Below are positions 1 through 64,000 of a DNA stretch of 64,000 bases, piece after piece (the first letter of the stretch is position 1; every line of letters begins with the position of its first letter). The stretch is from Lamellibrachia satsuma (taxonomy: Eukaryota; Annelida; Polychaeta; Sabellida; Siboglinidae). Below the pieces are notes generated by a model. It saw only the letters and a list, made by a program, of their open reading frames with translations. It was not told where the DNA came from and searched no databases. Position numbers and translations under genes: made by a program. The stretch covers positions 848,501-912,500 of the forward strand of contig BSQZ01000105.1 of the NCBI GenBank assembly GCA_033239005.1, written 5' to 3'.

Positions 1-250
1 TCATTATAAATCTAAGTTTTGTACTTTTAGTATCAATGTTTAGTATATATTTTTTATCACCTATTAGTATCAAAACAATCACACCTGGGTTGTGTCTATA
101 TGGTTTTAGAATATATCAAGCAGCTTATTCTTCTTATACCATTAACAAAACAGCCATTACGAATCGATTATTATAATTATATATTGTTAATGCAACTGCA
201 GAGAGATTTTAAACGGTCAATAAAATCAAGTCATGTTTTCTTACTTACAG

Positions 251-466
251 AAAGAGATTATTAGTGCTGAATTCACTGCAAAAAGCCCAGGTAAACTTGT
301 TGGTGGATATCGCTACAAACCAGTAGAACCATATCTGTTGCCCAGTGGATTCGAGGGTACCCTCCTGGTGGAGAATCTCTCAGATGGTCATGTGACACTT
401 GATGTGACAAGTCGACAAGTTCAAGTGAAGGTCAACGTTGGTGGAGGAGTGCTTCGTCTGGTATCA
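251..466 (+). CDS. B3GALNT2: B3GALNT2 exon a (first in window)
   Basis: Acceptor tttcttacttacag ends at 250 and donor gtgagt starts at 467; 72 codons, phase 0 on both sides. It encodes the segment with LLPSGFEGT and [12 protein letters not shown], which matches the stem/early catalytic region of B3GALNT2. The ATG at 233 lies in the preceding intron and is not taken as a start. Confidence 0.85.
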
Positions 467-3400
467 GTGAGTTGCTTTATGGAGATGAACAACATTTAAA
501 AGTCATGTAACAAGTTCAACTACACAGTTTCAAGTGCCCTATTTCAATGTTAACGAACTATTGCAATAAAAAAACGTTGTTAAGACTCCCTCCTTGATTG
601 ATTTAAAAGAGTGTCGTATTGTGTACCTTTGTTGGAATCATTGAAAGAATTTATGTTGATCGTCAACTTGTAAAAGTGTGAATAGTACCAACTTTGCGAT
701 AAGTAACAACTCAAACGTCTTCAAGCAAGTCATAGGCACATCTTGGTTCTTTTACCTGCTTTGCACGGCCTTTTATTCAGATCATTCAATAGACCCATCA
801 TTTCCACCCATTTGTTTATTTCCTTTCATTCTTCTATGACCAGTTTTAGAAGCCTACCTCCTCTTGCATCACTTCTCCTGTCCAATGTGTCTAAATGAAC
901 CATTTCTTCTATGACCAGTTTTAGAAGCCTACCTCCTCTTGCATCACTTCTCCTGTCCAATGTGTCTATATGAACCATTTCTTCTACGACCAGTTTTAGA
1001 AGCCTACCTCCTCTTGCATCACTTCTCCTGTCCAATGTGTCTAAATGAACCATTTCTTCTATGACCAGTTTTAGAAGCCTACCTCCTCTTGCATCACTTC
1101 TCCTGTCCAATGTGTCTATATGAACCATTTCTTCTACGACCAGTTTTAGAAGCCTACCTCCTCTTGCATCACTTCTCCTGTCCAATGTGTCTATATGAAC
1201 CATTTCTTCTACGACCAGTTTTAGAAGCCTACCTCCTCTTGCATCACTTCTCCTGTCCAATGTGTCTATATGAACCATTTCTTCACTAATATCAACAAAA
1301 TGCGTTACGTTAAATGTGTGCATTTTGAGATAAATCATGTTTTCTGTCGCATGTTGTTAAACGATAGATAGGAAAACTGTTATTTCATCAGTCAATAACC
1401 TGTCGCATGTTGTTAAACGATAGATAGGAAAACTGTTATTTCATCAGTCAATAGCCTGGAGCAACACACTTTTATCTCCACCTCTACCAATTTAAAAAAA
1501 AAACTGTTAACTCGATTTATATGATTTTGGCATAAACATGTTTTGCGGATAAATGCTTCATATGTTTCTCACTTATCTGATCAACTTCTGATAACTCAGA
1601 TGTTGTAACACTGCCATCTGTGTTTGGCAGGCTCCCCCTGACGCTGGAGATCACTACACAGACCCTCTGGCCTGGAACTCTCGTCAGGTCCCTCTTGTCT
1701 CGATGATGTACCAGTTACATGGTAGGGCAGCTTGCGAGACGATCTCAACAACTCACTTTCACTTCTGTGTTCATGTCTGTCTTGCTAGCTACCTTTGTAG
1801 CCATCTTAATAGTTTAATTATTTATACCAGGTATGTGTATTAATTGACTGCATTTAGAGGATTAAATACACCCTATATACGCATAGGTACGTTATCTGAC
1901 AATCCTTCTCATGTGGCAATTTTGAGCCAATGTTTCAATCTTTGCTTACTCTGATTTGAATTTTGAGTAAATCTACTTGTTATTTTTCAAAAATTAGCAA
2001 TCCTGTATATGCACCTTACAAATGTCACTAATAATTGTGTCATGTCATTCTGATGTTGTGCAAATATGTCTCTATGCTGTGTAACTTTAAGATTGTTTGT
2101 ATTTCCAGACAAAGATGTTATAGAACATCACGTGATGACCGGAGGCGAGAGACAGTCAGAGCAGGAAGCCACGATTGAGAAAGAAACTGATAAACTGATG
2201 GAAGAAATTAGTAACCATGACGACATTCTGTTTGTCAGCATCACTGACGTATACCGCAACATTCCGCACAAGTTGCTCAAGTTTTACACATGGTGGGTGT
2301 CTTAAGCCTCCGCTTGTTACCATTAAAACCCAGCCACATTTTTTGCCTGATGTATTATTTGTTTACCAGAGCCACAGTATTTCTGTTCTTACCTACCTTT
2401 TTATATATATAGTGTTTCTTTCTTCCTGGTGTTTCCAATCCAAAAAATTAACTTACAGAGCTTACATTATAGGCAATATGCTTCATGAAGAATTTGTGGA
2501 TTGTTTAGCGATGGCTATCTCTGTAGGTCATTCTTAAAAAAAGAAGATTGTTCTGTTGGAAGTCAAGGCTTGTGAATTACAAAAAAAATACCAGAATCTT
2601 ATGGGCCTATATGGAAACTATATTTAATTTCTTTTTCAGGTTATCAGAGAAGCCGTCCTTTGAGTTTGTGTTGAAGACAGATGATGATTGCTACATCGAT
2701 GTGGAGAGAATTCTTTCTGAGCTGGGGAGGCACAGTGGGACGGGGAAGCTCTGGTGGGGAAGGTGTGTGCAATGACTTCTTGTTTCTTCATCGTCTATGC
2801 TAATTTTTATTTTATTATTTTTATTATATGCCGGAGGCAACGACACAGTTTTTTGTTAACGTATGTGATCGTGCATGCGTGCGTGTGTTTTGGTGTGTGT
2901 GAGTGTCTGTGTGCGTGCATGTGCATCAGATTGCATGCACTTATGATATACCGTTTTGGACCTGTTGAGCATACATGCCCTAATTAGCATACACCCCCTT
3001 TTTATTTAATCAGCAAGATCCATAATTTTTTATTTGACTGGTGTGGAACAACAGAAAAGTGTCGCCATCTGGTGTTAAGACAGTTGGCACTACTTTTCAG
3101 TTCCACTAGTGGTAAACAGTTAACTTATTGACTAGAAAAACAAATTTTGGTGTACGCTTATAATAACATATTCCTTTACATTTTTCCACGGCCCAATTGT
3201 TTTTTAATTATTAGGTCAAATACGGTATGTATATTAATACATACATGCACGCATACATGCATGCACGCATATATGCCTGCACGCATACATGCACACATGG
3301 AAGATGTATTCATAAGTTACAAATATCTGTAATGTTTAAGGGCTATAAATCATGTTATATGTAGTTGATACTTAAAAAAAGTCTGTTGTAGGAAGGTACT

Positions 3401-4232
3401 CGTTTGTGTTCAGATGTCTCTTCTGGCAGGTGTTACAGCATACTAATTGAATATCAGTGAGCATCCAGTGTTGTACATTTTTCACAAGTAATATCTGGCC
3501 CTTGTTTAACACCAAATCCCAGTCACGTAACATGTGGCATTAAGCTGAGGGTAAGTTTAGCGTGGATCCATCAACATCTCGTAAATTATGTATACCACAC
3601 AACATCTTGTATATTCCATGTAGTTTAAAGTTGTTAGTTTCTACGTAGATTCCGACACAACTGGATGGTAGAGCATCATGGGAAGTGGACGGACCTTGTG
3701 TACCCCGCTCCAGCATACCCTGCATTTGCATGTGGTGTAGGCAGTGTGCTGAGTGCGGATCTCGTCCATTGGATGGCAGACAACGCACACACTCTTAACA
3801 CTTACCAGGTGCGTCTTCCAACACCACCAGGTGTCAGAGAAACAGCTGTGACACTCGGTCTTTGCTTTTGGACCAGCAATGGGTTCTTTGATGATTTTTG
3901 CATTTTATTCTGTACGTGTGGATTATTATGTGCTAGACTGTGTGCTGTTTGCGTGTGCGTGCGCGCGTGCATGCATGTATGCCTACATATATGTGTATAT
4001 ATACCGTATTCGGTCTATTAAGAGTACATGCCCTAATTAGTATACACCCCTTTTTTAATCAGCGGGATCCATAATTATTGTAATTTGACTAGTGTGGAAC
4101 AACTGAAAACTGTCTCCATCTGGTGTTAAACAGTTGGCACCACTTTTAAGTTGTTCTACGCTAGTCACCAAATAACACCACTAGTGTTAAACAGTTGGCA
4201 CCACTTTTAAGTTGATATTTGTATGTATGTAA

Positions 4233-4288
<56 letters not shown>

Positions 4289-4821
4289 TGTATATATATA
4301 TTTACATACATCCGAATATCCATCCATATATATATATTAAGTGTACATGCCCTAATTAACGTACACCCCCTTTTTTAATCAGCGGGATCCATAATTATTG
4401 TAATTTGACTAATTATTGTACTTTGACTAACTAATTTTGACATTATTGTCTAGAGACAAAAATGTTGGTGTACGCTTATAAGAACAGATTCCTTGACATT
4501 TATTTAAGAAAAATATACAAAAGTGACATGTTACCAGGTTTGTTTTTAAGTTACCGTATTCAACCTATTAAGCGTACATGCCCTAATTAGCGTACACCCA
4601 CTTTTTTAAACAGGATCCATAATATTGTAATTTGACTAGTGTGGAACAACTGAAAACTGTCTCCATCTGGTGTCGAATGGTTGGCACCACTTTTAACTTG
4701 TTCTACGATAGTCACCAAATAACACCACTAGTGTTAAACAGTTGGCACCACTTTTAAGTTGATATTTGTATATATGTAAATATATATATATATATATTTA
4801 CATACATACAAATATCCATCC

Positions 4822-4853
<32 letters not shown>

Positions 4854-6415
4854 TCCATAGTCGATCTATTAAGTGTACATGCCCTAATTAACGTACAACC
4901 CCTTTTTTAATCAGCGGGATCCATAATAATTGTAATTTGACTAATTATTGTAATTTGACTAATTTCACTAACTATAATTTTTACATTATTGTCTAGAGAC
5001 AAAAATGTTGGTGTACGCTTATAAGAACAGATTCCTTAACATTTATAAGAACACATTCCTATACATAGATATTATATACAACTTTGTTAACAGATATTAT
5101 ATACAACTTTGGAAACAGTTTGATTTATCCACATGTTCCAAGTTAGGTGCATCTTGGCAGGACTGGGCTCATGGTGAAAGTTATGATGGGTATTCAATTT
5201 ATCAAAGTTCAAGTTATCGAAGTGTACTGGATATAACTGGATATATTGTGTGTGAGCTGAGTCACCGACTGTCATGTTCTCTCTAGGGTGAAGATGTACT
5301 GGATATATTGTGTGTGAGCTGAGTCACCGATTGTCATGTTCTCTCTAGGGTGAAGATGTACTGGATATATTGTGTGTGAGCTGAGTCACCGATTGTCATG
5401 TTCTCTCTAGGGTGAAGATGTACTGGATATATTGTGTGTGAGCTGAGTCACCGATTGTCATGTTCTCTCTAGGGTGAAGATGTACTGGATATATTGTGTG
5501 TGAGCTGAGTCACCGACTGTCATGTTCTCTCTAGGGTGAAGATGTGTCGCTGGGAATCTGGCTCGCTGCAGTTGGACCACATTATCATGATGTAAGTGTA
5601 TCTATATATATTAATTCGTTCATTTTCTTGTTTTCCAAGATTGTTCACTTTTAGGTAACGCTCATTCTAAATCACAGGAGACAATCAAAAATAAACCATC
5701 ATTATTATGTAGACAATCAAAAATAAACCATCATTATTATGTAGACAATCAAAAATAAACCATCATTATTATGTAGACAATCAAAAATAAACCATCATTA
5801 TTATGTAGACAACCAAAAATAAACCATCATTATTATGTAGACAATCAAAAATGTCCATTCTTCGACTGAGAAAAGTTGGTTGTTTGTGTTTACCAAATTT
5901 CAGGATACATAATATTGTCACAGACATATCCATATATGCCTTGGTACTTGGTGCTGCCAGACAATATCTTCGTGGCTTCTTTCCAACTCTTAAGATATAG
6001 ACGTAACACTGGCAGTTGTAGTAACGTGTAGCGATGCCCCTGCCCTTGTATTACGTAACTTTGAACAATCAAAGAAAAGACGCATGACGTTATCAACAAT
6101 TGCACGCATGTTCGCATATCGTTGCGGATAGCTGTACATAATAACAACACAGGGTAATTCGATTGTTCATAGAAAGCGAAATAGCGGGGTGAATTTCTAA
6201 AAAAAAAATGTTAAACTGAGACGACCCAAACATATGTACTCATGGTGAATTATAACAAGACATACATTACCCTTTTGACCTGACAGGACCCCCGGTGGCA
6301 GTGCGAGAAAGAGTGTCTGTCAGACATGATTGCCATGCCTCAGTTGGCTCCTGATCAACTCCGACAGACGTGGAAACATCAGCTCCAGTGTGGGGACCCA
6401 TGTGGGTGCTCCTGA
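251..6415 (+). CDS. B3GALNT2: B3GALNT2-like beta-1,3-N-acetylgalactosaminyltransferase, 3' part of gene, 7 exons
   Basis: Type II Golgi/ER glycosyltransferase of family GT31. In vertebrates B3GALNT2 adds beta-1,3-GalNAc to GlcNAc on O-mannosyl glycans of alpha-dystroglycan. Joining 251-466, 1631-1721, 2109-2292, 2640-2762, 3649-3808, 5535-5591 and 6287-6415 gives 960 nt, 319 residues plus stop, with every phase matching. Visible family signatures are LLPSGFEGT and GGGVLR in the first exon, [11 protein letters not shown], the metal-binding [26 protein letters not shown], the GT31 GEDVSLGIW block and the terminal CGDPCGC. The N-terminal anchor and first exons lie outside the window. The gene is convergent with FANCM, whose stop lies 3.3 kb away. 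Two of its exons are caught up in tandem repeats (see findings). Confidence 0.93.
829..1284. repeat. 75-bp minisatellite, about 6 copies
   Basis: Unit begins ttcttctatgaccag and recurs at 829, 904, 979, 1054, 1129 and 1204, with single-base variants (tatgacc/tacgacc, ctaaatg/ctatatg). The variants alternate as if pairs of units were copied together. Because 75 is divisible by 3, frames stay open on both strands. Those open frames are repeat artefacts. Confidence 0.95.
1343..1454. repeat. 56-bp direct tandem duplication
   Basis: Two nearly identical adjacent copies starting ctgtcgcatgttgtt at 1343 and 1399, differing only near the end (aataac/aatagc). Intronic. Confidence 0.9.
1631..1721 (+). 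CDS. B3GALNT2: B3GALNT2 exon b
   Basis: Acceptor gtttggcag before 1631 and donor gtaggg at 1722; 91 nt, phase 0 in and phase 1 out. Encodes [19 protein letters not shown] and onward. This segment is weakly conserved; it is supported mainly by splice signals and by phase compatibility with both neighbours. Confidence 0.65.
2109..2292 (+). CDS. B3GALNT2: B3GALNT2 exon c
   Basis: Acceptor gtatttccag before 2109 and donor gtgggt at 2293; 184 nt, phase 1 in and phase 2 out. Contains [17 protein letters not shown] then HKLLKFYTW, the hallmark GT31 block before the DDD motif. Confidence 0.9.
2640..2762 (+). CDS. B3GALNT2: B3GALNT2 exon d with DDD motif
   Basis: Acceptor ctttttcag before 2640 and donor gtgtgt at 2763; 123 nt, phase 2 in and phase 2 out. 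Carries [17 protein letters not shown]; the DDD triad coordinates Mn2+ and UDP-sugar in GT31 enzymes. Ends with KLWWGR. Confidence 0.93.
2951..3225 (+). mobile_element. TA-flanked MITE with CCGTATTY terminal inverted repeats
   Basis: Inside a B3GALNT2 intron. Left end CCGTTTTGGACC and right end GGTCAAATACGG are imperfect inverted repeats, each flanked by TA (2949-2950 and 3226-3227), as expected for a Tc1/mariner-type non-autonomous element. The interior holds the subterminal palindromic pieces gcatacatgccc and ggtgtacgc plus a CTCF-like motif on the - strand. A full-length relative is at 27228-27437. The autonomous source was not seen. Confidence 0.7.
3649..3808 (+). CDS. B3GALNT2: B3GALNT2 exon e
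   Basis: Acceptor tttctacgtag before 3649 and donor gtgcgt at 3809; 160 nt, phase 2 in and phase 0 out. Encodes [13 protein letters not shown] and [12 protein letters not shown], typical of the acceptor-binding half of the GT31 domain. Confidence 0.92.
4000..5080 (+). repeat. Tandemly duplicated composite of MITE fragments and TA runs
   Basis: Two tandem versions of a ~545-bp composite. Each has a MITE left half (from ccgtatt at about 4004 and 4554), a TA microsatellite flanked by acatacat and atccatcc (4238-4285 and about 4783-4845), and a right half (from about 4335 and 4860) ending near tgtctagagacaaaaatg. The junction at 4507-4553 carries a piece homologous to FANCM exon 12 and its donor. 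Confidence 0.7.
4238..4285. repeat. (TA)n microsatellite
   Basis: About 24 TA dinucleotides inside the MITE composite; intronic. Confidence 0.95.
5223..5534 (+). repeat. 62-bp minisatellite carrying four decoy splice acceptors
   Basis: Unit begins GGTGAAGATGTACTGG and ends with a pyrimidine tract and AG (tgttctctctag). Copies start at 5287, 5349, 5411 and 5473, after a divergent partial unit from about 5223. The next period start, 5535, is the real exon. Each unit thus repeats the real acceptor plus the first 11 exon bases. Use of a decoy would reach TGA after 11 codons, so the decoys are not productive exons. Confidence 0.93.
5535..5591 (+). CDS. B3GALNT2: B3GALNT2 exon f (GEDVSLG block)
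   Basis: Acceptor ctctctag before 5535 and donor gtaagt at 5592; 19 codons, phase 0 both sides: [19 protein letters not shown]. The ED dipeptide belongs to the conserved GT31 catalytic motif. Its acceptor is the last of five identical copies. Confidence 0.93.
5682..5852. repeat. 32-bp minisatellite, about 5.3 copies
   Basis: Unit agacaatcaaaaataaacc followed by atcattattatgt, in the last B3GALNT2 intron, nearly perfect. Confidence 0.95.
5890..6190 (+). mobile_element. Dispersed element, unexpanded copy
   Basis: Contains tatgccttggtact, then one unit resembling aacactggcagttg...gcccttgtattacgtaac, then caatcaaag and caacaattg. The same order occurs at 33760-36400, where the middle unit is amplified more than 40 times. 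Its left half is also found inverted at 43300-43510. This appears to be a non-autonomous mobile element of unknown class. Confidence 0.6.
6287..6415 (+). CDS. B3GALNT2: B3GALNT2 terminal exon
   Basis: Acceptor ttgacctgacag before 6287; 42 codons and TGA at 6413-6415. Encodes [16 protein letters not shown] and ends CGDPCGCS, closely matching the usual GT31 tail with its cysteine pairs. The last ~61 bp are the first unit of a minisatellite, and the TGA is created by the second unit, which is in another frame because the period is 61. Confidence 0.93.
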   Translation, partial: DPRWQCEKECLSDMIAMPQLAPDQLRQTWKHQLQCGDPCGCS

Positions 6416-7310
6416 TCTACTCCGACAGACGTGGAAACACTAGCTCCAGTATGGGGACCCATGTGGGTGCTCCTGATCTACTCCGACAGACGTGGAAACA
6501 CTAGCTCCAGTATGGGGACCCATGTGGGTGCTCCTGATCTACTCAGACAGACGTGGAAACACTAGCTCCAGTATGGGGACCCATGTGGGTGCTCCTGATC
6601 TACTCCAACAGATGTGGAAACATCAGCTCTAGTGTGGGGACCCATGTGGGTGCTCCTGATCTACTCCAACAGATGTGGAAACATCAGCTCCAGTGTAGGG
6701 ACCCATGTGGGTGCTCCTGATCTACTCCAACAGATGTGGAAACATCAGCTCCAGTGTGAGGACCCATGTGGATGCTCCTGATCTACTCCAACAGACGTGG
6801 AAACATCAGCTCCAGTGTGGGGACCCATGTGGTTGCTCCTGATCTACTCCGACAGATGTGGAAACACTAGCTCCAGTGTAGGGACCCATGTGGGTGCTCC
6901 TGATCTACTCCAACAGACGTGGAAACACTAGCTCCAATATGGGGACCCATGTGGGTGCTCCTGATCTACTCCAACAGACGTGGAAACACTAGCTCCAGTA
7001 TGGGGACCCATGTGGGTGCTCCTGATCTACTCCAACAGACGTGGAAACACTAGCTCCAGTATGGGGACCCATGTGGGTGCTCCTGATCTACTCCAACAGA
7101 TGTGGAAACATCAGCTCCAGTGTGGGGACCCATGTGGGTGCTCTTGATCTATTCCGACAGACGTGGAAACATCAGCTCCAGTGTGGGGACCCATGTGGGT
7201 GCTCCTGATCTACTCTGACAGATGTGGAAACATCAGCTCCAGTGTAGGGACCCATGTGGTTGTTCCTGATCTAGTCCGACAGACATGGAAACATCAGCTC
7301 CAGTGTAGTG
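6349..7310 (+). repeat. 61-bp minisatellite amplifying the end of the coding sequence, about 16 copies
   Basis: Unit begins gctcctgatctactcc, continues through acgtggaaacac and ends ggacccatgtgggt. Copy 1 (6349 onward) is coding; the others form 3' UTR or downstream DNA. Variants fall in two classes (catcagctcc and cactagctcc), spread in blocks along the array. Confidence 0.93.
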
Positions 7311-8230
7311 GATACCAGGTGCTTCTGATGAAGTTGTGATAATTATACATCTGACGTTTTATTGCGACGCCACTGTTCATGTCTATCGTAAGGGGCTTTG
7401 TAAATGTGAGAAATTCCAATAATAAAAAAATTGGATGTGGGTCAAGCATCCACTTGGATGGATTATCAATCCTATCCAATTGTTTTTGGATTATTGAAAC
7501 TTGTTTATGTTTACAAAACCTCTAAGTCAATACATTGTATAGTTATATTCTGTTACAAGTATTTTACATGAATCATGTTTAGAAAGAATTAATTTTAATG
7601 TAACATGTTTCCATCACTTTTGGTTAGATATGATACTATTTATGTCTATAGACTTATTGCCACATCATTGTCATTTGCTTGTCCTACTTCACATTAAGTT
7701 ATTTAAACTTGTAGCAAAATGTTTCTTATTTACACTTGCAATAATTTATCCAAGATAGATTTAGACAGTTCATACGAGAACAATCATTTTCCTAGTCTCT
7801 GTATTTCTCTTATGTTAGTTTTGGAGATGACAAAACCATAAGAACAGATTTATTAATATATACGTATGTATCTATGAATCTGTGGTCTCATCAATAATGT
7901 ATTTAAATTTGAATGGCGATTTTCCTACCTTACATTATTCCGTACAGGTAGTTAACATAGGAAACCGTTTTCATTCCCCCAATACTACATATATTTATCA
8001 TTAATTATTTATTACACATAAGCTAAACATTTAAACTTTGTGACTATTATTATTTCTATGAACATCTGTGCCTTGTTACCATGAGTTCAAATCCCACTGG
8101 TGCCAAATCACACCAAGCAGTTCTTATCAGACTCATTGTCACAACACCTGTGCTTTGTCTTCTTCTGTTCTCTTGCATTGAAAGGTCCCTCTTCAATTTG
8201 ATTTTTTTGCCAGTCTCTTTTCAAATTCAT
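7311..8230. other. AT-rich intergenic DNA, nothing recognised
   Basis: Low-complexity AT-rich DNA between the convergent genes, apart from the candidate poly(A) signal. No convincing coding or RNA gene was seen. Confidence 0.5.
7421..7426 (+). promoter_or_regulatory. Candidate polyadenylation signal of B3GALNT2
   Basis: First good AATAAA after the 61-bp array, about 1 kb after the stop. If used, the whole array is 3' UTR. Confidence 0.4.
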
Positions 8231-8234
8231 TTTG

Positions 8235-8690
8235 TGAACAATCAAACCTACCTGGTATCCACTATGACATGCTAGCTCGTTTGTGGCACTTTTGTATGTA
8301 GTTTTTATGAAATTATCAGACAAACTATTAAATTACTTAATATTTGGTCAAACATTAATTGAAGTGAAAAGGGAAACACTGAAAACTCATGAATTTCACC
8401 TTTGGTGAAATTGTTTAACTCTGTCGTTATCAGCGAGAGGACAGTAGTCACGTCCATGATTGACCTTGACCCACAACGTGTTTACCATTTTGGATATCCA
8501 GTATTTTTAGCCTTACTAGATCTAACGACTCAAATCAATTCTTTCAATGATTTCAACAAAAATACGTATTTGTTATTAAATTGACTGTGGATATTACTTA
8601 AACTATTCACACGCTACATATTTGGACATCTATGAACCAAAGTCGCAATAGGCTAAATCAGTTGAGGATCGAGTTTTAAGGCATGCATTA
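8235..8690 (-). mobile_element. Dispersed repeat family B, - orientation
   Basis: Reverse-complement relative of 62020-62510 and 63225-63700. Shared landmarks are tggtatccactatgac, gctagctcgtttg, gatgatttcaacaaaa-like stretches and cgcaataggctaaatc. About 450 bp, no coding capacity, probably non-autonomous. Confidence 0.6.
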
Positions 8691-9479
8691 AATGTGCACA
8701 AAATACGCTGTATTATTACAACATATGTGAAAAGTAAGTACATGATTACAGGAAGCGATGGAATGTGAGCTGATTGTGCATGTTGGGAAATTTCCGCAGA
8801 GACGGGTACAAGGTAGTGACCCACACTGTAAATAATTGGATTTCATGTATGCTTATGTCTACTCATGTGGGTAGTAGATAGAGTGACATCACACTGTCTT
8901 GCTAGATGGAGCTTCTTAGATATAGCTAAACCAATCTCATTAGAAAGCCCATGTATTTTTTTCTTAAAGCATTACTTGTAAAAGTTATTACTTGTAAAAG
9001 TATGTATATTGCAATATCTGAACGCAGGAAGAATTAGTAAATAATTACACTTTTTATGTACATCTTAGTTACATAGAAAGGTCATATTTTAAGATGTAAC
9101 AAGTTCCTGCTCAAATTTAAGCTCATTGAAACACAAAGTACGAATAGTTTTCTATCAAATGTTTATGTATATACACCACTCATGTCTACAAGTTGGCCTT
9201 TCCAGGCTGTAACGTTACTCTTTACACAAATGTAATGAACTGTAAATGCGTCTATCAGTTGTGTTGTGTTACTGCCAAGGCATGTGCAACTCTTAACTAA
9301 TTAAATATACACGTGATAATATTGCACACAGTTTTACTTTGGCCTTGTGAGTATATTCTCTAAGTCTGTTCTCTAAGTCCCGCCAACTGCCTGCAGTTTT
9401 GTATATAACTTTCACTTTCTGTTATGTCACTTTCACTTTTGTTGTGAGGTCATAATAGTATAATACTATTATAATCAGT

Positions 9480-9790
9480 CACTCAGTAGTTTAAGTCACC
9501 TATATACTACCAAAATATAATAAACACATTGAATGACCAATCCTAATGTGAATTATTCAAGTTTAAACTAGTTCTGACCACTTTTTGTGATTTCACATTT
9601 TCACAATAATACTTATATGTACTAATTTATTTCTAACTAAATGTACCCCTCTGTTGGTCACAACATTATTGTAATCACAGTCGCGCTGTAAGTCACCTAC
9701 ATTACCAACAAAATAAAGATACTGAAAGACCAATCCTAACGAGAATTATTCAAGTTTAAACCAGTTCTGGCCAGTTTTTTACATGGCGTC
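9480..9790 (-). repeat. ~200-bp duplication of the FANCM 3' end
   Basis: The block accaatcctaa...gaattattcaagtttaaa followed by ccagttctggcc appears at about 9690-9775, where it is the end of the FANCM coding sequence and 3' UTR. It appears again, diverged, at about 9497-9590. The distal copy has in-frame stops and is not coding. Confidence 0.75.
9626..9631 (-). promoter_or_regulatory. Candidate FANCM polyadenylation signal
   Basis: AATAAA on the - strand, about 105 nt past the FANCM stop codon. Confidence 0.45.
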
Positions 9791-9883
9791 ATTTGGATAT
9801 CAAACTTGTGTTTCACAAACTTGCGAATCTCTTCGGCTTTTGACTGTGAGACGAGGCTGTTCCGGCTGACCGATGCAGGGGAA
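9736..9883 (-). CDS. FANCM: FANCM exon 26 (terminal)
   Basis: Encodes [20 protein letters not shown], the conserved second hairpin of the (HhH)2 domain, and stops at TAG 9736-9738. Phase 2 in. The acceptor is duplicated: an 18-bp unit (ttcccattt plus cttacag) occurs twice, ending at 9884 and 9902. Using the upstream copy would add six residues (SHFPYS) in frame. I chose the downstream copy arbitrarily. Confidence 0.9.
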
Positions 9884-12800
9884 CTGTAAGGGAAATGGGA
9901 ACTGTAAGAGAAATGGGAACACGAACAGCCGGAAACAGAGATTAGTAAATACACTGAAACTGGGATTAAATATTGCAATTTAAAAATCACTTTTGAAATG
10001 TCTTGAATTTATTAAAGGATCCATCCTCAATTAGATTCCATCTTAGAATCGTCTCGCAAAACAAAAAACCTACCTTCCTGGGCAGATAGTATCCACTAAA
10101 ACATCCTAGCTCGTTTTTGCAAATGTGTTATTTAGTTTTGGTGAAATCATTGGACAAACTGTTACTATTTTAATTATTTTTGACCGGATCCAGTCAAAAT
10201 TTGGCAAAAAAGGTGCAAAAATGGTGCAGCTCTATATACTATGACACGTTTATTCACACTTTTACAATTCTTTTGATGATTTCAACAAAAGTAAGCTCTC
10301 TGTCATTAAACCTACTGTGTTACTTAAACTACAGATCTGAACATAAATGAACCTGATCGGCAATTGGCTAAATTAATTGAGGAATGAGTTTGAAGACAGC
10401 CATAGTGTTTTCCTGGGCCTGACACTAGACTGACTGCTGGCCTACTAACCTGTGCAGAAACCTGCTGAGGGTGTTGTATGATGACAGGGCACTGACCGCG
10501 GCTGCACTGGTCATCTTGGGCAGAGACAGGTAAAACTCCAACACCTGAGGAACATGGAGTATGCACCTGGATTAGCACAAAACCTGCTGCTGAAGCGGCT
10601 CCAAGAAAGACAAGGCCTGCTGCTGGAGCGGCTCCAAGAAAGACAAGGCCTGCTGCTGGAGCGGCTCCAAGAAAGACAAGGCCTGCTGCTGGAGCGGCTC
10701 CAAGAAAGACAAGGCCTGCTGCTGGAGCGGCTCCAAGAAAGACAAGGCCTGCTGCTGGAGCGGCTCCAAGAAAGACAAGGCCTGCTGCTGGAGCGGCTCC
10801 AAGAAAGACAAGGCCTGCTGCTGGAGCGGCTCCAAGAAAGACAAGGCCTGCTGCTGGAGCGGCTCCAAGAAAGACAAGGCCTGCTGCTGGAGCGGCTCCA
10901 AGAAAGACAAGGCAAGAATAAACTGGGATTTTCTGTAACAGTGTTAAATATACAATGTATGATCATAAACTCATGTTATGTAGTATAAACTTTATAAATT
11001 CTAAGATCTTCACGTCCAAATGTGTTTTACTGAACCAATTTAAAACACATAATTTGACTGTTATATGTTTATGTATATCGACCTTGTCATTCAGCCGAAT
11101 GAACTGAAGCAAAGTGAGGTGAAAAAAATTTCCCAAGTTTTGCACAGGCACCAGGTGGACAAGAAACACAGTCCCTTCAATCAACAGTCGTGTGTTCTAA
11201 CTGCAGAGCTACCACACCCCACATTTGCCCCACATAACCGAGCGACCATACCCCACATGGTGACCATTCTGACCTGTTCCTGACCAGTGACCAGTGACGT
11301 CCTCTCCAACCTCAGCGCGACACTTTTCTTGTCTTCAGAACGACACAGCTCAGACAGCAAGTCGGCTGTCTCATCTAAAAGTATCAGATTTTAAATAAAC
11401 GGCCAAAGGAAAATGTCAAACATACAACAAAACAATTTTAAATACAATTCTGTATTGATGCTACAAACAATAGTATTGTGTTTCCACAATATGGTATATT
11501 ATGAAGGGTTAGACGATAGAACAGAACTTTATTACACAATTCGCACAATTATTACAGTTTGATATTTGGACAAAATTAAACTGCAGTGTCACTCAGAAGA
11601 TTCTCTTAACTTAACAGCGTTTATATCGTAAAGTACCTGGAGTACAGATACTTGCTATCGGGTGCATTGCCATGATTCTGTGCAATAGTAAGCAAGAAAA
11701 ATAATAAAATGGGTTTCTTTATGGTGGCAGAGTTTGATTTCAAGCGATACAATCTAAACTATATAGAATGCTAATAAGGCAGGTTAACTTAAGGCAAACA
11801 GTAAAATAAACAATAGAAATCATTCTATTTAATAATACAGTGCAAATTAAATAATGCCAATTATTATAAAAATAAGCGGCTTCTCCACCTTGACATTCTG
11901 AGAAGAGGATCTTGACATGAGACTGCGCGAGTGTGGCTAGCATCCTCTCTACCTCACGGCTCTTTAACCTGGCAATACACACAACAATGACCAAGTCAGA
12001 GTTACAGTGATCCATCCATATACTGCTTTAAACTTCTATAGGGAGTTATTGCTGTAGACGCTGCCTGCTTGGCAGTGATCCATCCATATACTGCTTTAAA
12101 CTTCTATAGGGAGGTATTGCTGTAGACGCTGCCTGCTTGGCAGTGATCCATCCATATACTGCTTTAAACTTCTATAGGGAGGTATTGCTGTAGACGCTGC
12201 CTGCTCGGCAGTGATCCATCCATATACTGCTTTAAACTTCTATAGGGAGGTATTGCTGTAGACGCTGCCTGCTCGGCAGTGATCCATCCATATACTGCTT
12301 TAAACTTCTATAGGGAGGTATTGCTGTAGACGCTGCCTGCTCGGCAGTGATCCATCCATATACTGCTTTAAACTTCTATAGGGAGGTATTGCCGTAGACG
12401 CTGCCTGCTCGGCAGTGATCCATCCATATACTGCTTTAAACTTCTATAGGGAGTTATTGCCGTAGACGCTGCCTGCTCGGCAGTGATCCATCCATATACT
12501 GCTTTAAACTTCTATAGGGAGTTATTGCCGTAGACGCTGCCTGCTCGGCAGTGATCCATCCATATACTGCTTTAAACTTCTATAGGGAGGTATTGCCGTA
12601 GACGCTGCCTGCTCGGCACCTCTCACACGGCTGATCGGGAAGCACCTCTAGTCGTGGGAGCTAGAATCAGTGGGTTCGAAATAGAGACCACCACTGTGTG
12701 AATTCATGGTTACACATTTACCCCGTGTTGGATTTTTTACTTAGACACCAGGTAGAAGGGACCAACAGTGTTTAGTGTCTCTTCCGAAAGATACAGGGGT

Positions 12801-15800
12801 GAACGAAATTGCCCAAGTTTCTAAACAGAAGCAGGTGGGTTACAACCCCGATCCACCTGACTAACAGTCTGGTACTCTGGTCAAGTCAGGATAACACTGA
12901 TCAAGTCAGGCTTATCAAGTTGAGCTTATTAATATTAGGTTGAACATACAGTGTCAACAGAGTTGAGCTGGATGCATGAAAAGTGTTACTCAGGAAAGTT
13001 TAAGATCAGTCTCTATTTATGTCAAATGCTTCTTCAGGGTCTAACTGGCCCAGTCTACGGTGACTTGTCATGTTGGTGGTTGTTACGTGACAGCAGTTAA
13101 ACGACAGGGTCATGACAGCTGCATTGATACTCTGAAAGGTACAGTTGCACCTTGTTATTACGCGCCCCGTTATTACACGGATTCAGCTATAACATGGTCG
13201 GTCGTGGACCCTGATTTTCTGCTGCCAGGGGAAAATGCCAAATGGGCCTGCTTAAACCTACTCAGAATTGCTTTGACAATTCTCAAGAAACATTAGGTGA
13301 ACAATGTCAATGAACGAGTATCAATGTGTTGTTTGTTTTGTGCTGCCGCCGACATCAATCTGACAATCGCTGTCACTGGCACTGTCACTGTCACTGGCTT
13401 CACTTCAACGGCTTGTATATTGCAATCGAGATTCACATATACGCCTCGTGTAAGAATCAGATAAACAGTTTTAAATGCATTTAGCATGCAATACCAACAT
13501 AACACTTGAGTGAAATGACATGCTTCTATTACATCGTAAATTTAATCGTTTTCGTAACGCAATACCAACATGCCAAATTCCAAACCAAAGGCACCATCGC
13601 ATTGGTGCGGGAAAATACGCATTCGTCACCCGCATATGGAACAACGAATCGATGTTAAGTGGTGCATAATAAATTTATGCTTCGGTCGAGATCGGTTGAA
13701 AGACGAAGTGAAACAATTATAAATTCTACCTATTGTCATTTTCTGTGTTTTATCAGCTTCATACTACGTTTGTCAAATCATATACATTTTCGGCTGCTCA
13801 GATACAGGTTATCATTTTTGATTCGTACGCCTGTTGGTCCAGTACATCATCATCGTAGTAGATCTATTCCATAACGGCATACGTACATGTGTTTTATTCA
13901 GTTCAAGAATCAACAGGGTGTGACATTTAAAAATAATACACGTTGATGCTAGTAGACCCCTTTTTTAATAAGTTCCATAAACTGCATGTTGGCGTATAAG
14001 ACAGTGATGCTAGCACACAGGGCTTTGACAGCATTCATGGACTTGGCGCAGTGGGTAGCGATCGCTGTTGTGTAGTAGTTCCCTGGTGGCAGATATGGGA
14101 ACACCTAACGCGCCTCGCGTACATTGCGGTCCGAAATCGTGAACCTTGTCCCGAGGCTCGACTATATCTTAAACTCTTTTCAATATGAATGTCACAGAGT
14201 CTTACATACATGCTGATATGACGTCTTGTTTTACACAATGTGTACACATAAAATTATTGGTAACATCTGCAAATATGGACACCTACAGTGGCTTGTGGAT
14301 GGTCTGGTCACTATGACGACCCCGTCTGTCTGTCTCCACGATCAAACATGGCCGCTCGTACGTCTGACACAGCGACTGTATGCGATCTATAAGCTTAGGC
14401 TTGTTGGTGCCATTTGTAAAATCTGAAACAATAGTGACGAAAAAGAAAGCTATCATTAAAAGTAAACAACTACACTTATCTATCACGTGGAATGAAAAAA
14501 ATTAAATATTACTACGTTTTTTTTAACAGGATTTGATACTGTCAAATACTAGTACTTTAAATATGTTTTTACAAATGCATAGGGACAAAGTTGTGCTGTA
14601 AAAATAGGTAAATATGGAAACATGAGCTATGAAAAACACAAACATACAAAATGATAATAAAACATCGTTACAAGAGTAATTAAAAACTCCCGAATATATA
14701 ATGTGTTAATAGCCTAAGTACCAGTAATATGTGCAGTCGGTTTAATAAAAAAGTGCATATTTCTGTTAAGATCAACGAAAGAATTTACCTTGAGTGTTAG
14801 ATCGGGTAACTTACAAAAGTGTGAATAGCTTTGTGTCATAGTATATAGAGCTAGGCCACTTTTGCCCTTTTCTCACCAAATTTTAACTGGATCTGGTCAA
14901 AACTAATTTATCCACCGGGATAATTGTTTGCCTGATGATTTCACCAAAATTGTTAATTGTGGAGGAATTTCACAACCACAACTACAACACTTGCTACTGT
15001 GTCTGGAAAGAGGCGTATAACACCACTGACCTGAAAGCAGCTTCCTCTCAACAGCCATTCTTGCACTGACAATGTAGTCACATGACTCAAGCTGCCTCAC
15101 TATGGGATGTAGGTCGTGTTTCAGACGTAGACTTGACAATAGATCCTGCATGAGAAAACCCTTTCATGATCTGTTTGTTTGCAATATTATAACTCAATAA
15201 TTAGAACAAGAGTTAACTATGATATCTGTCTAAACATCATGTACTACAAACCAGCTGACTGGTTTTAATTCTTACCATTGAAGTCAACATAATTTGCATA
15301 TAAAATCTAGTTTCATACATTTTTATTATTTTGTTTTCCTCAACAGATAGGGTGTTGAAAAATCAGAACAAGGAAAGTGTATTTTTGTGTGTTAAAAGTT
15401 AACTCAATTTTTCTGGAACGCATTCAGCCATACTGCAATTACTGCACGAAGACGATTTGTTCACGTATCGTATCACGTCACGTATCCATCACTGTCTCAT
15501 AAATGAGATTACCTGGGCACAGTTGACTTCTCTTGAGTCGACAAACACCACCAGTTTCCCTCTCTTCTCAGGCAAGCCTGTCTACAGAAACATTGGTATA
15601 ATTACAACGAACATAAAACGGAAAGGAAAGGTACATGTGCCCAAGTAGGAACATGTGCCCAAGTAGGAACATGTGCCCAAGTAGGAACATGTGCCCAAGT
15701 AGGAACATGCAGTAGCTCAGGACAATCTGTTTGGCGAGTTTGAACACTTTCAGATGTCTATTACATTGACACATTAAATTAGCTCATGAGAGACCCTCGA

Positions 15801-18800
15801 CTATTATGACCAATGATCGCTATCAACTCATTTTACAGTTCTTACTGCTGAGTAGTCTACAACGCAGTCACTTCTCTCCATAATGCCTACACATAGGTTT
15901 CACTGTTAAGTTAAATCCTTTCAAGGCCGCTTAGGCCCATAAAACCAGTTGACCAGCAGCAAGGGTATTTGAACCCCATTCCTCTTCAGTCTTCTACTCT
16001 TCAACTGTGGTAATGTGCCCTGCTAAGGTTTCATATAGACCCGGACATGACATTTATGCCAGACGGCAGGTCAGGGGTCCATAAACAAGACTGGACGCTG
16101 TGTAGTCGCTGAAAGCAGCCTTCGTTTGACCACTGTCAAATAGCGATTGTGTCAAATGCGTGCAAGTGCCCATGTTTGGTTTGGTTAACTTCAGTAAATG
16201 TAAAGTTACCTGGCAAACAGCATTCCTTCATAACTCACTCCTTTCTCGCCTTTTAGAATTACTCTAGATGGCACAAAAAACGGGGAAGTGCGCATTGACA
16301 AAGACAATACCAGTTACCTTTACAGTTACGCTGCATCCACAGTACCTACTGCATGTCTTAGTAGATTATTCTACTCTGCATTTCTATCACACACACACAA
16401 ACATCATCTTCGAACAGCAACCTCCTCTTAAAGGTCAAGGGAGGGAACAGAATGTAGGGAGCGCGATGATGCACAACCGAGAGAGAAATGTCAGGATGAT
16501 GACAAGAAGCTGAGGAGGACAATGACCTTGAGGAGAACTCCATGAAGATGATCAACCAGGTGAATATGTGTCCCTCAAAGTGGTCGACCTTGACAAGGCC
16601 ATTCAGTCAGAGGAGAACGGGAAAGAACCTCCAAACAACTTCAGGAAATTTATATCTGAGTAGGGCCTACTTTGTGTAACTGGAGGTTGATGAGCTGCTG
16701 AACATTATCTTATGTGGCCCATGCCAGGAGTTCGACACTTTGATCATGTCCATAAAGATAGCCAGCAGCACCAGCAATTTGCACAACATAACCAGCAAGA
16801 AGGGCACCTTCGTGTTGCATGGCAACAGCATCCATACTAGATGTAAACGCCAAAACATCCCACTCCTTCATCACGAGAATGTTTCGTGCACAGAACGTTG
16901 CTCGCAGCAGCAAGGGGATGCTCAAACAAGTCACGAGAATGTTTCGTGCACAGAACGTTGCTCGCAGCAGCAAGGGGATGCTCAAACAAGTCACGAGAAT
17001 GTTTCGTGCGCAGAACGTTGCTCGAATCAGCAAGGGGATGCTCAAACACGTGGTTTTCGGCATCAACAAGAATTACAACATCGAGGACATAATGATGGTG
17101 GGACACATTGAGTTTGCTTTCTTCAAGAGTGAAGTAGATACGGCACCAGGAGGGACTACAATTCTCTGATCCCTGCCATAATTAAGGTGTTAAGAAATGA
17201 TAAATTTTGTAAGTAAGCCTACACGCCCACCTACTCGAAACTGGTGGAACTGTTGCTCCGTCTGCCCGTCACGGTTTGCTCTGTTGAAAGATTATGTTCA
17301 GGTCTTACTACTTACTTATGTTGCACCCTGGTTGGTGCACATGGCCGCCATTTTCAGAACTAGTACGGATCAAGTCTTACAACAATCATGAGATCATAAT
17401 CGTGATGCCATCTGTCACTTGAACAAGCACGTTACCGACTCTAGAAACATGTCCATTGAGCCAGTTCATCGAGTTCTGTGACACTAGAAAGCAGATCTGC
17501 GTGCATAGCAAACTTACATGATATACATATCTTACGTAGATATTCTCCACAGATAAATGTTTTCAATAAGAATTCTTTTTTGTTAGTTCAATGTTTATGT
17601 TTGTGTCTAGAAGTGTACAGCTTTGTCATTAGCAATTGTACATTTCCCCCTCCTATTCTGACAACTCTGGTACCCACTGAACGTACCCCCTTAAAAAAGA
17701 CCCCCAAAAAGTAGCGGCCCTGACACAATCAGCGGCCTAACACAATCAGCGGCCTAACACAATCAGCGGCCCATTAGGGATTGGATGCTGGACGGTTAAC
17801 GGTTGGGTTTACGATGCTAAAGCTGTACTCATTCAAAATATTATCTGTCCGCTACACTTCTTAGAGATGTCTGTATCGCAATATACCAACAGTGCCAGAA
17901 TAAACAACGTTGACCAAAGATGTGAGGTGCAGTAGCTAGGCGATTAGAGGGCCAAACTGTCAATCAAGATGTGTCTATGCCAGGGGAAGTAAAACACAAC
18001 AGGTAAATATGTAGCCTGTCATTGACTCACATTGACTCTAAACCAGAGCTAAATATGGCCTATAATGTAAGAAGACTTACTGAAACCATGCTGTGGTTGC
18101 TGGCTGCAGACATCCTGCTGTCACATGATACCTTCTGTTGGTCAGCAGCAATCACATGACTTGCACTCATGTGCTTTGCAGTCACATGACTTGTAGTCAG
18201 ACGATGACTTCCTGACAAAAACAAGTGCAATGTTTTTCCAATTCAGCATGCAGCCAACAAGATGCCGCAATATTTATGAAGACTGCTGGAGCTAACTGTA
18301 AGCCTTTAAGCTTATCTACATCCACTAACATGCAATCAGTACAGTTCTCAATTCCAATCTTAGGTAACGCGTGGAATGTTATACAACACTTGTTGGAAAA
18401 CATGAAAGATTAATAGCAGTCATGCATGACCTGTTTTTATAGATACTACCCTATTACTGTACTTTATTAAAACAACAGTTTGTGCTGGGTCTTTTGCAAA
18501 TCTATATATTATTACCTTGATTTCCAGCATCCGAATGTACATTCGCCGTATGTGATGTCATACCTTTGTCGGACATATTCCCGTGAGACATCAAAGGCAA
18601 TCGTGTCTCAAAATCATCATTCCAATTCTGACCATTCCAAGTGCACCCAGAGGTCGTCATGGTTGGTTGACTTTTACCCACAGAAGAGTTACATGTAGTC
18701 AGTTTTGTCTTGCATGGATGCATATCACCATCAAGAACACTACAGAGTCCTGTATTTTTCATGCATGACTGACTCCTGTCCACAACAGAACTGTTAAGTG

Positions 18801-21800
18801 TCATCATGGATGGCCGATTCCGGCATGTTTCGTCATCTTGGCAATCCTCATCACTAGAACTCGCAAGCTGCACGATTCTTTTCCTTTTTTTCCTTTTTAC
18901 TGTGCTGCCATCATTGGCTGAAGTTGTTGCTTCTGAAGGATGCCGTCTTCCCCGTGGTGGCGTAAACAAGTCATCTTCAGCAGACTCAATCTTTGTTACT
19001 TCAGCACCTGATCCTGGTACAAAAAGTACAAATCCTGTTACTTAGGTATTTTGCCTTCAGCCTCTGATCCTGGTAAAAAAGGACAAATCCAGTTACTTTG
19101 ATATTTTATCTTCATGTGAACATAAATCAGTGTTAGCTGTTAAATGTTTCGCCATTAGGATAATTTTTTTTCAATTGGGAAAAAAATTAAATGGAGTATA
19201 GTTAAACCACTTCAGATTTGTAGACAAATGTAGATTTTTCTGGAAATAAAATATTCCCGTTTTTTATTTTTTCATTCAAGCTGTATTAATTACACAAAAT
19301 ATTTTAAACAAATACGTCACCATTTTAGTTAATAAGTTAAAAAAGTTATCCAAGAAACACCAGAGCATACGATTTTCAGTCTCTTATTTTCAGACAATCT
19401 ATCATTAAGTTGGGGTTCATCTATTATAATATCTGATGAAAAGGATGTCATAAAAACTTTGGTTTTTAGAGGGGACAACAAACCAAATTCCTCGAGGTCA
19501 TCGCTGTCGACACAGAAGCTGTCTTGCAGATAGCACGACTCCTCCATCTGCTCCTGGGAGAACACGTTTTGGTCATCTGTGTGTGACCGATAGCTGAGCT
19601 TGTATCTTGCTCCCATTGGTCCATGCCAACCAGGGCTGCGCACAGACTGCAGGTACATGGCTCTTGAGTCTACAACATGCCCAGTGTCCCTGTTACGCAA
19701 ACTCTATAGCTCAGTATCCAATCCTTGGTATTGCTCAAAGTGCTTTACACTTCACCCGCCAGCAGACCTGTTCATTCCAACGCTATCTCGACTTCTCTGG
19801 GAAGCATTCAGCCATGTTGCAGTTACTGCACGAAGACTATTCGTTCACATATCCACCTCTGTCTGTAGCCAGGTACTCATTTATACAGCTGAGTGAACTG
19901 TGGCAAAGTGGGGTGAACGAAATTGCCAAAGCTTCGAAATGGTTCAAACCCAGGTCAGCGCATGAACAAAAACAAACAGGGTGACATTAACATGTGGCGA
20001 GATTGGGATGACTCACCAATGCCCTGAGATTGGGATGAGTCACCAACGCCCTGAGATTAGGTTGACTCACAGATGCCCTGAGATTAGGTTGACTCACTGA
20101 CGCCCTGAGATTAGGTTGACTCACAGATGCCCTGAGATTGGGATGACTCACTGATGCCCTGAGATTGGGGTGATTCACTGATACCCTGAGATTGGGGTGA
20201 TTCACCAACGCTCTGAGATTGGGTTGACTGACCAATGCCCTGAGATTGAGTTGACTCACCAATGCTGAGATTGGGTTGACTCACCAATACCCTGAGATCG
20301 GGGTGACTCACCTATACCCTGAGATTGGATTGACTCACTAGTGCCCTGAGACTGGGTTGACTCAACAACGCCCTGAGATTGGGTTGACTCACCAATGCCG
20401 AGATTGGGTTGACTCACCAATACCCTGAGATCGGGGTGACTCACCAATACCCTGAGATTGGATTGACTCATTAGTGCCCTGAGACTGGGTTGACTCACCA
20501 ACGCCCTGAGATTGGGTTGACTCAACAATGCCGAGATTGGGTTGACTCACCAATACTCTGAGATCGGGGTGACTCACCAATGCCATGAGATTGGGTTGAC
20601 TCACCAATGCCCTGAGATTGGATTGACTCACCAGTGCCCTGAGATTGGGTTGACTCACCAACACCCTGAGATTGGGTTGACTCACCAATGCCGAGATTGG
20701 GTTGACTCACCAATACCCTGAGATCGGGGTGACTCACCAATGCCATGAGATTGGGTTGACTCACCAATGCCATGAGATCAGGTTGACTCACCAATACCCT
20801 GAGATTGGATTGACTCACCAGTGCCCTGAGACTGGGTTGACCCACCAACGCCCTGAGATTGGGGTGCCTCACCAACACCCTGAAATAGGGGTGTCTCACC
20901 AACATCCTGAGACTGGGTAACGCACTGACCCCTGAGATAGGGGTGACTCACCGATGCCCTGAGCCTGTGTTTGAGACAACTGGGTGGCGTCATCAATGAA
21001 GCTGGCTTCCATCAGGTCAAAGTTGGCGTCTTCCTCATCACCTGACTCATCTCCAGAGCCAGACACTTCAGCCTCTTCATCCAGGAACCAATTGTTACGT
21101 GGCTTCCCCTGCAGCAGTATGAATTTATTATTATTAATATCAATTAAATTTATAAAGTGCCTCATATCTGAGACCAGCCCATTCATAGGCACGTACAAAA
21201 CATACATGCAATCATAAAAATAATAAATATATTAAAGTTAAAAATACATAATAAAAAAAATATATATATAATAAAAATAAATATTTAATTATAGTAAATA
21301 AATAGTTATAATAAATAGATCAATAATTATAGTAATTAAATCAATAAAAAAATTAAAATATAAATACATGTTCATAAAAAGTAATATTGTAGTGCCCTAA
21401 TTCACAGCCATTCCTCAGTGGATGTAACCACACCTGACCTTTTCAGTAAGTTCTTAAACGTAGTCAGTGTATCTGCATGTCCAGCAGTGAGTTCCACACA
21501 TTTACCAAGAGCAAAGGCAAACATGATTAAGCAATGCTACAGAAATTGTAATTATTTATAAATTTTTGCATAGGTACTTATTACTGGGAAGTCTTCCCTA
21601 GTCGGTGTTATTCAACAAAAACTGCTGTGTGTATTTTATTCAAATTTGGCAGACTTGTGTTTCAGTAATTACTCAAGCCGAGTGAGGCCACTCAGATTTC
21701 AGATACTGCTTCAACAGAAGTCACCTCAAGTTGTCGACTGACGATTACATTACTACTAATATATAATATTCACCTTTATCTTTCATGATCATTTATCTTC

Positions 21801-24800
21801 CTTAATACTAGATAATATTCACCTTTATTTTTGATGGTTTGACAGCGGCATCTTTTGAGAAAGTCTTCTTGTTTTGGTGCAAAGTTCTCATCACTGTAAT
21901 AATGTAATTATGAACATACATTACTACAATTCACCAGTTTAACATAAGCACTTGAACAAATTCTCTATGCTATAACAACTCTTCTTGTCGAACATTAACT
22001 GATTTCATTCAATTGTATCCTTATTGCTGTGCAAATGTTGCATTCAAATAGCAAGACTCAAAGCAATTTCAATTCTGATACCAGCTGGACTCAATTTTGC
22101 ACAGCTCGAGTGACATAAAATGGGATTGCAAGAAAGTGTGCAAGTTTCTAACATCACCGACCAACAAAGCCCAACAATCTGCCTGTGTGTGGGTGAGCCT
22201 TACTCATCAGAGTCTTACAAGATGGTTTGCTGCATAAACTATTATGTACTGATTCAAAAAGCAAGAATCTCCCTGAATGTGAAAGTGACTGTCAACTGGT
22301 AGGGTCTATTTGGACGAGCTGCCTAGTAGCAACTTGTGGACTTCAGTGCAGTGCCCAAACGACACAGACATTAGCATATATAGTATTGGGTGTTGTTTAT
22401 AGTAAGTATATGCTTTAATCTTGAGCAATGTCTGATTATTGAGCTGTAAAATGTTAGTGCTCGGGCATCTACATGTTATTTACATTTGTGTTTGTACATG
22501 AGAGTATTTGCGTGAAGTCATTTGTGGTATTACTTTAGATGGTGTCAGAAGTGGGATAGTGTTAAATGGTGACAGAAGTGGGATAACATTAAATGGTGTC
22601 AGAAGTGGGATAGCGGTAAATGGTATCAGAAGTGGGATAGCGTTAAATGGTGTCAGAAGTGGGATAACATTAAATGGTGTTAGAAGTGGCACGATGTCAT
22701 ACAAAGTCAGAAAGCATTACAGTAACCACTGCAATTGTTTTAGATGGTTAATAAAACACAGAAACTGCTGTCTTACCATTCTGAGGTTTGATGAAGTCAT
22801 CGTCTCTGTGTCCTGTCTTTCTGCCTGTCCACGAAGCATCTGAATTGCTCACGTTTCTGCTCTTTGATGGGTGAATCTTCACCCATGGCTTAGTTGTTTT
22901 ATTAGCAGCAAAAGAACTTTCTGTTAAACTCCTTCTACATCCTAGTTCTGATTGTTTTTGTAAGTTCCTTCTGACAGCTGGCTCTTCCATTGTCCTCTCT
23001 CTGAAAGCTACCTCACGCAGTGACTTCCCTCTAAATACTGGCTGTTGTACTGACCTCCCTCTTTCCGATGGCTGCTCAGACTTTTCGGTGAATCGGACAT
23101 TGTGACTCTGTTTGAGATTCAACCGAAGTCTTGACCCCACAGACCTGTCACTGCTGTTGGAGAACATGGTGGAGTCATCCATTCCTGGCCTGGCATGTGT
23201 CTCGGTGTGTGTCAGTACAGACTGGTCCTTCTGGTTCCTGCTGTCTAGTGGGTCATACATTGAGGAATTCAAACCATATGGTTTATTCGTAGATGGTACA
23301 CTTGATGTGGTCACCAATGGCTTGCTTACAAATGTAGGTGGCACAATAAGTTTGGCTGTGTCAGAACGATTGATGTCACTTTTAAATTTCACAGGCGAAT
23401 TAGTATGCAGTTTCATTGCATTGATGACACGCTCTGACGGTGACACACTGACATGTCCTGATGATACTGCAGTGTCGTAATGCTGGGAAGAGGTGACACA
23501 AGTAGCAACACCTTCTGTTCTTGACTGTTCGCCAGCACCATTGTCATGGCAATGACTGTCGTCACCTGGGATCACGTCCTCATCAGATTCAGCCATGTCG
23601 AAGCCAAGGTCAAAGTCCAATTCATCAAAACTGTCATCATCGAGAAGGTTGAAGTTCGGCAGGTCAAGGACATTTGCAGAAGTCACCATTCTGACAGGGT
23701 CTTTGCCGGTGGTTTTAATGCAACTTTCTGCATCTTTAGGACTATCCTCTTCATCGAAAAGTGAAAAGTTTGGCAAGTCAAGGTCATCTGCAGATGTTGT
23801 TGTTTTAATGATGACGTTCCTGGGGGTTTCAATACAATCATCTGTTGTCTTGTCGCTGTCCTCATCAAACAGCGTCGGTGACACAAATTCACGATTTGGT
23901 GACAACTCTGTATTCCTCCGTGGAGTCTCATGTAGCTCCACTGCTCTGTTGGAGACGTCCGATTCACTGACTCTTCCCGTGGCAGATCCACTCCATGTTG
24001 CGGCAGCCTTGGAAATCCCAAGCCTGGGAGACTTAATTCCCATGTCAGTGTCCCTCATCCTTTTAGAGAGTGGGGACTTAAACACATGTTCATATGGAGT
24101 TTTGACGGATTTGCCTTTTGGGGATTTAAAGAGACATCTTGTGGGAGGTTTCAGATTTATGGAAGGCTTCACGATTTTGCCATTTGGTGACGGAGACACA
24201 AAACTTTCGTCAACAGATGCCAGAGCTTGAGTGAAGCTTAAGTGCGAAGTGTCCAAGCAAACATCCATGTTAGTGTCCAAGTCAGAATAACCATCAGCCC
24301 ATGACGTGACAGTGGACTGGGCTAGAGGAACAGGTGATGTATTGCCACGAGATTCTGAGTGGACATTTGCATTTATATTCTTCTCAGATGTTCCAGACTT
24401 CTCTGAATTGCATCCTGCTGATGGATGCGCCTTTGAAAGCTCCTGGTTTTCTGTTGGCAGTCCACACTTAAGTCCTGAATCAGGTCTTACTGCCTCATTA
24501 AACAGATCATTCTCCTGTCTATGCCTGCTTCTGTCCTTGATCACAGACGTCATATCACAATCTTGTTTCTGTTTCGCATACTCCACGTCACTAACAATGT
24601 TTTCGCTTTCATATTTCCCTTGAGTTTTGTTGAGATGGTGCTCATCATGTGATTCATTCATAGGAGGTAGTTGGTGTACTCTGTCTGACCGTTCTGACTC
24701 ATCCAGTCCTCTGGACATTGTTTGTCCTGTCCGTGGTGTATCCACACTAAAAGGTGCAGTTATTCCCACTCCTTGTGTGGAAACGGACATTTTTGGAGCC

Positions 24801-27800
24801 TTTCTCACTGACTTTCCAGAACATAACAGATCACTTGTTGGAGAACTGACATCTTTCTTGTTCTTGAAGCCAATCCCTCCGCTGACTTCCACCAGACGTT
24901 TCTCCTTCTCCCAGCCATCAATTAACATGAGGATGTCAACCGGCGATATGCACCTCTTTGCGTCCAGTTCCTGCATTACAGCAGCAAGCTCCTCTTCTGA
25001 TGGTGGTTCTGGAACAGATCCTATGTAGCACCAGGAGTGACCCTGAACAGATCCCATGATGCAACGGGACTGACCTTGGCTGCAGTCAGCAACTCCTGGT
25101 AGAGATTCTGCTGAAGCATAGAAAGGAAACAAATCGTTTGTATTGTCACAATTAGCTGCAGATTTCACATGGTTGTAACTTTGTAAGTTTGACAACCAGG
25201 AGTTGCAGTCTCTAAAAGAACTTGCATGGCCAGGAGGATCATGGTCATCACTGTTATCTTCGTCTTTCTCTAAATCCATCATTTTGTCTTCAACATCTTC
25301 ACTCTCACAGATAATGTCCACTTTGGGTGACTCAGTCTGACCCACTGGGTGATGGCTGGAGTTATCTTCCTCCACACACAGGAGATCACTACTAGGAGGT
25401 CTTGTAGGAGAGACTGTCGTAAACAATTTTGGGCCACTGATTCTGTCATTAGATGCTGAAGCAGAGCACTTGGACGTCTTCTTCTTCTCTTTGGCCGTTT
25501 TGACACATTTCTCTGGAAGTGCTGACCGCTTCCTTGTATCAACTGGATGGATGGTCTTTCTTGACCTTGCCTTCTTTTTGCTTTGTTTGTCTCCTGAAAT
25601 ACATGATAATGACTATGTACGTACATACACATGTACAAACAGATATGCTTAAATGGATGGAGGAGAGTGGGCATGCAGATGGACGTGCGGACAGATGTAT
25701 GTATGTGCACACATACAAAGTGACTTGTCTAATGGGCAATTTAAAACTAAAGATCATTTTCTGGTAATGGCTTCCTGTAGATTGGCTGGATCCCAGTCAT
25801 GGCCCACAAGGTGTTGTGATTTGTGTTATTTTACAAACACACTCACAGACACACGCATGCGTGTGTTTGTGAGTGTGTTTGTGCACAATCTGTTGTCATA
25901 AAAACAAACTTTATCAAGATTGTAGAAACCAATTTTTAACTGATCTTCTCTCAGTTAAAAAATTCTTTAGAATTTTGGATTTAAATTGTAGTTGGTCCAC
26001 AAAGACGCACAATAAAAACTACACAAGTCATTGGGTCAACATTTTTTAAGGACGCACAAGTCACCTGATTTGCTTGAAATCATGGTACTGAAGTCTGGGA
26101 GATCAGATTCATCATCAGTGGCAAGGTCGTCCTCGCTCGAACTAAAACCTGCAAGAGCAAATATAACTTTATTCAGACGTACCCGAGGTATACACATATG
26201 ATAGTGTAGAAAAATGACTCAAATACCAATGCTGAATTTAGTAAATTACTAGACAGGCTTGGGTAAATAAAGGCTAGGAAAAATAAGGATGACAAAACAA
26301 ATTTGTGCAAATGAACAGTTATTGAACAGGGAATAATAGATATAAGGTGGGGTATTGGAAAACTTTAAATTTTTATATATTGTGGTTATTTTGGTTACGA
26401 TATAAGATGACTTAACTTGTTGTGTTATATTACATTTTATATTTGCCTGACTGATATTTATATTATGTAATACCTAAACAACTGTTTAAATATAAAGAAT
26501 GTGGTTTAACAACTTTAGAGACAAGGAGGTTAAGAGGAGATCAAATTGAAGTTTTTAAGGTATTGAATGAATGGGTATGAAAATATTGATAGAAATATTT
26601 TTCTCACTCAAGAAAGATAGTAGAACTGGAGGACATGAGGTAACATTGGTAAAGGATCAGTGTATATTGGATATCAGGAAGTACTCGTTCTCACCGAGGA
26701 TAATAAATGAATGGAACAAATTATCTACAGATTGTGTAACTGCTAGCAGCGTGAATATGTTTAAAAGCAAAGTTGACACAGAGCGGGTTACACATAGATG
26801 AAAAATGTTGGACTCTCGATAAGCCAATGGCTTTAACAATCTTTTTATATCATGCTAAATCTTGTTAAATATGTAGAAGCAATTGTTGATTGTAAACATA
26901 GTTAACCAGAGTATTAAATATGGGAAATACAAAGACTGCTTAATTTTATGCATTAAATTAAAACTTCATCCGTCCATTGACATAAAGCACCGATAATTTA
27001 AGGACATATTGTATCACAACTTTGAAACATAACACATCAACAGTTGTATCAGTTTGTAAAAAAGGATTTTTTAATGTTTTAAATACATCTATATTGCTTG
27101 AGATTGTTATGGCTTCCTGTAATCACCATGGCTATCCAAAGACGGCAGCCGTGCATCTATAACCCAACATATTTATAACATGGAAGGATTTTGTGGCTCC
27201 CAACATCCATCATAGTGAGGCTGTGTACCGTATTTTTTTATCTAGACAATGTAACTGTTTAACACTAGTGTTGTCATTTGGTGACTAAAACAACTGAAAA
27301 GTGGTGCCAACTGTTTAACACCAGATGGCGACACTTTTCAGTTGTTCCACACTAGTCAAATTACAATATTATGGATCCTGTTTAAAAAAGTGGGTGTATG
27401 CTAATTAGGGCATGTACGCTTAATAGATTGAATACGGTAACTTAAAAACAAACCTGGCAACTTGTCACTTTTATATATTTTTTTTGACGGTCCAGCAACA
27501 TCTTCACTGTTTCTCTTTCTCTTTGTCCCAGGCTCAGTGGGCTGCAGGAATGCGTCCAGGCCTTTCTTTCGCTTTGTCAATATGACGTCCTCGTTGCACA
27601 GGTAAGACTTCATCTCTGTGTCATACATGTCTGCTCCTGATTCACCAGCAACACCTGCAAGAAGAAACCATTAATATTATTAAGATTTAGTAATAAACAA
27701 CTACACCAGTTCTGAGTCACTACGACAGGCAACTGAATCATTTTTGATATGAAATGCAATATTTTTTACGTTTTTGCATTTAGAAAAGGAGCATTAAAAA

Positions 27801-30800
27801 AATATCCAAAATGGCCAAAAGTCTGGCATCACTAGAGGATGTCACCATCCGAGGCATTATCACCTGGTGCAAATCAGGAGTGGACCATATGAAAGTCGCT
27901 GAACCACCTATGGGCAGATCACATGTAAACATGAGAAAGTGGGGTTATTAAAACGACCCTGAAACCTGTGACTGCGGCGAGATCCAGACCAGTAACCACC
28001 TACTGAATTGTTGCCATCTGGACGAACTGTGCTCCCCGGTAGATCTCACAGTAGCATCCGACACAGCATTTACGTGTGCGTGGTTTTGGAGAGACACGAT
28101 ATGATGATGGGCTTAACATATCTCCACAACACAGTGATGATACTGTGAGAAAACTAGGGCATTATGGTATTGTAGATTGAGAATTTCACATGCCCATTAT
28201 TTCAATGAACTGCATCAGATCAACGAGGTTCTGACTGCGCTGAGAGTGTCCGAGTTGACGCGTCTTCTGAAGTGTATTCTGCCACGGGGTGTATCGGTCC
28301 AATGAGAGAACATTCGACTTCTCTGGCGATGCTCCCTGCAACCAGAAACAACACTGCTACTGACCGTGGTGAAGATTATTACTTAACGATAACTGAATGA
28401 TAAATGGTTGACTGAACAAACATACGCAGGAGTGAATGGTACAAAGCAAACAAGGAATGTTGAACATGTTATACAAACCAGAGTCAGGCCAACCAAAAAC
28501 TATTTTTACTCTTTGTAGGTTTTGAATTTGACTTCTGTAACATTTAATTTTTGGACTATTATTTTATTATTCTTGTATGTATGTATAGATGTATGTTTGT
28601 ATGTATGTATGTATGCATGTATGTATGTATGTATGTATGTATGTATGTATGCATGTATGCATGTATGCATGCATGCTTGTATGCATGCTTGTATGTATGT
28701 ACGTATGTATGTATGTATGTACGTATGTATGTAGTATGCATGTATGTATGTATGTATGTATGTATGTATGTATGTATGTATGTATGTATGTATGTAGTAT
28801 GTATGTATGTATGTATGTATGTATGTATGTATGTATGTATGTATGTATGTATGTATGTATGTATGTATGTATGTATGTATGTATGTATGTATGTATGTAT
28901 GTATGTATGTATGTATGTATGTATGTAGTATGTATGTATGTATGTATGTATGTATGTATGTATGTATGTATGTATGTATGTATGTATGTATGTATGTATG
29001 TATGTATGTATGTATGTATGTATGTATGTATGTATGTATGTATGTATGTATGTATGTATGTATGTATGTATGTATGTATATATGTATGTATGTATGTTAT
29101 GCTACTCCTCCTGGATGCTTTGCATCTCGGGTGGCAAACTTTCAGGGGTTCATCTACAACCCCAAGGTTGGGTCGTCAGTTTTATTTTTTCTAAATTCAC
29201 CCTGCTATTACCCTTTCTATGAACAATTGAATTACCCTTTGTAGTTATTAAGTCGTCGTACACGACACAAACACGAGTCCACCATGAGGTCAACCATGTG
29301 GCTGGACGAAACTTTTCAATCAACGTTTCTCAACTAGCTATGTAAGCATAGACCAGCTTCTAAAGTAACTCTGTCAATCAATTCCTTCGGTAATGGCAAT
29401 GTCCAAATTAACACATCCCCAGTCGTCTTAGCCTAGCTTTGATGTTATGATGTTTACAAAAAAGCCTGTCTGGTGGTATTTATATAACATTCCATTAACC
29501 ATCACAGTAGACCATATGTGACTGCCATTCCCTGAGAGAATAAGTGCTACGACAGACCTGTCTCAGTGATTTCAGGGTCAACATGAAGGACGGAGGCATC
29601 AGAGGAACCTCCCTTGTGTCAACTTGGAGGTTCTCTGCCCAGTAAGTCTGTTCCTCCGTCGTAAGAAACCCACGGGACATGTTTGTTTTATCCACTGCAA
29701 CAGAGACCTCTCACTGTGGTCTGCCTTACAACATGTATAGAGATAAAGGCAAGTTTTTATACAGCGTGGCATCTAGTCCTTCGGACAGCTCAAAGCTGTA
29801 GACCTGTTCATTCTAACACCACCTCAACTTCTCTGGGAAGCATTCAGCCATGCTGTAATTTCTACACAAGAACTATTCATTCAGATATATCCACCACGGA
29901 CTATAGTCAGGTACTCATTTATACAGCTGAGTGAACTGAGACAACGTGGAGCGAACGAAATTGCCCAACCTTCGAAACGGCAGCAATAGGATTAAAAAAA
30001 CAGTCCTCCCAATTGAGAGTCCCATGTTCTAACCACTGCACCGCTGCATCCCATTAATGGTCTGATTTCTTATTGTTTTTCACAGTGGCGTTAAATCTAT
30101 TCTTTTCAATAGCTGTGTTTTCTACCATGGCAAGGATTTATTTCAAGGGGTTTCTATATAGAACAATATACATTTTACAGAAATGTTCAAAGTGATTTAC
30201 AGGGGCGCAACTTCCCGGAGGACAGCGAGGGGTCACTGTGTAAGTCCAGATTCACACTTCATCCCTGATAGACCTGTTAGTTGAATTCAAGTTCTCTGGT
30301 AAGTATTCTGCCACACTGCATTCAATCCACAAAAGCTTTCGTGCATTCGTGCAGCACGACATCGACCAACAAATTGGACAGAAATCACTCATGTAAACTG
30401 GCCCTAAGAAAAACAATGTGATTCCCTAACAAACCAGTGGTCATGTGATGCCGTCTCTTTGTGGCCACTTTCGTCTCGTTCGGGCGAGTCTTGCCGACTT
30501 TCTGGACCTTCTCGGCGACAGTCATGTGGAGTTTGTGACAGAGCGGTGTGAAGCACTCAGGCACCATCCTCTGACTGTGGGGGTAGAGCACCAGTGACTT
30601 GGCACTGTTGGCGATCGCTCGGTCAATGCTTCTCTTGTTGTACTGACTCTGGTTGTAAACCTGCAACATAAAAGGGGCTTTCTCAACATCACCCTTGATT
30701 GATTGATTGATTGAGTTTACTCAGTAACATCATACATATGAATAACAGTGTAAAACAGTATCATATATAAAATAATACTGAGGATAACACACAAAAGCAC

Positions 30801-30936
30801 ACCAAAGTACACTTGTTTCCTCAACAAAAATGAAAATACAATAAATAAATAAGATGGCATGATAACATAAAAAAGGTGATTACTCGATTAAAATATGTAA
30901 ACGACTTACACAAAGTTATTATCATACATATTAATA

Positions 30937-30983
<47 letters not shown>

Positions 30984-33900
30984 CATAAATAAGATGTTCA
31001 AACATAGCATATTTTCATCCTGAGCCACCAAAAGGCTATATAAAAGGCTTAAGTTTTAAGACTGCTTTTTAGAGCAACATTGTTTGGTGGCAAGTTATTC
31101 CAGTGGCATATGCCTGTATTAGTGCCCTGCACAGGCCAGGCTTTGGGCCCAAGCCCGACCTGCCCCAGTCCGGGCCTCTACTAAATTTCTCGGGCCGGGC
31201 CGGGCCTGGGCCTACATTTTGTGGGCCTGAGTCGGGCATAAAAAAATATTAAACATATCAGGCTTGTGCCGGGCTTGTGCTTGTGCCGGGCTTGTGCTTG
31301 TGCCGGGCCTGGACCTAATAAAATATTAATACAAAACCATTACATATTACTACTACATAGTACATACAGAATACAGATATTACAGATGCATATTTTTGGC
31401 GTGAATGCAGCCGTTTGCATAGATCTAATGGCCCCATAAGTTCACTTGGCTGGAAGTAGCCAGCCCCAAATGTTTACTTTAGACATATTTGCAGAGGCAA
31501 TGAAGCCATGATTAACCATCAACTTATCACCCTTTGACCTTACCAGTGGACATTCTATCGTCTAGGTCTTCCCTCCAAATCTTGCCTGCCTGAATGACCT
31601 GCCCACTGCCCAGTGCCCACACCAGTTGGTAGTTGGTATTTTTCAATTGTGGTAACTAGTGTCTACTGTTTAGTGTCTATCAATATTTTTTGTTAATGTT
31701 AATTAATAAAACAATACGTCTCTATTACAGTTTATTTGTGTTTCGTTTTTATTATTTTATTATAAGCTAATAGGTTCATCTTTTCTAAATTGAAATATTA
31801 ATATTAATGGATTTTTATGTTATTTAATAAAACAATACGTATGTATTACAGCTTATTTGTGTTTCATTTTTATTATAAGAACTGATAATAGTTTTATCTT
31901 TTCTAAATTCAGCAGGCCGCGGGCACGGGTTTACCCGTCTTTAGCCCACGGGTATGGGCCGGGCCTGGGCCTGAAATGTGCGGGCCAGGCCGGGCTTGGC
32001 CAACCATTAATGGGCCTAAATTCTATTTTGCGGGCCTGGGCCGGGCTAGGTTGACAAATTTTTGTGGACCTGGGCTGGGCCTGGATTCTAACTGCTAATT
32101 CCGGGCCAGGGTTGGGCTCAAATTATAGGCCCGTGCAGGGCACAAGCCCATATACAGAAACGAGCTTTGCCCAGGACAACTAGTCTTGTGCATTACCATT
32201 GATGATATTGTCCATAACTGATGATACTGTACATCACTGATGATACTGTACACCACTGATGATACTGTACTTCACTGATGATACTGTACATCACTGATGA
32301 AACTGTACACCACTGATGATACTGTACACCACTGATACCAAAAAGCAGTACAAACTAAAGAGGGGATCTGCGGTGGTTAGTGCACAGGTGCAACAACTCA
32401 CAGAAACTCATATTTTCCAGACTATTCAAAACCTTTTTAATGATAGGTAGGGCTGTCTACAGCAGCGTATAGCAGCAAATCATTGTGAGATTTTGGCTGA
32501 TTATGTTTGAAAAATATGTTGTAGGCATGTCACTGAAGAATTTTAAAATAAGTGAACATTTTCATGTTCTGACGAGTAAGCAGATAGGTGGTTGAATTAC
32601 AATAATATAAAACTAAGATCCAGATGATAACATCACTAAGTTTCCATAAAGTAAGGAGAAACATTAATAAATGGAATTTTTAATTTTCACATATTTAACA
32701 CAAAATAAAACCAAACATGTACAACAGGTAACAAAGGTACATGTTTTTTACCAGATTTAGAAAAATCTAAATTCATATTGTAAACTAAACTGCGTAATAA
32801 AAAAGTAGTAATGAAAATTTTTTTTAACCATTGACTTCCCACAATGCACATGACCTGTTCCTCGCGTCCTTCGGTGAGCAGCATGATGATACGTCCCTTG
32901 CGTTTGCGACCCGTCCTCCCCATTCGCTGCACGAGGCGTATTGGGCTCTTGTGGGCATCGAAGCATATGATCAGGTCAACATCCCCTATGTCCAAGCCCT
33001 CTTCCCCCACACAGGTCGACACGAGGGTGTTATATCCGCCCTCTCGGAACTGTTTCATCACCTACACAAGGAAAAAAGGTTTTAAATGGCAATGTGAAAT
33101 GTCTTAACTGGGAGTTGATCTTAACAGTGACTGACTTTTTTAATGCTGGTCTTAACTAGTTGGAAATTGGTCCAACTGGGGGGTGGTGCTATTATTGGAC
33201 CGTTGATAAGCCATCCTTGTTCACTATCATCTGGGCCTTTTATGCTGGATTGCACTCTTGCTAAATCTTGTTAAATATTGTTAAATCAAGTTAAAACTTT
33301 GGTTGGTCCTAACTTTGGGGTTGGTACTAACTGCATTTGGTCCTAACTGTGGGGTTGGTCGTAACTGGGGGGGCATTGGTGCTAACTGGGGGATTGGTCC
33401 CTAAAGTTGCAAAGAATAAAAAAGATTAATTGCTATATATTTGACTTTTACTACTTTAGTAAATTACTAAAACACAATCACCTATCATCAGTAAATTGAC
33501 AACACAAACATGTCTACAACCAAAACAAGGCCTTTATGAATAGACGCACCCGAATCTGTTCCTTCTGCGTGAATCCCTTGGAGCTCTTGTTGACACTCGA
33601 TTGACCAATAAAGCTGATCACCTTCACCAGGGGGCGATGCTGGTTCAACATCTCCGTGATCTCGCTGACGCTGTCTCGGTACTGGGAGAAGATCATGATT
33701 CGTGTCGATGTCGGTGTGTCACCACAGTCTGGAAACATAAAAGTCACTAATTATTATTATGAACAATTATCCAAACTAGCAAAAATGCTCAACCTTTTGG
33801 ATAGGTTAGCTGGGTAGTTTGTGACTGTCACGATAACAGTATTAAAAAGCGTTATTACATAAATATCCATTTATGCCTTGGTACTCATTACTCATGCAAG

Positions 33901-36900
33901 TCAACATCTCTCAAAATTGCGACGTAATACTGGCAGTTACAGTAACGTATAGCGATGCCTTGCCCTTGTGTTACATAACTTAATACTGGCAGTTACAGTA
34001 ACGTATAGCGATGCCTTGCCCTTGTGTTACATAACTTAATACTGGCAGTTACAGTAACGTATAGCGATGCCTTGCCCTTGTGTTACATAACTTAATACTG
34101 GCAGTTCCAGTGATGTGTAGCAATGCCTTGCCCTTGTGTTACATAACTTAATACTGGCAGTTCCAGTGATGTGTAGCAATGCCTTGCCCTTGTCTTACAT
34201 AACTTAATACTGGCAGTTACAGTGACGTGTAGCAATGCCTTGCCCTTGTGTTACATAACTTAATACTGGCAGTTACAGTAACGTATAGCGATGCCTTGCC
34301 CTTGTGTTACATAACTTAATACTGGCAGTTACAGTGACGTGTAGCAATGCCTTGCCCTTGTGTTACATATCTTAATACTGGCAGTTACAGTGACGTGTAG
34401 CAATGCCTTGCCCTTGTGTTACATAACTTAATACTGGCAGTTACAGTGACGTGTAGCAATGCCTTGCCCTTGTGTTACATATCTTAATACTGGCAGTTAC
34501 AGTGACGTGTAGCAATGCCTTGCCCTTGTGTTACATATCTTAATACTGGCAGTTACAGTGACGTGTAGCAATGCCTTGCCCTTGTGTTACATATCTTAAT
34601 ACTGGCAGTTACAGTGACGTGTAGCAATGCCTTGCCCTTGTGTTACATATCTTAATACTGGCAGTTACAGTGACGTGTAGCAATGCCTTGCCCTTGTGTT
34701 ACATATCTTAATACTGGCAGTTACAGTGACGTGTAGCAATGCCTTGCCCTTGTGTTACATATCTTAATACTTGCAGTTACAGTAACGTGTAGCAATGCCT
34801 TGCCCTTGTGTTACATATCTTAATACTTGCAGTTACAGTGACGTGTAGCAATGCCTTGCCCTTGTGTTACATATCTTAATACTTGCAGTTACAGTGACGT
34901 GTAGCAATGCCTTGCCCTTGTGTTACATATCTTAATACTTGCAGTTACAGTGACGTGTAGCAATGCCTTGCCCTTGTGTTACATAACTTAATACTGGCAG
35001 TTACAGTGACGTGTAGCGACGCCTTGCCCTTGTGTTACATAACTTAATACTGGCAGTTACAGTGACGTGTAGCAACGCCTTGCCCTTGTGTTACATAACT
35101 TAATACTGGCAGTTACAGTGACGTGTAGCAACGCCTTGCCCTTGTGTTACATATCTTAATACTGGCAGTTACAGTGACGTGTAGCAACGCCTTGCCCTTG
35201 TGTTACATATCTTAATACCGGCAGTTACAGTGACGTGTAGCAACGCCTTGCCCTTGTGTTACATATCTTAATACCGGCAGTTACAGTGACGTGTAGCAAC
35301 GCCTTGCCCTTGTGTTACATAACTTAATACCGGCAGTTACAGTGACGTGTAGCAACGCCTTGCCCTTGTGTTACATAACTTAATACCGGCAGTTACAGTG
35401 ACGTGTAGCAACGCCTTGCCCTTGTGTTACATATCTTAATACCGGCAGTTACAGTGACGTGTAGCAACGCCTTGCCCTTGTCTTACATATCTTAATACCG
35501 GCAGTTACAGTGACGTGTAGCGACGCCTTGCCCTTGTGTTACATATCTTAATACCGGCAGTTACAGTGACGTGTAGCGACGCCTTGCCCTTGTGTTACAT
35601 ATCTTAATACTGGCAGTTACAGTGACGTGTAGCGACGCCTTGCCCTTGTGTTACATATCTTAATACTGGCAGTTACAGTGACGTGTAGCGACGCCTTGCC
35701 CTTGTCTTACATATCTTAATACTGGCAGTTACAGCTGTACAGTGACGTGTAGCAACGCCTTGCCCTTGTCTTACATATCTTAATACTGGCAGTTACAGTG
35801 ACGTGTAGCAACGCCTTGCCCTTGTGTTACATATCTTAATACTGGCAGTTAGTTACAGTGACGTGTAGCAATGCCTTGCCCTTGTGTTACATAACTTAAT
35901 ACTGGCAGTTACAGTAACGTATAGCGATGCCTTGCCCTTGTGTTACATAACTTAATACTGGCAGTTACAGTGACGTGTAGCAACGCCTTGCCCTTGTCTT
36001 ACATATCTTAATACTGGCAGTTACAGTGACGTGTAGCAACGCCTTGCCCTTGTCTTACATATCTTAATACTGGCAGTTACAGTGACGTGTAGCAACGCCT
36101 TGCCCTTGTCTTACATATCTTAATACTGGCAGTTACAGTGACGTGTAGCAATGCCTTGCCCTTGTCTTACATAACTTAATACTGGCAGTTACAGTGACGT
36201 GTAGCAACGCCTTGCCCTTGTCTTACATAACTTAATACTGGCAGTTACAGTGACGTGTAGCAATGCCTTGCCCTTGTCTTACATAACTTGGGACAATCAA
36301 AGCAAGGACGCACAACACTGTCAACAATTGTATGTAATTGTAATAAGTATGTAATTCAATTGTTCGTGGAAAGGTTAATAGTGAGGTGAATTTCAATAAA
36401 ATAAAATAAAACATCTAGGTAGCATTAGCACAACATACAAAAAGTAAAATTGCACACAGGAAGTAGTAATGGTAATTATCTCAGGTGCGTCATGGTCCTT
36501 ATGGTCCTTATGGTCCTCATGGATGCTTCTGCTGTTGCTCACATTTTCGGTGAGCTAGAAACAAGAGAGTTTAAGAAACTGCGCACCCACAATACAGTAC
36601 ACATTTATATTTGCCTTTTCCTGGCAAACACAACAAGTAGAAGGGGCATACAGCTGTTAGAGTCTTATCAAAGAGACACATATGTCCAACTTCTTTCACA
36701 TATAGTTCTGAAGAGATGCATCAGGCTGGTGATTGTAATCTAAAAATAGTTTAATTGTTTTTTCAATCAAGCTGTAGAAACATCACAAAGAACTAAGGTA
36801 AAACTTACCTTGAAAACAGATTAAAATATTACCAGATTCCTTCCCATATGCCAAGTATTAAATGAGCAGATAAGTTGGACCAATTTATTTATGAAATATA

Positions 36901-39900
36901 TGGGTATTTGGGGGGGGCGAGAAGGTCAGCCACAACCCCCAACCTTCCGCAGTGGTGGAATTAGTGAGCTGGGTAGGACAAGATTAATGACCCCATTTGA
37001 CCTTAATTTGCACGGGATCGGAGATTTCGTGAGATAGTAGTTAGTGTACCATTAACATTTAGTGATAGTATTTAGTGCACCATTCTGAAACTGAAGTATC
37101 GCATTCGACATATTAAGTGTACACCCCCATTTTTTTCAGTGACGATAGAAATCGAAAGTTCCACCTATATCAGCTCTGGTATCTTTTTGACCAAAAAAAC
37201 AGTGGTGCCCACCGGCAAAACAAAATCAACAACAGTTTTTAGTTTTGCCATTCTGAAACTAATGTATTTGCTTTACCATTCTAAAACTTAAGTATTTGCT
37301 TTACCATTCTAAAACTGAAGTATTTGCTTTACCATTCTGAAACTGAAGTATTTGCTTTACCATTCTGAAACTGAAGTATTTGCTTTACCATTCTGAAACT
37401 GAAGTATTTGCTTTACCATTCTGGAACTGATGGAAGTGTTCGAGAACCAACTCCTCCAACTTGGCCATCTTGGGGTGTCCCGCAGCCAGGGATGTGGTCG
37501 ACTCCCTCTCCCCGGGGGTCTGCTGGGTGTGGGGCACGGCGGGCCTGAAACCAGCAGACAACAGCTTTTTGGGTCCTCTGTGGTGGGTACAGACTACTAT
37601 TGTTTTTTTATTTAAACCAATGCTAAAAGTCGGTCATGCAATGTGCACAACGGTACAATTCCACACTATGCACAACATTACAATTCCACACTATGCACAA
37701 TGTTACAATTCCACAATGTGCACAACGCTACAATTCCACACTATGCACAACATTACAATTCCACACTATGCACAATGTTACAATTCCACACAGTGCACAA
37801 TGTTACAATTCTGCACTGTGCACAATGTTACAATTCCACACTATGCACAACATTACAATTCCACACTGCGCACAACATTACAATTCCACACTATGCACAA
37901 TGTTACAATTCCACACTATGCACAATGTTACAATTCCACACTGTGCACAATGTTACAATACCACACTGTGCACAACGTTACAATTCCACACTGTGAACAA
38001 CGTTACAATTCTGCACTGTGAACAACGTTACAATTCCACACTGTGGACAACGTTACAATTCCACACTGTGCACAACGTTACACTCGCACACTGTGAACAA
38101 CGTTACAATTTAAGTCAGGGCACAGCATAAATGTTGCAGTCTGCAACAGTGCCATTTTCCATGTTCATAAACTACTTACTACTTTTAGGATGCAAAAAAT
38201 CCTCGAAAGTGGGTACCATCTCATAATCACTAGCAGTTGTGAGTTTCAAGAAAATTAACATGGAAGATGCTACCAGCCAAAACACACTGGATCCTGTCTT
38301 CATACACAGTGAATCCTTCCAGCACTGACACATGCTGTGGCCCAGGTTCCAAGGTTTTAATATGTATCTTCATGTCAATTATATTTTTAAAGCACTCATG
38401 ATTAGATTCGAAAGTAATCATTATTAGTTATGTAATCATACTCATACTCGATCGTTATCAGTTGTAATGTAATGTAATCATACTCATAATTTTGTACAGT
38501 AATCATAATAGATTACGTTTGTGTTTTACTTGTCCCATCTGTGAGTCTGTGTGAAGGTTAGTAAAGCTATTACATTTGTCCACATGAAAAAGAATTTTGG
38601 TTCTTTTTATTTAACATTTGGTAACAGGAAACAACACTTTAAGCAGCAAAGATATGACACCATGAGAAAATGAAACAAGAGTGCTAAAAACTGCACTGGT
38701 GAATTTGTCTGGGGACATGTCATTATCCGTTTTTTCCATAGGTGACCATGTTAATGTTTTTTAGTTCCGTAAACAAAATAACAATTCAGATTTTATCACA
38801 ATGGCACACATTGCTGCCTGTCATGTCACTGACTTGCTGTAGAGCTTTTGTAAAGTCCTACAATTTTTTCTCTTGAGAAAATCAACATAGCAGATGTTCC
38901 CCCTTCAGATGTCAACAAAAACAGGAAGATTTTGTCTACATATGCAGTGATCCTTCCATCACTACAAACTAGCAACTAGAAATGTAATCCTGTGCACAGC
39001 AGAAGTGTCGTAGTCTCCAAAGGTGCCCCTTCCCTGCTCAGAAACTATTTTTTCAGGGTGCAAAAATCCTTGAAAGGGGCACCATTTCAAAACCACTGGC
39101 ACTAGATTCGCATGCCATGGACTTGGAAGTGAAATAGTGATCTATCCCCATCTGTCAGTACCTGATTGGCTGGAACTTTGCACAGAGGGTGTCCATGAGG
39201 TCTCGGAACCGTGAGTCTCTCTGGAGCTCGGAGCGTGTGCGTCCGTAGCCCTTCTCGCCGACCATGATGCCATGCAGGTAGTTGTAGAGCGAGCGGAGCC
39301 CATGTTGCTGGAGGAGCTCCAGTCCATGATAGAGACTGAGGCACAGAGCAAAGTCGCCCTCTACCGCTCCATAGGTGAACCGCTTAAAAAAGTATGTTCT
39401 TAATACAGTGCTGTATCTAATGTGTTATTTTTTATTTAACTCTTTCTTTTTTACAATTTATTTATTAAAGTTCTACTATGCCCATGTCATATTTTATCAA
39501 ATTTATTATTATTTATTTAGCTAATTAGTCTTATATTTACCTATTAGGTGTATACATTATATAATTAATCCATTAATTTGATCATCTATGTATTTTAAGT
39601 GCATCTGGATGGACTTTGTCCACTCCAGATATATGGCACTACACAAGTGTACTTGCTATTACTACTACTACTACCTGGTCGTTGCGACCGTTCAAAGCAC
39701 TGTACACTTTACCCTTGAACACCAACTAAAATTTTCTGGGAAGCATTCAGCAATGCCGCAATTACTGCATGAAGACTACTAACTCACATGTATCCACCAC
39801 TGTCTATAGTCTGGTTTTCTGGTAATGTGGGGAGAATGAAATTGCCCAAGCTTCAAAATAACATCAAGAGGATTCAAACCGTGGGTCTCTCAACAGAGAG

Positions 39901-42900
39901 TCCTATGTTCTAACCACAACACCACTGCAACCTACACTGATCAACAGTGATAAGATGAAGATTTAACAAGATAAGGACAAAAATATGACGAAATAAGATT
40001 AGGATAAAGATGAGATCAAACAAGACTAGAGTAAAGAAGTGATGATAATATGATAAGTGAAAGTTTTATTAAAACTGTGACAAGCAGATTTGATAATTAA
40101 ACTATGATATTATAAGAATAATAAATATCGAGGAGGGTAAATAATAAGATCGTGATAAGATCAAATATGTCGCCAAAGAAATATTTATCAGTTGATATGT
40201 TCATAGGTTCACCTTGATTGGTTCTAAGAGAAGATGCAGTGTATTACAAATAAAATAGTTTTTAGCTTAGAGATTTTTACAAGTGACAGTCAATCAATGT
40301 ATTGGTCATCACTATAAATTATCTAGATTATTTAAACACAACACAAAATACACTGTATTCATATTGACATAATTGTCTAAAGCAATGATGGGAAACTGAG
40401 GTGCAAGTGCATGTCCACTTCTTGTGCATTTACTACCTGCATGTTTTCTGGCGGGTTCTGGCGGAAAGCTTCTCTTGCCTTGAGGAGGAGGAACTTTGAG
40501 AGTTTGTCCACATTCCTCTGATATAAAACTCCATGATGCTTCAATCGGTTGACAATGACCTCAACAATCTATAAAAGAGGTTGGCGTATAACAAATTAGT
40601 CAAGTCTGAAAAATATATTGCATCCATCCTTAGGGGCTTTGTTAATAAAAAACATTCAAATAATCCCATTTTTTATAGGGTTGAACCCACCCACCCACAC
40701 CTCAATTCAAATTAAATGTACACGCATTGCCAATGTAGTGAATGGCAAGCCGATTGTTGCAAAATCAATTCCTTGCATAAAAAAACTGGGTTTAAGTATT
40801 GGATTCACAGCACCACCAGCCAAGAAATAAAAGTCGCAACATCACTAAAAAAAATAATGTGTTTAATCATAATTTATCCAAAACAACGAATCACAGCTAG
40901 CAGATTAAACATAATTATGCTTCAGTTATCAGTGAGGCATATGTTTATTTAAAAGAAGACAAAACAGCAGCATTTATTTTTTCATAATTATATAAATGTA
41001 CACCTTCATCGAGAGATTTTCCTGCCCTAATTCAAACAATGTTATCTGCAATCATTCGTCAAATGTATCACAAATTCTTGCTACCTCTAGATATTTTCCC
41101 TTGACAGCTCCGAGCTCTTCTCCGAGGGGCACGATGACCTTTTCGACCTTCCTCTCGTGGGTGTATGGCTGAATGTCGGGAGACTGCTCTGTCCTCAGCT
41201 CGATGTGAGAGATCAACAAGTTGTTGAGGACTTCTTGCACAGCCTGTAGTGTTACAAGTTCAATCTTATCATAATTGAGCAAGTGTATTTGTGTATGTTT
41301 GTATGTTTGTATATTTGTATGTATGTTTGTATGTGTGTATATTTGTATGTATGTTTGTATGTGTGTATGTATGTATGTATGTTTGTATGTATGTTTGTAT
41401 GTGTGTATGTATGTTTGTATGTGTGTATGTATGTATGTTTGTATGTATGTTTGTATGTATGTATGTTTGTATGTTATGCTACTCCTCCTAGATGCTTTGC
41501 GTCTTGGCAATTCAAACTTTCAGGGGTTCATCCATCAGTTGAATTTTTTCAAAATTCACTACAAACAATCAAATTACGTTCTGTAGTTATTATGTACAAC
41601 TGTTCACAATGCTATACACACAATTACGTACATTTGGTGACAATATCATGCATCTTTTCTTTTACTGTCCATAATACACTGTACAAGGGCTAGACCTGAC
41701 TATAAAAGCCAGTATTCCATCAGCGGTCCCTCGAAATGAGGATGACGCCTGCCAGGGGTTTGCTGTGGTTCCTGAGGTGACTCAGGAGCCCGATTCTTGA
41801 TTTGCAGATCTTATTGCTGTGGGGGCAGGAGGTTCTGAGTGGAAGGAAGATGTGCAGGTGTTGAGACATCTCCCTCTCCTTTCTCCTCTGCCGCTTCTCC
41901 GCCTCGTGAAGTAGGCGGTCAGTCTCGAAATGGGCCGGTGCCTGGTGGATGCTACGGCGCCAAAGTAGACGGTCGGCATCCATGTCCTCCCAAGTGTTGA
42001 TGTTAATATGACCTTTCTTCATGTAGTGTTTAGCAGTGTCTTTCAATCTTTTTCTCTGCCCACCACAGGTTCTCAATCCATGAGTCAGCTGGGAGAATAG
42101 TACTTGTCAGGGGAGGCGGTAGCCTGGCATTCTGACACAGTGGCCAGTCCAGCGGAGCCTCGATGCTGGTTGTAATGGCTTCAGTGAGGACGCTGGCATT
42201 GGTACGACAGTCTTCCCACTGGATGTGAAGCATCTTTCTGAGGCAATGTTGATGGACTGTCTCCAGGGTCTTCAGGTGACATCGGTAAGTAACCCAAGCC
42301 TCACTCCCGTATAGTAGAGTGATAATACAAACGGCTTTGTAGACCATCACCGTTGTCTCTTTCCTGAGGTTGTGGTCATCAAAGGCTCGGTGACGCTGAC
42401 ACAGCAGATACGGTGCTGAATTTCTGCCTTGATGGTGGCTTTCTGGGACAGGTGACTCCCTAAGTACGGGAATTGTTCGACAACTTCTAGGATTCCTCCA
42501 GGTACATTGATTTTGGAAGGTCTGGCATTGATGCCTGGGGTAGGTTGATGGATAACCTTGGTTTTTCTTATGTTAATGGACAGTCCTAGACTTTGGCAGG
42601 CTTCCGTAAAGAGGTCCATGCTAGTGTGAAGTTCTTCTGCAGAGTGGGCACGGATGGCACAGTCATCAGCATACTGAAGGTCTATGATGGCAGTCTTCAT
42701 CACCTTTGTCTTGGCCTTCAGACAACTCAGGTTAAATAGCCTCCCATCAAGCCAGTAGTCAAGTTCAACGACATGGGGAACTCGGTCATGAACGAGAAAA
42801 AGGATGGCGCATAGGTGGACAGTAAAAAGGGTCGGTGCTATAACGCATCCTTGTTTGACCCCTGTTCAGATGGTGAAAGGTCGTTTCAGTCCCATTGAAG

Positions 42901-45900
42901 AAGACAGTTGCAGTCATTTTGTCATCATGTCCCAGGATGGTGAAGTTGGCAGGGCACCCAAACCTGGATAAGACTTTCCAAAGAGCTTCACGATTGATGG
43001 ATTCGAATGCCCTGGTCAAGTCAATGAAGGCCATGAATAGTTCCTGGTTTTGTTCCCGACATTTCTCCTGAATTTGTTGGGCCACAAAAATCATATCGGT
43101 GGTTCCTCGAGATGGTCGAAAGTCACACTGAGTTTCAGGGAGTATCTCTTCGGTCAGCGGGAGCAGGCGATTCAGGAGAACTCGGGTGAGTATCTTCCCA
43201 GCAATGCATAATAGGGCGATGACTCGGTAGTTCCCAGTCTGACTTATCTCCCTTTTTGTAGAGGGTGACGACGTTAGCATTTCTTCCTGCTAAGCCGGTA
43301 TTACGTCGTAATGTTAAGAGTTGGAATCACAGAAGCCATGAAGATATTGAGTCGTAGCACCAAGTACCAAGGCACAGGATGGATATTTCTGTGAAATTTT
43401 ATAAATAATTTTTTATTGTTATCGTCAGTGACAGTCACTTGCAAACTACCAAGTTATCCCGTCCAGAGGATGGACATTTTTGCTAGTAATAAAAACTCAT
43501 TATTGATATTCTAACATAATTTTGTCATTGCATCATTTTTCTATTTCTTACTAACCCCTTAGGTGTTATAAATCACCCATGTGGATGGCTGTGATTGTAA
43601 GGGTTTCTGAAGCAAAAGTTCACAAAATCACAGTGTAAAGTTGGCAATTTAAATAACAAGTTCTTAGGCAGTGCATTATCCTAAAATGTCCACGTCACAT
43701 AAAATAAAATATAATCTATACAAAATGATTTAAAACTAAATTGTAATAAGCTAATAATTAATCTAATGAATGCCTTTGCTCCGTTATGTATAAATGTATT
43801 GCATCCCACCAATGCAGCTTATCTCTAGTTCTCAAATAACAAACTGAATTCATGTTGCACCATTTACCAGGGTGGAGTTCAGTTGTAACTGCATAATTTG
43901 TAATTAATTACACTTGCAGTGTAATTTACATTTTTACCTCAGAACGATGTAATTGTAATTGAGTTTTTATTATGCTTTCTAATAGTAGCTGACCAGTATA
44001 ACTGACCACTGTAATCTAACCCAGCCCTGACAGCAAGATCGCACGAATTAACCCAAAACGGTAAAATCTAACTAACAGAAGCACTAATGACAGATGTAGC
44101 AATTTTCCTTTTTTTGTCACACAACTGTAATATATTTGTTGAACCATTGTAACTGTAATTCATTTTTAGATATGTAATTGTATTTTTGTAAATTACAATT
44201 GTAAATGTACATAATACTGGCCATTTATACATTATTTCCCTGTTACCTTGATGTCAGTGCCCGGTGTCGCGCTCAAGGCCAGAATCCTCATGGAGACTTT
44301 GTACTTGGCCAGTTCTTTCACCACCTGTAGGAGTCAATGATCACAGTTAGATCTTGTACACCACAAAACATTATCATTTTATTAATATTTACCCATCCGG
44401 TAGGGACAAAAGCGATACAAGGCTGTATTTTCAAAAACATTATTTTATAGGGTAAAAAATAATTATATCTGTTAGACTAGCAGCTAAACAGTAAAGTGCA
44501 CAAATAGTAGTCGCTCCGATTTCACTGTTGACATTAGTATGTTCGTTGATATAGTAAATGAAGCAGAACTTCTGTTATTAAAGTACATAATGTTGAAATC
44601 ACTTCTGAACCTGCTGGTCTCAACATGTTAGACCAAATACAACTGTTCGAGAGATCATTGAAAAGGACACCATGTTCAGTGGGACTAATCAGGTCAACAC
44701 AACGACAAACTGTGAGGAAACTTATCATGTCAGAATGTTAAGTGGACGACATGAGTAATTTAGTAGATCAACGGATTTCATAATGCTTTCCTTTTAACAA
44801 AGACTATGCAAGACAGCCGCAAATAAGATAGCTCACGCATTCCACAACACATACATTAATATTTTTTATTATATTTAATATGTGAATAGAAAATCAGTAA
44901 CAGTAACAATGTGTAAGCACTTATTGCACTAGCACATAAAAGTCATCACACATCACCTGGCAGTATGCATGGTTACCAATAGCCTTGTGGGCCTCGTCCA
45001 CTACCAAACACCGGACCAGTCTCGCTGGACACGTCCCACTGCTGATATCATTCATGAGAACCTGCGGCGTGAGGTAGAAGACGCGCTTCAGTTGCCATGC
45101 TTTGCTTCGCTTCCCACGATGCATTGCACCTGTTCACAAAGAGATCCATTTCAGACAGCAAAACCAAAGAAATAACAAGAACTGTCATGCAGCAGTTGAT
45201 TGGCGCAAGCATTTAACAAAGGCCCAATTATCACAGCACTTATCTTTTTTCTTATGACCTCATCCAGTTTAATATTCAATTGACGTGGTTTCTCAACAAG
45301 TATTGAAATTTTAAATCAAATGCATGGAATGGACTCAGTGACCTGTACACGGTTACATGATCACATGATGATGTCATCATGTGCTTAGTAAACTGCATAT
45401 TAATGGTATCAATTATAAAAAGTGTATTTGTATTTGAAAACCCACATAAAAACTGTTTTATATAAACACGTAGGTGAAAACATTGAACGGTTTGAAGTTT
45501 GTCTTGTAACGAATGAAAATACATCAATCCCAGACAGGACTGATTGTACTACGCTGCTCTAACACAGCTTCGTACAACATTGTACATTCCCTATAAACGA
45601 CCTTGCCGCAAACAACTATTTTGTGACTTTGTAACGTAATAAGGTAAATCTCTTGATCTAATCAATTACCTGTCATTTCGGCTGTGTCGTCCTCAGGAAT
45701 GCCCATGATGTTGTAGCAAGCCTCAATCTGTTGTGCTACCAGTGGTTTGGTGGGAGCCATAAAAACAACCTTTCCCTGGGGATACCACCGATAAAGGTTA
45801 TACATCACCACAGCTGCAATGAACGTCTTCCCTAGACCAGTGGGTAAAGCAACGAGTGTGTTTTTAAACAGTGCTGACTGCACAATGCTGAATTGATAAT

Positions 45901-46372
45901 CTCGAACGGGATAATTCGTGGGATATATCCACAATCTGCCAGCTTGGGGGTCAAATCCAGGCAGACCACTGCAGTCGGGCATCGACTGAGAATGTTCCTG
46001 CAATTCTTTGTCTGTCAGATGACTGGAACATCCAACAGCAGTGAACAGGGAGCCAGACGAAATATGTGCTGTTCCCTTGCTTTCACTGAAAGTTCTATGG
46101 TATGTCAATGGAGCCTGCTGAGCTGTTGTTTTGTTGATATCTGCATGACAGACATTTCCTGTGGAAGTTTGCAGCTCATGGTTGGTGGAATCATCTTCTA
46201 GTGGAATTGTCAGAAGAAGGTCATCAATTGCTTCATCTTCATCTATCCAAATGACACTGTCTTGGTTTGAAGCAGCTGCTGCATTGGTATCAGGTTTGTA
46301 AGCTGTCTTTGTGGTGCTGTTCGTACCACCCCAGCTTTGAAACAGTGTTGTTTGTTTGCAAGACTTACTCAT
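9736..46372 (-). CDS. FANCM: FANCM orthologue, DEAH translocase with ERCC4/XPF domain, 26 exons
   Basis: Fanconi anaemia group M protein: a nuclear SF2 ATPase that binds stalled forks and crosslinks, remodels branched DNA and recruits the Fanconi core and the BLM-TOP3A-RMI complex. Helicase motifs in order are LPTGLGKT (exon 1), VVDEAHKA (exon 2), ALSATPG (exon 3), [10 protein letters not shown] (exon 8), then [11 protein letters not shown] and [13 protein letters not shown] (exon 9). A 2.8-kb exon 14 encodes the disordered middle with an RMI-binding FDLGF motif. Exons 20-23 form an ERCC4 nuclease fold with VDSRE, CDY and ERKLLSD. Exons 25-26 form the (HhH)2 tail. The total is about 2,460 codons against about 2,050 in human. 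The only unresolved point is the exon 22/23 join. Many introns hold repeats and TEs. Confidence 0.95.
10070..10395 (-). mobile_element. Dispersed repeat family B, - orientation, in intron 25
   Basis: Relative of 8235-8690: tagtatccactaaaacatcc, ctagctcgtttttgc, gatgatttcaacaaaag and ggctaaattaattgagg are shared. Truncated inside. Confidence 0.5.
10462..10544 (-). CDS. FANCM: FANCM exon 25
   Basis: Acceptor catgttcctcag and donor gtttct; 83 nt, phase 0 in and phase 2 out. Encodes [20 protein letters not shown], matching the first helices of the (HhH)2 domain. Confidence 0.85.
10573..10912. repeat. 33-bp minisatellite, about 10 copies
   Basis: Unit caagaaagacaaggcctgct plus gctggagcggctc, almost without variation, ending 30 bp upstream of the exon 25 acceptor (FANCM strand). 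Frames are open on both strands because 33 is divisible by 3. The + strand would give an [11 protein letters not shown] repeat. I regard this as an artefact. Near-perfect identity suggests recent expansion. Confidence 0.95.
11085..11250 (-). mobile_element. SINE fragment in intron 24
   Basis: Shares attcagccgaatgaactgaa, aattt(c/g)cccaag and gtgttctaactgcagagct with the tRNA-derived SINE best seen at 39690-39940. Diverged copy. Confidence 0.5.
11274..11374 (-). CDS. FANCM: FANCM exon 24
   Basis: Acceptor gatacttttag and donor gtcaga; 101 nt, phase 1 in and phase 0 out. Encodes [20 protein letters not shown], matching the end of the ERCC4 domain and the linker to the (HhH)2 domain. Confidence 0.85.
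11889..11968 (-). CDS. FANCM: FANCM exon 23
   Basis: Acceptor gtgtattgccag and donor gtggag; 80 nt, phase 2 in and phase 1 out. Encodes [20 protein letters not shown] then LFSECQ, a conserved ERCC4-domain strand. The incoming phase does not match any good donor at the end of exon 22. Confidence 0.85.
12005..12616. repeat. 68-bp minisatellite, 9 copies
   Basis: Unit cagtgatccatccatatact through tctatagggaggt and gacgctgcctgctcgg. Units start every 68 bp from 12005 to 12549; variants (gagt/gagg, gctg/gccg, cttgg/ctcgg) cluster by position. It begins 37 bp upstream of the exon 23 acceptor. Confidence 0.95.
12680..12900 (-). mobile_element. SINE-like repeat copy
   Basis: Shares cacc..tagaagggaccaa, cttccgaaagataca and gtgaacgaaattgcccaag with the copies at 19715-19985, 29750-30060, 39690-39940 and 59495-59700. 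Confidence 0.55.
12900..14030. other. FANCM intron 22, nothing else recognised
   Basis: Unique-looking intronic DNA. I searched it for a small exon linking exons 22 and 23 and found none I can support. A degraded MITE piece lies at about 13925-14010. Confidence 0.4.
14038..14130 (+). mobile_element. tRNA-like SINE head
   Basis: tggcgcagtgggtagcg fits a Pol III A box, and ggtccgaaatc about 70 bp later resembles a degenerate B box (GGTTCGAATCC). It is not a foldable tRNA gene by eye; a tRNA-derived SINE 5' end is more likely. Confidence 0.4.
14286..14422 (-). CDS. FANCM: FANCM exon 22, 3' boundary unresolved
   Basis: Acceptor attgtttcag; phase 1 in. The first codon, completed across the junction, is the D of ERKLLSD. 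It continues with [20 protein letters not shown], the ERCC4 strand after the active site, then [16 protein letters not shown]. The frame meets TAG at 14283-14285, directly before a weak gtgtcc. Upstream GT sites leave phase 1 while exon 23 needs phase 2. A microexon, a weak donor, a sequence error or a real truncating allele are all possible. Confidence 0.75.
14700..14960 (+). mobile_element. Dispersed repeat family B fragment
   Basis: gcagtcggtttaataaaa, gaaagaattta and gttagatc(g/t)ggtaa match 63290-63375 in the same orientation; gatgatttcac also recurs. It sits just downstream of exon 21 in intron 21. Confidence 0.45.
15031..15145 (-). CDS. FANCM: FANCM exon 21, ERCC4 active-site exon
   Basis: Acceptor tttctcatgcag and donor gtcagt; 115 nt, phase 0 in and phase 1 out. 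Encodes [20 protein letters not shown] then [18 protein letters not shown]. It holds the CDY and ERK residues of the GDx(n)ERKx3D nuclease motif, with G replaced by C as in human FANCM but ERK intact. Confidence 0.93.
15415..15500 (-). mobile_element. SINE fragment
   Basis: cgcattcagccatactgcaa, ttactgcacgaagac and gtatccatcactgtct match the core of the SINE family seen at 19.8 and 39.7 kb. It lies next to the exon 20 donor. Confidence 0.5.
15513..15581 (-). CDS. FANCM: FANCM exon 20, start of ERCC4 nuclease domain
   Basis: Acceptor atgtttctgtag and donor gtaatc; exactly 23 codons, phase 0 both sides. Encodes [15 protein letters not shown] at its end. VDSRE is the first catalytic motif of XPF/Hef nucleases and is degenerate in human FANCM. 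This exon is too short for most ORF searches. Confidence 0.88.
15640..15708. repeat. 18-bp minisatellite, about 4 copies
   Basis: Unit aacatgtgcccaagtagg in tandem, about 60 bp upstream of the exon 20 acceptor on the FANCM strand. Confidence 0.95.
16240..17175. other. Unidentified segment with a 60-bp triplication
   Basis: Intron 19. GC content is higher than the surroundings. Both strands have medium open stretches (for example a + strand frame [20 protein letters not shown]), but frames break and no family is recognised. At 16871-17050 a 60-bp unit (tcacgagaatgtttcgtgca...) is present exactly three times. Possibly a decayed TE or retrocopy. Confidence 0.4.
16871..17050. repeat. 60-bp tandem triplication
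   Basis: Units start at 16871, 16931 and 16991; the first two are identical and the third has a few substitutions. Confidence 0.97.
17710..17772. repeat. 17-bp tandem repeat, about 3 copies
   Basis: Unit aatcagcggcctaacac, intron 19. Confidence 0.85.
18081..18211 (-). CDS. FANCM: FANCM exon 19
   Basis: Acceptor tgtttttgtcag and strong donor gtaagt; 131 nt, phase 1 in and phase 0 out, open throughout. Encodes a Ser/Thr/His-rich linker ([20 protein letters not shown]). It has no recognisable homology and is supported by splice sites and phase. Confidence 0.7.
18516..19013 (-). CDS. FANCM: FANCM exon 18
   Basis: Acceptor ttgtaccag and donor gtaata; 498 nt, phase 1 both sides. Encodes [20 protein letters not shown], a basic patch followed by an acidic CK2-like SSDED run that resembles the RIILPDDSSEEE region of vertebrate FANCM. 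The rest is low-conservation linker. Confidence 0.85.
18998..19105 (-). repeat. ~54-bp duplication of the exon 18 acceptor region
   Basis: The block ttcagcacctgatcctggta plus caaaaagtacaaatcc recurs at about 19052 as ttcagcctctgatcctggta plus aaaaaggacaaatcc. The upstream (FANCM-strand) copy has a second potential acceptor ending near 19069. Confidence 0.8.
19361..19669 (-). CDS. FANCM: FANCM exon 17
   Basis: Acceptor catgttgtag and donor gtgttt; 309 nt, phase 1 both sides. Encodes [12 protein letters not shown] and then [12 protein letters not shown], strongly matching the conserved MKSLRSP...YLEDSFCVDEEE region of FANCM. The donor is inferred from phase. Confidence 0.88.
19715..19985 (-). 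mobile_element. tRNA-derived SINE copy
   Basis: tctgggaagcattcagccat, gttactgcacgaagactatt, ggtactcatttatacagctg and gtgaacgaaattgcc are shared with five or more other sites. It directly abuts the 27-bp donor array of intron 16. Confidence 0.65.
19990..20951 (-). repeat. 27-bp minisatellite carrying about 36 splice-donor copies
   Basis: On the FANCM strand the unit is CTCAGGGCATTGGTGAGTCA followed by acccaat. It matches the last bases of exon 16 (CTCAGGGCATCG) plus its donor gtgagt. About 36 units, most keeping GGTGAGTC. 24-bp deletion variants (gccgagatt) recur at about 20.26, 20.39, 20.53 and 20.69 kb, a higher-order period of roughly 130-160 bp. Confidence 0.95.
20952..21108 (-). CDS. FANCM: FANCM exon 16
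   Basis: Acceptor ctgctgcag and donor gtgagt at 20951; 157 nt, phase 0 in and phase 1 out. Encodes [20 protein letters not shown] and [16 protein letters not shown], matching the FLDDEAELS...FLNDETQLSQAIN region of FANCM. Its end is the founder of the intronic 27-bp repeat. Confidence 0.9.
21230..21365. other. AT-rich low-complexity intron
   Basis: Poly-A/ATA-rich stretch in intron 15, probably the A-rich 3' part of an old retroelement (gaatttattattattaat start). Confidence 0.4.
21823..21893 (-). CDS. FANCM: FANCM exon 15
   Basis: Acceptor cattattacag and donor gtgaat; 71 nt, phase 1 in and phase 0 out. This is exactly what exons 14 and 16 require. Encodes [20 protein letters not shown], a basic linker. 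The donor-side block gataatattcaccttta is duplicated at 21767-21783. Confidence 0.75.
22530..22700. repeat. 27-bp minisatellite, about 6 copies
   Basis: Unit gggatagcgttaaatggtgt plus cagaagt, intron 14, about 75 bp past the exon 14 donor on the FANCM strand. Confidence 0.92.
22777..25593 (-). CDS. FANCM: FANCM exon 14, giant disordered central exon with RMI-binding motif
   Basis: Acceptor catgtatttcag and donor gtaaga; 2817 nt, phase 1 both sides, open for 939 codons. It is Ser/Asp/Glu-rich with many SP/TP sites (several K-S-P repeats near 24.1 kb), typical of a disordered, CDK/ATR-regulated region. Near 23.6 kb, [16 protein letters not shown] matches the MM2 motif (FDLGF) that binds RMI1-RMI2 of the dissolvasome in vertebrates. 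A degenerate duplicated module with [16 protein letters not shown] and [16 protein letters not shown] precedes it. Confidence 0.92.
25834..25881. repeat. 48-bp near-perfect palindrome
   Basis: 24-bp arms (caaacacactcacagacaca plus cgca) with no spacer and one mismatch, centred on GCATGC. Intron 13. Confidence 0.95.
26065..26148 (-). CDS. FANCM: FANCM exon 13
   Basis: Acceptor gctcttgcag and donor gtgact; 84 nt, phase 1 both sides. Encodes [18 protein letters not shown], an acidic serine-rich linker whose LPDF echoes the LPNF motifs of exon 14. Confidence 0.75.
26490..26900 (+). mobile_element. LINE 3' fragment (RT ORF C-terminus)
   Basis: + strand peptides [18 protein letters not shown] and [20 protein letters not shown] are the standard C-terminal signature of animal non-LTR ORF2 proteins. 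Frameshifts and stops are present. Inserted antisense to FANCM in intron 12. Confidence 0.75.
27228..27437 (-). mobile_element. Full-length TA-flanked MITE next to FANCM exon 12
   Basis: Ends CCGTATT on both strands with TA duplications at 27226-27227 and 27438-27439. Its edge is only 16 bp from the exon 12 donor. Contains accagatggcgac, a CTCF-like core. Closest relative: 4554-4770. Confidence 0.75.
27454..27654 (-). CDS. FANCM: FANCM exon 12
   Basis: Acceptor ggtttcttcttgcag and donor gtttgt; 201 nt, phase 1 both sides. Encodes [20 protein letters not shown], comparable to ELEVESYLQMEDV of vertebrate FANCM, followed by a basic stretch. The last ~30 bases (KIYKSDKLP) and the donor have a copy at 4507-4545 in B3GALNT2. 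Confidence 0.85.
27840..28105 (+). mobile_element. LINE ORF2 C-terminal Cys-rich fragment
   Basis: + strand [20 protein letters not shown] then CHLDELC resembles the CDCG...(M/N)H(L/I)..C zinc-knuckle-like tail of jockey/I-type LINE ORF2, after VNMRKWGY. One stop lies before it; decayed. Confidence 0.7.
28578..29096. repeat. (TATG)n microsatellite, ~520 bp
   Basis: About 130 tetranucleotides with rare GTAG and GCATG interruptions, intron 11. The 3' flank (gttatgctactcctcct...) is shared with the TATG run at 41283-41475, so the run is part of a dispersed element. Confidence 0.97.
29500..29694 (-). CDS. FANCM: FANCM exon 11
   Basis: Acceptor tctctgttgcag and donor gttaat; 195 nt, phase 1 both sides. 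Encodes [20 protein letters not shown] and SLREWQSH, matching the WFLSEEEFKLWNRLY...LSLSEWRLW region (MHF-interaction region). It is shorter than in human: the DRCRHFIGLM segment is not found. The donor is chosen on phase. Confidence 0.8.
29750..30060 (-). mobile_element. tRNA-derived SINE copy in intron 10
   Basis: Same core as 19715-19985 and the same tRNA-like end (gttctaaccactgcaccgct on the + strand). Confidence 0.65.
30435..30660 (-). CDS. FANCM: FANCM exon 10
   Basis: Acceptor tatgttgcag and donor gtttgt; 226 nt, phase 0 in and phase 1 out. Encodes [20 protein letters not shown] and [20 protein letters not shown], the conserved segment right after helicase motif VI. Confidence 0.9.
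30941..30981. repeat. (TA)n microsatellite
   Basis: About 20 TA units in intron 9. Confidence 0.95.
31125..32142. mobile_element. hAT-like non-autonomous DNA transposon with GGGCC-rich ends
   Basis: Left end TAGTGCCCTGCACAGGCC and right end GGCCCGTGCAGGGCACAA form terminal inverted repeats. They are flanked by gcctgtat and gcccatat, an imperfect 8-bp target duplication as made by hAT transposases. Both subterminal regions are arrays of gggcc/gggcct motifs. No transposase was seen. The AT-rich interior includes a duplicated taataaaacaatacgt block. Confidence 0.65.
32205..32340. repeat. ~20-bp tandem repeat
   Basis: Unit actgatgatactgtacatc with variants, about 6 copies, intron 9. Confidence 0.85.
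32855..33061 (-). CDS. FANCM: FANCM exon 9, helicase motifs V and VI
   Basis: Acceptor cttgtgtag and donor gtcatg; 69 codons, phase 0 both sides. Encodes [40 protein letters not shown] and TGRKRKGR. Essentially invariant RecA2 motifs, including the arginine finger. Confidence 0.96.
33550..33728 (-). CDS. FANCM: FANCM exon 8, helicase motif IV
   Basis: Acceptor tatgtttccag and donor gtgcgt; 179 nt, phase 1 in and phase 0 out. Encodes [20 protein letters not shown] and [12 protein letters not shown], characteristic of the FANCM/Hef/MPH1 RecA2 domain. Confidence 0.95.
33760..36420. mobile_element. Dispersed element with a massively expanded internal 56-bp array
   Basis: Flanks match the simple copy at 5890-6190 and, inverted, 43300-43510. 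Between them a ~56-bp unit (cttaatactggcagttacag, tgacgtgtagcaatgccttg, cccttgtgttacata) is repeated about 43 times from 33925 to 36290. Variant blocks (tggcag/ttgcag/ccggcag, caatg/caacg/cgacg) run along the array. Intron 7. Confidence 0.9.
37245..37416 (-). repeat. 28-bp minisatellite carrying about 6 decoy donors of exon 7
   Basis: On the FANCM strand the unit is GTAAAGCAAATACTTCAGTT plus TCAGAATG. It repeats the last bases of exon 7 (CAGTTCCAGAATG) and donor GTAAAG. About six extra donor copies follow the real one at 37416; the farthest are decayed. Confidence 0.93.
37417..37544 (-). CDS. FANCM: FANCM exon 7
   Basis: Acceptor gctggtttcag and donor gtaaag; 128 nt, phase 2 in and phase 1 out. 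Encodes a variable Pro/Thr linker, then [20 protein letters not shown], matching SHPKLKKLEEVVIEHF of vertebrate FANCM. Confidence 0.92.
37640..38110. repeat. 25-bp minisatellite, about 18-19 copies
   Basis: Unit ctatgcacaatgttacaatt plus ccaca. All three + frames stay open because the unit has no stop and its length cycles frames every 75 bp. Intron 6. Variants (aacgtt, aacatt, aatgtt) are ordered along the array. Confidence 0.95.
39162..39382 (-). CDS. FANCM: FANCM exon 6
   Basis: Acceptor cttttttaag and donor gtactg; 221 nt, phase 0 in and phase 2 out. Encodes [20 protein letters not shown] and [18 protein letters not shown], the conserved insert (MID) domain of FANCM. Confidence 0.9.
39690..39940 (-). 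mobile_element. tRNA-derived SINE, best copy
   Basis: Read on the - strand it starts with A-box-like ggtgttgtggttagaacat and, ~45 bp later, B-box ggtttgaatcc. The body carries the core shared with many copies (cattcagcaatgccgcaatt and ttactgcatgaagac on +). Intron 5. Confidence 0.7.
40437..40568 (-). CDS. FANCM: FANCM exon 5
   Basis: Acceptor cctcttttatag and donor gtagta; 44 codons, phase 0 both sides. Encodes [20 protein letters not shown] and [14 protein letters not shown], aligned with the helicase-insert segment before VEGDFAL. Confidence 0.85.
41085..41243 (-). CDS. FANCM: FANCM exon 4
   Basis: Acceptor gtaacactacag and donor gtagca; 53 codons, phase 0 both sides. Encodes [20 protein letters not shown] and [17 protein letters not shown], nearly collinear with the vertebrate sequence. 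Confidence 0.95.
41283..41475. repeat. (TATG/TTTG)n microsatellite with shared TE flank
   Basis: Interrupted TATG/TTTG run about 40 bp from exon 4, intron 3. The right flank gttatgctactcctcct, gatgctttgc and actttcaggggttcatc repeats the flank of the run at 28578-29096. Confidence 0.95.
41700..43300 (-). mobile_element. Degenerate LINE (RT domain to C-terminus)
   Basis: - strand peptides in order are [113 protein letters not shown] and a C-terminal histidine/cysteine segment. This is a typical non-LTR ORF2 with the YADD catalytic motif. Several frameshifts separate these blocks, so it is inactive. It lies in FANCM intron 3, sense to the gene. Confidence 0.9.
43300..43510 (-). mobile_element. 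Partial, inverted copy of the 33.8-kb element
   Basis: Reverse complement of 33760-33930: accaagtaccaaggca, ttttattgttatcgtcagtg, acttgcaaactacc and ggacatttttgctag. Only the end outside the 56-bp array is present. Confidence 0.6.
43510..44240. other. AT-rich FANCM intron 3, nothing recognised
   Basis: Low GC, with repeated gtaattacaattgtaa-like stretches. No coding signal. Confidence 0.5.
44247..44324 (-). CDS. FANCM: FANCM exon 3, helicase motif III
   Basis: Acceptor gactcctacag and donor gtaaca; 26 codons, phase 0 both sides: [20 protein letters not shown] then PGTDIK. The SAT motif couples ATP hydrolysis to translocation. Short and easily missed. Confidence 0.95.
44957..45129 (-). CDS. 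FANCM: FANCM exon 2, DEAH box
   Basis: Acceptor ctttgtgaacag and donor gtgatg; 173 nt, phase 1 in and phase 0 out. Encodes [20 protein letters not shown] and [22 protein letters not shown] is Walker B. Confidence 0.96.
45670..46372 (-). CDS. FANCM: FANCM exon 1 with start codon and Walker A
   Basis: ATG at 46372-46370 is chosen because [16 protein letters not shown] lines up with the N-terminus of vertebrate FANCM. An in-frame ATG lies 23 codons upstream (46441). Donor gtaatt; 703 nt, phase 1 out. A variable acidic stretch is followed by [40 protein letters not shown] (Walker A) and [20 protein letters not shown]. Confidence 0.95.
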
Positions 46373-47030
46373 GGCTATGCACGATAAGTGCACATTTAAA
46401 TCTACATCCAATTTAAACATTAAAACATGAATCATCAACATTTATGATGTTGAGATGTGACTACGTTGCCACGATTCTATGACTTTGACATACACCTTAC
46501 ACTGAGTGGCAGTGATATGTACGGTAACACAGCTCTTGCCATCCCTGACTTTATCTACATTCACAGTCACTTGTCAACATGTCACAACTGCAGTGCCAGT
46601 GTCGTTACATGTATGGCAATATGCAATAGCGTTTACACTAAAAAAAAACAGTTTAATCAACTTGACAACCGTTCACAGATAGGATGATGACAAAGGGTCC
46701 GTGTCTTGTCACTTATATGTTCAACGTGTCTCATATTGTATGTAGACTGCAGACGCATTGATTCCGACTTAGTTATGCAGTTTCCTGGGCGATAATACGT
46801 GAACGTAAAAATTACAACGTTCCAGAATTACAATCGGCTTCACTACAAATCCGTGGCAACATTACAATGGTATATTTTATAGTCGCCGTACAACTATTCT
46901 GAACGTTTGTTATAGTAAACCCATAATTGACGAACGATAAAACAACATGGTCATCTGTCAAATGCCGCCATTTACACGTGCGGTTTATTTTCGTAAACAA
47001 TGCGCCACCAACCGGCTACTGAGATAATTA
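46373..47030 (-). promoter_or_regulatory. FANCM upstream region
   Basis: 650 bp between the FANCM ATG and the CTCF-like cluster. No TATA box or other core element is clear to me; mostly unique sequence. The 5' UTR and promoter must lie here or in an upstream non-coding exon. Confidence 0.35.
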
Positions 47031-47041
47031 ATTGTGAAATG

Positions 47042-47153
47042 CCACTAGGTGGCGTTTACTTTTCTCTCCGAGAAATAAAATAATAATCAATACACCCGAT
47101 AGATGGCGAAATTGTGTAATTAATTATCACATTTTCTACTAGGGGGCGATACT
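47042..47153 (+). promoter_or_regulatory. Cluster of three CTCF-like motifs
   Basis: CCACTAGGTGGCG at 47042, CCGATAGATGGCG at about 47094 and CTACTAGGGGGCGA at about 47136, all in the same orientation. They fit the bilaterian CTCF core CCASYAGRKGGC with 0-1 mismatches, about 670 bp upstream of the FANCM ATG. Confidence 0.5.
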
Positions 47154-47369
47154 GTGTTTATTGTTGAGTGGGTGATGCTAAGAATCAAATTCAATTAAAA
47201 TTAAAATTCAATATCTTTATTGCAGAATCAACTGTGCAGCATGTACAGATGTCCATATAAAAGACACATAAATAAAGTAAACAAAATATAAGAGTTTTGC
47301 ACAATCTAAGCTATTATGTATATGCAACCTCTTTATCTAAAGTCGTCGTATTCTCGAAAGCCACTTTAA

Positions 47370-47560
47370 ATCAGTGTTCACTCTTGCAATCACCAGCTTA
47401 TTATAAGAGGCATCAAGTCTCAGCATGAATTTATACACAATATTTATAATCTACAAACATGGCACTGCAATATTGATGGAGATGGGGAAAGAATTACCAA
47501 GTCATCAGCATACATAAGATGATTAATGTTTGCTTTACCTATAACACACCTTGTATCACA
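47370..47560 (-). mobile_element. LINE RT fragment with YADD box
   Basis: - strand [20 protein letters not shown] is the RT palm motif of a CR1/L2-like non-LTR element. It is followed by a frame with stops. A different family from the copy at 42 kb. Confidence 0.75.
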
Positions 47561-47563
47561 TTT

Positions 47564-47718
<155 letters not shown>

Positions 47719-47929
47719 TTGGAGAACAAATAGAAGGATTTTTTTAATTTTGAATGAAGATATTGATGAAATATTTTCGTCCAACTTCGATTTGCAACTT
47801 GCCCCATTCGTCAGCTTGCCCCATGTTCCCCTACCCCTCTACGGCCACACTAGCAGCATAGTAAGTACACTACCCATGAGGTCGGCAACGATGTTCCTAT
47901 GTGTCTCATGTGTCACACAAACAGAGATG

Positions 47930-48490
47930 ATAGTTCGATAATGGTACAATATAACACCTAAATAGAATCAAAATAAACGATCAAAAACGAGGAGGTGTGA
48001 ATTTCAGAAGAGCGTCTGTTTTTGCAACATTAGTGAGCTATCGAACAGTTAGTAAAGACGTCAATCATTGCTTATATAATTGAATCTTTGTGCATTTCAG
48101 AAGAGCGTCTGTTTTTGCAACATTAGTGAGCAATCGTACAGTCAGTAAAAACGTCATTGCTTATATAACTTAATCTTTGCAACACAGCCATTCATTACAT
48201 ACACGTCTGAACAGTTCCTGATATTGAATGTCGTCTTTCCGACTTTTTCCGGAGTTACTGTATCGAAACTGGCTCGATCGGTTCGCCTATGAATAGCGTA
48301 AATACAAAAGGTAACGTAAACAGAGATTCTCGTCGTGAGGCCATGACCACAATTCACACCTCGAGCAAGTCAAACAAATCAGCGCTGAATAGAGCACTCA
48401 TCAAATCGCCATTGCATCTCCGTCGAGCCGCCCCGACGCCTCTGCCAAGCCGTCTAACGTTTCAAACCGGTGAAAAAATGGTTTGCGCAA
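47930..48490 (+). repeat. Segmental duplication, copy 1
   Basis: Shares with 51050-51500, in the same order and orientation, cagaagagcgtctgttttt, gcaacattagtgagc, ggtgtcgtcttt-like, tactgtatcgaa, cacacctc, caaacaaatcagcgctgaat and ttgcatctccg. An internal 100-bp part (ttcagaagagcgtctg) is itself duplicated at 48003 and 48099. An 76-codon + frame is not conserved between the copies. Confidence 0.75.
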
Positions 48491-51040
48491 GTGTAACAGA
48501 GAAATATATACTTTGTTGAGTATTTATATACGGATATTAGAACTGCTTCTTTAATACACAAAATCAGAGCACTATGCTATGTTAATGGAGCCAATTGGTA
48601 TGATAACATATTTAATAATGTATTTCACCATAAAGCAACTTTCAGGACATTTAATAAGTGTTAGTAAACGTTAAAAGTGACACACAAATCCCACAGGGTA
48701 TATTTAGTTTTTAATGCTTTTAAAGTTTTTTAACCCAAATGTGCAAGCTAAGGAACTTCGGGCCATAATCACACTTTTCCATCAGTCACACAGTCCACTT
48801 GTCTCCGTGCTGATAATTTTTTAAGTTGCTAACTTAAAACTGAGCAGGCGTGGGCGCCAACCTAAGTTATCCCAAATGGGCCTTTTATATCTAGCGGGGT
48901 ACGGGAATGGTCGATGCAGAAGGTCGTAGTTGGAAGAGAGAAAGGACAAGTTATTAGCTGTGAGAACAATTGCAATAACCTAAACAGAGGGAAAGGGCAA
49001 CAAATTAGTTGCTTAAACAATGTTAACAAACCCATTGCAACGCTAAATGTAATGTATGTTTAAACATGTTTTCAAAATATACATTCTCCAAACTGAGCAC
49101 CGATTTAATTATCAATGTCTTTTCAACTTGACCAATTTCAAAATACAAATTCCCCAAACCGAACAATGACCCACTCTCGTGCAGGGCCATATTCTTCACA
49201 ATAATGATTGCTGTATAAAAAAAATCATCGAAATTCGTACGCTCCACGAAAGGCACGATGCTGCAATTACGCCGATGTTGCCATTGCTATGGTGAACATT
49301 ATAACTTGATTTTTGTGGTGGACAGAAGCAGTGTTCGAAAGAAATGTTCAAATGCAGTCTTTTTCTTAAATTATCAATCATTAAAACAGCAAAACGGTGA
49401 AATTTGCTTAAGTAAAATTTTCGCTCACCCTCCACAGTCTCAACTTGCAGTTGTTTGGGAGTGAGTTATTTTTCACTTGCGACGTCGGTAGTAACTACAC
49501 GTATTGTTCTTGTTGATGTCTTCAAAGGTGTTTTAAGCTATGTGCCTTATTCCCCGGACATTCTTCACCGAGGTACCTTACGTTATATGTGTAATTCCGA
49601 TGACACATTCGGTGCACCCCTTTGTAAATCACTATGGGAGGAGTTGTAGAAAACAGCCCACATACATCAATTGTCTAATGGACAGGAGCTCTGATCATGC
49701 GTAAGCTTTCTAATTGTTTTATTGTGTTTGTATATGAATATTACTTCCAACTAAATAAGGTCTACATATCGATGTTGTGCACTGATATGTTCAATGCTCA
49801 ATGTTTGCTAAATGTGTAAGACTGTAACTAAAATGTTATTTTACTGTTGTAGTGTTGTTACTAAGATTCTGCAATTATAATACTATTTAGACAAGAGGTG
49901 CATATGTTTGACTGTGGTAACCGTTTCCGCCATAAATGAAAATAAGTAGGCCAAATCCTGTTTGCCTCTAAAGGTGTGCGCTTTGCCCCACGCCATAGAG
50001 AACAGACCCCTGTGCATTATGGCATTGATGGAAACGTTAACATTTTGTTTGATTATAAGAAAACTGAACCATAAAAAAAATCTTAAAACAAATCACATCC
50101 ACTGCCGTCGTATCATTGATATGCTGAACAAGTTTTGTCGAAATCACCTACCCCCAGCTCTGTTAATCATGTAGCAAACGCGCCTACCCTCAAATTGGCA
50201 GTTTTTATCAAATATTAATGCGCCTACCTGTGTTTCGGGAATGTTACCACCAAAATACCTACGCTTCTTCGAATCGGCTTCATACAGCAACATATCATCT
50301 CATTCTGAACGTCCAACCTTGCTGGCTGAATAGAGTTACTTCTTGACAAAGAAAACCACTGCAGTCGGCTAAATTGCGTATTTTATGCACTACATTTGCG
50401 GAAGTCTAACTGATCTCTATGCATTCTACAGGAGTTTTTGTCTGTTGGTTTATTATCACGAATTGTTTACCTAGTCGAACAACACACTCGCACCCTTAAC
50501 ATCGTCACGTTTGTGTAATACACCTGTATACTTAGTTACAATGTCATCGTAAGATGAGGCAACATATTTGCCCATGTTGTGACTATTCCAGTATTTCCAA
50601 TGAGGTGCTTAAGTGCCATGAAGTTTGTACTTCGAATGCTAATACATGGTGTATATGTATCTTAGCCACAACAGAAATACAGTGGGCTAAGTAAGTTACA
50701 GAAGAAAGATATACCAATGCCTTGATATATTTATAAAGTTCATTTTGATGTGGTGTTATTACAAAAGATGTGTTCGTACACATAGGTACGAAGCTCAAAT
50801 TCACTGTACTATAGGATATCAAAATACAATTGGTCGTATTTACAAATAGATTTTAAACGCCCGTTTCTATTTAAAATTATACATTCACCACGTTCTCCTT
50901 CTTACATACAGACGCTCTATTTTCCTGTTAGCAGCCGAATATAGGTAAACTACCTGTGCAACTCATACTGTGGTCGACCACTTGCGTGAGAACTTCTCAA
51001 TTAAAAGCTGCGACACAATGTTCCATAGTACCTTGTGCGA
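48490..51040. other. Intergenic, no recognised gene
   Basis: About 2.5 kb of moderately AT-rich DNA between the two duplicated segments. Only short open frames, no domain motif. Confidence 0.5.
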
Positions 51041-51049
51041 CACATACAT

Positions 51050-51500
51050 GGATGATTGTTCGATAATGGCACAACATAATACGTAAGACAGAATCCGAAA
51101 TAAACGATTAAAAAACGTGAAGGTGTGCATTTCAGAAGCGCGTCAGTTTTTGCAACATTAGTGAGCAATCGTACAGTAAGCAATCAGGTCAGTGCTTATA
51201 TAATCAACTCTTCGAAACACAGCCTTGTATTATATCTGTGTGAACAGATCCCGGATCTTGGGTGTCGTCTTTCCTACTTTTTCAGTGGCTACTGTATCGA
51301 AGGTTCGCTTGTGAAAGGCGCAGACACGTCACTGAGTAGCGTAAACAGAGGTTTGCGTCATCACATCATGACCGCAGTTCACACCTCACGCAAGTCCAAA
51401 CAAATCAGCGCTGAATAGAACTCTTCAAATCGCAATTGCATCTCCGCGTCGAACAGCCTGATGCCTGTGCCAATCTGCCTGGCGTTATTTGTAAACCGGA
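51050..51500 (+). repeat. Segmental duplication, copy 2
   Basis: Direct copy of 47930-48490, about 3.1 kb away, diverged by substitutions and small indels. Confidence 0.75.
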
Positions 51501-52009
51501 AAGAAGATATAGCAATTTTAATGTGATTCTTCGTACCCATCTAATCGACTGATCTACGCATGTTGGTTGAGTCTTCCAAGTTCCCATCAATCACCTCGTA
51601 AGCACCTCGGGTCTCCGACTTCACTTAAGGATCTGATCTTAGCCTACCGTATCCGACAACAAACTATATCAGCAAACAGTAGGCGCACTGGTAATTGAGT
51701 ATTACGTAAGATTTAACAAAACAGATGGTAAGTGGATCAGGAAGCCATTAGCTTATCGTGAGTGCATGCCAACGTTATAGTTCAACTATGTGTAGCCCAC
51801 CCTTTTGGGGCATTTGCCGATTTCGTGTTTTAACATATTCACGATTCTAGCAGTTCAACAATCAGTAGAGGATTCCCACCATTCATTTATCGTTCTCATC
51901 TAGAATGAACTGTGGTTCTTCACTAACGTTACTTCTGGTCCACTTGTTCTTCTATCTCTCGTGAGAAAACTATAATTTTATCAATATTTGTATAACCATT
52001 CAATATCCT

Positions 52010-52455
52010 AAACACTTATTTGATCTCACCATTGGGCTGTAGCTCGAATAGTTTTTGAGTTATGACCATCTCACATTTGGCGGATTCTGACAGTTTGCCA
52101 ATTTTTGGAAATCATGAAAATTTCTTGTTCTGCTTAAAATACCAATCACTCAAAAAACTATTTGTGCAAGAACTCTGAGATTTGACCTGCTTATTCACCA
52201 TTATATGTAGATAGTAATATACATACTATAGTTCCACTTCTCCTATGTTAGTTCTCCCACAATCTGCCATTGAAGTTGCGTGTTTTTATGTGCGAAATTG
52301 AGCCAACGAGTGATTGGTATTTTAAGTAGAACAAGAAATCTTGATGATTTGCGAACATTGGCAACATGACAGAATCCACCAAATTGGAGATGGACATAAC
52401 TCAGAAACTATTCGAGCTACAGCCCTATGGTTAGACATGTTTGGTTATACTGACT
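52010..52455. mobile_element. Fold-back element: ~150-bp inverted repeats, ~120-bp spacer
   Basis: Left arm (about 52027-52165: gggctgtagctcgaatagtt, gagttatgaccatctc, cttaaaataccaatcactc) is the reverse complement of the right arm (about 52305-52430). Arms are clearly related but diverged, so this is an old element. No coding capacity. Confidence 0.75.
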
Positions 52456-52560
52456 TGTGGATTAACATGTAAAAGTTTGGTTGAATTAAAAATATGACTG
52501 CAACAAGCGATGGTTTATCTAAGACGGAATGCCCCATATGCTTAATTATTAACATATAGA

Positions 52561-52686
<126 letters not shown>

Positions 52687-53099
52687 GCTACATGTTTTTT
52701 AAGTGGGTAAAATAACAAAACTTATTTTTTAGTGTCTTATTTAAAAAAAACATATCCTTAAATTATTGAGAACATACCCTATACTGAGATCTTATTTCAT
52801 ATTTATCATTTGCGTGCGTGCGCGCGTGCATGTTTGTGTGTGCTATAGGTCAACGCTGTTGAAATAATCATACATTTAACCTGCAGTCAAGTTCGTGCAC
52901 TGTATATAGTCTAAGTCATAAATACGGTTTAGTTCTGAGTGAGTTGTTTGCCTTGAGAAAAGTCATTATTAATGTTTTATGAATTGTCATACGGGTCTGA
53001 CTGTTTACAGATTTCCCAAATGGTGTCGGTTTCAACAAGTTGAAAGCGATTGCCTGCCGTTGAATCACATCGTGCACGTGTTTTGGGCCAATATCAGTT

Positions 53100-53700
53100 T
53101 CTGTAATAACTGCTATTACCGCTTATCTAAATGTGCCCTTGTTGTATAAGGTAGATAGGAACACAGCCATCTCTGTATTTCAACACCCGACCGGTGTCTA
53201 ACTTCATAATATCTCCAGGCACGGTATCTGTCGTAGACGTGCAAGGAGCTGCACCCTTGGAGAGAGTGCATGTCGTGATTGCGAGATACTATTCGAGTGG
53301 GAGAAAACATTATAACCTCGCTTCACAATCACTGTTCAGTTCCGGTACCACTACAGCGGACATGTCGAGGATGTAAAGTCATCGCTGTTTTCGCCGTCAA
53401 CACGTGTTTATCGCGGGATCGATGATCGTCAAGCGATAATACACGCACACTGATAATATGGTGGTGTGGCAACTCACTTCCGGTCACCCGCCATGCAGCG
53501 CACAAGGAGCATCGAAGGCGTTCCATAAGTAGGACTACTGCCGTGTTGTCACGGAATCGACACCTGTGTGTTCTACAGTTCGGCGTCACATTAAATGACG
53601 TCCGGTGCCAGTCGTGCACAACGACTTCGACTGTCTGTTTGTGAAACGTAAATGGTATATGACATCTGCAGAAACACAAGTTGATCGCCATGGTTTTCTC
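53100..53700. other. GC-richer segment, unidentified
   Basis: The - strand has a 120-codon frame rich in His/Arg/Cys and an adjacent 64-codon frame. I see no known motif; a decayed DNA transposon is possible but unsupported. Confidence 0.3.
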
Positions 53701-53959
53701 AAATGATATTCTCTGCTCTTATTTTCTTCGCACTTTTGCAGGCGATTAAACCGCGTGGCGAAATTGCACGAATGACGTCTTCGACTCGTCTAGCGTAGTC
53801 TACGTCTACGCAGTTGAAATGCTACAGTAATTTTGACAGCGGCAAACATACGCCTACATTATACAAATACAGAATGTGGGTAATCAATTAGCAATATACA
53901 TCCTTGAATGGGTTGACGTTCCTGTTTCTTGGAATGTGAATTTTTACATAGTGTTTACC

Positions 53960-55030
53960 TCTCAAGAAACGGTGGTTCTTGTCTTTGAAGCATGCTGCAA
54001 ACAAACTATCATATTATAGAGTTAGAGGATGTGCCAATGGTCTCATAAAGAGCTATTTAACCAACAGGACACAATATGTTGAAATGAAAGGCACATTATC
54101 TGACACGTCACTCATCACTACAGGAGTTCCTCAGGGCTCTATATTAGGTCCTCGTTTATTTTTAATATACATAAATGATATTGTATATGCAACTAAACGT
54201 TTAGAATTACTTCTATATGCAGACGATTCAACTTTATCAAGCTCACTGGGGTCTTTCAATACACAATCCAACAATTTTAATGATAGTAATGCTGAATTGG
54301 ATAAAATAAGTGTATGGTTAAAAGTAAACAAACTTTCACTAAATGTTAGTAAATCAAAATGCATGACATTCTATCATCCACAAAAAAGAGAATTCCAAGA
54401 TTGCAGAATGTGTAGATTAGTAAATGTTTAATTTTCTAGGATTAATGCTAGATAAACACCTAAACTAGAATAGTCATATTGATAAAATATATAATAAATT
54501 GTCAAAAACAGTTGGAATAATAAATAAACTAAAACATGTTTTACCACAATACGTTTTGTTAACATTTTATAATGGACTCGTGCTCCACCAAATCAATTAC
54601 TGTTTACTTGCATGGAGTGATCATCATAAAAAAAATTAAAACTATAAAAACGAGTCATTAGAAAATAGCAAACAGTTCATACACAGGGCACACTGAAAAT
54701 TTTTGAAAAGCCTTAAGGTATTAAAAGTTGAAGATCTTTTCAAAATATTCAACAACTATGGTTTGTTTATAAACTTTATAATGGAAATCTTCCGACTGCA
54801 GAATATACCAGTTATTTTAACTACAGATGTACACAGTCACAACACCAGAAATAGAAAAGATGTTCACATTGAAAGAGAAAACACGGAATTTGTTCATGTA
54901 TATATTAAATAACACGTCAAGTTTGATCACAGACAAAGTTTGCATTAATTCCCTGAATGGATTTACTATGTATGCTAAAAATGTCATATCCCAATTGTCA
55001 TACGTGCCAAAACACAAAAAAAGGGAAAAT
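53960..55030 (+). mobile_element. LINE fragment with reverse transcriptase core
   Basis: + strand GVPQGSILGPRLFLIYINDI and LELLLYADDSTL are RT motifs; then VWLKVNKLSLNVSKSKCMTF and, after a frameshift, FLGLMLDKHLN, KTVGIINKLKHVLPQYVLL and QINYCLLAWSDH. 5' truncated, with stops, inactive. About 1.1 kb. Confidence 0.85.
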
Positions 55031-55368
55031 CAAGTGAATTTTTAATATATCTTTTAACATGTATATATTACATGTATTTATAGTGACATTTGTAATTTAT
55101 TTGAAAGACTTATGCGGCACTTGGACTTGCCATCATGTGTAAATGTTTATTTAATTATTTTTTTTATTATGCTTAATAATTTTAAAAGAGTATTAATCAT
55201 ATTATGTGACGCTATGTTATTTTTAGTTTTGCTGCGAAAAGGTGGCTCTCATGTTAACGACATTTTATGTCTTAATGGGATTCTCCTTGACCTTTCCTTG
55301 ACCTTTCTATTCATATTTGTGTTGTTTCAGTTTTACAAGTTTATTACATGTATCATCTAAATAAATAC

Positions 55369-55369
<1 letters not shown>

Positions 55370-55403
<34 letters not shown>
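55370..55403. repeat. (CTGT)n microsatellite
   Basis: About 8 tetranucleotides at the 3' end of the LINE fragment. Confidence 0.95.
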
Positions 55404-55406
<3 letters not shown>

Positions 55407-55539
55407 ATGTCTATCTGTACTTTATGTCATAAAAAAATAGTAGGACATTTTGCTAATAACGACCCTGCGCTGTGTGATTATAACGAGGCACTTGATGTTA
55501 TCTTGCTAACCATAGAGCAATAATATCAGCACATAAATA

Positions 55540-55855
<316 letters not shown>

Positions 55856-56518
55856 CTCAATTTATGTCAATTATGTCTTCCAGACATGCGCATATATTCT
55901 TAAGAATCATGTTAGACATCACAGCAACCCAGATGACGACATTTAATCAACACTGCCAATATATAATAATAACGATAACCGAACTAACTACACCATCAGT
56001 AACTGAATGTCAAATTTAAGGTCACTGTTAATTTTTAATATTCTACTAGAGTAATTCGATAACTTCATTCGGGTATACAACACTACTCAAAGATTGATCA
56101 TAACCACTGCAAACTTGAAATTGACACAAAAGGTCCGCTACCAGATGATATATATCCGGCGTGGGAAAGTCTAGGTCAAAGGTGACTGGTCGGATATGGC
56201 GATACGCATGATCGGGTCGTGATCGAACCAGATACGATTTGTGGGACTGCTATGATTTCCGTTCGGATGTAGTCTTATCACCCAACTGCTGGTAGCGGTG
56301 GCTCGAAACATTACCGCCAGTGCAGCGTAAAGATGTTGTCAACATTATTAACAAATAACGAATATGACAGGTTCCTATCTGTCACGCAAGTTAACATTCC
56401 ATATTGAAAATGCCGCCGTTTAGCGTTTTCCACCTTTTTTGACAGGATATTATTACAAATGGACATATGGAAGCGACATTTACATATAGAACAAGGCTAA
56501 ATGTCAGACAACACTATG

Positions 56519-56919
56519 GGCGGGCGGGCGGGCGGGCGGGCGGGCGGGCGGGCGGGCGGGCGGGCGGGCGGGCGGGCGGGCGGGCGGGCGGGCGGGCGGG
56601 CGGGCGGGCGGGCGGGCGGGCGGGCGGGCGGGCGGGCGGGCGGGCGGGCGGGCGGGCGGGCGGGCGGGCGGGCGGGCGGGCGGGCGGGCGGGCGGGCGGG
56701 CGGGCGGGCGGGCGGGCGGGCGGGCGGGGCGGGCGGGCGGGCGGGCGGGCGGGCGGGCGGGCGGGCGGGCGGGCGGGCGGGCGGGCGGGCGGGCGGGCGG
56801 GCGGGCGGGCGGGCGGGCGGGCGGGCGGGCGGGCGGGCGGGCGGGCGGGCGGGCGGGCGGGCGGGCGGGCGGGCGGGCGGGCGGGCGGGCGGGCGGGCGG
56901 GCGGGCGGGCGGGCGGGCG
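56519..56919. repeat. (CGGG)n, ~400 bp
   Basis: About 100 tetranucleotides, pure except for one 1-bp phase slip near 56727 (cggggcggg). G-quadruplex prone on the + strand. Long Ala/Gly/Arg and Pro/Ala/Arg frames are artefacts. Confidence 0.98.
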
Positions 56920-56969
56920 TCAACGCTTTGACGTTCTGCGTACTAACGTGACAAACTTTCTCGTTGGTA

Positions 56970-57255
56970 GAAGTTGCAGGAAGGTCAGAGGTGCAGGAAG
57001 GGAAGAGGTGCAGGAAGGGAAGAGGTGCAGGAAGGGAAGAGGTGCAGGAAGGGAAGAGGTGCAGGAAGGTAAGAGGTGCAGGAAGGGAAGAGGTGCAGGA
57101 ATGGAAGAGGTGCAGGGGGAAGAGGTGCAGGAAGGGAAGAAGTGCAGGAATGGAAGAAGAGCAGGGGTGGAAGAGGTGCAGGAATGGAAGAGGTGCAGGA
57201 AGGGGAGAGGTGCAGGAATGGAAAGAGGTGCAGGAAGGGAAGAAGCGTTACGGGA
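56970..57255. repeat. GA-rich 17-18-bp minisatellite
   Basis: Unit gaagaggtgcaggaaggga with variants, about 16 copies; almost pure purine on the + strand. Confidence 0.93.
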
Positions 57256-57339
57256 CACGGAGGAGGGGGAGGCTGGGAGGTTGTTGACCCCGGGTATATG
57301 AAAAACCGGGAGAGGAGTGACTTGGCCGGTGGGTTTATT

Positions 57340-59465
57340 TACTGTGTCCATGACGCTGCTCAGCCATCTCTCATGCGTCACTGTAGAAGTGTCCATGACG
57401 CTGCTCAACCATCTCTCATGCGTCACTGTAGAAGTGTCCATGACGCTGCTCAGCCATATCTCATGCGTCACTGCAGAAGTGTCCATGACGCTGCTCAACC
57501 ATATCTCATGCGTCACTGTAGAAGTGTCCATGACGCTGCTCAACCATCTCTCCTGCGTCACTGTAGAAGTGTCCATGACGCTGCTCAACCATCTCTCATG
57601 CGTCACTGCAGAAGTGTTCATGACGCTGCTCAACCATCTCTCATGCGTCACTGCAGAAGTGTCCATGACGCTGCTCAACCATCTCTCATGCGTCACTGCA
57701 GAAGTGTTCATGACGCTGCTCAACCATCTCTCATGCGTCACTGCAGAAGTGTTCATGACGCTGCTCAACCATCTCTCATGCGTCACTGCAGAAGTGTCCA
57801 TGACGCTGCTCAACCATCTCTCCTGCGTCACTGCAGAAGTGTTCATGACGCTGCTCAACCATCTCTCCTGCGTCACTGCAGAAGTGTCCATGACGCTGCT
57901 CAACCATCTCTCCTGCGTCATTACAGAAGTGTCCATGACGCTGCTCAACCATCTCTCCTGCGTCACTGTAGAAGTGTCCATGACGCTGCTCAACTATCTC
58001 TCGTGCGTCACTGCAGAAGTGTCCATGACGCTGCTCAACCATCTCTCGTGCGTCACTGCAGAAGTGTCCATGACGCTGCTCAACCATCTCTCGTGCGTCA
58101 CTGCAGAAGTGTCCATGACGCTGCTCAACCATCTCTCATGCGTCACTGTAGAAGTGTCCATGACGCTGCTCAACCATATCTCATGCGTCACTGCAGAAGT
58201 GTTCATGACGCTGCTCAACCATATCTCATGCGTCACTGTAGAAGTGTCCATGACGCTGCTCAACCATCTCTCCTGCGTCACTGCAGAAGTGTCCATGACG
58301 CTGCTCAACCATCTCTCCTGCGTCACTGTAGAAGTGTCCATGACGCTGCTCAACCATCTCTCATGCGTCACCGCAGAAGTGTTCATGACGCTGCTCAACC
58401 ATATCTCCTGCGTCACTGTAGAAATGTCCATGACGCTGCTCAACCATCTCTCATGCGTCACTGCAGAAGTGTTCATGACGCTGCTCAACCATCTCTCATG
58501 CGTCACCGCAGAAGTGTTCATGACGCTGCTCAACCATCTCTCATGCGTCACCGCAGAAGTGTTCATGACGCTGCTCAACCATCTCTCATGCGTCACTGCA
58601 GAAGTGTTCATGACGCTGTTCAACTATCTCTCATGCGTCACTGTAGAAGTGTTCATGACGCTGCTCAACCATCTCTCATGCGTCACTGCAGAAGTGTTCA
58701 TGACGCTGTTCAACCATCTCTCATGCGTCACTGTAGAAGTGTTCATGACGCTGTTCAACCATCTCTCATGCGTCACTGTAGAAGTGTTCATGACGCTGTT
58801 CAACCATCTCTCATGCGTCACTGTAGAAGTGTTCATGACGCTGCTCAACCATCTCTCATGCGTCACTGCAGAAGTGTTCATGACGCTGTTCAACCATCTC
58901 TCATGCGTCACTGCAGAAGTGTTCATGACGCTGTTCAACCATCTCTCATGCGTCACTGCAGAAGTGTTCATGACGCTGCTCAACCATCTCTCATGCGTCA
59001 CTGTAGAAGTGTTCATGACGCTGTTCAACCATCTCTCATGCGTCACTGCAGAAGTGTTCATGACGCTGTTCAACCATCTCTCATGCGTCACTGCAGAAGT
59101 GTTCATGACGCTGCTCAACCATCTCTCATGCGTCACTGTAGAAGTGTTCATGACGCTGCTCAACCATCTCTCATGCGTCACTGTAGAAGTGTTCATGACG
59201 CTGTTCAACCATCTCTCATGCGTCACTGCAGAAGTGTTCATGACGCTGTTCAACCATCTCTCATGCGTCACTGCAGAAGTGTTCATGACGCTGTTCAACC
59301 ATCTCTCATGCGTCACCGCAGAAGTGTTCATGACGCTACTCAACCATCTCTCATGCGTCACCGCAGAAGTGTTCATGACGCTGCTCAACCATCTCTCATG
59401 CGTCACTGCAGAAGTGTTCATGACGCTGTTCAACCATCTCTCATGCGTCACTCTCATGCGTCACT
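57340..59465. repeat. 45-bp minisatellite, about 47 copies
   Basis: Unit tgtccatgacgctgctcaac plus catctctcatgcgtcactgcagaag. Five frames stay open over hundreds of codons since 45 is divisible by 3, giving spurious ORFs up to ~800 codons. Variants are ordered: tccatgacgctgctc dominates to ~58.4 kb, ttcatgacgctgttc after ~58.6 kb. Confidence 0.97.
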
Positions 59466-59494
59466 GTAGAAGTGTCCATTTATCAGATGTATTT

Positions 59495-59700
59495 TACTTC
59501 CCCTGGCATAAACACCATTTAGATATGCATCTAGACAGAAGGGACCAAGGGCTATTAAGGTCTTAACCGAAAGACACGGTGTGGCGATTGCTTAAGTTTC
59601 GAAACGGCAGCAGGTGGTTTTAATAATAATAATATATTGAATATTACTACTGCGCTAAAATCCGACACCCTGTCACACGACCACCGCGCCCCACAAAAGT
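59495..59700 (-). mobile_element. SINE-like copy
   Basis: tagacagaagggaccaag, taaccgaaagacac, cgaaacggcagcaggtgg match 12680-12900. Confidence 0.5.
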
Positions 59701-61740
59701 GTCCTGATGACGTAACACTGTAATTATATTATGTAACGGCTTTTTTGTAAAATTGTTGATGGTAATGGGAGATTATGTTGATGGAACTGACATGATTCAG
59801 CCACCACGAGCGTTTCTTGTATAGTCATATTTGTAATTGATATATATTTCCGAATAATCTAACGGCGGCACGCTTTGTGTGCTGGGGATGGTCATTATTA
59901 AGTAATACGAGAATAATTGCCTGTGAGATATAACTGATATACTGGATCTGGTGTCTCTTCTTTTAGAAACCACCCACCGAATTCAATTGTTGAGGAAGCT
60001 CCTGGTGATTTTAGAGTGTTGACGTCTTGTTACGTGTATTGCCTATAGAGGTCGCCTCGTGAACGTCCGCTGTTTCTGTTCATAATAGCAACTGGATGTC
60101 CTGAGGGACAAATCAGGACAATCAAGAACTAAAAGGACATTATCATAATGCATCCATGCATGCATGTTAATAATGTAGACGTAATGTATTTGAGTGTATA
60201 TATGTATTTATATTGCTTGTCTCGCATGTGTGCCTGCCAACATGCATGCATGCGTACACACGCCCATATTCCCACGCCAGCATTCATGTCATAACGTATC
60301 ACATTTAGGACAAGATGTCTTGCACATTCCCACGCTATTTCTAACGACTTTGGCAACAAATCCCAAGTTACGTTTACGGCTTTGGCAGCACAATTTTTTT
60401 GTTTTTACTGCCTGTTCGTAAATACTAAACTTCATTGAATCTAATAAGCAAAAACATGTACGACACTTTTTTACTCACAAACAATAGATGATAAGATATA
60501 ATTTGATATATGATAAAGCATTATCTGACAGATGACAAAGTATCATCTGATAGATGTTTTTGCTGTAAGTTGTAAGACTAGTGTTTTCTAATGTATTTTG
60601 GATTGTTTTGTAAAACACATCAAAACAATTAGGAACGCAATGTAGAAAGGAAGGACGAAACCGACATATGATATACGATTATCAGAAACGAAACGTTATT
60701 ATCGTAACAAAGATCCTTCCAACGGGAAGTGCGTTTTGTGCATGGACATATGTTTAAATATAAGTCCATGGTTTTGTGGGTTCAACTAGTGTTGATATAA
60801 GTCATAGATGCATACGTTTTGTGGGTTCATGTGGTGTTGATATAGTTCGCATGCAGATGTACGTTTTGTTGGTACAAGTATAGTGTTGATATAGCTCGTA
60901 GATGTACGTTTTGTGGGTTAAAAAATAATGTTGATAATACGTTTTGTGGGCTCAAATACCTAAATTTAACATATAGTGAGTAATAAGGGTTCGTGCATCA
61001 TAACTTATATAAGCATACTTCAAACTATCTGCAATTCTCGAGGTAGATCAATGATCAACTTAATTACCAATATTCAGTGTTTCTTCATAATTCATCTCGC
61101 TTGCAGATATATGTACAAAAATGTATCTACATAATGTGATCTGTAAATAATGATGATGCCTTTCTCGGAAATCTGGTGTAACATCGCCCATCGTTGGGAA
61201 AATGTGTTGATATAGTTCGTATACATATAAAAGTCCGTGTGATAGGATCTTGGGCACATGCCACTAATGGCTGATGCCATTTAACGATACAGTGAAGGAC
61301 AATGTCCTTTGTGTTGCTCCGCAAACATACATCAGCCCACACAGAAACACCTTCGTGAAATGACAGGTCGTGGTATAATAACGCCACATTCGTTTCATAA
61401 AAAATGTTTCCCAGCAATGAAATGCAATAAACAACACTTTAACGAGCACCACAACGACGCACACGTGTCGCTTCCAGCCAAGAGGCAGCCAGCCAAGTTA
61501 GGTGTACGCGGCAGCATAGAATGGATGGCAGTGGGAAAGCCGGATCTACGAGTTATTAATACAATCAACGGCGACAAATAAACCGTGTGATAATTTTAAT
61601 CTGTGGCACGTAAAGTCGTTCACTCGCGTCCATTTCAAGTTCAACGCGGTTCCAGCTGGACAATTGTCGTTGCACGAGACGGTAAATATGCACAATCTTG
61701 GACGTATTGGGCATAGTAACCGTTGCGTGCTGGTAAACAC
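59700..61740. other. Intergenic, imperfect ~55-bp repeat only
   Basis: At about 60770-60960 tacgttttgtgggttca...gtgttgatata recurs four to five times with divergence. No gene recognised elsewhere in the interval. Confidence 0.5.
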
Positions 61741-61744
61741 AAAA

Positions 61745-61830
61745 TCACATACATACATATGTACATACATACATACATACATACATACATACATACATAC
61801 ATACATACATACATACATACATACATACAT
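61745..61830. repeat. (CATA)n microsatellite
   Basis: About 21 tetranucleotides, TATG on the opposite strand. Confidence 0.97.
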
Positions 61831-62019
61831 CCTCTTCAGCTCATCTAGGCTAGTAGCCGTTTAGCTGGTCTTGACAATTGTTTGTGCGCATGGGTGGGAA
61901 GTTGTCAGTTTGTTCAAAACTGTAAGTGCACCAGAATCTGTCTATAGTCTTGATTTGAAAATATTTAATGAGGGCGCTCAGATATACCCATATTTAATAT
62001 GTTTCGTTTATTCGAATGA

Positions 62020-62510
62020 GTACTTATTTAAAACTGTTTCCTCAACTGATTTAGCCTATCGCAAATCCGGTTCATTGGTGTCCAAATATGTAGTGTGTGA
62101 ATAGTTTATGTATTATCTGCAGTAATTTTTTTAAATGCCTATTTCTGTTCAAATCATCGAACGAATTGACTTTAGTCGTTAGATCTGGTAAGGATCAAAA
62201 TAGTGGATACCCAAAATGGTAAACACTGTGTTGGTCAATGCTGATCATGGGCGTGACCTCCATCCTCTCGCCGATCACAAGGAAGAAAATCGTGATTTTT
62301 CAGCATTTCGATTTTCACTTCACTAAATGCTTGAACAAGCATTAACTAATTCAATAGTTTGTCAGATGATTTCACAAAAAAACTGCATACAAAAGTTGTA
62401 CAAACGAGCTAGCATGTTGTAGTTGATACTAGGTAGGTGTGGTTTTATACGCAAACTTAATTTGAAATGATACTAGCAAAAAATCGAATTGATTAAGCAC
62501 CTTTACATAG
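62020..62510 (+). mobile_element. Dispersed repeat family B, copy 1
   Basis: Shares with 63225-63700 ctgatttagcctatcgc, aattgactttagtcgttaga, atgggcgtgac(c/t)tccatcctct, gatgatttcaca and aaaaaatcgaattga. Confidence 0.75.
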
Positions 62511-62633
62511 CGGCTGTAGCTGAGAACGGATTCATACCATAAATGTAACAGTCGATAGGCGATCGCAAATGTCTTTTGTGTTGCTCCGCTCTTTTCAATT
62601 ATAACTATAAAGGTAATAATTATGATATATGTC

Positions 62634-62811
<178 letters not shown>

Positions 62812-62914
62812 CAACAACAACAACGTGTGTGTATGATGACGGGATATAGTACTAATTTTTTACTTTATTATTAGTAACGTTGAAACAAGAATTGTTTCTC
62901 GATGAGCTAAAGCT

Positions 62915-63215
62915 AACTTACCTGTCCTATTCGGGCCTGGTGGCTCTTAAGGCGCACTTTCTCCAGCTCATGCACTCGGTCTTTGACCACCTGCTTCGCG
63001 GATTCATTCCATAACTTCCAACCCAGTTCTCGTTGTTTTTTTTCCACAATTTTTCGCCAGTACGTATTTGGGCGACCCACTTTTCACCTGTTTTCTGGCG
63101 TCCATGTTAAAGTCGTCAGACAGTGACAGTGTCTGTCCATTCTCCGGACGTGTCTGATCCAATTCCATCTTCTTGTCCTGACATATGTGATAATCTTCTT
63201 AATTTTGGTTTCTTT
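62915..63215 (-). mobile_element. LINE C-terminal fragment
   Basis: - strand TRRWNWIRHVRRMDRHCHCL and LTTLTWTPEN, then KVGRPKYVLAKN, the R(K/R)W.WIGH...LTW.P.GKRK.GRP tail of RTE/L2-like ORF2. Frame breaks; inactive. Confidence 0.75.
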
Positions 63216-63224
63216 GAATCTCCA

Positions 63225-63700
63225 TCCTCAACTGATTTAGCCTACTGCGGGTCGTTGATGTCCTAATATGTAGTGTGTAAATAGTTTAAGTAACATTCGC
63301 AGTCGGTTTAATAAAAATAGTGCGCATTTTATTCAAATCATCGAAAGAATTGACTTTAGTCGTTAGATCTGGTAAGGCTCCAAATAGTGGATATCAAAAA
63401 GGGTAACCACGTTATGGGGTCAAGGCTGATAATGGGCGTGACTTCCATCCTCTCGCCGATCACATGCAAAGTTACTAAAATTTATCAAGGGCGATATTCG
63501 TGAGTTTTCAGCGTTTCCATTTTCATTTCAATAAATGTTGGATCAAGCAATAAATCGTTTATAGTCTGATGATTTCACAAGAAAAGCTACATACAAACGT
63601 TGCACAAACTAGCTAGCTTGTCGCAGTGGATATAGGTAGGCTTGCATTTTCGCAAAATTTATTTGAAATGAGACCAACAAAAAAAATCGAATTGAAGAGG
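63225..63700 (+). mobile_element. Dispersed repeat family B, copy 2
   Basis: Direct copy of 62020-62510; the two copies flank the TA run and the LINE tail. Confidence 0.75.
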
Positions 63701-64000
63701 CACCTTTAACTGAGAATAACGAATGTCCACATTCTGTTTATAATAGGCCTGTAAGCATGCACGTAGGCGAAATGATTCACAACTAGCAACGATATATTCG
63801 TTAAAATACTTCGTTGGATTCGTTATTAACGAATTATTGATGTAGCACAGTGTCGGTGCAGCTTCAACTGACAGCGATAACGTAATAAACAGGCGTGACA
63901 GCAAAATGTTAAAACATATATGCAGTTTCAATAGCAATAATAGTAGCAGCACAATAGTTTACGTGCTGTAACAACAGCAGTTATAGAACATCAATCATCA

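What the first reader, a model, noticed from the sequence alone, without database searches (positions are those of the whole stretch)
14286..15581. FANCM with an apparently intact ERCC4 nuclease active site
Seen: exon 20 ends [11 protein letters not shown], exon 21 has SCDYIV and AVERKLLS, and the codon across the exon 21/22 junction is D, giving V-D-x-R-E ... C-D ... E-R-K-x-x-S-D. Known: active XPF/MUS81/Hef nucleases use VDxRE and GDx(n)ERKx3D, and human FANCM is degenerate at both (VGGHE; ERR with E for the final D) and has no nuclease activity. Inference: this animal FANCM keeps all charged catalytic residues and differs only by G to C before the D. It may be a helicase-nuclease like archaeal Hef.
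Basis: partly seen in the sequence, partly recalled or inferred. Interest (0 to 1): 0.88.

Follow-up and report, generated by a model that had tools for sequence, protein, structure and literature searches.

The report
FANCM keeping its complete nuclease motif
This invertebrate's version of the DNA-repair protein FANCM, whose human form has lost its DNA-cutting site, still has every charged residue of the known site motif, so it could be used to test when animals lost the cutting activity; whether it cuts is not known.

Summary
A FANCM gene lies on the minus strand: 25 modelled exons, 46372 to 9736, about 2405 aa, with one unresolved junction away from the nuclease. Exons 19-21 of my model read VDSRE, CD and ERKLLSD in frame; the last D spans a junction. 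The organism is a lophotrochozoan, perhaps an annelid. Of 155 animal FANCM C-termini compared, 9 keep all eight charged residues: window, Owenia, a chiton, four lancelet records, one frog, one unnamed protein. Cys before Asp is the commonest FANCM state, and 14 of 35 active-type enzymes have Ala there, so that change alone need not kill activity. Against a working nuclease: Glu, Lys and Asp of ERKx3D change faster than the median column across animal FANCMs, and no FANCM row has both the Gly and Gln of DGRxxxQ, a second element shared by XPF, MUS81 and Hef. Complete sites are somewhat commoner than matched control columns give (P 0.02-0.12). Most likely an ordinary FANCM translocase with a probably retained, ancestral-looking site; cutting is possible but unproven (about 0.25). 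The human form VGGHE was seen only in primate-type rows.

The parts
15513..15581 (-). FANCM exon 19: start of ERCC4 domain, motif VDSRE
   Evidence: spliced model; PDB match
15031..15145 (-). FANCM exon 20: CD and ERKLLS
14287..14422 (-). FANCM exon 21: last Asp of ERKx3D (split codon), rest of nuclease core; has KPKLIDR where active-type enzymes have DGRLFxQ
11889..11968 (-). FANCM exon 22: end of ERCC4 fold
   Evidence: C-terminal alignment with FANCM proteins
11274..11374 (-). FANCM exon 23: linker to (HhH)2
10450..10544 (-). FANCM exon 24: (HhH)2, first part
9736..9883 (-). FANCM exon 25: (HhH)2, last part, and stop codon
45670..46372 (-). FANCM exon 1: N-terminus (start codon chosen by likeness to FANCM), helicase Walker A
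44957..45129 (-). FANCM exon 2: DEAH box
44247..44324 (-). FANCM exon 3: helicase
41085..41243 (-). FANCM exon 4: helicase
40437..40568 (-). FANCM exon 5: helicase insert region
39162..39382 (-). FANCM exon 6: helicase insert region
37417..37544 (-). FANCM exon 7
33550..33728 (-). FANCM exon 8: helicase C
32855..33061 (-). FANCM exon 9: helicase C
30435..30660 (-). FANCM exon 10
29558..29694 (-). FANCM exon 11: MHF-binding region
28194..28335 (-). FANCM exon 12: MHF-binding region; GC donor proposed
27454..27654 (-). FANCM exon 13
22777..25593 (-). FANCM exon 14: long central region (2817 bases)
   Evidence: open frame and splice sites; its junction to exon 15 is out of phase in my model
20952..21108 (-). 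FANCM exon 15
19484..19669 (-). FANCM exon 16
18516..19013 (-). FANCM exon 17
   Evidence: open frame and splice phase only
18081..18211 (-). FANCM exon 18
   Evidence: open frame and splice phase only

Best explanation
A true FANCM orthologue, most likely working as FANCM is known to work: an ATP-driven fork and branch translocase (N-terminal DEAH helicase) held at DNA by MHF and by its C-terminal ERCC4-(HhH)2 module, probably paired with FAAP24. The nuclease-fold core keeps every charged residue of the XPF/Hef motif, probably because this lineage never lost them; the site probably still binds a metal ion. I think the domain mainly serves DNA binding and dimerisation, with no cutting or only weak cutting. 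Shown: gene, domains, residues, distribution. Inferred: translocase activity, metal binding, partner, lack of strong cutting, ancestral origin.
For: Helicase, MHF-binding and ERCC4 Pfam matches; best PDB relative of the nuclease exons is human FANCM; helicase region 67% identical to Lingula FANCM. VDSRE/CD/ERKx3D complete in 9 of 155 rows from separate groups. D, E of VDxRE, D of CD and R of ERK are slow columns (19, 6, 6 and 5 of 85 columns slower), but E, K and D of ERKx3D are not (55, 68, 50 of 85 slower), as expected if fold and binding, not catalysis, are what most animals keep. No FANCM row of 154 has both the Gly and the Gln of DGRxxxQ. The human FANCM pseudonuclease held calcium in its active site in one crystal, and a newer structure shows 5 bp of duplex DNA bound by the domain (PMC12263834, passages).
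Against: Complete sites are commoner than independent drift predicts (8 rows against 0.50 expected, P 0.005; 5 lineages, P 0.010) and somewhat commoner than matched control columns give (P 0.020-0.039 for rows, 0.040-0.123 for lineages), which hints that some lineages keep the set for a reason. I know of no assay of any of these proteins. FAAP24 was not looked for in this species.
Confidence: 0.6

Rival explanations
1. Active helicase-nuclease like archaeal Hef: the translocase remodels the fork and the ERCC4 site cuts one strand, as heterodimer with FAAP24 or as homodimer.
For: All eight charged residues present. In XPF a Xenopus D668A mutant is called catalytically inactive and R670S (human R689S) cuts poorly (PMC5510004, passages); by numbering these are the D and R of VDxRE. 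Ala in place of the Gly before Asp in 14 of 35 active-type rows, 11 of those 14 in ORFs that also carry Walker and DEAH motifs. Same order helicase - long linker - nuclease as Hef (PMC5717133, passages). Excess of complete sites.
Against: DGRxxxQ absent; Lys, Glu and last Asp of ERKx3D poorly constrained across animal FANCMs; human FANCM-FAAP24 has no detectable nuclease activity and its paired nuclease domains bound no DNA in one study (PMC3905867, passages), though a later structure shows duplex binding (PMC12263834, passages).
Confidence: 0.25
2. Chance: residues were lost or drifting in the ancestors and this lineage came back to the full set without function.
For: The deviating positions flip often (at least 12 kept/lost changes for K, 11 for E, 10 for D of ERKx3D over 60 rows), and matched control sets of 8 columns give as many full lineages in 4-12% of draws.
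Against: Owenia, a chiton and lancelets carry the same full set, so retention is simpler (inference); under independent drift the window's row is full in 1.2% of simulations.
Confidence: 0.12
3. Exons with the motif are not in the mature message (alternative or mis-modelled splicing).
For: The public Capitella gene model appears to jump from the central region to the last HhH exon and has no ERCC4 match.
Against: Window junctions from exon 18 to 25 agree in phase with AG/GT borders, and the joined C-terminus aligns over 86-95% of its length with the 52 proteins found.
Confidence: 0.03

Closest known systems
Human FANCM (PDB 4bxo, 4m6w, 9hjo)
   Same: CD before the second acidic site and ERCC4-type sequence; helicase and (HhH)2 parts by likeness to a recalled human sequence
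   Different: Human has VGGHE and ERRx3E; the window has VDSRE and ERKx3D
Owenia fusiformis, Liolophura sinensis and Branchiostoma FANCM (P0082, P0056, P0087-P0090)
   Same: Same complete residue set VDSRE / CD / ERKx3D
   Different: x3 residues and flanks differ; no assay known to me
Archaeal Hef
   Same: Helicase-linker-nuclease order; VDSRE, D, ERKx3D
   Different: Hef-type rows have G or A before D and mostly DGRLFxQ (DGGLFDQ in P. furiosus); the window has C and KPKLIDR; Hef is a tested nuclease (PMC5717133, passages)
XPF and MUS81
   Same: Charged residues of the nuclease motif (XPF whole motif read; MUS81 from ERK onward)
   Different: Human and A. pernix XPF chains have Gly before Asp and NGRLYSQ / DGRLFEQ; MUS81 has DGRFREQ

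Membership tests
FANCM | SF2 DEAH helicase close to animal FANCM | tested here: met
   DEAD and Helicase_C; up to 69% identity to lophotrochozoan FANCM
FANCM | MHF-binding region | tested here: met
   PF16783 at 1.5e-17
FANCM | C-terminal ERCC4 plus (HhH)2 | tested here: met
   PF02732 at 1e-14; (HhH)2 by alignment with FANCM proteins over 86-95% of the C-terminus; Pfam itself gave no HhH match
FANCM | FAAP24 partner | not tested
   not searched for; whole-genome search did not complete
Catalytic XPF/MUS81/Hef nucleases | VDxRE, Asp, ERKx3D | tested here: met
Catalytic XPF/MUS81/Hef nucleases | Gly before the Asp (GD) | tested here: not met
   Cys here; but 14 of 35 active-type rows have Ala, so the feature is not strict
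Catalytic XPF/MUS81/Hef nucleases | D/N-G-R-x3-Q element (my observation, role unknown) | tested here: not met
   G in 33, R in 34 and Q in 34 of 35 active-type rows; Pro, Lys and Arg here; MUS81 chains have it too
Catalytic XPF/MUS81/Hef nucleases | Metal-dependent cutting | not testable with these tools
   needs an assay

The most novel reading that the evidence does not exclude
Some living animals (this lophotrochozoan, Owenia, a chiton, lancelets) still use FANCM as a one-chain helicase-nuclease of the Hef type, and the nuclease was lost many times elsewhere, with VDxRE itself breaking down in primates.
Probability: 0.25. Interest if true: 0.85.

Novelty: new variant of a known kind. Interest (0 to 1): 0.5.

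Why it matters
FANCM is called catalytically inactive or a pseudonuclease on the strength of human and vertebrate proteins (PMC3905867 and PMC12263834, passages read). Animals that keep the whole motif make it testable when, and how often, the Hef-type cutting activity was lost, and give natural proteins for the test. If one cuts, crosslink and fork repair in those animals would have a nuclease that vertebrates are thought to lack.

Tried and rejected
Literature: FANCM with 'nuclease domain', 'degenerate', 'invertebrate' gave 0 papers, FANCM with 'invertebrates' and 'ERCC4 domain' 0, FANCM with pseudonuclease 1. FANCM+ERCC4+Hef (31 papers, 25 listed), FANCM+evolution+FAAP24+nuclease (83, 15 listed), FANCM+annelid (3) and FANCM+nuclease activity+amphioxus (2) were seen as listings; none named an intact animal FANCM site in title or abstract start. 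I read passages of five papers (PMC3905867, PMC12263834, PMC11061109, PMC6320978, PMC5510004) and of PMC5717133; none whole. So I found no report, in a library that lacks most subscription papers. PMC6320978 calls both FANCM and FAAP24 non-catalytic (passages). Enzlin and Scharer 2002 is not held. The early-diverging-fungi paper has no 'ERCC4' in its main text.

More relatives of the window's own phylum: a third protein search with the Owenia C-terminus (E up to 1e-8) gave 8 proteins, no new annelid; 3 of those 8 (P0164-P0166) are not in my counts. Net charge of the nuclease core did not separate groups (window 0, P. furiosus Hef 0, human-like -2, Lingula +4, archaeal-type mean -3.7) and is not used. 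Independent-pair tests among E, K and D of ERKx3D had too few pairs to decide. Structure prediction was not run: the spliced protein is not read letter for letter from the DNA, which that tool asks for, and it returns no coordinates.

Full report
The thing. The minus strand holds one long gene. A guide search (human FANCM pieces recalled by me) found helicase, central and C-terminal pieces of FANCM in order from 45.8 kb down to 9.8 kb. I fixed borders by reading splice sites and assembled 25 exons, 46372-9736. The two parts either side of one junction read open for 1834 and 571 residues, 2405 in all. Flaws: the exon 14 to 15 junction is out of phase, so a small exon is missing or one border is wrong; exon 12 needs a GC donor; exons 17 and 18 rest on open frame and phase alone; the start codon was chosen by likeness. 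None touches the nuclease. Pfam finds DEAD, Helicase_C, FANCM-MHF_bd (1.5e-17) in residues 1-896 and ERCC4 (1e-14) in the last 247; the stretch between was not scanned, and no HhH model matched.

The motif. Exons 19-21 give [15 protein letters not shown] and VERKLLSD, the last Asp from a codon split G|AT. The closest solved chains are human FANCM (about 1e-16), then XPF and Hef (about 2e-6). Human has VGGHE, GCD and ERRSQSE in the same places.

The organism. A helicase tree of 67 rows (quick method, long branches present) puts the window inside a lophotrochozoan group of 32 rows (SH-aLRT 98) and next to Capitella (90, not starred), so perhaps an annelid, not settled.

How common is the full set. 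Two protein searches listed 163 different proteins (the second listed the best 120 of 1928, so this is a capped sample ranked by likeness to the window). With the window 164 were scanned; 155 had the C-terminal domain and 9 did not. All eight charged residues (D, R, E, D, E, R, K, D) are kept in 9 of 155: window, Owenia P0082, Liolophura P0056, Branchiostoma P0087-P0090, the frog Leptobrachium P0135 and unnamed P0079 (the last two with Ala for Val before the first Asp). Allowing Lys for Arg adds two sea stars. Others miss by one or two: scallops DRKx3E, sharks and coelacanth ERKx3E, Gigantopelta DRKx3D; teleosts mostly and decapod crustaceans have lost more. VGGHE occurs in two rows only, Callithrix P0159 and unnamed P0154, whose core equals the human chain; the 11 named non-primate mammal rows, four of them horses and asses, all have VDSRE (names). 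PMC3905867 says that the motif has evolved to CDXnERRX3E in vertebrate FANCM (passages); here 4 sharks, the coelacanth, 7 of 9 frogs with the motif readable and 3 of the 11 mammals keep Lys. So the human site is an extreme.

Constraint. On 60 rows of the tree, state changes were counted for 85 nuclease columns (median 12). Columns slower than each site: D of VDxRE 19, R 44, E 6, D of CD 6, E of ERK 55, R 5, K 68, last D 50. In 35 active-type rows (32 loci, P. furiosus Hef, ApXPF, human XPF) these residues do not vary where read. That set comes from one Hef-seeded scan, holds many Thermococcus loci, has two loci with bacterial titles (L020, L032), and none of the loci was assayed here; 'active-type' is by motif.

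More than drift? If the eight residues were kept or lost independently on the tree, 0.50 full rows are expected and 8 seen (P 0.005), in 5 lineages (P 0.010). A control with random sets of 8 other columns, matched for how many rows keep them, gives 2.5-3.5 full rows on average, P 0.020-0.039 for rows and 0.040-0.123 for lineages. Four of the 8 rows are lancelets; with lancelets collapsed, and P0079 and one duplicate mantis-shrimp row left out, 4 of 55 rows remain, and I did not test that set again. I call this weak evidence that the set is kept together.

The Gly to Cys change. One short row was dropped, leaving 154 FANCM rows: C 93, S 46, A 7, G 6, N 2. The 35 active-type rows have G 21, A 14. 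Eleven of the 14 Ala rows lie in ORFs that also carry Walker and DEAH motifs, one in an ORF with DEAH only, two in short ORFs with neither. Hef cuts fork DNA in work on Thermococcus kodakarensis (PMC5717133, passages); I did not read that protein's own residue.

What is missing. Active-type rows share D-G-R-L-F-x-Q after the motif (G 33, R 34, Q 34 of 35; P. furiosus has DGGLFDQ); MUS81 chains 4p0p and 2ziu show DGRFREQ, human XPF NGRLYSQ. The window has K-P-K-L-I-D-R. Of 154 FANCM rows 3 have the Gly-Arg, 16 have the Gln, none has both Gly and Gln. I do not know what this element does; its family-wide loss is my main reason for doubting strong activity.

Mechanism. By XPF work the D and R of VDxRE matter for cutting (PMC5510004, passages; positions by numbering); in ApXPF the metal is bound by the Asp of GD and the Glu of ERK (PMC3905867, passages). 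All are present here. Human FANCM, though degenerate, bound calcium at this site in one crystal, and in a newer structure the domain binds duplex DNA (PMC12263834, passages); an earlier study found no DNA binding by the paired nuclease domains (PMC3905867, passages). I therefore expect folding, dimerisation, DNA binding and probably metal binding, with cutting possible but not needed for the known FANCM role.

Verdict. Observation confirmed. Interpretation plausible, not shown. A new variant of a known kind, shared with a few other animals, and a good subject for one decisive assay.

Noticed in passing
19999-20963: A 27-bp tandem array (36 copies) begins at the end of FANCM exon 15 and repeats the exon end with its splice donor; the stretch holds 20 copies of GGTGAGT, which are all the copies of that word on the minus strand of the window.
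   Followed up: partly
37244-37430: A 28-bp array repeats the donor of FANCM exon 7 (CAGAATG|GTAAAG, 4 exact copies counting the exon's own).
   Followed up: partly
5279-5545: The likely splice acceptor of an exon of the plus-strand galactosyltransferase gene occurs 5 times at 62-bp spacing. With the two FANCM cases this suggests arrays seeded at splice sites.
   Followed up: partly
240-6418: Plus-strand pieces of a galactosyltransferase-family gene (PF01762 at 2.7e-22, exons joined by eye); its 5' end may lie outside the window.
   Followed up: partly
42786-43289: Minus-strand reverse transcriptase ORF in FANCM intron 3; another on the plus strand at 53952-54431.
   Followed up: no
33925-36289: 42 copies of a 56-bp unit in the FANCM intron between exons 7 and 8.
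   Followed up: no
P0074 (Capitella FANCM, public model): The model has no ERCC4 match yet ends in what looks like the last HhH exon: model error or real loss.
   Followed up: no
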